Positions 1 through 64,000 of a stretch of 64,000 nt of DNA are shown piece by piece. This DNA comes from Gautieria morchelliformis (taxonomy: Eukaryota; Basidiomycota; Agaricomycetes; Gomphales; Gomphaceae). Within the stretch, counting starts at the first letter, position 1. Every line of letters starts with the position of its first letter. A program made the translations under genes and the position numbers. The notes beneath the pieces were generated by a model. That model was not told the DNA's origin. It did no database searches and worked only from the letters and a program-made list of their open reading frames with translations. Where the stretch lies: the NCBI GenBank assembly GCA_015179125.1, contig WHVA01000367.1:1-64000 (forward strand), given 5' to 3'.

Positions 1-376
1 GTGTAGCGTACTGTAGTTAGCAGTGGCACCACATGGTTCTATGGCACACTACAAAATTGGGCCAGCACTACAGAGCACATTATAACAGGGGGGATTCCTA
101 CACGCCTACAAGCCCTACATATGGTACATACCATTCCATAACATCCCCCATTTTTCCTGATGCTGTGTGCATTGTGTTTGGAATTTGTGCATGCAAATAA
201 TTAAAGTGGAATTGGAGTAGCATACTTAGAGGCCTTGAGTGCAACACTACACGTACTAGTGATGGTGCGAACATGAAAGTAGAGTCTGTTTAAACGTAAG
301 TCTCCCGTTCCACTAACACCATAGGAGCCGAATATTTGTCTTGTGCCTCCGTCACTTTGTTTGCCTTCTGTCGGGC
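1..376. other. Sequence downstream of the DUF6534 gene, no gene seen
   Basis: No convincing reading frame, repeat or RNA gene was recognised here. It lies just beyond the stop codon of the minus-strand DUF6534 gene and probably holds its 3' untranslated region and terminator. Confidence 0.4.
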
Positions 377-2090
377 CTACACATGTGGGTTAGGCGTGTC
401 TCCTTTCTTAAAGGTACATTCGCAACTTACCAGTTGTTCCAGCGGCATGTCGCTTATCGTGTCCGTTTCCTCGAATGTGTCTCGAAAAGCTTTGTTGGCC
501 TGAGACTTGGAACTGGTGCGAGACATGGCATCTCTGAATGTGGCAAAATAATCTTCGGAGCCGGAGCGGCCTATCGCTGCGTTCCCCGGCGGAAGTGGGA
601 GGTGCCGATGCACAAAGATTCTGTTATTAAACACCGCCATCAACGTGTTGGTGTACCTGGAAGGAGCGATGTAAGTTTCTCTGGAAACAAAGAGAGACAA
701 CAAAGCATGAATACTGACAGCTTTCCCAAGACAATCGCGCTGGAAAATAGATGATTAGCCTGCGTCATAAGGCGTATGGGCGCACATGACTGACGGGCAG
801 AGGTGAATGTTATTATGCTGAAAGTCGAACATCAGATCAATGGAAAGGGCTAAGTGTGTAACTCAGAAACAGGATACCTTGAATAGATTGAAGACTATGA
901 CATCCACAGTGGCAACAGTAGCTGTATTGGCATTTTAACACCTCCAGTTTCTGACATACTAAAGACATTACCTGTAAGTGCTCCGGTCTCAATAGTCAGT
1001 CTCATTAGACGGGTGAGAAGGTAATCCGACCTATGGAATTTGGTCTTATTTCTTTCTCGAGTAAGCTAGGAGCCATTTGTTAGTTCTCTTCGGGAACCAC
1101 GTAAAGCCATGGCCTATGAAACCCACCAGGTACGTCATGGTCATTGCTATCATAATATCCACTGCCGCGCTTCCTCCAAGCCAAACCTACGCCAGGAGGT
1201 CGAACTATTCGAACATCAAAGCGTCCTATACGCTACGCACCGAAACAACAGGAAACAGGGTTCCAACGTTAGCCAAGTTGGGAAGACGTCGTACCTGTAC
1301 ATCAACGTAGAGTGATAATTAGGCTCAGAACTATACAGATGGAGCGAACCTGAATTCCAGTGGCTATGCCAGCAGATCCTTGCATTAGCGATATCTTGCC
1401 GTGCACTTGGGTCAGGAACCATTTGATTAGCGTGGGCAAGGTTGTCTCACAGTAACAAGGAAGCCCGGTAGTAGCAATGATCTCCATAACATCCAAATTC
1501 TCCAGGCGAAGAAGATCTGCACGGTTGTGGATATTATCCCAGCCATTATACAGATATCGAACCAAGCCAGATAATAGTTGTCTATCTGGCTAGGCCGCCC
1601 CCATGAAGCGATAAACCATTGCCAACCATCGCTGGATATCATAAGAGTCTGTGCTATCTCCAGTGTGAATAGACCATATACTGATGAAAGCTATTGAAAT
1701 CCGCAATGTTGCGAGAGGCTGATTGTAGCGCACCTAAGGCTTTGATGTAGCGAGAATCCCTCGGGAAGCAAAGGTAGTAAATATCTATGATCATCGTGAA
1801 CGTTTGGAGGCAGCCTGTATTGAACTGGACGAGAATCTTACAGACTTGATTTCCCAGTATACCCAAGAGACCCCAGTTCAGGTAACTACCAATCAGCTGG
1901 AGATAATGTGAACATATGCGCGCTGCCCGTGGTCTCTGTCCCATACCTGAGGCCCAAGCCTGGACAAGAAAAGCGATGAGAACATGTCCAAACAATGGGG
2001 AGAAAAATTGGAAGCGCACAATTCGGGGAGGTTCGAAGGAACCTTAGCTGTAAGTGGTGCTTGGGTGGCATTAACAGCAGTGAGAGGCAT
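377..2090 (-). CDS. DUF6534 family multi-pass membrane protein, 12 exons
   Basis: I read a spliced gene of 1101 coding bases (366 residues), close to the usual size of basidiomycete DUF6534 proteins. Exons on the minus strand: 2090-1947, 1896-1842, 1784-1734, 1680-1451, 1394-1350, 1294-1241, 1186-1127, 1065-972, 921-878, 817-795, 739-719, 656-377. Every intron is 50-62 bases, begins GT and ends AG, and all phases join. Family landmarks appear in order: GSYLNWGLLG (exon 2), YYLCFPRD (exon 3), LEIAQTLM and VQIFFAWRIWML (exon 4), MQGSAGIATGIQ (exon 5), VWLGGSAAVDIMIA (exon 7), LMRLTIETGALT (exon 8), TVATVDVIVF (exon 9), and KLYTNTLMAVFNNR spanning exons 11-12. Hydrophobic blocks suggest about seven membrane segments with a cytosolic serine- and charge-rich tail. 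The function of the family is unknown. Exon 1 is the least certain part because a further small intron could shorten the N-terminus. No internal stop was seen, so the gene looks intact. Confidence 0.85.
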
Positions 2091-2808
2091 GTTGTTTCCT
2101 CTACTATGAATTGCTAAAATTCAGAGCGCACTGGTCTGGTGAGAAATTTGACTCGTGGCGCCGCCTTTTATCGTGGCACCATTCAACCCTGAACGTCAAC
2201 TAAAGATAGCTGTTACCGTGAAGACACAGCGGTCCGCCCCGGCGCGAATTTGTAAATACAACAATTTCATTCCATCCATATCTCAAAGGGAAGTCACAAC
2301 GGTTGTAGCTGCCAACGAGTTCCACGTTCTTGTTGCCGTGCATAAAGGGGCATCGAAGATCAATCAAAGGCAGACTCCCTAATATCATTCGTTTATACAA
2401 TATTGTTGTGTTCACACCGCTTTAATTTTAAACCCTGAGTTTGGTTAACTGCCACGATGCAAGGGCCGTGCGAATCTTCGGGCGGATTTTCAATGGCATG
2501 CTTCTGATGGTGGCGGGTCTGTGGTCAGCATTGCTATATGCGATGAGCAGCTCATGGCGTGGCGTTGGACGATCAGGACTCAAATCAAAATTCAGTGTCA
2601 GTGTCACTTCACTCGGAATGAGATGACACTGGCATTGAATCTTTGATTTGATGATCGATCGGCAGGAGCACTTATCCATTCACGGCGACTACTGCGTATT
2701 TCCACTCTAGCCTAACCTGAATGGGCGGACAGTTTCAGTCCAAATCTCAAAGGCAAGTTCTGGCTGCCAATGAGTTCAACGTTCTTGGTGCGCTGACTAA
2801 CCGCTATT
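2091..2808. other. Intergenic region upstream of the DUF6534 gene
   Basis: No gene was recognised. It should contain the promoter of the minus-strand DUF6534 gene. Two stretches near 2273-2340 and 2735-2790 resemble each other weakly (both contain TCTCAAAGG followed by GCTGCCAA and GAGTTC), which suggests an old degenerate duplication. Confidence 0.4.
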
Positions 2809-2943
2809 AGGGCGTTTCACGAAGGTGAATTCGACGTGAAATCGGCACTGAAATCGGTCCCGCACTCCGCCGCGAACTCGCAGAGTTCGTGAATTCCGCA
2901 ACTTTGCGAAAGCAGCTTCGACCCTCCTTTCGCAGCAAACTCC
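2809..2943. repeat. Foldback (MITE-like) repeat copy 1, split by a copia element
   Basis: It begins AGGGCGTTTCACGAAGG, the same terminal sequence as both ends of the complete copy at 8136-8268. It contains clusters such as TTCGACGTGAA and GAACTC typical of that repeat. The copia element at 2944-7604 is inserted in it; its remaining right part continues from about 7605 with the same GAACTC and TCGGTCCC motifs. No coding capacity was seen. Confidence 0.6.
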
Positions 2944-3118
2944 TGTTGCTGCAGTAACGTGACGCAGTACATCACGTGATCGTATCGATATGGTGTCTGA
3001 GTTCGAAGAAGGAACTATACATTTTCCTTCTTCGAACTCAGGTGAGACCCTCGAAGATTTACTTGTACTCAGACTAAACTATACATTTTCCTTCTTCAAA
3101 CTCAGCTTAATTGTATCA
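2944..3118 (+). repeat. 5' LTR of copia-1
   Basis: The 175-base LTR starts TGTTGCTGCAG and ends TTGTATCA. It carries an internal inverted motif around GAGTTCGAAGAAGG and CCTTCTTCGAACTC that occurs twice. Confidence 0.92.
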
Positions 3119-3132
3119 GGTTATGGGCCCCG
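3119..3132 (+). other. Primer-binding site of copia-1
   Basis: GGTTATGGGCCCCG directly abuts the 5' LTR. It is complementary to the anticodon arm region of initiator tRNA-Met, the half-tRNA priming site known from Drosophila copia. The same 14 bases follow the 5' LTR of copia-2. Confidence 0.7.
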
Positions 3133-6100
3133 TGCCTTGATCGAAGGAGAAGAGCATCATTGCGTGTCTAAACCGAGGAAAGAGATTCCAAAACACAATG
3201 TCCGGCTCAGAAGCCGAAAACAGCGCGAGAGGCATAAAGCTCACAAGCTCCAACTACAACACATGGATAGTTGTGATGCAAGGGAAGCTAATGACCATCA
3301 ACGCGTGGCGAATAATCACCGAGGACTCGAAAATGCCAACGGACGCAGCGCAGATAGAAAAGTGGCAGCTGAAAAGGGAAGAAGCGGCGGGCATCATACT
3401 GAAATCTCTAAATCCTACGCAGTACGTCCATATCGAAGGAGTTATGGACGATCCCGTCGAGATGTGGAAGAGATTGAGGGCCGCACACCGATCCCAAATC
3501 GCAAACAGCCGTTTCCATGCCATGCATAAATTACTGAGCGTACACAAGGAAGACGAAGAATCCCTCACAGACTACATCACCCGCATAAACTCGGCCACTA
3601 ACGACCTCATTGCGCTCGCACCGAGCACGCTCACTACCCAAAACATTATCGATGAAATCGGGATACACGCAGCGATCGCGGGACTTGATCACGTCGAATA
3701 CGGCGCCTTCACCTCATCCATTCTCCTGCTCAGTACCCTTGATCGTGCGACTATCGCCACGGCCTTTCGAAACGAGGACCTAAAACGCCAGACCTCCTTG
3801 AGCTCATCAACAGCAGCACTATCAGTGGCCTCAAAGAAGAGGAACAACACCACAACTTGCGCTGTCTGCAAGAAGAGAGGTCACACGGCGGATCAATGCT
3901 GGATCGCGCATCCAGAACTGCGACCAGCACGCCGAGGTGAAGCGAATCGAAAAGAGATGGGTGCGAATCAAGCAATGGTGCCTATTCAGAATGAAGCCAC
4001 GCAGGAGCTCGCTGGAAACGCAAGTCTACGACCCTCGTCACCTTCCTACACAGGCAGCGACACTGACCTACGTTGGAACACAGATACAGGGGCCACAAGC
4101 CATATGACGCCCCATCGTCATTGGCTCCGAGACTATGAAGTTTACCGAGTACCCATCCGGTTAGCGACAAACGAGGTCGTATATTCGGCAGGAAGGGGCA
4201 AAGTCTTGTTTATTCCCAAAATAGACGGGAAATTAGCACACAATGTTATTTTCTCCCAAGTCTTGCACGTACCAGCACTCCAGAATAATTTACTCGCAGT
4301 CCTCCATCTAACTACCCATCACGGATTCTCAGTCAACATCGTGAAAAATCGCATATCATTTGCCCAAGACGGAAAACTGCGTTTCTGCGCTACCGTGCAG
4401 AACGGGATGGGATTCCTAACTGGGGATACAGTACCAAACCCTGTACACGCCCTCGCTACCTCATCACCAGCTGTGGACCGTCAGTTGCTGCACAACGACT
4501 CGCGCATATAGGTCGAGCACGCCTAGAAAGACTTCTAAAGGATGATATGGCAAGCGGAATACACGCGAGCGAAAGTACTGAGATCCCCCAAGTCTGCGAG
4601 CCCTGCATTGCTGCAAAACAACACCGTCTCCCCTTTCCAAAAAGGAGCGAAAATCGTGCATCCAGACCACTCGATTTGGTCGTTTCCGATGTACACGGTC
4701 CCCTTCCAGTTCGCACATCATCTGGGTACCAATACTGGATTACATTCACAGATGACTGCACGAGATATAGATGCGTCTACCTACTCAGAACAAAGGACGA
4801 AGCATTTGACGCCTATCGGTCTTATGAGGCACTCGCAGAAAACCAGACCAATTCGCGGGTGCGAAGATTTAGGGATGATAAAGGGGGGGAATACATTGGC
4901 CACAAATGGACGCAACACTTCCAACACCGAGGTATAATACACGAGCACACAACAAAGGGAACACCGCAACAGAATGGGATCTCAGAACGGACAAATCGGA
5001 CCCTCACCGAAGGAATAGTCGCCTTACTGCAGCAAGCCCGCCTACCAGCATCAATGTGGGGTGATGCCCTAAAATTGTTAGTCAGAATCATCAATGCGAC
5101 TCCAACTTCCACTCTCCCAGACAAGACACCCTACCAAGCCTGGTACGGTAACAAACCGGATCTCGGAATGCTTCGTACTTTTGGCTGTGCTGCATATGTC
5201 CACATCCAGAAAAATGAGAGGAACAGCCTACAACCAAAATCCCAAAAGTGCATCTACCTTGGCTTTGAGAACGGTTACAAAGGTTGGCGCTGCCTTGACC
5301 CCCTCACGAAACACATCTTCATATCCCGCGATGTCACTTTCGATGAATCTGATTTTCCAGGTCTCTCAATGACTACAAATACAAATGATGCAGCGACCCC
5401 ACTGCCTGCCCTCTTGCCTGCCCAAGCTACTGCCGTACCAAATGCACAGCCCATTCCAGTCCCCGCACCCCTCGAAGACCATCAGCCCCCCCCAGCCCCA
5501 GCACCCCCCGAAGACCACCTTGACATCCTCCCACCCCCTCCTGAACTGATTCCAGAGCCAGATCCGGATCCCCCTGGACACCCTGAGCCGTCGCCACCGC
5601 CTCGCCGCTCCGGCCGAACCACGATCCGCCAAGATTACCGCCAACTCCACGACCCGTTCCTCAGACCACGCCCCGCTCCTGACCATGAAGATCCAGGCCC
5701 TGAAGGGGGCGCCGCAGCTAGCGCATCAACCATCCAGGCCCTGGAGTTCATTTATGACAACTCGAATGGCCTCAGCATGAACAAGATCTCACCGGACGCC
5801 ATAGAGCTAGTGTTCAATGCGACCATTAAGGATGATCGGGTGCCCAAAACATTTGCCGAGGCAATGCGACGTTCAGATGCGCCACTGTGGAGAGACTCAA
5901 CAGACGTGGAAATCCAGGCACTACTAGAAAATGGAACATGGGTATTAGAAAAACTACCACCCGGAGAAAAGGCAATTGGCTCACGCTGGGTATTTCGGAT
6001 AAAACTCCACTCTGATGGATCTCTGGATAAATACAAGAGTCGCCTAGTCGCAAAGGGTTACACCCAGCGTCCAGGTATTGATTACGACGAGGTGTTCGCC

Positions 6101-7429
6101 CCTACTGCACGATGGGCGGCACTACGCGCAATATTAGCTCAGGGGGCGCTCCAAGGAGCACATATTGAATCCATAGACATATCGAATGCGTACCTAAACG
6201 GAATCCTGGACAACGACGCGCGCATATACATGCAGCAGCCAGAAGGCTATCATCAGGGAGGGGCGGATTGGGTATGCAGATTGAAGAGAGGGCTCTATGG
6301 CTTGAAACAGAGTGGAAGACTATGGTACGAACGACTCGGAACAGCCCTCGAGGGTATAGGACTCAAACGTCTCCAATCTGATCCGAGTGTTTACGTCTGG
6401 ATGAACAACTCAACCAGGATCGTCATCCCCGTATTTGTTGACGATCTCACCTTAGTGTCGGACTCGAAGCGAGAACTGGATCGAGTGAAGAGCGAACTAG
6501 GCAAGATCTTCAAGCTGAAGGATCTGGGACCGACAACGTCATTGTTGGGTGTGGAAGTGGAGTATGACCGCTCACAAAAGACATTGAAACTATCACAAAA
6601 GCAATATATTCGGGAAATCTTGGAGCGATTCCAAATGTCGGATTGCCAACCAGTATTCACGCCGATGACCCCGGGTCTGAACCTGAGCTCGAGCATGGGA
6701 CCTTCAACCCCAGAAGAGATAGAAGAGATGCAGAACGTACCGTATTTGAATGCTGTCGGCGCACTGAATTACCTGGCAATTGCAACCCGCCCTGATATCG
6801 CGTACGCTGTTGGTCGCCTTGCGCGATTCAATTCGAACCCCGGACCGACGCATTGGGCAGCAGTAAAGCACCTTTTGCGCTATCTACAGGGTACCATTGA
6901 CCTAACCCTCACATTTGCGCCTGACCACTCCGCTGAGTCGTTCCGGACATGGACAGATGCAGACCATGGAGGAAATCCCGATAGCGGCCGATCTACCTCG
7001 GGATTCCTTACTAAGATTGGGACTGGAGCAGTTAGTTGGGCCAGCAAGTTACAAAACTTCGTTACCTTATCCACCACCGAGGCCGAATTCGTGGCCTCAG
7101 TCTTTGCAGGGACGGAAATCATATGGCTACGAAACCTCTTCAGTGAACTTGGCTCAAAACTCGACAAACCATCTCACCTCTACATCGATAATCAATCCGC
7201 CCTCTCAGTCGCGAAGAACCCAGAGCATCACGGGCGAATGAAACACCTGGACCTTAGATACTTCTGGTTGCGAGAGAAAGTAGTCCAGAAACTCATTCAG
7301 ATCGGATACGTACCTACGAACAGCATGCCAGCGGACCTACTGACGAAGGCTCTCCCTCGCGAACTAGTGGAACGCCATCGACGTACCATGGGTCTTTATT
7401 GATCGCCGATATACTGCGTCAAGGGGGTG

Positions 7430-7604
7430 TGTTGCTGCAGTAACGTGACGCAGTACATCACGTGATCGTATCGATATGGTGTCTGAGTTCGAAGAAGGAA
7501 CTATACATTTTCCTTCTTCGAACTCAGGTGAGACCCTCGAAGATTTACTTGTACTCAGACTAAACTATACATTTTCCTTCTTCGAACTCAGCTTAATTGT
7601 ATCA
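7430..7604 (+). repeat. 3' LTR of copia-1
   Basis: It matches the 5' LTR at all but one of 175 positions; the single difference is a CpG transition. Confidence 0.92.
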
Positions 7605-8135
7605 ACTCCCTCGCGCACTCGTCCGTGAACTCGCTCCCCAACTCGGTCCCAAGCATGCCGCTCTGCGGCACATACAGCTGACGTCCAATATGGAAAGTAA
7701 TTAGTACTAGACCATTTTCTTTGCTTACCTTTTCTTTCGATCCTTTTCTTTTGCCCGGTACACCGCAGTGCTGTGCGCAGCCTTTGCAAGTAAGTACCTT
7801 GTCTCTTCCTCTTAATCAAGATCATATGAGATGACAGGGAAGCTGAGTACAAGAGAGGAGAGATGAGATGCTGGAGCTGCTGGAGATAGTATGGTAGAGA
7901 TAGATGACATATATATTCTCCTCTCTGAGCCGTCTGCCACCCTCTGAGCCATCCGGTTCACACAAATGTCCCAACCACCTCATCGTAATTCGTCAGGCTG
8001 ACGACGGATGTCCCGAAACATCGGTGGGAGCATTGGGCATGTAATTACTAAATGTAACATTACAGCTACAACAGGCCATTCTGCCGTTGGTATGCCGCGC
8101 AAGCCGCCTTGCTGTTAAATTTCACAGATACAGAG
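7605..8135. other. Region between copia-1 and foldback repeat 2
   Basis: The first 50 or so bases are the remaining part of foldback copy 1. The rest has GA-rich low complexity near 7850-7900 (repeated GAGATGAGATG-like words) and no recognised gene. Confidence 0.4.
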
Positions 8136-8268
8136 AGGGGTTTCACGAAGGAGCCAAATTCGACGTGAATTCGGCCATGAAATCGTGTTTGAACTCCGGA
8201 GTTCACGTTGGAATTCACACCGATTTCGTGACCGAATTCACGTCGAAGCCACCTTCGTGAAACGCCCT
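8136..8268. repeat. Foldback (MITE-like) repeat copy 2, complete
   Basis: Ends AGGGGTTTCACGAAGG and CCTTCGTGAAACGCCCT are near-perfect inverted copies, and the interior also pairs (TTCGACGTGAATTCGG with CCGAATTCACGTCGAA). The whole 133 bases could fold into one long hairpin. It has no coding capacity. A short duplication of TA could be its target site, but this is not resolved. Confidence 0.7.
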
Positions 8269-8943
8269 ATTAATAACAAGTTGAATTACAGCATTGATCA
8301 ATTCGCTGTCCACGGGTCTGAAATTTGAATGAGTCTGGCCGGGTAGGAGCTCAGAGCTGATTTCAACCCGATACGTACGCAGGTTTCTGTGTAGAAATTG
8401 CGGGAATCAAGAAGGAAGATTGTTTCTTTGTATAGTAGCATTGTCCTCCTCAGTGACACATTGTCGATGTCTATTATGATAACCGCCGACATAAGATTTC
8501 CAAAGAGAGTCTCGGCATATGCTCGGCATCTCGCCGGCCCAACTTCAAGCCAGGCGCCTGGGTCAGCCAGCCGTGTTGATGTGCAAATGTGATGCCAGCT
8601 GTCAGACCCCATTCACAGGTCTGGGCGATCGGGCCGAGCTTTAATGTGCATCCCTGTAGGAATTTAGGAATTTAGGGCTACGGAAAGTCATCCAATTGAA
8701 TTACCAATCATGACGCATCTAAAATAAGTTCCAATGTCCATCAAGATGACACTCGGCTTCGATGTGCATGATGCATCTAAAGGTTCATGGGAGCGGGCAC
8801 TTCCGAAATCACCAATCTGGTTAGTAGAGCTCATCGGTACCAGGTGTTCACAGGGTCCTGGTCAACTGCGATGGATGTAAGAAAAGCCGACGATAGCTCA
8901 CATCGTCGCAGGTTTGCTCCCTACCACTATAGTTCACTGAAGG
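8269..8943. other. Intergenic region upstream of the GMC pseudogene
   Basis: No gene was recognised. It should include the former promoter of the GMC oxidoreductase locus. The short frames present have no family signature. Confidence 0.4.
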
Positions 8944-11496
8944 ATGTCCAACAATGTCACAGACGTTGCAAATAGCACATTTGATTATGTCATTGCAGGC
9001 GCAGGGGTAGGCACGCCGCACATTCTGTCTACTCAGATTCGTTGACCTGATTTAATTCAGACTGCAGGTCTGACCCTCGCGGCCAGACTTAGCGAGGATC
9101 CCTCGGTCTCTGTTGTGGTTCTCGAGGCTGGACCTGCCAACCTCAACGACCCGAATATTCTCATGCTCGCTCAATACGGAAAGACGTTCGGAAATCCGAA
9201 ATACGACTGGTTCTTTCCAACGGTCAAGCAGCGACACGCCAATGACAAGGTCGTATACTGGTCCCGTGGAAAGGGCCTGGGTGGTAGCTCGGGCTTAAAC
9301 TTCGCTTGCTGGATGTGAGTTTGAAGCACCAGCAGACGAATGCCTGCCTAATGCACCAAAGTTCACCGCCTGCAGCGGATATGGACGCTATCGAACTCCT
9401 GGGTAATCCGGGGTGGGGATGGGAGAGCTTTGCGAAATATGCCAGGAAGGTTGAAACGTAAGGCAATGTCTGCTGCTACTGTTGGCGGGCTGACATCCAG
9501 TAATCCATAGTTTCAATGAACCTACAGAAGAACAAGTGTCGAAATATCATTTCACTTTCAATAAAAACGGTCGAGGGTCCACTGGTCCGATACAGGTAGC
9601 ATTCACAGACTCGTTTCATACACATGACGCGCCATTTCACCAAACCCTGCGCAACATGGGAATCAAGGCCATTCATGATCCGTACAGTGGGGACGTGAGT
9701 ATTCCGAATATTGTGGCTGCCATAATATACACGATGCCCTGCTTAGATCACAGGAACATGGGCTGCAAATTCGACGTTTGATCCCAAGACATTCAGTCGC
9801 TCGTACGCCGCGACTGCGTTCTACCAAGCCAACGAGAACCGTCCTAATCTGACTGTGCGGCCTTTGTATTAAAGCATGCTCATGCTTACAAACGTAATAA
9901 CGACAGGTTCTTACTGGTGCCACTGTGGCCAGGCTGCTGTTTGCCGACCGTCGTTCCCCAAACGATAATCTGACAGCTACGGGTGTCGAATTCCTATCTG
10001 GCTCCGATAAACCGCAGGCATACGTAGTACATGCTCGAAAAGAAGTCATTGTTGCTACAGGAACCATCAAAACGCCTCAGCTTCTTGAGCTCTCCGGTAT
10101 CGGACGCAAGGATGTTTTAGATCGCATTGGTATCGACGTAAAGCTTGACCTTCCTGGCGTGGGTGAAAATGTCCAAGAACACAACTTTGCTGGTACTGCC
10201 ATTGACTTCACGGGACTTCTCGTGTTGACTCATAGCTATCATAGGTATATCCTTTGAATTCAAGGATAACGTCTCACGCGAATCGTTGGACCTGTTGCGT
10301 AACCCGGAATTTGCTGCTCAGCAATCTAAACTCCAGTAAACCATTCTGTGAACTTGTATCCACTCACTCATGTCGCGTCTAGTGGGGAGCATAAGGGTAT
10401 GCATGGCAAGGGAATCACGGCGTTCTCATATTTCCCGCTATCGGTGGCAAGCCCGAAGGAAGCACCTTCCGTCATCGCTCAAGCTTCCAAATTCGTGGAG
10501 GAACGGAAAGCCTCAGGAAACCTCCCAGCCGGCCTAGCAGATCAGTATGACCTCCAGCTTGCAGCACTCAGGGACGATACCCTGCCTGATCTCGAAGTCG
10601 CTGTGATGCCATCATTTTTCACAACCATATGTGCGTGGCCAGCCTCCCCGTCCACAATATGGATGCTGAAGATTTACATTCAGCTGCCCCACAACCCGAA
10701 AAGTTTTATACATCCATGGTAGCGATTCTAAGCCACCCTTTGTCTCGCGGAACTATTGTGATTTTCCACTTCAGTAACTCTTGATTCTCCCTTGACATAT
10801 TTTGAATATAGCACGCCGTGAGCAAGGACCCAATGCAGAACCCAGAAATTGATCCACATGCCTTCGAATGTGACTTTGGTGGGTTGCATATCCCGTCGAT
10901 GTACAGTGTTACGGTGGTCTTAACTACACGCTCGAAGACTTGGAGATGTTGGTTCAACATGTGAAATTCGTCAAATCCATGATGAACGTTGAGCCATGGA
11001 AGTCTTTGGTAGCAAGGGAGGTGGATCCCGGGCCACAATGTACTACGGATGAGGCGATGAGGGGTTTGTTGTGTCTTTTCAGATGAACGCCATTCGCTGA
11101 TACAGGTCCTAGAGTATATCAAGAACACACATGGCCCGGTCTGGTGAGTAGGATATCGTCCACTTATTTTCCTGCACACCCAACGCTTCATTTAGGCACG
11201 CCATCGGATCCTGTTCCATGCTTCCACGTGAAAAGCAAGGGGTTGTTGATCCCCAATTGAAGGTGGTAGCCACTGGTCTCTGATCTGAGGGAGGCTAATC
11301 GTGTTTTTATGACCAGGTATATGGTACCCAGAACCTGCGCATCGTAGATCTCTCGATCCTTCCTCTTCATATCGCAGCTCATACACAGGGTAATTATCTT
11401 TGTCGTGTCTCTATAGTGATATAACTAACTCTTCTCATAGCTGCGGCGTACGTCATTGGAGAGAAAGCTGCCGACCTCATTCGTGCTGCACAGTAA
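8944..11496 (+). pseudogene. GMC oxidoreductase (FAD-dependent), decayed multi-exon gene
   Basis: The order of GMC family motifs is complete: an N-terminal FAD-binding loop GAGTAGLTLAARL joined across the first intron (9007-9060), LEAG, GKGLGGSSGLNF, VIVATGTIKTPQLLELSGIG, DLPGVGENVQEH, and a C-terminal HAIGSCSM ... VVDPQLKVYGTQNLRIVD block with the active-site histidine segment LPLHIAAHTQ. Members oxidise alcohols or sugars, often as secreted lignocellulose auxiliary enzymes; no signal peptide is evident. Supported exons: 8944-9006, 9061-9314, 9362-9457, 9511-9694, 9747-9854 and 9907 to about 10220. Later joins fail: one base seems missing in a T run near 10610, a frame change is needed near 10335 and again near 10890, and the gaps near 10220-10245 and 11060-11080 are too short (about 20-35 bases) to be ordinary introns. 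I therefore call it a recent pseudogene. A sequencing error could explain one of these shifts, but hardly all. Confidence 0.75.
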
Positions 11497-11926
11497 GAAC
11501 GAAACTGGACCGACACCAATTTGCCCAACGTTAAAGCTTTTAGTTGTATAGTATTCTGCCAAACGCATTATATAAATCAATGAGACTTCCCCTATAATTC
11601 TATCACCGAACAGGATATAAATCAATCTCAGAAAAAAATTAATAAATAATTACGCACGGGCTACCGGAGAACTGGTAGAGAGGTCGGAAGACATGATCAG
11701 GGGCGTGGCGAAAACAGGTCAACGACGCCACCTGGGGCAAGGCGCCATGGCGGCGGTGCCCACAGCATGATAGACAGTCTTATGTCATGTCCGAAGAGGG
11801 GGGAGGTCAGAAGAGACTCATGAGAGTGAACGGGAGCCATACGTGGAATGTTTGGCGGCAGAAGTCTTCATATGCCGCGTCACCTTGGGCGGCAGCAGGT
11901 GGCATTGCTGGCCCAGTAGAATAGGT
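11497..11926. other. Gap between the two GMC relics
   Basis: No gene was recognised. Near 11630-11660 the sequence is AT-rich (AAAAAAATTAATAAATAATTA), and 11690-11900 is GC-rich with no clear frame. Confidence 0.4.
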
Positions 11927-12440
11927 TTAATTCAAAGGTCCTTCCTCTGCTACCTTCCGGATGAACTGGCTGATTTTGGCACCTGCGTGCCACGTCTGAT
12001 GGTAATTTAGCTTCCATCCTAATTTATGTAAGGTGATAAGCCAGGCCTTACCAAAGTTATACTGCAGGAAGTGGGGATCAACCGTAGGTTCTTTGAGAGG
12101 ATCTTTACTCTGGCTATGCTTTTCCATCAACAATGCATAAGTCCATGTCAGGATTCAGAGGCATATCAAACGAAATTTACCACATGTCCTCGGCTGTACG
12201 TGTACTGTTTCCATGCAAAGCCATCAGCCAACGATTGATGATAATACAATCAAATCCAGTAAGGTAGACCAGGTGGTCAAAATCATACCTGTGTTGCTGC
12301 AAACAACGTGTGAGAGGGCAGGACGTAATGTTCCGCTTTTCTGAAGTACGGCAAAAGACCCTCCCTGGCAGTTCCACCACGAATTTCCCAATGCTTTGTC
12401 ATAGTCAACCTTGCTTGCACGCTGTAGACAGGCCAATTAG
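11927..12440 (-). pseudogene. GMC oxidoreductase remnant, minus strand
   Basis: Two blocks of a second GMC gene survive. Near 12290-12440 the minus strand encodes KVDYDKALGNSWWN and, in a shifted frame, GLLPYFRKAEHYVLPS, matching the conserved GNPGW..LLPYFRKAE segment. Near 11930-12110 it encodes SKDPLKEPTVDPHFL and AGAKISQFIRKVAEEGPL, matching the family's late S.DP...P.IDP.Y and KF.RK segment. The middle of the protein (about 250 residues) is missing, and the N- and C-terminal blocks were not found. This is an old relic of a paralogue lying tail to tail with the 8.9-11.5 kb locus. Confidence 0.6.
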
Positions 12441-13436
12441 CTCTATAAACACAAAAAAAACCTAGGTGAACAAAGCTGGCCATGGACATGAGATTTATGG
12501 CGCTGGATCTCCCTAAAACTTTCCCACTGCAAGGGATGAGTAACGATTGACGAGAGCTTACACAGAACCACCAATATTCGATAGTATAAAAGATGATATA
12601 TATTTTTGTTCCTTGTGATCGAAACCATCGGAACCGAGGCAGAGTGGCGCCGAGGGAGTGCTCGAAGCGCTAAAGGCTTTGAGCCGGAAGTATGTCGGCG
12701 CTTATGTGTATGTAGGGGCGTTCTGCGGCAGCTTAAAAAGAGTGAGCGCTTACATTTAATAATAGACGTCGACGGTACATGGCACCCAATTCTACGGTGC
12801 AATCACACCTTAATCTATCGGGTGGATTATAGAAGCTGTGTATATCTATATCTGGCCAGAAATCCAGGGTTCAAGACTGGATCTGATCCACCTAACGGCG
12901 GTAGGGGCTATCCGGCCATTCTCATATTTGAACTATTATTCTGTGCTGGCAATGGACCCATTCTTTTAAGTCGTTGTCATTGAGTCTCCTTTGTAAGTTC
13001 TCGGGCCTTTTCTCAGGAGGGAGACCCCGCAAGCTAATACGTCCAACAACGCACCCGTGTCACCAAGTTCTACCTCGTAGCACACACCACTTATCACGGT
13101 CACCGGCTCCCAAATATGGGTGTCGTGTGAGTCCCTTTGTAGGTAGTCTGCTGCGTCGCGCAGCCAGCTTACTGATAATTCCTCAGTGCTGGACCTCAGG
13201 CTAGTGAAGGCCTCCTATATAACTCCTAATCGTTTATTTCTTCTTTCTGTTATATAGCTCAATGGCCACCTGTTCAACTATGGCTTGTTGGGGTCTTATC
13301 AACACAAGTATACGAGTACCATCCCTAGAATGTAATGACTAGATGCTTTTAGGAAAAATATATCAGATATATCAGAATTGATATATTTGATGACTCAGGG
13401 AGTGGGGACTCTTCGTGCACCCCTGTGCACAGTATA
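12441..13436. other. Intergenic region without recognised gene
   Basis: A 125-residue plus-strand frame (12606-12983) and a 119-residue minus-strand frame (12443-12802) overlap here, but neither has a family motif, biased composition or splice pattern that I trust. I see nothing that can be named. Confidence 0.35.
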
Positions 13437-13820
13437 TGCGCGAGCTGACTAAGCTCTGTGGAGCGAGTGCGTCACTGATTGATGTAGGTCACGTGACCGA
13501 GTCGAGGAAGAAACAGGTGAGAACAGAGGAACTAGGGGTCCGAAGCTCTCGCTTTCGGAACAGTATAGTGTAGCCAGTTATAGTAGACTCTCAACAAAGA
13601 ATTAGAGAAATCTATCAAGAAATAAGCTCTGTAGCTATCAAACAAGTCTACAGTTACTTCAGGAGGTGAAACAGCAATTCTGGATTGTTCTGGATAATAT
13701 TCTGGATGTTTTGTTCGTACATTTATGGTAGCTACTTATACTAAAATAGTAGTGACTACCAGTGTTCAAGATAGTGATAGAATGGGTCAGGATAATGTGG
13801 AAATGCTCTACAGGCTGCAT
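13437..13820 (+). repeat. Dispersed repeat F, copy 1
   Basis: This stretch shares a series of blocks with the reverse strand of about 51210-51515: GCTGACTAAGC, a CACGTGAC box, CTGTAGCTATCAAACAAG, ATTCTGGAT followed by TTCGTACATTT-like sequence, TAGCTA.TTATACTA and a TGTTCAAG box. The two copies look moderately diverged. It could be a solo LTR, but no terminal TG..CA with a target duplication was resolved. Confidence 0.5.
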
Positions 13821-14283
13821 ACAGCTGTGGGGCAGGAACAATGATGGGGATACTTGTCCTACTGACAAGTATCTAAGCTGGGACCTTGGAGCAATGTACA
13901 AAGCTCCTTTCAACATGTAATACAGCTCGTAATCAGTGGAGCTGGTCAGGGGAATAGAATAGAATAGAAAACTTGTGTGTCCTGTGCTGTGTGCCTACAG
14001 CAGCCTTGGCAAGGCATTTGCCATCTCTGTACCTCTCTCCTGAGGTAGCTATTCAGTACGTCCATAGATAGGACAGTGTACTGTAATCTCCATCGTGTCC
14101 GATGTCCCTGTATGGGACTATTAGTCCCATAGCAATATTTCTTCTGGCCAGGGCCCAGGTGCCTGCTTTCCAGGGCAGGCACTGTGACTGGTGCATGGAT
14201 TATTTCTCCCAGATGTTAGCTCAGTTAGATTATTGTATAGACCTTAGAATAATGTTTGATATAGCTATCCATTTATTCTAACA
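13821..14283. other. Region upstream of DUF6534 pseudogene
   Basis: No gene was recognised. It contains a GAATAGAATAGAATAG microsatellite near 13951-13968 and a short palindrome GGGACTATTAGTCCC near 14115. The first exons of the DUF6534 locus would be expected here but were not identified. Confidence 0.4.
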
Positions 14284-14504
14284 GATGCTGCGTGCCAACA
14301 CGTTCACCACAGACATTTATACCATGGCTTTTCCCGACGATCTAAGAAAGCTCGAAACCTTTCTGTTAACCTTAATATAAGATTTAATTCACGTGTTTCA
14401 AATCCAGTTTACGAGCTATGTATATTTACTCGAGTGTCTGCAAGTAGCGCTTGCGATGCGAGATGCATTCAAAACCTTGGGTGCAGGTTGGGGCAACTTG
14501 GCAG

Positions 14505-15058
14505 TAGGGATGCACACCGTCCGTATTACGGCCACGGCCGTATAATGTACGGCGGGTTGACGGATATGGCAGACCGTATGCTGTCCATATGATCAAGACC
14601 TCTCCCCTCTGACGGTACGGTACAGCACTGTACCGGCCGTATTACGGTTGACGGCAATATTATACGGTGGGGCTATTGGAAGATCGGTTAGTGACCGATC
14701 CGCGTAGACTATGATGTTTCATTATATTAGTATGCTCGCCTATGCGGCCTACACAGGTAGCTGCGCTTTATGTCAGCCTATGCAGACTAATTAGGCATGC
14801 CCGATGTGTATGTGCCAGCAGTAGCGCCCGTCAGGCGCTGTGTTTTTGGCTTGGCTAACACGTTTTCGGCGTTTACCGATGCATGCCGTATACATACCGT
14901 ACATACCGTACACGGCCGTATTTGTATGGTATATATGGTGTCAAACCGTACCGTATACCGTACCGTCGGCACAGCACACCGAGCCTTGACAGTATGGGTG
15001 CCGTGGCCGTAATACGGCACCGTACAGCCGTGGATGTACGGCACGGTGTGCATCCCTA
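14505..15058. mobile_element. hAT-type non-autonomous element (554 bases) in a DUF6534 exon
   Basis: Termini TAGGGATGCACACCGT and ACGGTGTGCATCCCTA are inverted repeats, and the element is flanked by a perfect eight-base duplication CTTGGCAG (14497-14504 and 15059-15066), the target size of hAT elements. The interior is dense in CCGTATTACGG-like and GTACGG words on both strands, forming subterminal repeats that a transposase could bind. There is no transposase frame, so it is non-autonomous. The intact duplication implies a fairly recent insertion. Confidence 0.88.
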
Positions 15059-15634
15059 CTTGGCAGCACTGAAGGTGCCGCTAGTTTCTGCCTGTGTACA
15101 GCTATTCTTCGCTTGGCGTATCTACTTTCTCAGTAAGTCAAAACTACTTGCAAGGTTAATTTCGACGGTATAGCCCCTTGTCCTTGCGTGCTGATCTGAG
15201 TTTGTCTGAGCTTTGCGTTGGCACAGATCGCGGTCGGCCAAGGTGTAGCAGTGGTAGTGGCTGGCGTAACCGTGGTTACCTCTTTCTAATGTGAACATAG
15301 TTCATACCAAAATCTTCGCAGGTCAACAACCTCGGAAATGTAAGCGAAGTCCAAGCGAAGGCATTCAAGCTGACTTGCGTTTGTCCATCTCTAGCCGTGC
15401 CCGGTACTTCTCATTGCTGAGATGAGGCGTTAGTGTGGCTTGGCGGAGGCGCTGTATGCGACTCGATTATTATTGCTGGCTGTGTGGTGTATTTTGTGAG
15501 CCATTCGCAGTGTTCTCTGACACATGATAGATTATACTTATTCGCTGGCAGCTCTCCAGGTCTCATACTGGGTATGCGAACACGGATCGCGTCGTGTCCA
15601 GACTCGTACGTCTCACAGTGGAAACCGTGTTGAT

Positions 15635-15855
15635 TGTTAGTAATCGGGACGATGACACCGCCGAGGCAGAGCCGGCACGCATTTAGCCGGAGGTTCGAGA
15701 TCGCTCTCGACCCCGGGTTGCTGGTGCACTGGCATCGCATCGGCACAGCAGCTCGAAGAGATTGGTAATATAGGAACATCATAATTAATATATAAGGACA
15801 GATGATCTTGTACAGATCGTAGAATATCAGATCATTATATCTCCTTCGTTCCACA
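15635..15855 (+). repeat. 5' LTR of copia-2
   Basis: The 221-base LTR carries AT-rich promoter-like sequence (TTAATATATAAGG near 15785-15797) upstream of its end. Confidence 0.93.
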
Positions 15856-15869
15856 GGTTATGGGCCCCG
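15856..15869 (+). other. Primer-binding site of copia-2
   Basis: GGTTATGGGCCCCG, identical to the copia-1 site and complementary to an internal part of initiator tRNA-Met rather than its 3' end. Confidence 0.7.
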
Positions 15870-15934
15870 CGCATAACTAAAATACTACAAATCTAACTAC
15901 GCTCTATACTCCAATAACTCAATACCGATCGACG

Positions 15935-18900
15935 ATGTCGAGTAGCAACAACACGTACAAGATCGACCCCTTGAACGGGGATAATTACGCGGCGTGGCGC
16001 CGGCGGCTCGAGTGGATACTCGATGACTTAGATCTGTGGGACGTGGCTATCGGCAGGGAGACGGAACCGAGACCGGCAGATGCCGACAACGTCACTGCGA
16101 GCGAGCAGCAGGAGATCGACGATTGGAGAAGGAAGGACAAGAAGGCCAGAAAAGAAATTTGCCTCAGAGTTGCCGATGAACAACTAGTTTACATCAATCA
16201 GACGATGTCTGCGTTTGCTGTATGGACTAGTCTACAAGCAATATTCGAATCTAAGGGAGCAGTGGGGATTGTAAATCTCCGAAGAGATTTCTTCCGGACG
16301 CTTGCCGAGGACGGCGCGAACATGGAGGAGCACGTACGCAAGCTCCGCGGCATTCAACAGGAATTGAATGCGTGGGGGCATTACATCAGTGACACCGAGT
16401 TCTCGAACACGTTGCTGACGTCATTACCAGATTCTTGGTCGGCGTTTATTACGGCAGTAAACGCCAGTGGAGCCGGGACAACAGCTGATATATTAATAGC
16501 TCGGGTCCTCGATGAGGATCGAGCACAGAAAGCTGGATCGGCACGGCAGACGGCGCTTAAGGCGCAACAACGTCACAGGACCAGGAAAGATGACTCAGGA
16601 GCAACAAAGGGAAAGTGCCGAAATTGCGGCAAGAAGGGTCATTACGTGAAGGACTGCTGGGTGAAAGGTGGCGGCAAGGAGGGCCAAGCACCGAAATGGT
16701 TCAAATCAGGGAACAAAGAAACAGTCAAACAAGCAGAAGAAAAGGACTTCGCATTTGTATCTAAGGAGGTAGCATACAGTGCTATATCCGCATCCGACTG
16801 GTTAGCCGATTCAGCAGCAACAACACACATAGCTAGAAGCCGAAATGATTTCGCTAGCTATGCCGAGGAACCATCAGAAATCGAAGGAATTTCACCCGGT
16901 GCGGTACTACATACACAAGGCCGAGGCACTATATACATGGAATTCAAGATCGGCGCCAAGACGAACACGATCGAGCTACGTGACGTCAAACACGCACCAG
17001 ATGCGCCGAACAACCTTATCAGCGTAGGGCGTTTAACTGATAAGGGCAACACGGCCACATTTTCAGGCACCGGCGTCGAATTCAAATCACGCGCCGGAGT
17101 TACCTTCGCACAGGGACAGAAGCGCGGGCGGTTATTCTGTATGAAGGCACGGGTCACTCAATCAGTCGAGGCACGGGACTTTGCCGCAGCGGCAAAAGGA
17201 CGGTCATGGGACAAATGGCACAGGATACTCGGGCACGTCAACATAAACTCAATTAAAATGTTGAAATCTAACAACCTAGTTACTGGACTTGAGATCGACG
17301 AGTCAACCGAGCCGAGCCAGTGCAAGGCATGCATACAAGGCAAGCGGCATGTGGAGCCGTTCCCCAAAAGAGCCGAGGACACTGTAGAACAGGTCGGTGA
17401 CCTGACAGTATCCGATGTATGGGGACCTGCCCAGACCGAGGGACCATCGCGTGAGAAATACTTTTATTCTTTCACAGACATCAAATCGAGGTACACCGTA
17501 ATCTATTTTGGGAGCACCAAAGATGAAGCGCTCAAACACTTCGAGACGTACAAGGCATTCCTCGAGACCCAAACAGGTCAGAAACTGAAGAGGTTTCGCT
17601 CGGACAATGGAGGGGAATATGTCAATAAAAATTTCAAGGAATTTTGTGAAAAATATGGCATTATCATGGAGACCACAGCTCCATACTCCCCAGCCCAGAA
17701 TGGAATTGCCGAACGACTCAACCGGACCTTACTCGAGCACGCACGGGCAATGATATTTGCCAAGAACCTGCCAAAAATACTCTGGCCCGAGGCCATGGCT
17801 TACGCGTGTTATATCAAAAATCGATCACCCACGCGAGCGCTTGGAGATGACGCAACGCCGTTCCAAGCACTATTCGGCAAGAAGCCGAACCTAGCACGTC
17901 TAGAGGAATTCGGGACAAATTGTTGGGTTATGGTGCCGGATCAACGTCGAGCCAAACTTGATCCAAAAGCAGAAGAACATATATTCGTCGGAGTAGCTGA
18001 ACATGCAAAGGCCTGGAGGTACTACAATAAAGCCTCAAAGCACGTTCAAGTATCTAGGAACATTACATTTGACGAAAATGACAACCGACTCTACCCCATC
18101 CCAGATAACGACGATGACGACACGGCACCGCTCGAGGGGGAGCACTCACCGCGCGAGCATGTGCCGGACCCGATCACATCTACCCCACAGACGTCATCAC
18201 CCCAGACAACACCCGTTCCTGATCCACCTGAACAAGCGCCAGCTCCACAGATTCGACGGAGCGCGCGTATCACTCAAAGACCGGATTACCGGAAGCTGAA
18301 TAATTCAGGACGCACCGAGCAGGTTTACATAACGAGAGAAATCGTCACTGAACCTGAGAATTACAGAGCGGCGGTATCACGTGATGATGCGCCGATCTGG
18401 GAGAAAGCGATGGAAATTGAGATGGACCAACACAAGACGTTAGGAACATGGGAGCTAACAGAACTACCACCCGGACGAGTAGCTATCGGTTGCCGATGGG
18501 TATACACTGTCAAAACACAACCGGACGGACAATTCGATAAGGCTAAAGCAAGGGTTGTGGCTCAAGGATTCACACAGAGGCCAGGGATGGATTACTACGA
18601 GATAACCTCACCCGTGGTCAAATTCGATTCACTACGTGTTCTATTAGCGATCGCAAACACACTCGATTGGGAAATCGAAATGATGGATGTCAAAGGCGCC
18701 TACCTCAATTCAACCATAGATGAGGAGATCTACATGCGCCAGCCCGACGGTTTTGATGATGGATCTGGACGCGTTCTAAGAATATACAGAGCGCTCTACG
18801 GACTCAAGCAATCGGGGCGAGCTTGGCATCAGCGCTTACGCAAATTACTACTTGATCTCGGCTTCCATCAAAGTACAGCCGATGAATGCGTCTACATCAG

Positions 18901-19957
18901 ACAAGATAAGGATTCAATCGAAGTCATATCAGTATATGTGGACGACTTTGGACTATTTGCTGACTCCAAAGGAGGGATGATTAAGCTCAAGGGGGAGCTT
19001 CATGGGAAATTCCCTTTAACAGATTTAGGAGAAATGAAGAAAATCTTGGGAATTAGAGTTGAGAGGAATAGGGATGAGGGAACACTGATCATGTCACAAG
19101 GGCATTACATCGACATCATACTTGATCGATTCAACATGACAACAGCACATTCCGTATCTACACCTCTGCATAAAATGATCAAGCTCACGACACCCATGAA
19201 CTCAACAGGTCCAACTGCCGAAGTACCCTATGCTAAAGCGATCGGATCATTAATGTATGCAGCACTCAGCACGCGACCTGATTTGGCTTTTACCGTACAA
19301 CACTTGAGCCAATTCACTACTACTTACGGAACCGAGCACTGGACGGCGATCAAGCACGCGCTCAGGTACCTCAAGGGGTCACGTGACGACGGCATAATCT
19401 TCCGACGAGACGCTGGTCTCGACCTCGAAATATTTGTCGACTCGGATTATGCTAATAGAAACGACGCACTATCTATTAGTGGCTATGTAGCTATACTAGG
19501 AGGGGGAGCCATCGCATGGAGCTCGAAGAAGCAGCGAACGATCGCGCTATCTACCACGGAGGCCGAATACATGGCACTTACCGAGGGCGCCAAGCAATTA
19601 ATCTGGCTGAGGCGTTTTATCGAAGAACTTGGAATCGATCAAACCCAGCCCACGTCACTTCGATCAGACAACCTAGGCGCCATTACACTATCGCATGACG
19701 CAACGTATCATGCGCGTACCAAACACATCAATGTCGCATATCATTTCATCCGTGAGAAAGTGGTCTCTCACGAGGCATCACTTACATACGTACCGACGAA
19801 GGAGAACATAGCGGACATATTTACAAAGGGATTGGATTTATATCAACACAGGTATCTATTAGGGAAATTAGGATTTTGCCGAAGGGACTTCTCGCTGAGG
19901 GGGAGTGTTAGTAATCGGGACAATGACACCGCCGAGGCAGAGCCGGCACGCATTTAG
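15935..19957 (+). CDS. copia-2 Gag-Pol polyprotein, 1340 residues
   Basis: One continuous frame encodes the copia order of domains: gag with a UBN2-like first 220 residues; zinc knuckle CRNCGKKGHYVKDC near residue 228; protease segment WLADSAATTHIA near 288; GAG-pre-integrase WHRILGHVN near 428; integrase core with DNGGEYVNKNF near 553; reverse transcriptase with VKGAYLN and YVDDFGLFAD near 1001; RNase H with STTEAEY near 1205; and the terminal FTKGL block. The product would copy the element's RNA inside virus-like particles and integrate the DNA. The frame ends inside the 3' LTR. The first ATG lies 79 bases after the 5' LTR. Confidence 0.92.
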   Translation: MSSSNNTYKIDPLNGDNYAAWRRRLEWILDDLDLWDVAIGRETEPRPADADNVTASEQQEIDDWRRKDKKARKEICLRVADEQLVYINQTMSAFAVWTSLQAIFESKGAVGIVNLRRDFFRTLAEDGANMEEHVRKLRGIQQELNAWGHYISDTEFSNTLLTSLPDSWSAFITAVNASGAGTTADILIARVLDEDRAQKAGSARQTALKAQQRHRTRKDDSGATKGKCRNCGKKGHYVKDCWVKGGGKEGQAPKWFKSGNKETVKQAEEKDFAFVSKEVAYSAISASDWLADSAATTHIARSRNDFASYAEEPSEIEGISPGAVLHTQGRGTIYMEFKIGAKTNTIELRDVKHAPDAPNNLISVGRLTDKGNTATFSGTGVEFKSRAGVTFAQGQKRGRLFCMKARVTQSVEARDFAAAAKGRSWDKWHRILGHVNINSIKMLKSNNLVTGLEIDESTEPSQCKACIQGKRHVEPFPKRAEDTVEQVGDLTVSDVWGPAQTEGPSREKYFYSFTDIKSRYTVIYFGSTKDEALKHFETYKAFLETQTGQKLKRFRSDNGGEYVNKNFKEFCEKYGIIMETTAPYSPAQNGIAERLNRTLLEHARAMIFAKNLPKILWPEAMAYACYIKNRSPTRALGDDATPFQALFGKKPNLARLEEFGTNCWVMVPDQRRAKLDPKAEEHIFVGVAEHAKAWRYYNKASKHVQVSRNITFDENDNRLYPIPDNDDDDTAPLEGEHSPREHVPDPITSTPQTSSPQTTPVPDPPEQAPAPQIRRSARITQRPDYRKLNNSGRTEQVYITREIVTEPENYRAAVSRDDAPIWEKAMEIEMDQHKTLGTWELTELPPGRVAIGCRWVYTVKTQPDGQFDKAKARVVAQGFTQRPGMDYYEITSPVVKFDSLRVLLAIANTLDWEIEMMDVKGAYLNSTIDEEIYMRQPDGFDDGSGRVLRIYRALYGLKQSGRAWHQRLRKLLLDLGFHQSTADECVYIRQDKDSIEVISVYVDDFGLFADSKGGMIKLKGELHGKFPLTDLGEMKKILGIRVERNRDEGTLIMSQGHYIDIILDRFNMTTAHSVSTPLHKMIKLTTPMNSTGPTAEVPYAKAIGSLMYAALSTRPDLAFTVQHLSQFTTTYGTEHWTAIKHALRYLKGSRDDGIIFRRDAGLDLEIFVDSDYANRNDALSISGYVAILGGGAIAWSSKKQRTIALSTTEAEYMALTEGAKQLIWLRRFIEELGIDQTQPTSLRSDNLGAITLSHDATYHARTKHINVAYHFIREKVVSHEASLTYVPTKENIADIFTKGLDLYQHRYLLGKLGFCRRDFSLRGSVSNRDNDTAEAEPARI

Positions 19958-20126
19958 CCGGAGGTTCGAGATCGCTCTCGACCCCAGGTTGCTGGTGCAC
20001 TGGCATCGCATTGGCACAGCAGCTCGAAGAGATTGGTAATATAGGAACATCATAATTAATATATAAGGACAGATGATCTTGTACAGATCGTAGAATATCA
20101 GATCATTATATCTCCTTCGTTCCACA
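19906..20126 (+). repeat. 3' LTR of copia-2
   Basis: It differs from the 5' LTR at three positions, all transitions at CpG sites. Confidence 0.93.
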
Positions 20127-20522
20127 TTGATGACCGCCAGTGTCGCTACGATAGATCTCACTCTGTTCCTCGTGTTTCAACACAACAGAGTACACTTAAT
20201 CCCGTGTGTTCATTCTCACGAACCTGAGTAATACTGGTAGCGAGTTAAGTCTAACCATGGCTTCAGTGCGCTGACTGCAAAACTCTGTTCGAACAGCTTG
20301 ATGACTCTGTTTAACGATTGAGCACAAATTTCCAAGATGAGTCATCATGGTGGTGCCAGTGATGGACCGTCGATATCTTTGAAGCCAATGAACATGAACC
20401 TTTCTAGGGTTGGACAATCAGGGATACAGTCACGGGCGCACAACCCACCAACTTTGGTCACTACTACAGTGGAGACGGTCATAGACACCGGGGAACCCAC
20501 TCCGGTTCGAATTTCAACGTGA

Positions 20523-21119
20523 GCATAATGTTTAAAATTCCACAACATCAGAAGTAACTTGATTTCAACAGGGCTATAAAGAACCAGACAATGACCTTTC
20601 GAAAGGTGCATTTGGATCCTACACGTCCTCTACGGGTGATTCTCCGGTACGATATTTTGGTGGTGAAGAGGCGACGTGACGTTGTGAGCTTTGAAGATTG
20701 TTCCATGCATCAGTAAAAGCATGTATATACCATATGTACGATATATACTTATTACCCCCCAAAGGCGTAAAATTTGATATAAAGGCAGAGAAAAAAAAAA
20801 TGCTTCTCATAAGTGTGTATCAGTCAGATATTACGGTAACTTGGGAGAATATCCAGTGTTCGTCCCCAGCGGTAATATCATACCCTTGAAAGAATGACAT
20901 GGATCCAACAGGAAACTCTACAGAAGATTGAAGAAAACTTGGCTGGCAAAGCACGGTGTCTTTCATAGATATCGCAGATCTTCGAGTTTGGACCTTGAAA
21001 AAACTTGGAGCTCAACATCCCTCCGAGGACCTTGACTGGTGGTGTCCTTGTGTCCTTGCCTCCCTTCTCCTCCTCACCGCGTTTTAGGAGTTTCTACTTG
21101 TAGTTCGAATGATTCAGAT
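20523..21119. other. Region after the DUF6534 pseudogene
   Basis: A possible last exon of the pseudogene may begin after the AG at about 20571, but its phase could not be fixed. Otherwise no gene was recognised. Confidence 0.35.
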
Positions 21120-21945
21120 TGGCGGCAAATGGCCGAAGCATTACCTGATAGCAGTAGGAAATTGAGGCCACGTTTGGTTAATCTATTCAGACCCCACTAC
21201 AAGCCTCGAGCTGGAACGAGCGTTTCTGACATTATCTAACATGCTGCAATCAGGTCAACTAATGGCAGTTACGAGCGGTTGATCTGTCCTTGCTCCAAAT
21301 TTGTCCTATTAGCTTCATATCGATAGTATCGTCGTATTTAGTGTTATTTCGTTATTTCGTTGCCTTGCAAAAATGGGAAGGACTGGGAGGAGTCTGCGCA
21401 TTAACTCAAGCGCAGGAGATGTAGGGAAAAGAACTTGAGACTGATAGTGAGGACACTGTTAACTCACTCAACCGGACTCAACAATGTGAGTGAATGGGCT
21501 GAAACCAATGATTTGTTGTAGCTAAAGTCCTAGCTACTTATACAGCGGTGAACAAGGGTAAAACCCTATGGAACATTGGATTAGGAGTGCATACATCACC
21601 AATGATGTCATTGATGATGCCATGTGCCCCTAGGTGGATAATCCATTGATGATGATGCATGCCCCTAGGAGGATAATCCATTGATGATAATGTATGCCCC
21701 TAGGAAATACCCCTCTAGAATCCAATAACATTTAGATCACCTAAAGCATTACCTCATAACCACAGGTGACTGTGGTCACGATTAGCTAGTCTATTCACAC
21801 CCTACAACAAGCCTCAAGCTTGATCGACCATTTCCGAGATCATCTGATATGCTGCAATTGGGTCGACTGATCCCAGCTCTGAGTGGTTGATGTGTCCTCG
21901 CTCCAAGTTTGCCTTGTTAGCTTCATATCGGTAGTATCGTCGTAT
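21120..21945 (+). repeat. Tandem pair of about 220 bases flanking a solo LTR
   Basis: 21120-21341 and about 21741-21945 are diverged direct copies: both contain AAGCATTACCT, CTATTCA..CC, ACAAGCCTC.AGCT, ATGCTGCAAT and TTAGCTTCATATCG.TAGTA, and both end GTATCGTCGTATTTAG. The solo LTR-E lies exactly at the end of the first copy. No coding frame was recognised. Confidence 0.65.
21342..21730. mobile_element. Solo LTR of gypsy-like family E, 389 bases
   Basis: It begins TGTTATTTCG and ends CCAATAACA, flanked by a perfect TTTAG duplication (21337-21341 and 21731-21735). A second, interrupted copy lies at 62660-62604 and 52152-52441. It contains about three tandem copies of a unit with GCCCCTAGG and GGATAATCCATTGATGATG; the other copy has fewer. 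It has no coding capacity. Confidence 0.88.
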
Positions 21946-23698
21946 TTAGGTCATCCAGTATCAAGTTGGGATGGATTTGAGCACAGCCATGCAGCCATGC
22001 CGCGCTCAAGGTACGTCCACCGCCATTAAAATTTTGAATTAGATACATATTTATGAAGAGCTTCCAAAAAAAATAGATTGTGGTCCGAATGCATGAGAAC
22101 CAGGCTGCCTTGAGGCTTAGCGCTTATCTATCAACGAGGCAGGGCATTATTTATATACATGCTGGGGCCTCTTTTCCACCACAACCCTCACGAGTAACCA
22201 CCAACTAGTACTGACCCCATCTTTCCTAATGTCCCAGGCCTCCTTCCATGTTGCTGCTAGTATTAGAGCGTAAGTCCAGTATTTGCCCCACTATATCGTC
22301 TTCATTGATGCTCAGTGCATATATGAGCATATGCCACGTCACTTCTTATAGACGACATCAAGTCGGAACGGGTTGGGCGGGGAGCAGCTCACGGTCACGG
22401 ATATGGGGTGCACGTTTGCAGAGAGATGATCGATGTGGATCCGGAGCGGAGGAAAAGGACGTTTGAGGGTGAGTCATATTTGCTTGTCATTTTGTCTTTT
22501 GCGTTCTTTTTTTTCTTTTTTCACGTGTCACGCAAGTGTTGTTCTGCACTCCCTCCACGCGTGTCCCGTGTTCGTTGTGCATCAGTTTCCGTATCCTCTT
22601 TCCTCCCGCCGGTTCACTTCGTGCCATGTCCGTCTGCATGCTGACTTGTTCTTGGTGTTCTCGCACCACCCCGTCCACCCGCGCAGCCTCAAGCACAACC
22701 CAACCCCGATGACACATTTGATGACACCGCTCTCGCGGCCATCCTGCACGCCGCGGGCGTGCCACGTGGGGTACCCGCCATCGTAAATGATGTGGATCAA
22801 GCAGGGGGGGTGGGTAGGGCATGTGCATGGTGCGTTTTCTTTTCTTTTTTTTTTCCTTTTTTCTTTTTTTTTTTTTTTTTTTTTTTTGTGGACGGGAGCG
22901 GGGGCCCTTATGCGACGACTCATTGGCCTTTTTGAGTGAGGTCCACGCTGTTACCGCAGTATTTTTATTATCGGTTAGTCTGTACACATAGTACTATTTA
23001 ATTGGAGTGCAATGCAGGTACTAGAACATATTTGGATTGTGCAGAGATATATATTTAAGATGTGCTCTGAGCCAGTAGAGTGTAACTGGAGTATGAGTGG
23101 CTCAGATGTGTGGATGTAAATGGTTGTAACTGAATCTATATGCTCAATGAGTACATGGTATGTCTGGATCTATCTACATGTGACTACATATAGTAGCCGC
23201 CTGTGCAAGGAACGCACTTGAAGACTAGATAGACCTTGTATTTTCCCGTCTGATGGTAAGCTGTACTTGGATATCGAACGTCGCCAGAATGAAAGCCTAT
23301 TAACGATTGGGCAGATGTACTCGTGATCCGTTGCCTTACTCTACATGCCCCACAATTAGCCACCCTAAACCCGGCGATTGGTGTCTATTCGGACTATGAA
23401 TACTAACCTGCCGCCTCAACGCGGTGCCTGAAGACATACCGCGGGAGGTGAAAAAGTGCTGGTTGTACTGATGACGCCGCCTGTCGAAGGCAAATAATGC
23501 TAGCAAGTAGATCATTGAACTTGTATAGCCATGTGAACAGGACACGACTCACAGGTGACAGGCCTATGGAGATCAAACGCTTGTCGCAGTATTCTTTAAA
23601 TTAAAAAGTTTCTACTCACCATTATATCGGGTAGTATCAAACTCATAGGTACAAGGGTACTTGCCATGTTCTTGTTCGGTCTATAGAATGTTTATTTT
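21946..23698. other. Region with possible unrecognised gene remnants
   Basis: No gene could be named. Three exon-like pieces on the plus strand stand out. About 22222-22260 encodes SQASFHVAASIRA before a GTAAGT. About 22352-22470 follows a CTTATAG and encodes DIKSERVGRG and REMIDVDPERRKRTFE before a GTGAGT. About 22687-22780 follows a GCGCAG and encodes NPDDTFDDTALAAILHAAGV. They may be one gene, but the joins were not verified. From 22950 to 23698 nothing was seen. Confidence 0.3.
22834..22887. repeat. Poly-T tract
   Basis: A run of nearly pure T with scattered C, about 54 bases. It could be the poly-A tail of a minus-strand retroinsertion, but no element body was recognised on its right. 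Confidence 0.7.
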
Positions 23699-25284
23699 TA
23701 TTTTTTTTCCAATTTTACGTCTTTTGGGGCAGCGCCCTATGTAAGACGGTATGTACATTTTCTTTCTGGCGTGTAGCCCTCCTCTCCTTTGGACCTCTAT
23801 TCTCTGCGTATGCTCAAGAGGCATTGCCTCGAGCGTTTCCGTGCCTTCGTGGGCGAGGTGTGTGTTTAGCGCCTTCTCTCCCTGCGCTGTTGTCTGCCTG
23901 TTCTTGTTCCTGTGTCCTCTCTTGCCGGTGGTAGTGTGACATCCCCGTATTGGTTCTCAAATCTCTTCGTGTCCTGTATGTACCCAAATAGATGCTCCAA
24001 TGCTTTGTGTCTGCCCAGCAGCGTTCTTAGAGATCTCGCTCCTTGTTTTAGCTTGTTTTAAAGTGTTTGCCTCTGCTTCTTGTATGCCCTGCACTGGAAC
24101 AGATAGTGCTGTACCGTTTCTTGTGCGTTCCCGCATGCCGGACACGAGGGTGATTCCGCCTTCCCTATCTTGTACAGGTATTTGTTCAACAGTATGTGTC
24201 CCGTCCTCAACTGTACGAGCAGGCTGGCCTGTTTTTGCGGCATGTTCTTCGTGATCTTCGCGAAAGCTGCTGACGGCATGGTGGGGTCAATCTCGTGCGC
24301 TCGCATGGCTCTGGGTGACTTAGCAAAGATTTCCCTCGCTCTCTGGTTTAGGCTCGTGTTATGCCTCTGGACCTCTGCCGCTCTGCTCGTTGGCATTATT
24401 CCCCGACACTCAATCGGTATGTCTCTCTCCTCGCTGGTCTTTCTGCTCGCCGCCTTCTTTGCCTCCTCATCTGCCCTCTCGTTCCCTGCTACCCCTTCGT
24501 GCCCCGGTACCCATCTCATCGTGACTTTGACCCCCAGCTGTTGTTGTACTACGCCTTGAATCTGTCTGTGAACTGCGCTGATGAGATATTGACCGGGGAT
24601 CGCGCGCTCCTTCCTGGTTGTCTGTATGGCCGCTTGATTGTCCAGGGCGATGGTGTATCTCTCTCCCCGTTCCGTGTTGAGCATCTTCGCCCCTATGGCT
24701 GCACCTGCCAGCTCCGCTTCGAAAACGGTGTGCTCGTTTTCTGGGCCCATGTATAGCCTCGCTGACCTGCATTCCCTTCCGTTTCTGTACATCACCGCGG
24801 CCGCCCCTACTCCCCCCTCTATACACGACCTGTCCATGTATATGACTACCTCTGCCTCGTCGGTATCTATTTCTTCCTTTGCCTTCTCCTTGGACGGTGG
24901 GATCCTTGCGTTGAATGCCAGAGCCCATTTGGGCCCAAGCACCACCATATGGATCTTCTCCATCGTGTCCGGGTTTAGCTCGAAAGCGTGCATCATCTCA
25001 TGGAGAGGGGATCTATGGCGTTTGACATACCTCATAGCTGCTTTCCTCGTTCTCTCTGCTAGCGGGTGACTCTGGGGCAAGCACGCTAGTCGTACTGCAG
25101 CTCTGTGCACTATGTTGGTCACTAGCAGTGGGAACGGTAGAAGGTCAGCATGTGCGTCGAGCGTGTCTGTGGCCGTGGTTCTGAGCGCTCCTGTGATGTC
25201 TAGCGCGACCTGCCTCTGGATCCTGGCTAGTTTGTTCACATAGCCCTTGGTGCCTTTAGTTCTGTTCGTCTCTGGTGTGAGGTC
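23699..25284 (-). mobile_element. 5'-truncated LINE copy (same family as 29027-35107)
   Basis: The minus strand matches the last 1.6 kb of the full-length LINE: the C-terminal part of ORF2, the 3' untranslated region with the TACATAGGGCGCTGCCCCAA block, and a poly-A tail seen as T-rich sequence at 23691-23711. Homology stops at about 25284, just upstream of the CCAGAGACGA segment of ORF2, which is typical 5' truncation during target-primed reverse transcription. It abuts an LTR-A remnant on the right. Several differences from the full-length copy show that it is older. Confidence 0.9.
24058..25239 (-). pseudogene. LINE ORF2 C-terminal fragment (RNase H domain)
   Basis: The 393-residue frame covers the end of the reverse-transcriptase thumb, RNase H and the CPACGNAQETVQHYLFQC zinc motif. 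RNase H acidic residues are kept (MDRS, FEAELAG, ALDNQAA, NERADEE), although the usual T before the first aspartate is M. The frame departs from the full-length copy after KKQRQ, shortening the C-terminus. With no promoter, endonuclease or polymerase palm it cannot move by itself. Confidence 0.85.
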
Positions 25285-25342
25285 CGGGCATTCGCTGCGT
25301 TCACTAATACACGATATTAACGCCTAAAAACCAATCTTGACA
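25285..25342 (+). repeat. LTR-A terminal remnant
   Basis: The last 58 bases of LTR family A, ending CCAATCTTGACA, lie between the truncated LINE and gypsy pol sequence. The matching full copy is at 37905-39173 on the other strand. Confidence 0.65.
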
Positions 25343-27160
25343 CCATTTCCCTTTCTAGTTCCAACTTCTGGAGAGTGCGATATGTAACATCCCAGTTCAA
25401 TGATGAAGGCATTCTGCACCCAGTTGCTTTCCACTCTTGAACATTTTCCGGCACCAAACTTAATTACGATGTCCATGATAAAGAGCTACTGGCAATTTTT
25501 GAAGCTTTTCAACATTGGTGGCATTATCTGGAAGGTTCTGTCCATTGATGTCACCTATCACAAAAACTTGGAATATTTTTCCACCACAAAGTTGCTAACC
25601 CGACAACAAGCCCGCTGGTACAAATTCCTCTCGCAGTTTAACCTCTTTATTTGGTTCCATCCCACAAGGCTCAGTACTAAACCTGACCCTCTAACTAGAC
25701 AATAAGACATCTACCCTAAAGACGGAAGTAATGACTATGGCACAGTCAACCCACAGAACTTCCAACCAATTTTTACAAATCAACAACTGTCAGAATCCCT
25801 CTGGGCAACTTACTTGCTCGAACCTGTTCTCCGAGTGAGCATTGTGATGGACTCCGAGAAGCTTCATGCTGACATCTTAGCCAATCTGGCATCCAACCCC
25901 ATAGCCTCTCAACATCTCAGTGATAGTTCTGCCCCAAGATGGACACAAACCGATGATGGCTTTCCCCACCTCGACAGCCACATATATGTTGCCGAAGCCA
26001 ACAATCTCTGGCTCTGAGTACACCAGTACAAACATGATCATGTACTCTTGGGACATTTTGGCCAAAACAAGACCTTAGCATTAATCTGACAGGAATATAC
26101 ATGGCCTGCACTTCGGTCTTTTGTCATTGGCTTCTGCAAGTCATGTGCCACTTGCCTGCATTCTAAGTTCAGTGTCATTGGCCTTATGGCTCCCTCAAGC
26201 AGCTTCCTATACCTGAACAGCCCTGGAATTCCACCTCAATGGATTTCATAGAAAGCTATCGCCATCTTTGGGATTAACTGCAATCCTCATGGTAGTATGC
26301 CGCTTAACCAAGCAGGGCATCTTCATCACAATGTATGACATGATCACTTCTACACTTTTTCCATTCCCTCAGCAAAGCTCTGGATATGAAACTGCATTTC
26401 ACCTTGGAATATCATCCCAAAGGTGACGGTCAAACTGAATGTGTAAAGCAAACTCTGGAACAGTATCTTCATGTGTATTGCAACTATCAGGAGGACAATT
26501 AGTACGAGTTGCTACCACTCGCCGAGTTTGCATACAACAATGCTCCGAATGCCACTACTGGCATCTTGCCCTTCTTTGCTAACAAGGGATACAACCTGAA
26601 CCTCATGGTTCACCCCAAACGGGACCTTGCTTCCTCTCGGGCCCGAGTCTTTGCAGTTGACCTTGACCAGCTTCACGCTGCCTTGAAAGAGCAAATTAAA
26701 ATAGCTCAATCTCGGTATCAGGTCTCAGGCAACACACATCGTGCTCCCACCCCCGAGTTCACGATTGGATCCCTGGTGTTTGTCAAAGTGCAGTTCTTCA
26801 GGACAACCCGGCCCTCAAAGAAGTTAGCTGAAAAGTACATTGGCCCCTTTGAGATCATTGTCCAGGCTGGATCCAGAGCTTACATCCTTTGGCTTCCAGA
26901 CAGCCTTCCGGCAGTCCACCCGGTCTTCCATGTCTCCATGCTTGAACCTGCAACCCCAAACACCATCCCAAATCGGGTTCAGTCTCTGCTGCCTCCAGTC
27001 GAGATTGACGGCAAGACAGAGTAAGAGATTTCTGAGATCTTGGACTCCAAGATCAACTGATGCCATAGACCTTATAATCTCTTGTACCTTGTCTGCTGGG
27101 CTGGTTATGAAGGTACCGATGAGGAAACATCATGGGTCCTTACAACCGAACTCGACCATG
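25343..27160 (+). mobile_element. Gypsy pol fragment (RNase H, integrase, chromodomain region)
   Basis: Fragments of RNase H ([19 protein letters not shown]), integrase including the zinc-binding and core regions, and a C-terminal integrase/chromodomain-like region (AEKYIGPFEI, LPAVHPVFHVSMLEP, GTDEETSWVL) follow one another. Gag, protease and reverse transcriptase are absent. The element is broken, with many breaks, and is an old fossil. From 26591 onward it forms part of the left arm of the inverted duplication. Confidence 0.85.
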
Positions 27161-27410
27161 TGTCAAGATTGGATTTGGGGACTAATATCGCATATTAGTG
27201 AACATGGCAAATGCCTGAAAGGCTTGTGCGATAATATTTGTAGTTCAGCGAACAATGTAAAGCCAATAAAGGTTATTAAGTAAGGGGGCTATTCGAATGG
27301 AGCTTGCCCTGTCTACAGTCGAAGCCAAATAGCCTGTGACACTTGATGATGTATGTGCAAGGTTTCACAGAAAGGTCATATAGCAGTAACAATCCCTTCG
27401 CCAGGCTTTC
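27161..27410 (-). repeat. LTR-A-like segment after gypsy pol
   Basis: It begins TGTCAAGATTGGATTTGG and follows the order of LTR-A for about 250 bases (TATTAGTGAACA, GAATGGAGCTTGCCCT, CTACAGTCG, CAATCCCTTCG), at moderate identity to 37905-38150. In the right arm it lies at 42401-42650. Confidence 0.7.
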
Positions 27411-27623
27411 TGTGGAGGGTCAGCTCACCATCATCATTCTTCAGCCAGCTTTGAGTCTTCATCAGCTTTACTCCCCCTCTCAGCAGCCTCTTTGCATAAT
27501 TGAGCAGTGCGCCGCCACTCCTCAGTTCCTCCAACCTCGTGTCTCACTCCCGCTCCTCCCTCCGCCTTGAGCCAGATGCCAAGGCTCAGAATCTCTATTA
27601 ATCTTTCGGAAGCCCCTCTTTCA

Positions 27624-27957
27624 TGTCAGAATTAGCTTCACTGAAGTTTTCACTCTATACAGTATGTCTACCCTTTGTTTGTAATGTGACTGTGCATCCT
27701 TTGTAATATTCCAAACCAGTCGGCCTCTTTCTCATTTGCCAGTAGCATAGATGTATTCTCTATAAAAAGGGCTGGCCCAGCATGTATGTTCCCTAGTTCA
27801 ATTATCATACGTTTTCCTTGTGCTTTACCTTACTAACATGTGAGCAACTCTTGAGCTCTACCCTCCCATTATACCTCCGCCATGAAAAACAGGTGCATCA
27901 CTTGTAAGTTGACACCATCGATTCTGCTTACTCCAGACTCTTGGAATTACTCTGACA
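27624..27957 (+). repeat. LTR-like segment C, 334 bases
   Basis: It begins TGTCAGAATTAGC and ends GGAATTACTCTGACA, giving TGTCA/TGACA ends, and contains a TATA-like CTCTATAAAAAGG near 27760 and a TTCAATTATCATACG block shared with LTR-A. No target duplication was found, so the boundaries are tentative. A related GTGAAAACTTCAGCGAAGC block occurs near 51820. Confidence 0.55.
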
Positions 27958-27965
27958 CTACAGCC

Positions 27966-28334
27966 ATATAAAAGTTTTCTTGTCTGAAAAATTGTTGAAA
28001 AAACTGTAAAGATTTTCCAAATACTTTTAGTGTTTTTTTTTATAGAAAAAAAAACTATAATAAAATTTTGTGTTTTTATTAGAATTTGTTGAGCAAGAAA
28101 ATTGTAAAAAAAATTCAATGTTTTTGTCAGGGTTTTTTATGGGGTTCTTTGTGTTTTCACAAAGAAACTTATACAAAGACATAAAAAACCCTGCAAAAAA
28201 CTTTAAACTTTTTTACAATTTTCTTGCTCAACAAATTCTAACAAAAACACAAAATTTTGTTAAATTTTTTTACATTAAAAACACTAAAAAAAATTGGAAT
28301 ATCTTTACAGTTTTTGAACAGTTTTTTATATGCC
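27966..28334. repeat. AT-rich foldback (hairpin) element
   Basis: Two long arms pair across a centre near 28155: CTGTAAAGAT, TTGTGTTTTTATTAGAATTT and GAGCAAGAAAATTGTAAAAA on the left return as reverse complements on the right. The sequence is about 80 percent A+T, strikingly unlike its neighbours. It has no coding capacity and resembles a miniature inverted-repeat element. It is duplicated in the right arm at about 41476-41845. Confidence 0.8.
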
Positions 28335-28640
28335 TCCAGTGTGAGCCTGTTGGCAAAGGCTCCTGAAAGGAGTGCCTTTGCTGATGAGGGGATCATCTAT
28401 CTCAGATAACCTTCCAGGCTCCCTTCAGACGATTTGGTCAGGTGTTGTCAAGCCTACGCTTCGAATGTAGACATCGGTTCATCCATCGCATACTACCACT
28501 GTGTACTAGTAGTACTCTCGTACTCTTCGTCAACTACATAATCACTTTGCACAAGGACTGCTTGGTTCACTGCATTTGGGTGTCTTGAATTCATTAACAC
28601 CAACTCCTAGACTCTAAAAGAATCAATCCTGAACTTCACA
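28335..28640 (+). repeat. Segment between hairpin and satellite, partly LTR-A-like
   Basis: 28350-28420 (GGCTCCTGAAAGGAG, GATGAGGGGATC) resembles the LTR-A middle on the plus strand, opposite to the piece at 27161-27410. The remainder is unique except for its copy in the right arm. Confidence 0.5.
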
Positions 28641-29026
28641 TTCTCCTCTCATTCTCCACATTGTCCACTCACACTCCACTTGGTCTCCCCATGTACTCCA
28701 CCTGCTCCCCTTATTCTCTACTTGTTATCGACTCCCACTCCAAGTTGGCCACTCACACTCCACATTGTCCAATCACAATCCATGTTCTCCACTCCCGCTT
28801 CACAGTCTCCCTCTCAGTCCATGTCCTCCACTCACAAGCCACATTCTCCATTTGCACTCCACATTCTCCACTCACAGTTCACATCCCCCACTCAAAGTCC
28901 ACATTTCTCCACTCACACTCTACATTCTCTACTCACAATCCATGTTATCCACTCCCACTTCACATTCTCCTCTCATTATCCACATTCTCCGCTCACACTG
29001 CAGATTCTCCACTCACACTGCACATG
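28641..29026. repeat. 20-base satellite, array 1 (left of the LINE)
   Basis: Tandem variants of CACTCACACTCCACATTCTC occur in units of about 20 bases, with interspersed variants containing CTACTTGTTATC. The array is interrupted by the LINE at 29027 and resumes at 35108. Confidence 0.9.
29016..29026. repeat. Left target-site duplication of the full-length LINE
   Basis: CACTGCACATG, repeated at 35108-35118. The right arm of the inverted duplication carries a single uninterrupted copy at the matching place (near 40784-40795). Confidence 0.9.
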
Positions 29027-29172
29027 GGACTTTTTCTCACGCCTACCACCACATCCAAAATCCCAAAATACCCATCTCCGGGCCACACACTCACACAAAC
29101 ATCTCCAGCTCATCGCTGACAACAGTTGGCGGTAGCACCCAGCCTCTTCGAAAAGAAGAAGCGTTCAAAACG

Positions 29173-30591
29173 ATGCCTCAGAGTGTCGAACCACAAGCGC
29201 TGGCCACGTCACAAGGCCGAGCGAGAGCGAGCACCACACAGCAAGTCACGAATAAGACCAGAGCTGAGTTATTGCTGGGGCCCAACACGACAGTTCGCAC
29301 AAAAGAACAAGCGAGACAGTACCTAGACAAACATGGCTACTACGCAAAGGAAGACCCGTTGTCAACGGAACATCTCAGCTACACGTTGCTGTCCCTAGCG
29401 CACAATGTCAGCGGCAAGACTTTGCAAGAAGGAGTGAGGGCGGTGGCAGTCCTGATGATGGAGGAGGCAGCGAGGATGGTGGGAGCGGCAGTTATGAGAC
29501 ACGTAGAGAGAAACCTGGAACAGACCCTCTACAAGATCGAGAGAGCAACAGAAGATGCGAAAGAAGCCGCAGAGAGTGCAAAAACGGCGACGGAAGGGGC
29601 CGGAAATGTCATCGAGCACATGAACAGCATGAGACAGCAGAGCGCGCTAGAGGGAGAGACCGGAACGAGAGGCACGACATACGCGGCCGCACTCAGAGGT
29701 AATGTACCGCTATCGCACCTGAATAATTTAGCCAAGGCAAAAGCAAAAGCCAAACAAATACTGATAGATGCAGACCCACGAAGGGAGCAGGACATGCTCA
29801 CCAGCTTGACAGAACAGGAATTAGTGGCCAAAGCGAACGAGGCGATCAACAACTTAGAAGAAGACCACGAACGCACAGACATAGCGTTCATCGGAGCCAA
29901 AAAGTTGGCCAACGGAGGGATAGTCTTCGATCTCGAAATGGAGAATGCAGCGAAATGGGTACAAGACAACAGAAGAACCTTCCTGAGCAAATTCAGCGGA
30001 TTGGCTACCATAAAAGATCGAACATTATCAGTGATAGTCGAATACGTACCTCTCAGCCACTCACCAGACGCGATGGCAGAGATGAGAAAGATAGAATGGG
30101 ACTCAAAACTACCCGCCGGCACACTCATATCCACTTGCTGGATAAAACCCCCACACAGGAGGACGGCCGGACAGAAGACCGCCCATATCATCACAAAGAT
30201 GACTACCACAGAGTCGGCAAACCAGTGCATAAGGGACAGGCTCATCATAGCCGGGAAAAGAACGTGGGCTCGGAGAATGAAAAGAGAGCCGCGCAGATGC
30301 TTAAAATGCCAGAAATACAACACAAGACACTTGGCAGCAGAGTGCAAGAGCCGAGACAAATGTGGCACGTGCGGAGCAGAACACAGAACAGCAGAATGCG
30401 AGGAGAGAGACCTGAGCAACTTCAGATGCGTAAATTGCGACGCGACAGGCCACGCATCATGGGATAGAACGTGCCCAGTCTTCAAAGCGGCATGCGAAGC
30501 AGCAGAGAAAAGCGACCCAGAGCACACGTACCAATTCTTCCCAGACAAAAACCCCTGGACTTGGAGCAACAAGGGGAAGCGGAGAGAATAG
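29173..30591 (+). CDS. LINE ORF1 protein (RNA-binding, Gag-like)
   Basis: From the ATG at 29173 the protein has 472 residues; the frame is open further upstream, but that part lies in satellite and before the LINE start, so it is not used. Residues about 90-190 are rich in A, E and K with a heptad-like pattern (coiled coil likely). Three cysteine-histidine knuckles close the protein: CLKCQKYNTRHLAAEC, CGTCGAEHRTAEC and CVNCDATGHASWDRTC (about residues 376-435). In LINEs such proteins coat the element's RNA and help reverse transcription. Its 3' end overlaps the next frame by 121 bases. Confidence 0.88.
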   Translation: MPQSVEPQALATSQGRARASTTQQVTNKTRAELLLGPNTTVRTKEQARQYLDKHGYYAKEDPLSTEHLSYTLLSLAHNVSGKTLQEGVRAVAVLMMEEAARMVGAAVMRHVERNLEQTLYKIERATEDAKEAAESAKTATEGAGNVIEHMNSMRQQSALEGETGTRGTTYAAALRGNVPLSHLNNLAKAKAKAKQILIDADPRREQDMLTSLTEQELVAKANEAINNLEEDHERTDIAFIGAKKLANGGIVFDLEMENAAKWVQDNRRTFLSKFSGLATIKDRTLSVIVEYVPLSHSPDAMAEMRKIEWDSKLPAGTLISTCWIKPPHRRTAGQKTAHIITKMTTTESANQCIRDRLIIAGKRTWARRMKREPRRCLKCQKYNTRHLAAECKSRDKCGTCGAEHRTAECEERDLSNFRCVNCDATGHASWDRTCPVFKAACEAAEKSDPEHTYQFFPDKNPWTWSNKGKRRE

Positions 30592-30941
30592 TAGACGCAG
30601 GAGACCTGCTAAAGCAGGTCAGGGAACAGGAAGAGAGGAGATGGCGAACAGCTGAAGCGGAAGCCCACATGGGAAGACAGACGATGGACAGAGGCGGCGA
30701 AGAACAACGGACGGAACCGAACCACCCAACACGAAGAGGACGAATGGAAAGCAGAGGGAATGGAAGAGGCAAAGGGCGAGGGATGAACCCAAGAACAGGG
30801 CATATGGACCAAGGGTGGCAGGAGAGAGAACAGGGAGAAGGGAGGCAAAGCCGGCTAGACGATTACGGGATTGGAACACAAGGCGAACAGACGCAGACAG
30901 GACAGCCTCACAACAACGATAACACACCGATCCCGCAATGA
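30471..30941 (+). CDS. LINE middle open frame (156 codons), possible ORF1 extension
   Basis: This arginine-, glutamate- and glycine-rich frame starts inside ORF1 in another phase and stops with a TGA that overlaps the ORF2 start codon as ATGA. The composition (RRGR, GRGKGRG) suggests a disordered basic tail that could bind RNA. It may be an independent protein, or a C-terminal extension of ORF1 reached by a minus-one shift; the sequence alone cannot tell. In its favour, a 345-base gap between ORF1 and ORF2 is covered by an open frame that ends exactly at ORF2. Against it, no known domain is visible. Confidence 0.45.
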   Translation: MPSLQSGMRSSREKRPRAHVPILPRQKPLDLEQQGEAERIVDAGDLLKQVREQEERRWRTAEAEAHMGRQTMDRGGEEQRTEPNHPTRRGRMESRGNGRGKGRGMNPRTGHMDQGWQEREQGEGRQSRLDDYGIGTQGEQTQTGQPHNNDNTPIPQ

Positions 30942-33900
30942 GTAGAGACGAACAACAGATCAAAAATTTGAGAATCAGACAACAAAACGTGAACAAGTCA
31001 CTCACCGCTACGGCAGAAATGCTAGCTAAGTGCATGCCTGATCGCTACGATATCCTCGCGATCCAAGAACCATACGTTGATTTTCTGGGAAACTCTAGGG
31101 CCACACACAGCTGGTACACGATATACCCGAAGATGCATTTCCAGAACGGAGGGGCAAGAACGAGGTCGATGATACTGATAAACCAGAAGATCGCAATGAG
31201 AGCATGGGGGGCAATGGAGGTAGGATCGCCGGACGTCACGGCGATAAGCATAAAGACAAGCGTGGGTAAAGTATGGATATATAACATATACACGGACTGT
31301 GCACAGTCGGACAGCATAAGGGCCGTGCGAAATCACATACAAGAGAAAGCGGCGGAAGGAGCCACACAAGGAAGACAAGCGGAGGGAATGCTATGGCTAG
31401 GGGACTTCAACAGGCATCACCCACTATGGGACGAGTTACACAATTCGCACCTGTTCACCAGGGCCAACCTCGACGAGGCACAGATATTGCTGGACGCCAT
31501 AGCGGAGCAGGGGATGCAGATGGCACTCCCCAAAGGAGTGCCGACCCTCAAAGCGATGGCCACAGGAAATCACACCCGAACAGATAATGTGTTCACCTCA
31601 CCTTCGCTAGTAGAGAGACTAATCAGTTGCATGACAGTGCCAGAAGAACGCCCACCGAAAACCGATCACTATCCCATCGACACCAAGCTAGACCTATCAG
31701 TCGCGACCGCCACGCACAGCCCAAAACACAACTACAGGCAGGTGGATTGGAAGGCTTACAACAAAGCGCTAGAATCGAGATTGGGGCAAGCCATGGAGAA
31801 CCCAACCCTGACAGATCAGCGGCAGTTCCATACCCATCTAGAGGCGCTCACCACAGCTATTCAGGACACCACCGAAGAGCTAGTGCCAAAGAGTAAACCC
31901 TTGCCGTATGTGAAACGCTGGTGGTCGCTCCAACTGACCCAAAAGAGGACTGAAACGAGATGCTTGGGAAGAAGGGTGTATGCCAAGAGACACGACCCGA
32001 CGCACCCCTCCCATGAGGAGTACAGACGTGCCAGAAACGGTTATGCGGAAGCGGTAGAAGGCTCGAAAAAGGAGCACTGGGCCGACTTTCTAGCGAACAT
32101 CGACCAAAAGACGGTGTGGACGGCGCACAAGTACGCCTCAGCGGGAATATCGGATGGACGGATGGCAAGGGCGCCGACGATGGTAACGCAAAAGGACAGC
32201 AGCACGAGACAGGTGGCGGAGACGAACGAACAAAAGGCAATCATGCTCTTCGACACGTTCTTCCCGAAGACAAGAGACGGAATGGAACAAATCCCAGAGG
32301 ATTACAATTACCCGCCACCGGCATTCGAATACCAACCAATAACCGATGCGCAGATACGAAGAGCAGTAGACAGGCTCAATCGGTTCAAGGCACCCGGAGA
32401 AAACGGTATCCCCAATGAGCTCATAAAGCAGTGCATTAACGTTCTCCTACCATACATAGGTCCCCTCTTCCGAGCGACATTCGACCTCGAAGTATACCCA
32501 GCTGAATGGAGAGATTCCATCACCAAGGTCCTGCGCAAACCAGGGAAGGCCGATTACACGGTCCCAGGCGCTTACAGACCTATAGCCCTACTCGACACGA
32601 TAGGCAAGGTACTGTCAGCGTGCGTCGCAGAAGACATCGGGAAAATGGCAGAAAAATACCAACTGCTACCCGATAACCACTTTGGATGTAGACCAGGCAG
32701 AATGACCACGGACGCCATACACTATGTAGTAGGACAAGCGAAGGACGCCTGGCGAAGAGGGAATGTGCTGGGGATACTGTACCTAGACATAAAGGGGGCA
32801 TTTCCTAGCATTATACTAGAAAGACTGACTCACAACATGTGTAGGAGAGGAGTACCACGCGAGTACACGGACTGGATACACAGGAAGGTCCAGAACAGGC
32901 TCACAGTAGTCAGTTTAGATGATTATACCTCGGCGACCAGGCCCATAGAGCGGGGCATGGACCAGGGATGCCCCCTCTCAGCAATCGCGTACCAGTTTTA
33001 CAATGCAGATCTCATCGATATCGCGCAGAACAAGAGGGGAGAAGGCTGCGTAGGATTCGTGGATGACACAACCCTAACAGCAGAGGGGAAGGACCTACCT
33101 GAGGCGTTCAGAAAGCTGACAGTAATGATGGAAAGACCGGGAGGAGCGTATGACTGGGCAAAACAGCATCAATGCCAATTCGCAGTGGAGAAGTTCAGGC
33201 TGATGGGGCTCACCAGGAGAAGAGAAAAAGACCCAGCGAGACGGAGGAAAACCAAGCCGGCAACGAGGCCATCGATAAAGATAGGGAGCCATGTAGTGCG
33301 GCCCACGGAAACCCACAAATTCCTGGGGGTAATAATGGACCAGGAATTGAGGTTCAAAGCACACGTCAACTACGCTCTAAAGAAAGGGGAAGCATACGTG
33401 GGGCAGTACAAGAGACTAGCAAAACCATCAAAGGGAGTACTAGCTAAGTACATGCGAACATACTACCTAACTGTCGCGATTCCGAGGATGCTATACGCCG
33501 CTGACGTATTCCTCACGCCAGAGACGAGCAGAACCAAAGGCACCAAGGGCTATGTGAACAGACTAGCTAGGATCCAGAGGCAGGTCGCGCTAGATATCAC
33601 AGGAGCGCTCAGAACCACGGCCACTGACACGCTAGACGCACACACCGACCTTCTACAGTGCCCGCTGCTAGTGACCAAGGTAGTGCACAGAGCTGCAGTA
33701 CGACTAGCGTGCTTGCCCCAGAGTCACCCGCTGGCAGAAAGGACAAGGAAAGCTGCTAAGAGGTATGTCAAACGCCATAGATCCCCCCTACACGAGATGA
33801 TGCATGCTTTCGAGCTGAGCCCGGATACGATGGAGAAGATCCATACGGTGGTGCTTGGACCCAAATGGGCTCCGGCATTCAACGCAAGGATCCCACCGTC

Positions 33901-34927
33901 CAAGGAGAAGGCAAAGGAAGAGATAGACACCGACGAGGCAGAGATAGTAATATACACGGACAGATCGTGTATAGAGGGTGGAGTAGGAGCTGCCGCGGTG
34001 ATGTACAGGAATGGAAGGGGATGCAGGTCAGCGAGGCTATACATGGGCACAGAAAACGAGCACACCGTTTTCGAAGCGGAGCTAGCAGGCACAGCCATAG
34101 GAGCGAAGATGCTCAACACAGAACGGGGAGAGAGATACACCATAGCCCTGGACAATCAAGCGGCCATACAGACAACCAGGAAGGAGAGCGCAATCCCAGG
34201 TCAATATCTCGTCAACGCAGTCCACAGACAGATCCAAGGCGTGGTACAACAACAGCCGGGGGTCAAAGTCACGATGAGATGGGTACCGGGCCATGAAGGC
34301 GTGGCAGGGAACGAGAGGGCAGACGAGGAAGCAAAGAAGGCGGCGAGCGGAAAGACAAGCGAGGAGAGAGACATACCGATCGAGTGTCGGGGAATAATGC
34401 CGACGAGCAGAGCGGCAGATGTCCAGAGGCATAACACGAGCCTGAAGCAGAGAGCGAGGGAAATATTTGCTAAGTCACCTAGAGCCATGCGAGCGCATGA
34501 GATTGATCCCACCATGCCATCAGCAGCCTTCGCAAAGATCACGAAAAACATGCCGCGAAAACAGGCAAGCCTACTCGTACAATTAAGGACAGGACACATA
34601 CCGTTGAACAAATACCTGTACAAGATAGGGAAGGCGGAATCACCCTCGTGTCCGGCATGCGGGAGCGCACAAGAAACGGTACAGCACTATCTATTTCAGT
34701 GCAGGGCATACAAGAAGCAGAGGCAAAGGCTGGAGAGCAAGCTAAAACGAGGTGCGAAATCTCTAAGAACGCTGCTGGGTGGGCACAAAGCATTGGAACA
34801 TCTATTTGGGTACATACAGGACATGAAAAGATTCGAGAACCAATACGGGGATGTTGCACTACCACCGGCGAAAGAGGACACAGGAAGAAGAACAGGCAGA
34901 CGACAGCGCAGGGAGAGAAGGCGCTAA
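30938..34927 (+). CDS. LINE ORF2: endonuclease, reverse transcriptase, RNase H
   Basis: A 1329-residue frame with all catalytic parts. The APE-type endonuclease occupies about residues 5-250, with QNVNKS, AIQEP, GDFNRHHPLW and TDHYPI. The reverse transcriptase spans about 450-780, with FKAPGENGIPNELI, YRPIALLDTIGKVL, LDIKGAFPSI, GMDQGCPLSAIAYQFYNADL and the active-site GFVDDTTL near 706. RNase H spans about 1000-1140, with YTDRS, FEAELAG, ALDNQAA and NERADEE carrying the acidic quartet. A C-terminal CPACGSAQETVQHYLFQC motif lies near 1240. The enzyme nicks target DNA and copies the LINE RNA onto the nick. Start ATG and upstream TGA overlap as ATGA, so translation by termination-reinitiation is plausible. 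The frame looks fully intact. Confidence 0.95.
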   Translation: MSRDEQQIKNLRIRQQNVNKSLTATAEMLAKCMPDRYDILAIQEPYVDFLGNSRATHSWYTIYPKMHFQNGGARTRSMILINQKIAMRAWGAMEVGSPDVTAISIKTSVGKVWIYNIYTDCAQSDSIRAVRNHIQEKAAEGATQGRQAEGMLWLGDFNRHHPLWDELHNSHLFTRANLDEAQILLDAIAEQGMQMALPKGVPTLKAMATGNHTRTDNVFTSPSLVERLISCMTVPEERPPKTDHYPIDTKLDLSVATATHSPKHNYRQVDWKAYNKALESRLGQAMENPTLTDQRQFHTHLEALTTAIQDTTEELVPKSKPLPYVKRWWSLQLTQKRTETRCLGRRVYAKRHDPTHPSHEEYRRARNGYAEAVEGSKKEHWADFLANIDQKTVWTAHKYASAGISDGRMARAPTMVTQKDSSTRQVAETNEQKAIMLFDTFFPKTRDGMEQIPEDYNYPPPAFEYQPITDAQIRRAVDRLNRFKAPGENGIPNELIKQCINVLLPYIGPLFRATFDLEVYPAEWRDSITKVLRKPGKADYTVPGAYRPIALLDTIGKVLSACVAEDIGKMAEKYQLLPDNHFGCRPGRMTTDAIHYVVGQAKDAWRRGNVLGILYLDIKGAFPSIILERLTHNMCRRGVPREYTDWIHRKVQNRLTVVSLDDYTSATRPIERGMDQGCPLSAIAYQFYNADLIDIAQNKRGEGCVGFVDDTTLTAEGKDLPEAFRKLTVMMERPGGAYDWAKQHQCQFAVEKFRLMGLTRRREKDPARRRKTKPATRPSIKIGSHVVRPTETHKFLGVIMDQELRFKAHVNYALKKGEAYVGQYKRLAKPSKGVLAKYMRTYYLTVAIPRMLYAADVFLTPETSRTKGTKGYVNRLARIQRQVALDITGALRTTATDTLDAHTDLLQCPLLVTKVVHRAAVRLACLPQSHPLAERTRKAAKRYVKRHRSPLHEMMHAFELSPDTMEKIHTVVLGPKWAPAFNARIPPSKEKAKEEIDTDEAEIVIYTDRSCIEGGVGAAAVMYRNGRGCRSARLYMGTENEHTVFEAELAGTAIGAKMLNTERGERYTIALDNQAAIQTTRKESAIPGQYLVNAVHRQIQGVVQQQPGVKVTMRWVPGHEGVAGNERADEEAKKAASGKTSEERDIPIECRGIMPTSRAADVQRHNTSLKQRAREIFAKSPRAMRAHEIDPTMPSAAFAKITKNMPRKQASLLVQLRTGHIPLNKYLYKIGKAESPSCPACGSAQETVQHYLFQCRAYKKQRQRLESKLKRGAKSLRTLLGGHKALEHLFGYIQDMKRFENQYGDVALPPAKEDTGRRTGRRQRRERRR

Positions 34928-35107
34928 ACACACACCTCGCCCACGAAGGCATGGAAACACTCAATGCAAAGCCTCTTGAGCATACGCAGAGAATAGAGGT
35001 CCACAGGAGAGGTGGGCTACGTGCCAGAAAGAATGTGTACATACCGTCTTACATAGGGCGCTACCCCAAAAGACGTAAAATGGGAAAAAAAAAAAAAAAC
35101 AAAAAAG

Positions 35108-35600
35108 CACTGCACATGCTCTCCCCTTGTACTCCACCTTCTCCCAATATTCTCTACTTGTTATCCACTCACACTCCACGTTCTCCACTCACACGTCATG
35201 TTCTCTACTCACACTCCAAGTTCTCCACTCACACTCCACATTCTCCTCTCATACTCCACATTGTCCACTCACACTCCACATTCTCCACTCACACTCCACT
35301 TGGTCTCCCCTTGTACCCTACCTTCTCCCCTTATTATCTACTTGTTATTGACTCACACTCCACATTCAGCAGTCACATGTCATCTACTCTACTCACAATC
35401 CATGTTCTTCACTTGTTCTCCACTCACATACCATGTTTTCCACTCACACTCCCCATTCTCCCCTCACACTCCACATTTCTCCACTCACACTCCACCTTTT
35501 CCCCTTATTTTCTCCTTGTTATCCACTCACACTCCATGTTCCCCACATGTTCTCCACTCACATACCATGTTTTCCACTCACACCTTCAACATATGTTGCA
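35108..35600. repeat. 20-base satellite, array 1 continued (right of the LINE)
   Basis: After the second CACTGCACATG the same CTCCACTCACACTCC satellite continues in the same orientation, matching the reverse strand of the right arm down to about 40.45 kb with a few differences before diverging. Confidence 0.9.
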
Positions 35601-36120
35601 CCCCCAATGAACTATCGTCCTAAGTATTTCAGATCGGAAGTTGGAAGTCAGAAAGTGTCAAAGTAAGCCAAAGGTCAGAAACTAAGTTGGAAGGTGGAAG
35701 GTGGAAAGGCAAAGCGGAAGAGGTCGGAAAGCAGAGGGACTGAGGTCTTCCAATACTCACTGTTCTAAGAACAGAAGATAAAGCACAGGGAATCACATAT
35801 TGGAGGTGATTATCTGATTGCAGAATCAAGAGCATGGATGAGGGGGTTTTATATGAAAAGCTGAAGCAACAGGTAATGTTGTACTCCTATTCATCTCCCT
35901 TGTTACATCCCAAGTTCTATCTCGACTACCTCACCCTGCCCAACGTCAAGGCCAAAATCGACTGTCACAAGAGTTTATGCTGAGTGCCCTGCCCAGCCAT
36001 TTGAGCTGTTTGTGAAGACAGGCAATGTGAGTGGCACTTTCTAGTCATACCCTGGTGAGTATGCTATTCCCACCATTCCTCAGGACCTCTTCCTACCCCT
36101 CTCCTTGTATATGGATATGA
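35601..36120. other. Spacer between opposite-facing satellite arrays
   Basis: A purine-rich part at 35630-35750 (GGAAGGTGGAAGG, GGTCAGAAA words) is followed by sequence near 35890-36060 that looks like degraded retroelement sequence, but no domain could be named. The satellite changes orientation across this spacer. Confidence 0.4.
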
Positions 36121-37496
36121 GAAGAGACAGTGGAGTGCAAGGGGAAAACAGGTGTGGTGGGAGTGGAGAATGTAGGGGGTGAGTGGATAATGTGGAGTGC
36201 GAGTGGATAATGTGGCTTGTGAGAGTGGAGAACATGTTGTGCAAGTGGAGGATGTGAAGGAGAGTGGATAGCACGTGCAGAATAAGCAGAGAAAGTGGAG
36301 TGCAAGGGGAAAACAAGTGTGGTGGGAGTGGAGAATGTAGGGGGTGAGTGGATAATGTGGAGTGCGAGTGGATAATGTGGCTTGTGAGAGTGGAGAACAT
36401 GTTGTGCAAGTGGAGGATGTGAAGGAGAGTGGATAGCACGTGCAAAATAAGCAGAGAAAGTGGAGCGCAAGGGGAAAACAAGTGTGGTGTGAGTGGAGAA
36501 TGTGGAGTGGGAGTGGATAATGTGCAGTGAGAGTGGATAACGTGGCTTGTGGGTGGTGAACATGGTGTGCGAGTGGAGAATGTGGTGTGCAAGGGGAGAA
36601 CAAGTAGAGTGCAGGTGGATAATGTGGCTTGTGAGTGGAGAACACGATGTGGGAGTGGATAATGTGGAGTGGGAGTGGATAATGTGGAGTGGGAGTGGAT
36701 AATGTGGAGTGGGAGTGGATAATATGGAGTGGGAGTGGATAATGTGGAGTGGGAGTGGATAATGTGGAGTGGGAGTGGATAATGTGGAGTGGGAGTGGAT
36801 AATGTGGCTTGTGAGTGGAGAACATGTTGCGGGAGTGGAGAATGTGGAGGGGGGCGGAGAACATATGCAGAATAAGCAGGGAAGGTGGAGTGCAACAGGA
36901 GAACAAGTGGGGTGTGAGTGGAGAATATGGAGTGTAAGTGGATAATGTGGAGTGCGAGTGGGTAATGTGGCTTGTGAGTGGAGAACATGTTGCGTGAGTG
37001 GAGAATGTGGAGGGGAGCAGAGAACATAGGCAGAATAAGCAGAGAAGGTGGAGTGCAAGGGGAGACCAAGTAGGGTGTGAATGGAAAATGTGGAGTGTGA
37101 GTGGAGAGTGTGGAGTGCAAGTGGAGAATGTGGAGAATGAGAGGAGAATATGGAGTGTGAGGGGACGATGTGGAGTGTGAGTGGAGAATGTGGAGTGTGA
37201 ATGGAGAACATGGTGTGTGAGTGGAGAATGAGTGGAGAACATGGAGTGTGGGTGGAGTACATGACATGTTAGTGGAGAACATGGATTGTGAGTGGATAAC
37301 AAGTAGAGAATAAGGGGAGAAGGTGGAGTACCAGGGGAGAACAAGTGGAGTGTGAGTGGAGGGTGTGGAGGGTGAGTGGAGAGTGTGGCTTGTAAGTGGA
37401 GAACATGGATTGTGAGTGGAGGACATGGAGTGAGAGTGGAGAATGAGGAGTGTGAGTGGAGAATGTAGAGTGTGAGTGGAGAACATGGTGTGCAGG
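36121..37496. repeat. 20-base satellite, array 2, with a 165-base higher-order unit
   Basis: The strand shown is GTGGAGTGTGAGTGGAGAAT-like. Two consecutive 165-base units (36131-36295 and 36296-36460) are nearly identical, and a third begins at 36461. At 36649-36800 about seven copies of GTGGAGTGGGAGTGGATAAT follow one another almost without change. The opposite strand is open in all three frames, which follows from a 20-base unit lacking stops and does not show coding. Confidence 0.92.
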
Positions 37497-39224
37497 TGTT
37501 AAGACTGTGTGTCATACTGTAGTTCGGCTTTACCAAGGCCGAACTTGGATCTCAGAGGAGAGGGTTCGGCTTCAACCTCATGGGTTGCACCCACTCAGTG
37601 TTGCCCCCCTAATTTCAGGAACAGGCTGGGATATAAGCTGAGAACCGGAAATGAGATCACGCAGAGGGGTTTAATGTACGAGAAGCTAAGTTGATATCTA
37701 AACTGAGGAACTACAATACATGACTAGGGGGTTTATATAGTAAAGTAGTGTGCAGGGTCAGTGGGCTCAATGATTGGAACAACGGACAGGGGGACAAAGG
37801 GTTGGATATATGGGGAACTAACTAGGAAAGGACATCACTGGTGATGGAAAGGTATGAAGGGAACCCACAGGAAGCCGAGTGAACCGGAGGGAAGCCGAGG
37901 GTGTTGTCAAGATTGGTTTTTGGGCATTAATATTGTGTATTAGTGAACACAGCGAATGCCCGAATAACTTGTGCGAATAAGTATGTCGTTCAGTGAATAG
38001 GTGAACCAATAAATGTTCACAAGATAAGAGGGTTGCCCGAATGGAGCTTGCCCTATCTACAGTCGTAGCAAATAGCCTGTGGCACTTGACGATGTAACGT
38101 GCAAGGTATCACGGAAGGGCTGTCTAAATGGTGACAATCCCTTCGTCAGCAAAGGTGCTCCTTCGGAGCCCTTCACCGACAGCACAGAAAATAGTTTGAA
38201 GGCTAAGGTAATGAAGATGAAGTATGAGAACTCACCAGCGATGCCTAAGTCCTCTTCTGGTCGAAGATATAAATCTCCAGGAGAAGGCTCAAGACAATGA
38301 TCACAGTGAGCTCAAGTTTGCACAAGATGGACGACGTATGATAATTGAACTGGACAATATACATGCGAATGTAAACTACTTATATCGAATGCTCGTAAGG
38401 CATCAACAAATAAGGAAGAGGCCGTCGTGAGTCAGGGTTGGATAGGGGTGCACAGTCATGATACTAAGTAGATGGAATAAACATACAATAGAGTGAGGGA
38501 AGAGTGCGAATATGAAACGACGGAGAGTAAAGGTGGTGAAGGCACTTATGTAGAAACCATGTCTTGGGACCCGCATACATGCTACCCTGCACGGACTCTT
38601 CATCTACTGGGTTGATTCCACATGACCCACGGAAGGGATGCCCCGGGAACACACTTTGGCCATATGAACACCCAAAGGGGTTGGGTTGAGAAGATGATGG
38701 AGTTAGTGATGAATCATCATGCTGGGTAAATGGTGTCGATCATTTTTGATGGCGTGCCTGCTGGCAAAATATGCGAGCAGCGAGTAGCGGTTCGGAGAAT
38801 GGGGCGAACATCGAATAGAGTGGACGTAGAGGAGGAGTGGTCAAGGTGGGGGGCGAAGCCGAGGGAAGGTGGAGGAGGTATGGCAAAAAGGGAAATGGGG
38901 ATACCAAGGTGCAGGAAATACACAAATCATGACAATCCGATCATAGGAACACCATCGAAAGAGGGTTGAGCAGAGGAGGTGATAGGACCAGTGATGAACC
39001 ACCAAGTCGGTCCAAAAACGTCGATCGTATGTTGATGGCGTGGCTATGGCGAGTGGCGCGAACAGCGAAGATCGGTCGCCAAACAGGGTAAGGGCGATCG
39101 GAGGGAACACGAAAGTGGAGTGAGAAATGGGAGGACAGAGTATGCAAGTATGGGAAATAAACGCGTCATGACAGGTGTACCAAAGCCAAGGCTTCGGGAC
39201 AGGACTAGGGAATGTATTGTAATA
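37497..39224 (-). mobile_element. Gypsy LTR family B, split by a solo LTR-A
   Basis: The ends are TGTTAAGACTGTG (37497) and, near 39205-39224, a degraded TAACA-type end. The flanking parts align with the uninterrupted copy at 46450-46907. On the minus strand a TATA-like ACTATATAAACC lies near 37735 and a polypurine tract AAGGGGGAGGT directly precedes the LTR (39225-39236), so this is probably the 3' LTR of a minus-strand gypsy element. LTR-A (37905-39173) is inserted in it. Confidence 0.75.
37905..39173 (-). mobile_element. Solo LTR of gypsy family A, 1269 bases
   Basis: Ends TGTCAAGATTGG and CGCGTCATGACA give TGTCA/TGACA termini, flanked by a perfect GGTGT duplication (37900-37904 and 39174-39178). 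It is inserted in LTR-B. The reverse strand carries the ATATAAGTAG promoter-like block seen in the 58.5 kb copy. No coding sequence. This is the reference copy for LTR-A pieces at 25.3, 27.2, 50-52, 58.5-59.7 and 62.3-62.6 kb. Confidence 0.9.
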
Positions 39225-39514
39225 GTACCTCCCCCTTATGGCTGAACCCATGAGGCCATAAGCGGGATCCCAGAGCTCACCAGGTCAGGCAGGTTACATA
39301 AGCTTTGTTTCATATTTAACTTCTTGCTTCTCCCATCATCATCAAGGAGCCCCCATGAAGTAATGTCAGACGCGCCAGAGCTAACCATGGAAAAGATTGA
39401 GGAGCTCTATGCAGAGCTCATGTGGGTGGAGCGTGAAGCAGAGGAACCGGAAAATGCGCTCAAAGAAAAATGGTGACTTGTGCAAGAACACAAGGATGCG
39501 ATGGATGAGCAGAA
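39225..39514 (-). mobile_element. Gypsy internal end next to LTR-B
   Basis: About 290 bases between LTR-B and satellite. Read on the minus strand they end in TTCAGCCATAAGGGGGAGGT, a typical polypurine tract before an LTR. No domain could be assigned. A short plus-strand frame beginning MSDAPELTMEKIEELYAEL looks gag-like and is an alternative reading. This is a broken fragment. Confidence 0.5.
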
Positions 39515-41172
39515 AGCCAGGGAGTACAAGGGGAGAACATGTAGAGTGTGAGTGGAGAATGTGGAGTGTGAGAGGAGAATTTGGAGTGTGAGTGGAGAAC
39601 GTGGAGTGTGAGTGGAGAACAAGTAGAGAATAAGGGGGGAAGGTAGAGTACAAGGGGAGAACAAGTGGCGTGTGAGCAGAGAATGTGAAGTGTGGGTGGA
39701 GAACATGGATTGTGAGTGGAGGATGTGGAGTGTGAGTGGAGAATGTGGAGTGTGAAGGGAGAATGTGGAGTGTGAGTGGAAAACATGGTATGTGAGTGGA
39801 GAACAAGTGGGGAACATGGAGTGTGAGTGGAGTACATGACATGTCACTGGAGAACGTTGAGTGTGAGTGGATAGCAAGGAGAGAATAAGGGGAAAAGGTG
39901 CAGTACAAGGGAAGAACAAGTGGAGTGTGAGTGGACAATGTGGAGGGTAAGAGGAGAATGTGGAGTATGAGTGGAGAATGTGGACTGTGAGTGGAGAATC
40001 TCGACTGTGAGTGGGGAATGTGGAGTGGGAGTGGAGAATATGGAGTGGGAGTGGAGAACGTGAAGTGTGAGTCGATAACAAGTAGAGAACAAGGGGGAAA
40101 GGTAGAGTACAAGTGGAGAACAAGTGGAGTGCGAGTAGAGAATCTGGAGTGTGAGTGGACAATGGGGAGTATGAGAGGAGAATGTGAAGTTGGAGTGGAG
40201 AACATGGATTGTGAGTGGACAATATGGATTGTGAGTGGAGAAATGTGGACTGTGAGTGAGGAATGTGGACTGTGAGTGGAGAACATGACATGTAAGTGGA
40301 GAACATAGAGTGTGAGTTGGTAACATGTAGAGAATAAGGGGAAAGGTGGAGTACAGGGGGAGACGAAGTGGAGTGTGAGTGGAGAATGTGGAGTGTGAGT
40401 GGAGAATGTGGAGTGTGAGTGGAGAATGTGGAGTGTGAGGGGAGAATGTGGAGTGTGAGTGGAAAACATGGTATGTGAGTGGAGAACAAGTGGAGAACAT
40501 GGATTGTAAGTAGAGTAGATGACATGTGACTGCTGAATGTGGAGTGTGAGTCAATAACAAGTAGATAATAAGGGGAGAAGGTAGGGTACAAGGGGAGACC
40601 AAGTGGAGTGTGAGTGGAGAATGTGGAGTGTGAGTGGACAATGTGGAGTATGAGAGGAGAATGTGGAGTGTGAGTGGAGAACTTGGAGTGTGAGTGGAGA
40701 ACATGATGTGTGAGTGGAGAACATGGAGTGTGAGTGGATAACAAGTAGAGAATATTGGGAGAAGGTGGAGTACAAGGGGAGAACATGTGCAGTGTGAGTG
40801 GAGAATCTGCAGTGTGAGCGGAGAATGTGGATAATGAGAGGAGAATGTGAAGTGGGAGTGGATAACATGGATTGTGAGTAGAGAATGTAGAGTGTGAGTG
40901 GAGAAATGTGGACTTTGAGTGGGGGATGTGAACTGTGAGTGGAGAATGTGGAGTGCAAATGGAGAATGTGGCTTGTGAGTGGAGGACATGGACTGAGAGG
41001 GAGACTGTGAAGCGGGAGTGGAGAACATGGATTGTGATTGGACAATGTGGAGTGTGAGTGGCCAACTTGGAGTGGGAGTCGATAACAAGTAGAGAATAAG
41101 GGGAGCAGGTGGAGTACATGGGGAGACCAAGTGGAGTGTGAGTGGACAATGTGGAGAATGAGAGGAGAATGT
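39515..41172. repeat. 20-base satellite, array 3
   Basis: GTGGAGTGTGAGTGGAGAAT-type units run continuously, with recurring longer phrases (AACAAGTAGAGAATAAGGGG followed by a tract with AAGGTGGAGTACAAGGGGAG) about every 200-250 bases, a looser higher-order pattern than array 2. The part from 40784 on belongs to the right arm of the inverted duplication. Confidence 0.92.
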
Positions 41173-43220
41173 GAAGTTCAGGATTGATTCTTTTAGAGTC
41201 TAGGAGTTGGTGTTAATGAATTCAAGACACCCAAATGCAGTGAACCAAGCAGTCCTTGTGCAAAGTGATTATGTAGTTGACGAAGAGTACGAGAGTACTA
41301 CTAGTACACAGTGGTAGTATGCGATGGATGAACCGATGTCTACATTCGAAGCGTAGGCTTGACAACACCTGACCAAATCGTCTGAAGGGAGCCTGGAAGG
41401 TTATCTGAGATAGATGATCCCCTCATCAGCAAAGGCACTCCTTTCAGGAGCCTTTGCCAACAGGCTCACACTGGAGGCATATAAAAAACTGTTCAAAAAA
41501 CTGTAAAGATATTCCAATTTTTTTTAGTGTTTTTAATGTAAAAAAATTTAACAAAATTTTGTGTTTTTGTTAGAATTTGTTGAGCAAGAAAATTGTAAAA
41601 AAGTTTAAAGTTTTTTGCAGGGTTTTTTATGTCTTTGTATAAGTTTCTTTGTGAAAACACAAAGAACCCCATAAAAAACCCTGACAAAAACATTGAATTT
41701 TTTTTACAATTTTCTTGCTCAACAAATTCTAATAAAAACACAAAATTTTATTATAGTTTTTTTTTCTATAAAAAAAAACACTAAAAGTATTTGGAAAATC
41801 TTTACAGTTTTTTCAACAATTTTTCAGACAAGAAAACTTTTATATGGCTGTAGTGTCAGAGTAATTCCAAGAGTCTGGAGTAAGCAGAATCGATGGTGTC
41901 AACTTACAAGTGATGCACCTGTTTTTCATGGCGGAGGTATAATGGGAGGGTAGAGCTCAAGAGTTGCTCACATGTTAGTAAGGTAAAGCACAAGGAAAAC
42001 GTATGATAATTGAACTAGGGAACATACATGCTGGGCCAGCCCTTTTTATAGAGAATACATCTATGCTACTGGCAAATGAGAAAGAGGCCGACTGGTTTGG
42101 AATATTACAAAGGATGCACAGTCACATTACAAACAAAGGGTAGACATACTGTATAGAGTGAAAACTTCAGTGAAGCTAATTCTGACATGAAAGAGGGGCT
42201 TCCGAAAGATTAATAGAGATTCTGAGCCTTGGCATCTGGCTCAAGGCGGAGGGAGGAGCGGGAGTGAGACACGAGGTTGGAGGAACTGAGGAGTGGCGGC
42301 GCACTGCTCAATTATGCAAAGAGGCTGCTGAGAGGGGGAGTAAAGCTGATGAAGACTCAAAGCTGGCTGAAGAATGATGATGGTGAGCTGACCCTCCACA
42401 GAAAGCCTGGCGAAGGGATTGTTACTGCTATATGACCTTTCTGTGAAACCTTGCACATACATCATCAAGTGTCACAGGCTATTTGGCTTCGACTGTAGAC
42501 AGGGCAAGCTCCATTCGAATAGCCCCCTTACTTAATAACCTTTATTGGCTTTACATTGTTCGCTGAACTACAAATATTATCGCACAAGCCTTTCAGGCAT
42601 TTGCCATGTTCACTAATATGCGATATTAGTCCCCAAATCCAATCTTGACACATGGTCGAGTTCGGTTGTAAGGACCCATGATGTTTCCTCATCGGTACCT
42701 TCATAACCAGCCCAGCAGACAAGGTACAAGAGATTATAAGGTCTATGGCATCAGTTGATCTTGGAGTCCAAGATCTCAGAAATCTCTTACTCTGTCTTGC
42801 CGTCAATCTCGACTGGAGGCAGCAGAGACTGAACCCGATTTGGGATGGTGTTTGGGGTTGCAGGTTCAAGCATGGAGACATGGAAGACCGGGTGGACTGC
42901 CGGAAGGCTGTCTGGAAGCCAAAGGATGTAAGCTCTGGATCCAGCCTGGACAATGATCTCAAAGGGGCCAATGTACTTTTCAGCTAACTTCTTTGAGGGC
43001 CGGGTTGTCCTGAAGAACTGCACTTTGACAAACACCAGGGATCCAATCGTGAACTCGGGGGTGGGAGCACGATGTGTGTTGCCTGAGACCTGATACCGAG
43101 ATTGAGCTATTTTAATTTGCTCTTTCAAGGCAGCGTGAAGCTGGTCAAGGTCAACTGCAAAGACTCGGGCCCGAGAGGAAGCAAGGTCCCGTTTGGGGTG
43201 AACCGTGAGGTTCAGGTTGT
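40784..43220 (-). repeat. Right arm of the large inverted duplication
   Basis: Reverse complement of 26591-29026, with positions summing to 69811 (69810 beyond the T-run indel). It lacks the LINE found in the left arm. At 43221 identity drops sharply although the gypsy sequence continues. Confidence 0.9.
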
Positions 43221-43421
43221 CGAGATGCCAGGAGGCTACAGAATAGGATGCCAGATTGGCTAAGATGTTGGCATGAAGCTTCTCAGAGTCCCTCATAACG
43301 CTTCCTCGGGGAACGGTGTAACCAAGTCAGTTGCCCAGAGGCATTCCAACAGTTGTTGATTAGTGAAAATTGGTCAGAAGTTATGTGGGTTGACCGAGCG
43401 GCAGTCATTACCTCCCTCTTT

Positions 43422-44546
43422 TTTTTTTTTTTTTTTTTTAATCCATGCTTTACGTCTTTTTGTCAGGGTTCACGCATTTCCTTCCACAAGTTTCTATTTC
43501 GTTCCATGAGTTTCCATAACCTTCCGTCACATTCTGTCACATGTCACATTCTATCACATGTCACATTCTATCACATTCTGTCACCTTCTGTCACATTCCG
43601 TCACCTTCCGTAACCTTCTACAAGTTTCCGTCTCCCCTATTATGTAAGCCTTGCCAGCGCTATAAGACTGTAGCCCGTGTGGTGGCGTTTCCTCAGCTTG
43701 ATCTCTGAGGATACCCACTACACAGGCAAGTCCCCATGTATCTATCGTTGGTAGAGTTATAAACTGAGGATACCCACTACACAGTTGGTCATTGTCCTAG
43801 TATCGGCTCTTATCTCCTTGAGTATCTTTGGTTGTGGCTTCGTCATTAGTGTTGCCCTCACACTTTTGGGGCAAGGCCCTATGTAAGACGGTAAATACAG
43901 CTTTCTATCTTATGTCTTCTCCTTCTTGCCTTTCATTCTCTATCTCTGCTTGTGCTCTTAGGGCAAGGCCCCGAGCTTGTCCATGCCTATTGTGGGCGGG
44001 GTGTGGATAATAATCATGCCTCCAAAACGCCAATACTCCCCTCAGCACCCCTTTAAAGCCAAACAGTCCAACCCATAAACCGCATAGTAATCGACCTTCC
44101 ACGGCTTATTTGGGCATGTAATACCCATGTGTACTTTCAGTTTGTAGCCCTCAGCTGCAACACCACCTTGACACCTTTCCCGCACCCCAACGAGTGGCAG
44201 CAGCTGCAGTCTACTGCCGATGTTTCAGCCCAGCCTCCGGCTGTCGGTGTGACAAATCATGATAGTACGGGTACCCGGTACTCCAATGCGTTGGTTGGAT
44301 GGATTAGATAATTGGAGTAGGTGTCATCATGTTCCTAAAGGGTCGGTTCTGAATTGGAAGGGATAGTTGAGTATACCACCATTCATATTTGGGGCAGGCA
44401 ATCAGATGTTATTGGCAATCGGTGTGGCAGAAATTTTTCCAGAGTGTCTAGGGTGTTATCTCCGGAGGGGCCAGGATTGAACACTCAGCCTTAGCTTATA
44501 CGCTCAACCCCCAGGGCGGGCTTACCACTAAGCTACCACGGCCCCG
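43422..44546 (-). mobile_element. Composite SINE-like retroelement: tRNA-like head, LINE-like tail
   Basis: It is flanked by a 15-base duplication ATTACCTCCCTCTTT (43407-43421 and 44547-44561) and ends in a poly-A tail (T run 43422-43439). The minus-strand start reads GGGGCCGTGGTAGCTTAGTG, with an RNA polymerase III A box (TAGCTTAGTGG) and, about 50 bases on, a B box (GTTCAATCC), as in tRNA-derived SINEs. The distal part (about 43860-44010) aligns with the 3' region of the LINE (CATGG, GCAGAGATAGAG, ACCGTCTTACATAGGGC, CCCCAAAAG), and the last bases before the tail (AAAAGACGTAAA) match the LINE terminus. A TCACATTCYG minisatellite lies in between. At 1.1 kb it is long for a SINE. It probably uses the LINE's reverse transcriptase. 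Confidence 0.75.
43485..43625. repeat. 10-base minisatellite inside the composite element
   Basis: Repeats of TCACATTCTG, TCACATTCTA and TCACCTTCCG type over about 140 bases, grading into TTTCCATAACCTTCCG variants. Confidence 0.85.
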
Positions 44547-46449
44547 ATTACCTCCCTCTTTAAAGTAGACATCCCATCGTCTAGTGATAGTGTTGGGTTT
44601 TATAATGAGCTTTCCAGGATGCAACCGAATCACAAGGTTAAACTGGGAGAGAAACTTGGACCAGCAGGATTATTGTCGGGTTAGCAACTTAGTGGTGGCA
44701 AAATACTCCAAGTTTTGGTGGTCAGTGACAACGTCGATAGGGGAGCCAGAGCCCTCCAAATAGTGTCTCCAATGTTGAAATGCTTCAAAAATTGCCAGTA
44801 GCTGTTTATCATGGACATCATAATTGAGTTCGGCACCAGAAAACCTCCAAGAGTGGAAAAAAAACTGATTTGATAAAACAATGAGTAGAACCAGAATCTA
44901 CTAGAGCTTTAAACCTTTGGTTTGGGATGAGAAACAAGGACAAACTAATTATGAGAGAATTCAGAGAATAGGGAGCAGAAGCATTGATCCTTACCTCCCC
45001 TAATGTGCAAGCCGAGTCAATGTGACCCTTGGTATGCGCGGAGGCCGGAGGGCCGTTGACTATTTTTTTGCACCTCAAGCCGAGCTATCAGCTTTGTTGT
45101 CATATGTCTTCCTGTCTGCAGCCGTAGCTGCCTGGGCCAATGTGGCTTTCAGACATTCTTTCGCACGGTGGCCACTCTGCGCACATACTAAGCAGAGGTT
45201 GTTATCCATGCAGCATTGGCATTCTGCAGGCGTGAGTTTGCTGGCCTTGCTGAGTTTGTCCAATTTGTTTTTTTTCTGACCCTCGGACTGGTTGTTCACT
45301 TTCAGCTTATCCTTGCCTTTGCCTTGGCTCTTACCAGCATTGGCATTGGAATGGCCTGAACCTTGATCTTGTCATCGGTCGTTGTTCTGGGAGCCATGGT
45401 TTTGGTTGCTCAACCTGTGGTTCTTGGCCTCAGGTTTGTGAGCGGAATGAGTCTAGCGAGAGAGTTCACTGTGACATTCCCAATACCTCTGGTTGATCTT
45501 CTGAACGAGGTCTTGGAGGTCGTCAAGGGTTCGGGGTTTGTTGAAATGCACCATCTCATCTTTGATTGGCTTCAGCAAAGCCAAATAGGCTCAGCGATGC
45601 AAAGCCAAATCCTTGTACTGGAGGACGGATGCAAGCCTGTAGAATTAGACAAAAAACCGAGTTGCCTTGTGGTTGTCCTTCATGACCAGATTTTCGAGCT
45701 CAATTTTGGCATCGGTAAGCTGATCATAAGGGCTGAAATTCAGATAGAGCTCTTCCGTGAATGCCATATAATCCAAAGCCCATGCGGGTTCATCGGCAGG
45801 GTCATCTGCAAGGTAGGGCTCGAAATAATCCAGAGCTGTTCCCTTCAGAAAGGACAAAATGCAGTTCACTTTCGTAGAACCATCTCAGAATGCTTGGGGT
45901 GTGGCACTGAAATTCAACGTGCATTGGAGAAGGAATCCTTGGAGCTTCTTTGGGTCCAAGCCATCAAACTGGTCAGGTTCCCAGAGTTTTGCCTGGGAGT
46001 CATTCCAGTCTCCACCACCAAGTCCATTTCCAGCGAGCCTTTCCAAAGCCGTGAGTAGTCACCCAACCTGTTCCTCACCATTTGCTGCTGCATTCAGGTT
46101 GGGATTAGGCCTCCAGTCTGCTACTCCGGGATCGGAATTATGCTCGGAATTGGAATCATTGCCACCTCCACCACCATCACCAGGGTCACTATGTTCGGGG
46201 TTCAGCCCTCAGTTCTTCGGGAACTTTGCTGACACGCCCTCGGCCAGCACCAATAACTCGGCCCTGGGGTGCGGGTTGAACTGATGGGTGGTTGGAATAC
46301 CAGTGACGGAACGGGGGGTTTTCCGGGACACTCGAAGCACCTCGTGCATGCTGAGCTTTGATTGTCAGCATTACGTGTCTGCCTTCAGCACAGGTGTATG
46401 AACAGGTGATTGGCATTCAGAACAATGAGTGTAGAGAGTTCAGATATAC

Positions 46450-46907
46450 TGTTAAGACTGTGTGGCATACTGTAGTTCAGCTTTGCCAAGGCCCAACTCA
46501 GATCTTGGAGCAGAGGGCTTGGCTTCAACCTCATGGGTTGCACCCAGTCAGTGTTCCGCCCTAATTTTGGGAACAGTCTCGGCTACAAGCTAAGAACCAG
46601 AAAGGATATCAAGCAGAGGGGTTTAGTGTACAAGAAGCTACGTTTATATCTGAACTGAGGAACTACAATACATGACTGGGGGATTGATATAGTAAAGGAG
46701 TGTGCAGGGTCAGAGGGATCAATGATTGGAACAACAGACAGGGGGACAAAGGGTTGGATATACGGGGAACTAACTAGGAAAAGGAATCAGGGGTGATGGA
46801 AAGATATGAAGGAAACCCAAGGGAAGCCAAGTGAACCCAAGGGTTCCGGAGCAAGTACCGAAGCTGAGGCTTCGAGACTGGACTTGGGAATGGAATGGAT
46901 TGTAACA
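46450..46907 (-). repeat. LTR-B, uninterrupted copy
   Basis: TGTTAAGACTGTG to GGATTGTAACA, 458 bases with TGTTA/TAACA termini; 5' LTR of the minus-strand gypsy element to its left. It abuts satellite array 4 on the right and no target duplication is visible. Confidence 0.8.
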
Positions 46908-47695
46908 GTGGTGGACAACAAGTGGAGAACATGGAGTGTGAGTGGAGAACAAGTAGAGAATAAGGGGAGAAGGTGGAGTACAAGGGGAGAACAAGTGGAG
47001 TGTGAGTGGAGAATGTGAAGTGTGGGTGGAGAACATGGAATGTGAGTGGAGAATGTGGAGTGTGAGTGGAGAATGTGGAGTATAAGAGGACAATGTGGAG
47101 TGTGAGTGGACAAGGTGGAGTGGAAGCAGAGAATGTGGAGTGTGAGTGGAGCATGTGGAGTGTGAGTGGAGAATGTGGAGTGTGAGTGGAGAACATGGTG
47201 TATGAGTGGAGAACGAGTGGAGAACATGGAGTGTGAGTGGAGAACTTGGAGTGTGGGTCGATAACAAGTAGAGAATAAGGGGAGAAGGTGGAGTACAAGG
47301 TGAGAACATGTGGAGTGTGAGTGGAGAATGTGGAGTGTGAGTGGACAATGTGGAGTATGAGAGGAGAATGTGGAGTGTGAGTGGACAATGTGGAGTGTAA
47401 GCGGAGAATGTGGAGTGTGAGTGGATAATGTGGAGTGTGAGTTGAGAATGTGGAGTGTGAGTGGAGAATGTGGAGTGTGAGTGGAGAATATGGCTTGTGA
47501 GTGGAGTACATGACATGTGAGTGGAGAACGTGGAGTGTGAGTGGAGAATGTGGAGTGTGAGTGAACAATGTGGAGTATGAGAGGAGAATGTGAAGTGGGA
47601 GTGGAGAGCATGGATTGTGAGTGGAGAATGTGGAGTGTGAGTGGAGAAATGTGGAGTGTGAGTGGGGAATGTGGAGTGTGAGTGGAGAACGGGTG
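46908..47695. repeat. 20-base satellite, array 4
   Basis: GTGGAGTGTGAGTGGAGAAT-type units with good regularity. It ends abruptly at about 47695 in copia reverse-transcriptase sequence, the proposed left breakpoint of the inversion. Confidence 0.9.
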
Positions 47696-50031
47696 GCAGC
47701 GATGGCACGAGGAAGAATGACACTCGAAGAAACGGAAACAGCATTTGTCATATTAGCAGAAGACGAACCGGCGAGTTACAGAGAGATGAAGTCGAAGGAC
47801 GCAGAGAAATGGAGAAAGGCATGTCAGGACGAATATGACCTACTGATGGGATACAAAACATGGGAACTAACCGAGAGACCAGAAGGGACAAACGTCATAG
47901 GGAGCAGATGGACATTCAGAGTGAAGAGGGATAATCTAGGAGAAGTGGATAAGTTCAAGGCGAGATTCATTGCACAGGGATACTCACAAGTCCCAGGAGT
48001 CGACTTCCAAGAAACATATTCCCCCACCATTCGACTCACCTCAATTCGACTCATACTCGCTCTTGCAACCAAATATGACCTAGAGCTACGACACATCGAC
48101 GTGAAAGGAGCTTACCTGAACGGAAAGCTCGACGACACCGTATACACGCGACAACCAGAAGGATTCGTCAAACAAGGAGAGGAAAATTTGGTCTGCAAAT
48201 TGAACAAAGGAATATACGGGCTCAAACAGTCGGGGAGAGTGTGGCATGGGACGCTGAGAGAGGAAATGGAAAAGCTGGGGTTCAAGACAGGAGAGGTGGA
48301 CAGAACGATATTTTTCAGATTTGGGGAAGGAGATAACATCGAGATTGCAGGATGGTATGTGGACGACAGACTCCTTGCATCAAACTCGTTGACTGCAATG
48401 GAGAGGATGATCAGAGACATCAGGGGGAGTTTTGACATACAATATTTGGGAGATCCAACACGACTACTTGGCATCCAGATCATCAGAAATCGAGAACGTG
48501 GCACCATACACATCTCCCAGCCAGCATTCATTAACACTATTGCCAAACGATTCGAAATAACACCTGGATGTACAGTGAATTCCCCAATGGATCCAAATAT
48601 CGAACTACAAGTCTCCACTTCCACATCAGAAATCGTCGACTATGCCTACGCATCGATAACCGGAAGCTTGAACTACTGTGCCGTGGCAACTTGACCTGAC
48701 ATAGCCTATGCGGTTAACAGATGCACACAGTTCTCATCTAAACCTAATGTCACTCACTGGGAAGCAGCTAAAAGAATCTTGTGATACTTGTTGAACACCA
48801 AGGAATATGGGATAATGTACCTGAGGGAAGGTGATGGGGCCATGGGATTTGCACATAACCTAGCAGGATACACAGACGCGGACTTCGCAGGGGATAAAGA
48901 TGATAGGAGATCAACTACCGGATGGGTATTCACATATAATGGGGCACCTATATGTTGGGCATCAAAGAAGCAGATCAGCGTCAGCAGATCAACGATGGAA
49001 TCAGAGGTAGTGGCAGGGTCGTTCACCTCAGCTGAAGGGATATGGCTCATCAGGCTAGGGAGGGACTTCAAACACGAATTCACCCCCATCCCCATATTCA
49101 CCGATAATCAATCCGCCATCGCATTCTCAAACAACAATATCAACAACAGCAGGACGAAACACATCGATATTCATTACCACTACACTAAAGAACAAATCAC
49201 GGCTGGGAATATCAACCTTCAATACATCAAATCACTCGAAAATCCAGCCGACGTCCTCACCAAACCGCTGCCTGCTCGCAAGCACCTCCACATCCTCGGA
49301 ATCCTTGGAATGCGTCAGGCTTGAGGGGGAGTGTTAGAAACACTGAAGAAACACTATATCATATCACCATCCTCATTACTACAGTCGTCGATATCAAACA
49401 GAATCGACTACCCACACCCGCACATGCATATACTCACTCCAGCACATCCCCGAGATCGCCGAACTCCAACACACACATTCAAACCTACTCAATCCACGCA
49501 CCAAATTACCCCGATGATGCAGGAAGCCATACCATATGCTCTCACAGCCCAGAACTCCCCTATACGCCCTACACAAGCACACCGATCCCGGTCCCAAGAC
49601 CTACACATCGTATGATCATGTGATCTAATCAAGGGACGCGACTTGACGGGTCGGCCCTGTACAAATCTCGAACCTCTTCCCCTATTCCTCCCCACATGCC
49701 ATATGCCCCTTTTGTCGATACAATTCAACCCCTAACTGACATGTACATGTCGACACTAACCTTGACATCTCCCTTGCATCTATCCTTTGTTCCAGTTGCA
49801 TCACATCCAAGAAAACCAAGAGTTTTCCTTCAGTAGTTAAATACCACGACTTGTACGCTACATTCTAGTAGTGAAATCCGATCTTACTTTGCTCTATATC
49901 ACAACAGCTAAGTCTTGATAGCATATACCATCAGACGCATATACTTGGTACTATCTCTGATTCACACTCGATTTATCTCACGTTCAGAGATTAAATCATA
50001 TCACTTTCAATCTTACTTTCAAATACTAACA
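47696..50031 (+). mobile_element. Copia remnant: reverse transcriptase, RNase H and 3' LTR (copia-3)
   Basis: Reverse transcriptase (WTFRVKRD, VKGAYLNGKL, WYVDDRLLASN) and RNase H (YTDADFAGDKDDRRSTTGW, RSTMESEVVAGSF) are followed by TTGAGGGGGAG and a 700-base LTR (49332-50031, TGTTAGAAACACTG to ACTAACA). Gag, protease, integrase and the 5' LTR are missing here; a 98-percent-like copy of the first 296 LTR bases lies at 61967-62262 on the minus strand. It is broken, with at least one break besides the truncation. Confidence 0.88.
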
Positions 50032-52151
50032 AGACCTAAGTCCTCTTCTGGTTGAAGATAGAAATCTCCAAGAAAAGGCTCAAGACGATAATCACAGCAA
50101 GGTCAAGTTTGCACAAGATGGACGACGCATGATAATTAAACTGGAGAATATACATGCGAATGTAGACTACTTATACCGAATGCTCATATGGTGCAAGTGA
50201 ATAGGAAAGAGGCCGTCTGGAGTCAGGATTGGATAGGGGTGCGCAGTCAGGATACATAATAGATGAAATAGACATACAATAGAATGGAAGAGGGGTGCGA
50301 ACATGAAACGATGGAGAGGAAAGAGGGCGAAGGACCCGGGTAAAGGATGTTGATCGTGTTTGATGGCCTGCCTGCTGGCGAATGATGCGAGTAGCGAATG
50401 GTCATATGGCGAATGTGGCAAGTAGCGAATGGAGCGAGGAGTGAATGGAGCGAAGACGAGTGACCATGGAAGAGTGGTGAAAGGGACAACAGGGATAGCT
50501 GGGTACAAGAAATAAACGAGCCATGATAGCCTGCACCTCCTTGCAATTCATGATAGGACCAGTGATGGACCATCAATCCTGTTATGATAGACACAATTAC
50601 CCCATTTCAAATCATCTATGTACAAAAGAAACTAATAAAATAAAAACAAGAAACAGATCAAAAGAGACAGAAATGACACTTACGACAGACGTTGGCACAG
50701 ACGACGAGCACACGAAATTACGAGTTGCTATCTTATCTACAGATCGGATAAGGTACAGGGATATGGGCGTCGACCACGTGCGGTCGACCAGAGATAGCGC
50801 GCCTATCGAGTGATGGCATCGGCCATGACGTCAACAGGCGCCAGGCCACAGGCACTGAGGAGGTGTGGGCACCAAACGCCGCAGAGAGGAATAGACTGCA
50901 CAGGAGCACAGGGTATTGTGGAGTGATTTGAGAATATCATCCACAATACACATACTCAATTAGCTGCCCCACAGAAAAGGCACAGAGACAGCGGCCCCAT
51001 CACCAAGCCTAGCATTTATGCTAGGCAGGGCAGATTTAATTCTTTTTCTATTTGAACTCCATGACACGACTGGCTGACTATTATCCTAACATCATGTGGA
51101 CAGGGGCTTTGTATGCTAAGTACAGATCTCTATCCCAAAGCCTAAATAATCCTGATACTATCTCCATCACCCCATGACTTTATGACTATAAATTAGTCAC
51201 CCCTTAGTTACAAAGTAGCTTTTCGACCCAACTGCTCAATACCTTGAACACCAGTAGTTACCACTAGTATAGTATAAATAGCTACTACAAATGTATGAAC
51301 GAGATCATCCAGAATCGATTATTTTACCCCCTGAAATCACTAGTCTTGTTTGATAGCTACAGAACCCAAATCTTGATAGTTTACTCCAGATCTTCGCTGA
51401 GGGTTCATTATCACTGTTTACTCTACACTACTTCAAAAGCGAACACTTTTGACCATTTCTTTATCGACACAGTCACGTGACTTCCAGTCATCAGTGCCCG
51501 ACGCGCCTCAAGGGGCTTAGTCAGCACACAGGCGAAGGACGAACATAGCGGTTTTACCCGCTAAGCAATAGACTTTATTTGCTAAAGGCATCAACTGATA
51601 TCTTAATCCAAAAAATCCAGGTAAAGGATGTCAATCGTGTTTGATGGCATGGCTACTGGCAAATGATGCAAGTAGCGAATGGTCATTTGGCGAATGTGGT
51701 GAATAGTGAATCGAGCAAGGAGTGAATGGAGCAAAGCCGAGCGAACATGGAAGAGTGGTGAAAGGGAAAACAGGGATAGCTTGATACAAGAAATGAATGG
51801 GTCATGACAACTGTGTAGTGAAAACTTCAGCGAAGCTAATTCGTCCTGCCCTGCAGTGGTATGAGTCCCATTGAGTCCAACCTGCACGGAGGCTGCAACT
51901 GACACTATCTGAATGCATCCTGAGCATGTGGGTCTGTCATGGAGTGGGAGTTTAACAGATGATGGGTTCTATGATGGATGAGGGCCCCAACACCTGGCGT
52001 CCTGGCAGGAATGATACGAATAGTGAATGCGAAAGCAGTATGGCGACGAATATTTGGAAAGATATTCGCTGGTTCGGGAAGCCGTTCGCTGGTTGAGGAG
52101 GTCATTCGCTGTGTGTTGAGGGATGATTCACACAATAAACGAATCATGACA
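50032..52151 (-). mobile_element. LTR-A copy, rearranged and carrying repeat F
   Basis: 50032-50580 follows LTR-A from the CCTAAGTCCTCTTCTGG block onward. 51600-51817 repeats the stretch 50335-50535 (GGTAAAGGATGT, GTGTTTGATGGC, ATGGAAGAGTGGTGAAAGGG) and ends in TCATGACA. A third LTR-A-type end (GAATCATGACA) stops at 52151. Non-LTR sequence, including repeat F, occupies about 50590-51598. It is a fossil with several internal duplications. Confidence 0.65.
51210..51515 (-). repeat. Dispersed repeat F, copy 2
   Basis: Reverse complement of the 13437-13820 repeat in block order, with moderate divergence. It sits inside the interrupted LTR-A. Confidence 0.5.
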
Positions 52152-52441
52152 AATGTGCATTAACTTGAGCGCAGGAGATGTAGGAAAAGGAACTTGAGAC
52201 TGATAGTGAGGACACTGTTAACTCACTCAACCGGACTCAACAATGTGAGTGAATGGTCTGAAACCAATGATTTGTTGTAGCTAAAGTCCTGGCTACTTAT
52301 ACAGTGGTGAACAGGGGTAAAACCCTATGGAACATTGGATTAGGAGTGCATACATCACCAATGATGTCAATGATGATGCTATGTGCCCCTAGGTGGATAA
52401 TCCATTGCCCCTAGGAAATGTCCCTCTAGAATCCAATAACA
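52152..52441. mobile_element. LTR-E, larger part of an interrupted copy
   Basis: It matches 21391-21730 closely (GGAACTTGAGACTGATAGTG, CAATGTGAGTGAATGG) but has fewer of the internal GCCCCTAGG repeats. It ends CCAATAACA at 52441 and is followed by TGCTC, the reverse complement of the GAGCA at 62661-62665 next to the other end of the same copy. Confidence 0.85.
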
Positions 52442-54000
52442 TGCTCTCCACTCGCGCTCCTCTGCCGGGACTTGGCAATCTGAGGTTTCTCTGCAGTCTC
52501 TTGCTAGGTGTCCTCTTAGGCCACATTGGAAGCATTCCCTGGAGTCCAGGTAAGGACCTCCTGGTCTGAGTGGGAATGGGTTCTCTATGGTCGCTTTGGA
52601 GCCTGCGTATTGTCGGCACCATTCAGTGACCATTCTTTCATATGCTGCTTGGCCTGCCTGTGAGCTCAGGTATGGTCTCCAGATGTCGTATAGTGATGCG
52701 TTGTACATCAGCTGAGGGGCGTCGCTCTGTCCTTGGGCACATGTCGGTGTCACGAATGGGTTCGTTGGGGAGTGGAACAGGTTGAGCGTTGCATTCTGTC
52801 TGGTTGGCATCCCAGGTAGGTTAGTTTGTCATGTTGGTGTCTGTCGTCGTCATCTGTGTCCCTGGGGTATGCGCTACCTGTCTGGTGGCGCTCGGTGTCG
52901 CCGGGGCTTGTGTTGGTGTGATCGTCGTACGTTGAGTATGCCACATGCTCGTCGTGTGAGGGCCTGGTCTTAGGTGCACTTGCTCATCCTTGCTCCTGAT
53001 TGCATCGGTTATCTGCTGGATGATGTCTGTGTCCCTTTTGGCCTCCGCCAGTGCTGACATTCTGATTGCTGGCATGCTGTCGTGGAACTCTTGCCAGTTC
53101 GCGTAGCTCTCGTTGGCTATGAGTTTGCATATCACATCTGGGATATTCCTGCGAACTTCGTCGATGAGCAACCCTGATGTCTCCCCGATTGCCATCACTA
53201 GCATGAGCGTCTGTTCTGCGAATGCGTGGTGCGTTGGGATTGTCCTTCCTCTGTATTCCACTGTCTCTCCCACCTCTTCTGCCTTGATCCTTAGCCCCGC
53301 TAGCTCATATCTCTTCTGCTCCCGCTCGTTCCCACTCTTCTTCGGGATTGGCCATTTCATCTCGAACACTCGTTTCACTTCTCCCCATTTCGTCCTGTTG
53401 ATCTTTGTCCTCATCTCCTCCCACCAGTCTCCCGACTCCTCTGCTGGCATCATGCAGATTCCGAGCACCTCTATCCTCATTCCTTCATCGTAGCCTGCCA
53501 TCATTGCTTCCAGTTTGAAGGTCTGCAGCCATGCGTGGGGGACTTCACCATCTCTGTAGTCTCTGTAGAAACGGCTAATGCTCTTCTTTTTTGTCATTGC
53601 GCTTGTGGTCTCTTCGTTCTGGCTGGCTTGATCCGCTGATTCCTCTTCGCTTGTCGTGGTCAGGTTTAGTGACGATAGTGTGGGCGAGGATTCCCCTGAC
53701 ATTGTCAGGGTCTCTTCGTATGTCCTGGCTGCCTGGTCCTGTATCCTATCCAGTCTTCTGTCATAGTGTTCCCTGTTCCTCAAGTCGTTTCTACGTTTGA
53801 AGTTCCGCTATCTGGTTCAACACTGGTCCCACTGGCTCCCAAGTGCTGGTTGCTCGAATCCCGGCAGTGTCACCATGTGGAGCAGGGGTCTCTCTAGTTG
53901 GGAGTCGCGCCTGCGCTGCCAATGGTAGTGGGACAAGTCTGAGTGATGATTCAGTCTCCACTCTAATACAGGTGTGTACTATGGTCCTCCCGCCTACCTC
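52442..54000 (-). mobile_element. Gypsy gag region (zinc-knuckle type)
   Basis: The minus strand encodes a 320-residue-scale gag domain: a coiled-coil-like start NREHYDRRLDRIQDQAAR, then SISRFYRDYRDGEVPHAWL and WWEEMRTKINRTKWGEVKRVF. Downstream is a zinc knuckle CFQCGLRGHLARDC near 52520. Its matching protease and pol part appears to lie at 62661-64000, separated by insertion and inversion. Broken. The right boundary with the Plavaka element near 54.0 kb is approximate. Confidence 0.8.
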
Positions 54001-54009
54001 GCCCCTCCT

Positions 54010-57000
54010 GCGCCCACCTGGACCCACATCCCTGATCTCCCTGCTCCAACGTCCAAACCAGCATACCCACAGGAATGGGTCGCACTGCCACTCACTACCT
54101 CCATCATTATACTTGACATTCACATGGAAGATTCCCAGGGTCCGGGCATACCAGAACAGGTGTGCTTCTTGCGTGCCACCAGGGTCATCACGGGCATGGA
54201 CCATGATGTCACAGTGTGCTGTATGCGGGTTCACAGAGTCTTGACTCTGTCGGATGTTGTAAGTAGTGAAGCTGAGCCTCCATGTCCTGTGATGATAAAG
54301 GTGATTGTTGCGGATGAGAATCGAGTCACGATCACCCTCGGTAAACTCGGTTTCATCTCCATCATACTCTATCCAGCACATGCGGCTGAGCAAATGGTCT
54401 TTCAGACGATTGTAAAAATTCTCAAGTGGAATTTAGACAGGGATATCCAGACAGTGAATGCTTGACTCACTTTAAGAGCAGGGTCCCGAGGATGTTCACG
54501 TACGAAGCGGCCGATGTCAAGCGGTTGTTTTTGAGAGGTAGATATATGATAACGTTCTTTGGGGTCTGTGTATGGCAGCTTGTCTGCCTCAAGAGAGGAC
54601 ACATGGTGCGTACGTGTGCATTGAGGTAGCATCCCTTCCGCTTCTTGAAAGCAGTCTGTGATGTTCCGCATGTGAGACTCACACCGGTCTATTTTGGTCA
54701 TTCCAGCGGATGACACGGCCTTCGAGACACGAGGATACCGCCGTTTGGCCTTACGGTGTTCCATTTCACCCTGGCAAAACATGAGCATTAACATTTCAAG
54801 ACTGGGAGTGTGCCTACAGTTTGCATTGAATAAGAATCGGTTGTTCCAAATAGACGGATCGTAGCCACCTAGTCTCCAAGGAAATGGAGTTTGGGTGTAC
54901 TGAGGTTGAACCGCTTGGTCTTTCGAGGCTGCGGGCCAGGAGCTGGCATGGAAGGATGATTGCTAGCTGTGGCACTTTTCTTCACGTTCCTTTGAGCACG
55001 GGCCGCGAATTCACGCGGCAATTCATGGGTTTCGAAAGCTTTGCATGTGATGTTGTCAAACCTGCGAATGCTATCCCCGAGAGTTGTTGTCAGATCATCG
55101 AGGCGTTGCAATGTCGATTCAGTGTGCATGCGCAGCTTCGCAAGAGCATTCCAGGAGGCCAAGGTAAAAAGGAGGTGCTGGACAATGCGTTCATGGGGAT
55201 CTGGGAACAGGCATTCAAATACGGAAAGGGCGCACTGTGGAAACCGATCATTGGGTCAGGCATGGTTTTGTAGCCTCAGGAGCACAGTGGAATGGTGACT
55301 TTACCTGGAGGATATCTCCAAAGTCCCGCGCAGCAAGCTTTTTCATTTCAGACACGTCGTTAGAGAAGCAGCGGATGGTATCGTGTCCAAAGGTTGGCAC
55401 CGCGCGGAAACTATGGGATAGCTCAGGTACAATGCATGCTATATCCATTGTGGAATGAACCACTTATTCAGTTCATGGACCTTATCAGGTGATAGTGCAT
55501 TCAGCAGCCGGATTAGGTGCGTGAATACTGCTTTCCAAACGCCAAGTTCAACTTCATGCATGATATCGACAGGGAAAATCTGGTATTTGTTGAAGGATGG
55601 TGTGGTGATCCTGCTAGATAAGGCATTCTGCCAACCCAGAACGTGTCAACTGGCAGTTAGAGATGGCACGTGACGGCAAGTGCATGGGGGCTCACTTCTG
55701 TGGGTACTCGTGACTGCACTTTGAGCAGATCCTCGACAGCCTTGCTACTGACCCCATATCCCATTTTGTCATAGATGAGTTGGCGAGACAAAACGATGTC
55801 ACCCCTGAGCAGGTGCGTGTCTGCTCGTGCTTATGTCTCTCGTCTCGCCCGATCCTTTTTTTCCCAAGGTCGCAAATTTCCTTTTTGTGCACCAAGCAGC
55901 GCAGGCAGGGACACGTGCCTTTGTCCCTCAAGGACAGCATCAACATTTTTTCCGGATAATCCACTGAGTATGTCATGAGGCGCAGGTAAATCCTCCTTTG
56001 AATCGCATCGGCACACATGACAACAATTCCATGCTTGTAGGCCTCGATGAAGTCATCGTCAAGCAGCAGTGCCCATACTGCCTGGATGAATTCACAGCGG
56101 CAATGAGGACCAGACCCAGCCTTACCACCACAAATCTGCCATATGAAATCCTGTATAGCATTGGGGAGCTAGTGCGTCACGGGTTTCGATGTAAGTGTCC
56201 CTTTATCACCCGCTCAACAATGTCACCCACTGACGGTATGTATGCCCAATGTTCACAGGAATTTGAATTGGGATTACATCGAAACCACTTGGCCATATTC
56301 CCGGGGAACGCATATATGGGCCACAGCTTGGCCGTTCCAAACTGTGCAAGGTGCGTGGAGTCTGACCACACCATAATTGCCGCCACTGCTTTCTCCAACT
56401 TGCAGCCTGGGACCGCAAATTCTGGATTAAAATTGGCTTCTCAATGGGCTTCGATAAATGCTGGAGATGTATACAGGTCTGAGTAAATACATTCTGCGGG
56501 TGCATCTGGTCCGGGCTTCCACCTCATCTCAAAAGGTGTGTAGTGCAGGTTCATCTTGGTCTCAAATATAGAACGCACGATTTGGACTATCGATTGATGG
56601 TGAAGCCCTAGGGCAACAAAGGTATGTTGGGTGCATTTATGCTCCTGCACCAAAATCAAGCATAATATGTTCAATTTATTGTGTGGTGTTTCCAATTGTT
56701 TCTCACATTGTTCTTGTACCATGCATCCATTTCTCTGCTTATTTTCGAAATTTTCCAGTCACTCCCTATCTCTCCATTCCACTTTGTTATTTCTATTTTC
56801 ACAGGCGGCTGCACCCAGCGGAGTTTGAAATGACTTCGACGCGCGAGCTCCTGGGCGCTAAAGGGCCGGGTGCACGTATATGCCTTCTGAGACAGGATTG
56901 TACTCCTCTCTCGGTGACAATAAATTCACTGAGAGAGGCGAGTAGTATCTTTCATATTTACATAGCATGTTGACTGAAAATCATGTAGTGCATTTGATTC

Positions 57001-58101
57001 TAGGTACTGTATTAATATATCAGTGACAATAAATTCACTGAGAGAGTGTATTTGATTCTAGCTTTCTAAGAACTCTACCGAACCTTCCCTGCCATAGCCC
57101 CTAGTTGCTAACAAGGTATGCCCGTTCGGACTAGTCCAATCATTCTTCCCTTCGGGCACTTGAAACTGAACAGCGACATTGCGCTTCCAGGTAGAGCTGA
57201 CATTTGCCAGCTCATTGTCCAAATTGTCCAGGAGCTGGTCTCGTTTCCGTGCTGTAAAGCCAAGTAAATCCGCCAACACAAAGTGTGGCTCAGAGACGAC
57301 CGCAACCAATCAGTTGAAGTCTGGGTCAGAACGTTCTCCAGAAGGTGAGTTGTAGTACCAGTTCGATAAGATGAATGTTGATGCATTGGGAAATGGCCCA
57401 TATGTGACCTCAGGTGCATGCCTGGCGTCCTCAAGTCCTTCCCATCCTGTGTCCAGACCAGCACCAGTTGTCAGTGTGGAATTGGGCAATGTCAGACCAG
57501 CAAGATCCTTCAACGTACACGCAGGCAAACATGGACCAACGGCGGAACTTCATGCGCAGGTCCGCCAGACCCACACGGAGCCTCCAGCTCATTGCCTTGT
57601 TGCAAGGGGGGACAGCTGGAGGAGGCCTAGGCAGAATGTCCGAATACCTGGCTGGCATTCGGCGTACCCGCCTGGGCCTCCCCTCAGCCGTGGCTGCAGC
57701 CTCTGGCACCGTGCTCGAGCTGCTGGCCTCGTGAGTCACTGGTGTGACTGCTTCCAGGGCCTGTGCATCATTCTCCCGGCTACCATCCCTCCGACCGTGC
57801 GTCTCGTGAATGTCCCCAGGTGCATCCATATTTGCGCTGTCATCACCGTCCTCCTAATGGGCTTCTTAGGTTCTGATCGGTTCTCAGGCATAGGAAAGAT
57901 CATACGCACAGCGATGTCCAACAGGTCCGTCTGATGTAAGTCCCCACGCATAGCTTCTCTTGAGCCCTCACCAGCCCCCACTGCTACAGATATCACTCCC
58001 ACTTCTTTACTACTGCCCACTTGTGCTGGTGCTAATATATTCCCCTCATTCGTCGCAGGATCCCTGTCGGAGACAGTTCGTGGCCGCTTGCGGCGCGACA
58101 T
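54010..58101 (-). mobile_element. Plavaka-like (CACTA superfamily) DNA transposon
   Basis: The transposase gene listed separately fills this interval. Terminal inverted repeats were not identified: on the 3' side the element appears cut and joined to gypsy sequence near 54.0 kb; on the 5' side it ends before the LTR-A at 58545. It is therefore probably immobile although much of its gene survives. Confidence 0.75.
54010..58101 (-). CDS. tnp2/Plavaka-type transposase, spliced gene, 3' end truncated
   Basis: Successive minus-strand frames give the family's motifs in order, which implies many short introns. In order: RRVRRMPARYSDILPRPPP (about 57.7 kb); YGPFPNASTFILSNWYY (57.4); FEMRWKPGPDAPAECIYSDL (56.5); SDSTHLAQFGTAKLWPIYAF plus GNMAKW (56.3); YLRLMTYSVDYPEKMLML and CPCLRCLVHK (55.9); FGHDTIRCFSNDVSEMKKLA (55.3); LAKLRMHTESTLQRLD and HELPREFAAR (55.1); LDIGRFVREHPRDPALK (54.5); and SVNPHTAHCDIMVHARDDPG, FWYARTLGIFHVNV and FLWVCWFGR (54.1). 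Such enzymes excise and insert CACTA-type DNA transposons. After WFGR the family's C-terminal block is missing. The proposed start is ATG 58101 (MSRRKRPRTVSD); no N-terminal zinc finger was seen. Exon limits were not all fixed, and some frames may be damaged. Confidence 0.75.
56905..57060. repeat. Hairpin pair with AATAAA loop, short tandem duplication
   Basis: CCTCTCTCGGTGA and TCACTGAGAGAGG (56905-56938) form a 13-base stem with one mismatch around CAATAAAT. A second copy CAGTGACAATAAATTCACTG occurs at 57021-57040. The words TTTGATTCTAG at about 56994 and 57050 bracket the second copy, suggesting a duplication of about 57 bases. It lies in an apparent non-coding part of the Plavaka gene. 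Confidence 0.6.
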
Positions 58102-58544
58102 CTCTCTCCATATCGCATTGTGTTCATGTCACAATTTGTGGCGCCCTTTGTCCCAATGCGGCCCTTCAAGACGATTCCCCAGTAACGCAGCTCCAGCACT
58201 CACAGATGCCAGGCAGTGGGTCTCATGATAAGCCAAGCCACGGGGAGTATCCCATGTGCTACCACAGGCCTGGAAGTGGTAGCTAATGAGTGTAAGTCAT
58301 GCTCCTCACTCAGTCATGATCCTCGCTGAGGTAATTACACTATGTCTTGCATCCCTCCACTAGCACAATATCCTGGTTCACAACCGAAGTCACGTGAAAG
58401 TCACCTACAAAAAAGGCGGGTGAGCTCTATTTGCGGCCATTGATCCCTTTCCCCCCATCATCATCCTAACGCTACCATGCCCCTGTACTCAAGTTCATCC
58501 TCACTTGCCTCCCAGTCCTCTTCCCGCGGACTGAGTGTGGGTTC
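58102..58544. other. Region between Plavaka and LTR-A
   Basis: No gene was recognised. It may contain the promoter and 5' terminus of the Plavaka element; no CACTA-type terminal repeat could be confirmed. Confidence 0.35.
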
Positions 58545-59688
58545 TGTCATGACGCGTTTATTTCCTATACTCAGATGCTCTGTCCTCCCATTCTCCACTC
58601 CACCTCCATGTTCGCTCCGATGGCCCTTGCAGTGTTCGGCGACCGATCTTCGCTGTTCGTGCCATTCACCATAGCCATGCCATCAAAGCACGGTTGACGT
58701 CTTTGGACCGACTTGATAGTTCACCACTGGTCCCATCACCCCCTCTGCTCAATCCTCTTTCGATGTTGTTCCTATGATCGGATTGCCACGACTCGTGCAT
58801 TTTCTGCACCTAGTTATCCCCGTTTCCCCTGTCACCATACCTCCTCCGCTTTCGCTCAGCTTCACCCCTCACTTCAACCACTCCTCCCCTATGTCCTCTC
58901 CGTTGGTCCTTCGGCGCATTCACTGAATGGCGATTCGCTGCTCGCATCATTCACCAGCAGGCACGCCATCAAACACGATTGACGCCCCCTACCCGGTATG
59001 ATGGTTCGTCACTGCTCCCATCAGCTTCTCGATCCAACCCCTTTGGGTGTTCATATGGCCAGGATGTGTTCGCGGGACATCCCCTCCACAGGTCGTGTAG
59101 GATCAACCCAGTAGACAAAGAGTCCGTGCAGGGTGGCATGTATGCAGGTCCCAAGACATGGTTTCATACATAAGTGCCTTCACCACCTTTACTCTCTGTC
59201 GCTTCATGTTCACACTCCTCCCTCACTCTATTGTATGTTTATTTCATCTATTTTGTATCATGGCTGTGCACCCCTATCCAACCCTGACTCACAACGGCCT
59301 CTTTCCTATTCGCTGATACCTTACGAGCATTTGATATAAGTAGTTTACATTCGCATGTATATTCCTCAGTACAATTATCATACGTCGTCCATCTTGTGCA
59401 AACTTGACCTCGCTGTGATCATTGTCTTGAGCCTTCTCCTGTAGATTTCTATCTTCGACCAGAAGAGGACTTTGGCATCACTGGTGAGTTCTCATACTTC
59501 ATCTTCATTACCTTAGCCTTCAAACTATTTTCTATGCTGTTGGCGAAGGGATTGTCGCTACTTAGACAACCCTTCCGTAACACCTTGCACGTTATATCGT
59601 CAAGTGCCATGGGCTATTTCGCTACGACTGTAGATAGGGCGAGCTCTGTTCAGGCAGCCCTCTTATCCTGTGAACATTTGTTGGTTCA
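58545..59688 (+). mobile_element. LTR-A, plus strand, cut by gypsy element D
   Basis: It begins TGTCATGACGCGTTTATTTCC, contains the promoter-like TTGATATAAGTAG at about 59331, and follows LTR-A up to GAACATTTGTTGGTTCA, where LTR-D begins. The last 130 or so bases of LTR-A are absent. Fossil. Confidence 0.8.
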
Positions 59689-61966
59689 TGTAAGAACCCG
59701 GCCTTTGGCCAGTTACTTACCGGTAAAACCTTCTTCCGAGCCCGAGCCTTGTGATATTCGTGCCCGAGTACATATGATCCTTATCCGCGCCCGAGCCCGA
59801 GCTTGAGCTCATATCCGACATTGATCCCATGCCCGTATCCCCTTAGTTACTGATTCCGCTCCATCACGCATCATTCGTACATTACCTCGCCCTGACCTTG
59901 GCCTCCTGACTTTGCCCTGACCTCCACTAATATGTTCGCCCCTGACTCGAACCCTCGCTCATATATAACCCCCTTGTATGCATTCCTACTCCTCAGTCTG
60001 AAAATCAACTGTCGTATCCCTTCGATCCTTAGCTAGTTTCTAAGCCTCGCCTCTTTAACCAAACCTCGCCTCTTATTCGTTTGCCTCCGAAGTTGGGACT
60101 CGTGCGTAGGGCCGGCGCAGCACATAAGCTGAAGCCAAGTCCCTCTCCGACTTCCCCATCCAAACCTCGCCCCGTAACCTCGGACCTTGCCTAGGGTTTC
60201 GTCCCCAACCTCGGTCAACCTTACGACGGATCGTATCGTAACAGTATTTTCAGACTGCTTACACCCTACGTATGCCTTTTCTTCACTATGTCCATGATAA
60301 CTCGTTCCCGCACCCTTCGGGGTATATCAGAGCAACGACACTTCTCGGAAGCCCCCGACGATTCACCACCATCCCTGGGAATACCCCTCACAGACCCCAC
60401 CGAGCCTAGTAACAAAGGCAAAGGTAGGGCTAACCCCGGTGATCCTTCAGGTGATCCAGGAGATGGCTCTGGAGGCTCCGACAATGATCGGGACCTCCCC
60501 AACCTCCCACCCGAGGACCTCGGTGACCTCGAGGACAACGAGCTTATGCGTCGAGTGTTCATCAAGCTCGCGAAACCTCGCGAGTCCGAAGCACGAGCCA
60601 AGGTCAAGGAACCGGATAGTTATGACGGTACTGACCAGGCCAAGCTTCGCACCTTCTTCCTTCAATGCGTGCTCAACTTTCGAGATCGCCCCACAGCTTT
60701 CAAGACTGGGGCCTCGAAGGTGCAGTATGCTATTTCTTACCTGTCCAGCTCAGCTCTACAGTACTTCGAGCCGGCGATCCTCGGCGAAGTCCAGCCTGAG
60801 CCAGACTGGCTCGAGGACTTGGACAGCTTCAAGGCCGAACTCGAGCTCAACTTCGGCCCATACGACAACGCCGCCCAAGCCGAGATCGACCTCGAGAAGA
60901 TTGTTATGAAAGAGCACCACAAGGCCGCGCGATTCTTTATCGACTTCACCTGAGCTTCGACTCGGACTCAGTGGAACGATGCGGCCCTCCGACACTTCGC
61001 CTACAAGGGCTTGGCCAAAAGAATCAAGGACGACTTACTTCACTTCCCTCGATTCCACACCCTCGCTGAGCTTAGGAACTTCGCGCTGGAATGCGACAGC
61101 CGTTACTGGGAGCGTAAAGAATATGACGCCATGATCAATGGTCGTAGCTCCCAGCCTGCACACACTGCTAATCAGTCCAGCAGCAATGCCACTAACAACA
61201 ACCAGTCTTCCAGCGGTTCCAATAACAATAAGAACCGCAACAAGGCTAACAACAACGGCAAAGGTTCCAACAACAACTCTTCGAGCAACAAGAGTCAGCC
61301 CGACATATCGAGCAAGCTCGGGAAGGATGGCAAACTACTTCCCGAGGAACGCCGACGTCGGGTCGACCAGGGCCTTTGTCTGCTTTGCAGCACCAAAGGC
61401 CACATCGTCAAGGACTGCCCGAAGAACAAGTCTACCAGCGGTAGCGGTTCTAAAGGTCGGGCAGCGAAGACCCCTAACGAGGGGACTTCGGCCTCCATTA
61501 TGGAGGTGAAAAAATAGGTAGCAACCTCAGAACCACATGATCCGAGGATTGCGGTAACCTCACCCGTGTGCTCAGACTCAGCGCCGCTTCTCATTCATTG
61601 TCCAAAGATTCCCTTAATGTAGACCTAACCTCGCCTTCGCTCCCCAACGTCGCTTTTGTTGCATTAGTTGACTGCGGGTCCTCAGATTGTTTTATTGAAT
61701 CCAGATTTGTCCAGAAGTACTCTATGCCTGCTTATCCTGTCTCTCCTATACCCTTGAAACTATTTGACGGTAGTACTAACACTACCATTACCCAAGCTCT
61801 AGACCTCTGCATTTGCTTTCTGACCGGCGAACAACAATGGGTTACCTTCTACGTAACCTCGCTCGACTCGAGTTGCTCGATGGTACTTGGCCACAACTGG
61901 CTCACCCACTACAATCCGTCGATTGACTGGGTATTGGGCAGTATTACTTTCAAGACGTCCCTTGAT
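59689..61966 (+). mobile_element. Gypsy element D: 5' LTR, gag, protease; truncated
   Basis: A probable 5' LTR (59689-60243, TGTAAGAACCCGG to CGTAACA, with ATATATAACCCCC near 59962) is followed 45 bases later by gag (LPPEDLGDLEDNELMRRVFI, SSALQYFEPAIL), an asparagine/serine-rich linker, a zinc knuckle CLLCSTKGHIVKDC near 61.4 kb, and an aspartic protease (FVALVDCGSSDCFIESRF) near 61.7 kb. The element ends at about 61966 in copia LTR sequence, so reverse transcriptase and integrase are gone. Broken, with about two breaks besides the truncation. It is inserted in LTR-A. Confidence 0.85.
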
Positions 61967-62262
61967 TAGATCATGTGATCATACGATGTGTAGGTCTTGG
62001 GACCGGGATCGGCGTGCTTGTGTAGGGCGTATAGGGGAGTTCTGGGCTGTGAGAGCATATGGTATGGCTTCCTGCATCATCGGGGTAATTTGGTGCGTGG
62101 ATTGAGTAGGTTCGAATGTGTGTGTTGGAGTTCGGCGATTTCGGGGATGTGTTGGAGTGAGTATATGCATGTGCGGGTGTGGGTAGTCGATTCTGTTTGA
62201 TATCGACGACTGTAGTAATGAGGATGGTGATATGATATAGTGTTTCTTCAGTGTTTCTAACA
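61967..62262 (-). mobile_element. Copia LTR piece (first 296 bases of the copia-3 LTR)
   Basis: Reading the minus strand from 62262, TGTTAGAAACACTGAAG matches 49332 onward with about six differences in 296 bases. It is inserted in LTR-A after GATGCCTAA. The other end joins gypsy D at about 61966 within an eight-base stretch, CGTCCCTT, common to both parents. Confidence 0.9.
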
Positions 62263-62603
62263 TTAGGCATCACTGGTGAGTTCTCATACTTCATCTTCAT
62301 TACCTTAGCCTTCGAACTATGTTCTGTGCTGTCGGTGAAGGGCTCTGAAGGAGCACCTTCACCGGCGAAGGGATTGTCGCTACTTAGACAACCCTTCCGT
62401 GACACCTTGTACGTTACATCGTCAAGTGCCATGGGCTATTTCACTACGACTGTAGATCAGGGCGAATTCCTTTCAAGTAACCCTCTTACTTCTTAACCCT
62501 TACCTCTTCGGTACTGTTCGCTGGGCAATTCGCTAGATCGCACATGCTACTCAGGCATTCGCCACTAACATGCGATATTAACGCCCAAAATCCAATCTTG
62601 ACA
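62263..62603 (+). mobile_element. LTR-A terminal part beside the copia LTR
   Basis: From GGCATCACTGGTGAG to CCAATCTTGACA the sequence follows the end of LTR-A on the plus strand. The rest of this LTR-A copy, in the same relative orientation, is at 50032-52151. It lies inside LTR-E. Confidence 0.85.
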
Positions 62604-62660
62604 CGCATATTCCTCCGAGTCCTTCCCATTTTGGCAAGGCAATGAAATAACGAAATAACA
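62604..62660. mobile_element. LTR-E, short end of the interrupted copy
   Basis: The minus strand reads TGTTATTTCGTTATTTCATT and then matches the start of the 21342 copy (TGGGAAGGACT, GGAGGA). It is followed on the plus strand by GAGCA (62661-62665). Confidence 0.85.
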
Positions 62661-64000
62661 GAGCAGACTATACAATGCTAAGAAGCCTCCAGAGACAGCA
62701 GCAGAGGTCACCGATGATAGCACACATCAACGAGATAGATCAGGGAAACGGGGAGGAGCCATCTGCATAGAGGGAGAAGGACAGCCGGCTCCAAAACCAC
62801 AACCCTCGAGGGCGGAGCACATGGTCAAGAGAGTGGAAGAGGGGGAACAGTTAGTGAATACTCATTTCTCACCACTAGTAGGGGTAACAAAGACAGAGAC
62901 CATTGAACCATACCCAAGCCCGTTAGCAAATGTGTTCGCAGCTGTCGCGACTGGAACAGAAGCGACCAGCATGCAAGGACACATGCAGGTGTACAGAAGA
63001 TGGGTCAAGCTCCACGGGAGCCATGGACAGGTCATAAGAGCCCAAGCCGTCGTAGATGGAGGAGCGATGAGGAACACAATGTGCGCATTGAGATGGGACC
63101 AATGGAAGAGACGCATGACGCCAACGAGGACTTCAGAAGTGACGCTGAGAGTGGCAGACAACCACAAGATCAGATCAAAGGGCTGCTGGGTCGGAGAGGT
63201 CACAGTAGCCAACATCACGAAAACTCAGAGCTTCGAGATATTCGAATCACACGGAGCCTTCGAAGTAATCCTAGGGAAGCCATGGCTACAAGCAGTCAAA
63301 GCGATGCACGACTACGAGGCAGACAAACTCAACATTGAAGAAGGGGCAAGACGATCACCATAGTAAACACACTGGAGGAGAGCAAAGAGACGGGAGGAGA
63401 ACAAGGAGTACCGACGAGAGAGAAGGACCTACGGAAGAAGGACAGAGAACAGCTAGAAGCGAGCCTCCAACGAGAGGCCACGAGAATAAACACCCTCAGC
63501 ACAGAAGAGATCAAGAGAGAGACGAGGCCGATGATGAGACTGACGCTAGAGACAGAAGGGGAGAAAGCGAGAGGCGAAGGGAACCTGAGCAGGGGGGAGA
63601 CGGCAGAGGGGACAGAGAACGAGAAGAGGGCGAAATGGGAGTAACTAAACCACATCAGGAGGGCCCTCAGGATCAGCAAGCGGATGGACGAATGGGCAAG
63701 GAACCTGGACACGCTAAGTACCGACCAGAACGCAACCATCTGGATAACAAGAGATTCCACAGGGGAAGCACACGAAGACAGTGAAAGGACGAAGGACCCA
63801 TTCCCACCACACAGAGTACAAGAAATAATAGACAAAATCACCATCGGACTGGACCTAGAGGAAGCACAATGAGAAGTAATCCTAAACCTGGTAAAGGAGT
63901 TCGCTGACATCTTTGCACTCTCACTCTCAGAGGTCTTCCTGGTTGATTTTACCACACACAAGCTGCACGGCGACCTGACAGTCACACTGCCCAATAAAAT
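62661..64000 (+). mobile_element. Gypsy protease-pol region, runs off the window
   Basis: 62821-63363 encodes a retropepsin-like domain with AVVDGGAMRNTM in the active-site position and FEVILGKPWLQAVKAMHDYE after it. An acidic/basic, charge-rich region follows, and near 63890-64000 the lead-in to reverse transcriptase (KEFADIF) appears. It is likely the continuation of the gag region at 52442-54000. Broken, with several breaks. Confidence 0.75.

Follow-up and report, generated by a model that had tools for sequence, protein, structure and literature searches.

A nest of transposons five levels deep in Gautieria morchelliformis lies in two halves, one of them oriented opposite to its partner. 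At four insertion sites, sequence comparison strongly supports former contiguity of the halves and present inversion of one of them. Once built, the nest was probably broken twice, and end joining would have put its 14.3-kb middle back the other way round, with losses at both breaks.

Structure of the divided nest

The window, i.e. the whole stretch of DNA analysed here, covers bases 1-64,000 of contig C412, which is 117,681 bp long; the genome totals 122 Mb in 1,113 contigs. The rest of C412 and element copies from this one genome assembly served as comparison material. From outer to inner, the nesting order was a Plavaka element, a gypsy element, LTR-E, LTR-A and a copia element. A second gypsy element (gyX) was found in another part of the Plavaka. 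The features, with target-site duplications (TSDs), are as follows.

46921-47690, plus: minisatellite array with a 20-bp unit close to GTGGAGTGTGAGTGGAGAAT, directly left of the left junction
47691/47692: left junction, minisatellite against copia RT region, 0-1 bp of homology
47692-50034, plus: 3' part of the copia, with RT (RVT_2, E 1e-66) and 3' LTR (49332-50034)
50035-50039, plus: copia TSD CCTAA, partner TTAGG at 62263-62267, perfect on both sides
50035-52151, plus: second part of LTR-A, carrying a further insert of ~1 kb at about 50579-51614
52152-52441, plus: second part of LTR-E, starting with the imperfect LTR-A TSD
52442-52446, plus: LTR-E TSD TGCTC, complement GAGCA at 62661-62665 (minus)
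52442-54048, minus: gag half of the host gypsy, with zinc knuckle PF00098 at 52442-52828 (CCHC, E 7e-05) and a 171-bp LTR (53878-54048)
54049-58544, minus: Plavaka half, with transposase domain PF18759 at 55695-56168 (E 3e-9, above the cut-off) and a 488-bp insert (56625-57112)
58545-59688, plus: 5' LTR of gyX, of the LTR-A family, inserted in the Plavaka after GGTTC (58540-58544), partner TSD missing
59689-61956, plus: gag and protease of gyX, cut at 61956; RVP_2 above the cut-off (E 3.5e-05), DUF4939 and zinc knuckle weak and below it
61956/61957: right junction, gyX against position 307 of the copia 5' LTR, 1 bp of homology
61956-62262, minus: positions 1-307 of the copia 5' LTR, from self-comparison and copy comparison
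62263-62603, minus: first part of LTR-A, from self-comparison and end reading
62604-62660, minus: first part of LTR-E, from self-comparison and end reading
62661-68873, plus, beyond the window from 64000: pol half of the host gypsy, with RNase H, a weak integrase match and an LTR
64001-65243 of the contig: solo LTR-A inside the pol half of the host gypsy
68874 to about 71180 of the contig, beyond the window: other Plavaka half, its end placed where paralog matches stop

By self-comparison and end reading, the pieces of LTR-E, LTR-A and copia fell into two blocks, 47692-52446 (plus) and 62665-61956 (minus), in opposite orientation. The initial annotation had described the splitting of these three elements by an inversion. 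All three splits are borne out, and two levels that it had not counted, the host gypsy and the Plavaka, are divided likewise. It had put two LTR-E ends 10 kb apart, bordered by TGCTC and GAGCA, and both duplications do lie exactly at the TG..CA ends. Several limits had to be moved: the second half of LTR-A starts at 50035, not 50032 (its first half, 62603-62263, stands), and the copia runs from 47692, not 47696, to a 3' end at 50034, not 50031, while its other piece is bounded by 61956, not 61967.

At each level we found TG..CA ends, a TSD of 4-5 bp and a target that is uninterrupted elsewhere, except that the copia LTR ends in ..AACAAGA, not CA, a terminus also present in two other copies (L030 and L031). 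The duplications, which the initial annotation had proposed to confirm, were examined by reading the ends. Those of LTR-E (TGCTC/GAGCA) and copia (CCTAA) are perfect and those of LTR-A and the gypsy are not (two of four levels imperfect). The LTR-A pair reads ATGCG against ATGTG (ATGTG at 52153-52157, CGCAT at 62604-62608) and is imperfect because of one mismatch and one extra A; read by eye, three other LTR-A copies of the contig have perfect 5-bp TSDs (ACACC, ATTTT and ATAGC). The gypsy TSD, ACAT/ACGT, has one mismatch in four bases, with ACGT at 54049 and the partner ATGT at contig 68874-68877.

The two copia LTR pieces are 98.0% identical, with 6 differences in 307 bp, all of them transitions. 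The next-best copy over this 307-bp stretch is 95% identical (40 of 535 candidates scored). Because the pieces are closer to each other than to any other scored copy, they are most likely parts of one element, as judged from sequence identity.

The gypsy gag had been placed on the minus strand on one side and pol on the plus strand on the other, in agreement with the CCHC knuckle on the gag side and, farther right of 62661, an RNase H match (PF17917, 65244-66476, E 4e-19) and, after it, a weak match to integrase (rve, 66682-67521, E 1.5e-05, below the curated cut-off). The LTR on the pol side is 191 bp long (68683-68873). A Pfam search gave no convincing match for the frame at 52824-53807 (minus, gag side) and no match at E 0.01 for the frame at 62662-63360 (plus, pol side). 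Assignment of the LTR-E flank to Plavaka was rejected; the flank belongs to the gypsy, which itself sits in the Plavaka.

Insertion sites in other copies

Within the contig, five LTR-A copies were compared, and in all of them the copia insertion site was uninterrupted, with a 5-bp overlap. The site of LTR-A in LTR-E was contiguous in eight of eight copies, namely seven fetched loci (40 genomic candidates scored) and the window copy at 21342-21648, with a 4-bp overlap in seven, while L005 abuts. At the LTR-E site the comparison covered the three gypsy copies that match both flanks at 82% or more, the more distant listed copies being left aside. Two of the three are contiguous (C264 with a 5-bp overlap and C671 with a 4-bp overlap), and the third (C813) is collinear with about 43 bp absent at the site.

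The site of the gypsy in the Plavaka was contiguous in all five copies compared (C268, C333, C205, C881 and C913), which overlap by 4 bp in two cases, by 2 bp in two and not at all in one. C2 and C207 match both sides in the same orientation, farther apart, and were left out of this comparison. As for gyX, C155 reads through its site in the Plavaka and C636 remains similar to C155 across it.

Former contiguity was thus found at four nested insertion sites on the copia side. Since each insertion has its target uninterrupted elsewhere, the halves were formerly one nest, and the presence of the uninterrupted form of each site elsewhere in the genome takes the split beyond chance. All the families are multicopy, as would suit independent insertion of LTR-E, LTR-A and copia at two places with no rearrangement, but at four levels the pieces are complementary and join up at TSDs, and the uninterrupted targets connect both flanks. 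Such double insertion is refuted by these targets and is the least probable of the explanations we considered, with next to no chance of being right.

Junctions

The initial annotation had bounded the inverted block at 47696 and 61966. The split is confirmed, but the breakpoints are 47691/47692 and 61956/61957. On its left, Tandem Repeats Finder (TRF) called the minisatellite at 46995-47689 with a period of 20 and 35 copies. All 39 other places listed for the left junction match only from 47692 (query position 193) onward (40 of 132 candidates scored), and none of the other places listed for the right junction spans it (40 of 535 candidates scored). Homology at the junctions, judged against copies of copia (two) and gyX (three), is 0-1 bp, i.e. 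little or none at both.

These junctions bear on ectopic recombination between inverted repeats, of the kind known for Galileo elements. Inverted repeats do flank the block, namely the copia LTR pieces, which are 98% alike, and copies of the LTR-A family, at 85%, but neither junction has sequence common to both of its sides. Because the joined sides are unrelated, the homologous copies and exchanged TSDs of Galileo-type recombination are missing here, and, provided that the assembly is correct, recombination between the inverted copia LTRs or between LTR-A copies is very improbable and was rejected.

Misassembly usually uses sequence overlap between the joined pieces. An assembler could have placed a piece with repetitive ends in the wrong orientation and lost repeat sequence in between: both junctions lie within multicopy elements, and two further Plavaka copies look split and inverted, as a repeat-confused assembly could make them. 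In maize there is a precedent for sequence lost by misassembly of near-identical LTRs (PMC2773423). Against such an error, the window contains no N, and the 0-1 bp shared by the joined sequences is not an overlap of the misassembly type. The missing end of the Plavaka is moreover low-copy, without a full-length close copy among the candidates scored (40 of 84), and a mere flip would not explain its loss. We regard an assembly error as quite unlikely.

Missing sequence

If the block were turned back, position 307 of the copia 5' LTR would be joined straight to the copia RT region, and the protease-cut gyX would stand beside the 20-bp minisatellite. The copia stretch from LTR position 308 to the RT region is absent from C412. 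Its counterpart measures 4.35 kb in C257 and 4.85 kb in C421, two copies that have inserts of their own. For the second half of the copia 5' LTR, no close copy was found among the candidates scored (40 of 104), the best being 92% identical.

The pol and 3' LTR of gyX are absent from the contig. Also absent is about 1.06 kb of the Plavaka, corresponding to C155:108861 to about 109921, an end taken from where other matches stop; over the 1.5 kb compared, the continuation of the Plavaka was unmatched in C412. Among the candidates scored, the best partial copy besides C155 is C1081:161957-162610, which is 93% identical to C155 and covers positions 407-1063 of the missing stretch. This fragment may be a displaced remnant, although no match to the 1.7 kb on its left was found in C412 or in the gyX loci compared, L027 and L028. 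The missing parts of copia, gyX and Plavaka look deleted rather than moved.

That one inversion explains all three splits, as had been proposed, holds in part. Former contiguity and inverted orientation are upheld, at four sites instead of three, but re-inversion restores no intact copia, gyX or Plavaka end. Because these three elements would stay incomplete, sequence must also have been deleted at both breakpoints, or the event was more complex. In a more complex rearrangement, 47692-61956 would be inverted and the left flank would have come from elsewhere, by translocation or multi-break repair instead of a local inversion. Nothing was found that links the left flank, up to 47691, with gyX or Plavaka, and sequence is missing at both junctions, as such an event could leave them. 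However, the nest halves lie only 10 kb apart on one contig, which is the simplest outcome of a local inversion, and we consider the more complex event rather unlikely.

Proposed order of events

Under a local inversion with losses, the nest would have been assembled by insertion of each element into the previous one, first the Plavaka, then the gypsy, LTR-E, LTR-A and copia, and gyX would have entered that Plavaka at a different place. Two breaks would have followed, one inside the copia and one inside or beyond gyX, and both may have come from a single event. The 14.3-kb piece (47692-61956) would then have been put back in reverse by homology-independent end joining, the mechanism that the junctions suggest. 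At the copia break, everything from LTR position 308 up to the RT region would have been lost, and at the other break gyX pol, the Plavaka end and whatever lay between that end and the minisatellite. We assume here that the minisatellite side is the original left neighbour. The inversion postdates the insertions of copia and gyX, and as a product of breakage and repair it is nothing unusual.

Comparison with known systems

To read inversions from TSDs, and to match the pieces of a nest by them, is already known practice. The chromosomal inversions of Drosophila subobscura are reportedly far larger than the one described here. Breakage at non-homologous sequence is one of two mechanisms named for them, as it would be here (PMC6861252); staggered breaks, a term from these papers, would however leave duplications, whereas here we found losses only (PMC6861252, PMC7584159). 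In the Drosophila inversion 2z3, TSDs of Galileo elements that are unpaired locally pair, complemented, between the breakpoints and so reveal the inversion, like the TSDs of the present nest (PMC2775673). The passages on 2z3 describe two whole chimaeric Galileo copies that recombined at their homology and exchanged TSDs, in contrast to one nest cut without junction homology (PMC2775673).

In the maize p1/p2 region, nested LTR elements were likewise matched by their TSDs, and deletions were healed by end joining (PMC2686159, PMC3014980). The changes described in those passages are insertions, deletions and duplications, whereas ours is an inverted half-nest (PMC2686159, PMC3014980). Nested transposons have been reported in the basidiomycete Laccaria, in a paper whose main text has no word beginning with 'inversion' (PMC3411680). 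In the limited literature searched we found no description of a half-inverted nest of several levels, and we do not claim that none exists.

Similar splits and significance

Two further Plavaka copies, which came from the copies compared and not from a genome-wide survey, have comparable splits. C268 has one part that matches 54049-56324 (plus) and a reversed second part that matches 58030-56320 (minus); they share 5 bp, GCCAC, the TSD of an inserted element. In C155, one part matches 54082-55192 (minus) and another 55192-55650 (plus); the two meet at a single base, are opposite in orientation and have starts 17.6 kb apart. C155 is not established as a clean inversion because none of the four fetched paralogs of one outer flank (40 scored) continues into the other. 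As counter-cases, the parts of C2 have the same orientation, and the match of C333 ends at 55207.

Small inversions in DNA made up of repeats only are hard to detect because they leave the gene order undisturbed. With three Plavaka copies (C412, C268 and C155) that each have an inverted split, split TSDs may therefore offer a genome-wide record of small inversions; that transposon nests in this genome have been repeatedly broken and partly inverted is a tentative suggestion that we hold to be doubtful rather than probable. Recurrent inversion of nests, or else recurrent assembly trouble, in this genome is an idea that can be tested. The five-deep nest with its TSDs is an internal record, within a single genome, of an inversion, of its timing relative to the insertions and of the DNA lost with it, and the reading of nests from TSDs could be automated across a genome.

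Repeats within and around the window

Self-comparison of the window revealed an inverted pair of 2,437 bp (26591-29026 against 43220-40784) with 99.9% identity. The adjoining sequence on the 26591/43220 side also matches, but at 79-82% only. This pair looks like the outcome of recent gene conversion, an inverted duplication or an assembly effect. One 20-bp minisatellite forms five arrays in the window, all lying within a 19-kb stretch:

28633-29026, array 1, in the same orientation as array 2
35108-35583, array 2, in the same orientation as array 1
36109-37492, array 3, orientation opposite to arrays 1 and 2
39521-41177, array 4, orientation opposite to arrays 1 and 2
46921-47690, array 5, orientation opposite to arrays 1 and 2

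Another repeated element, of about 1.07 kb, lies within a copy of the LTR family LTR-A (window 50579-51614) and is also present within the copy of the host gypsy, the gypsy carrying LTR-E, on contig C813. Further copies are found on the contig of the window itself:

82652-83721, copy of the 1.07-kb element
90956-92028, copy of the 1.07-kb element

The DNA transposon Plavaka and its gypsy insertion gyX

Copies of Plavaka are split elsewhere in the genome. The copy on contig C268 is in two parts (143368-145655 and 152466-153759), the second half being inverted, and its split point is the insertion of an element with the target-site duplication GCCAC. The two parts of the C155 copy (81958-83075 and 99536-99993) have opposite orientations; the cut falls at one base, and the starts of the halves are 17.6 kb apart.

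To the right of the window, the end of the Plavaka match adjoins a tandem array rich in GC (contig positions 71183-71911), whose units measure 31 bp and more; similar arrays were found in many contigs. A putative plus-strand reading frame, read by eye, occupies the Plavaka end at 58477-58544, with an ATG at 58477. In C155 this frame seems to run on past the insertion site of gyX, the second gypsy in Plavaka.

When the part of gyX at 59689-61956 was compared with three other copies, identity was mostly 88-98% per 100 bp, with a single 100-bp bin of 68% in two of the three, and reached 99% over the final ~270 bp before the break at 61956. Judged from this profile, it is as if gyX were a recombinant of subfamilies.
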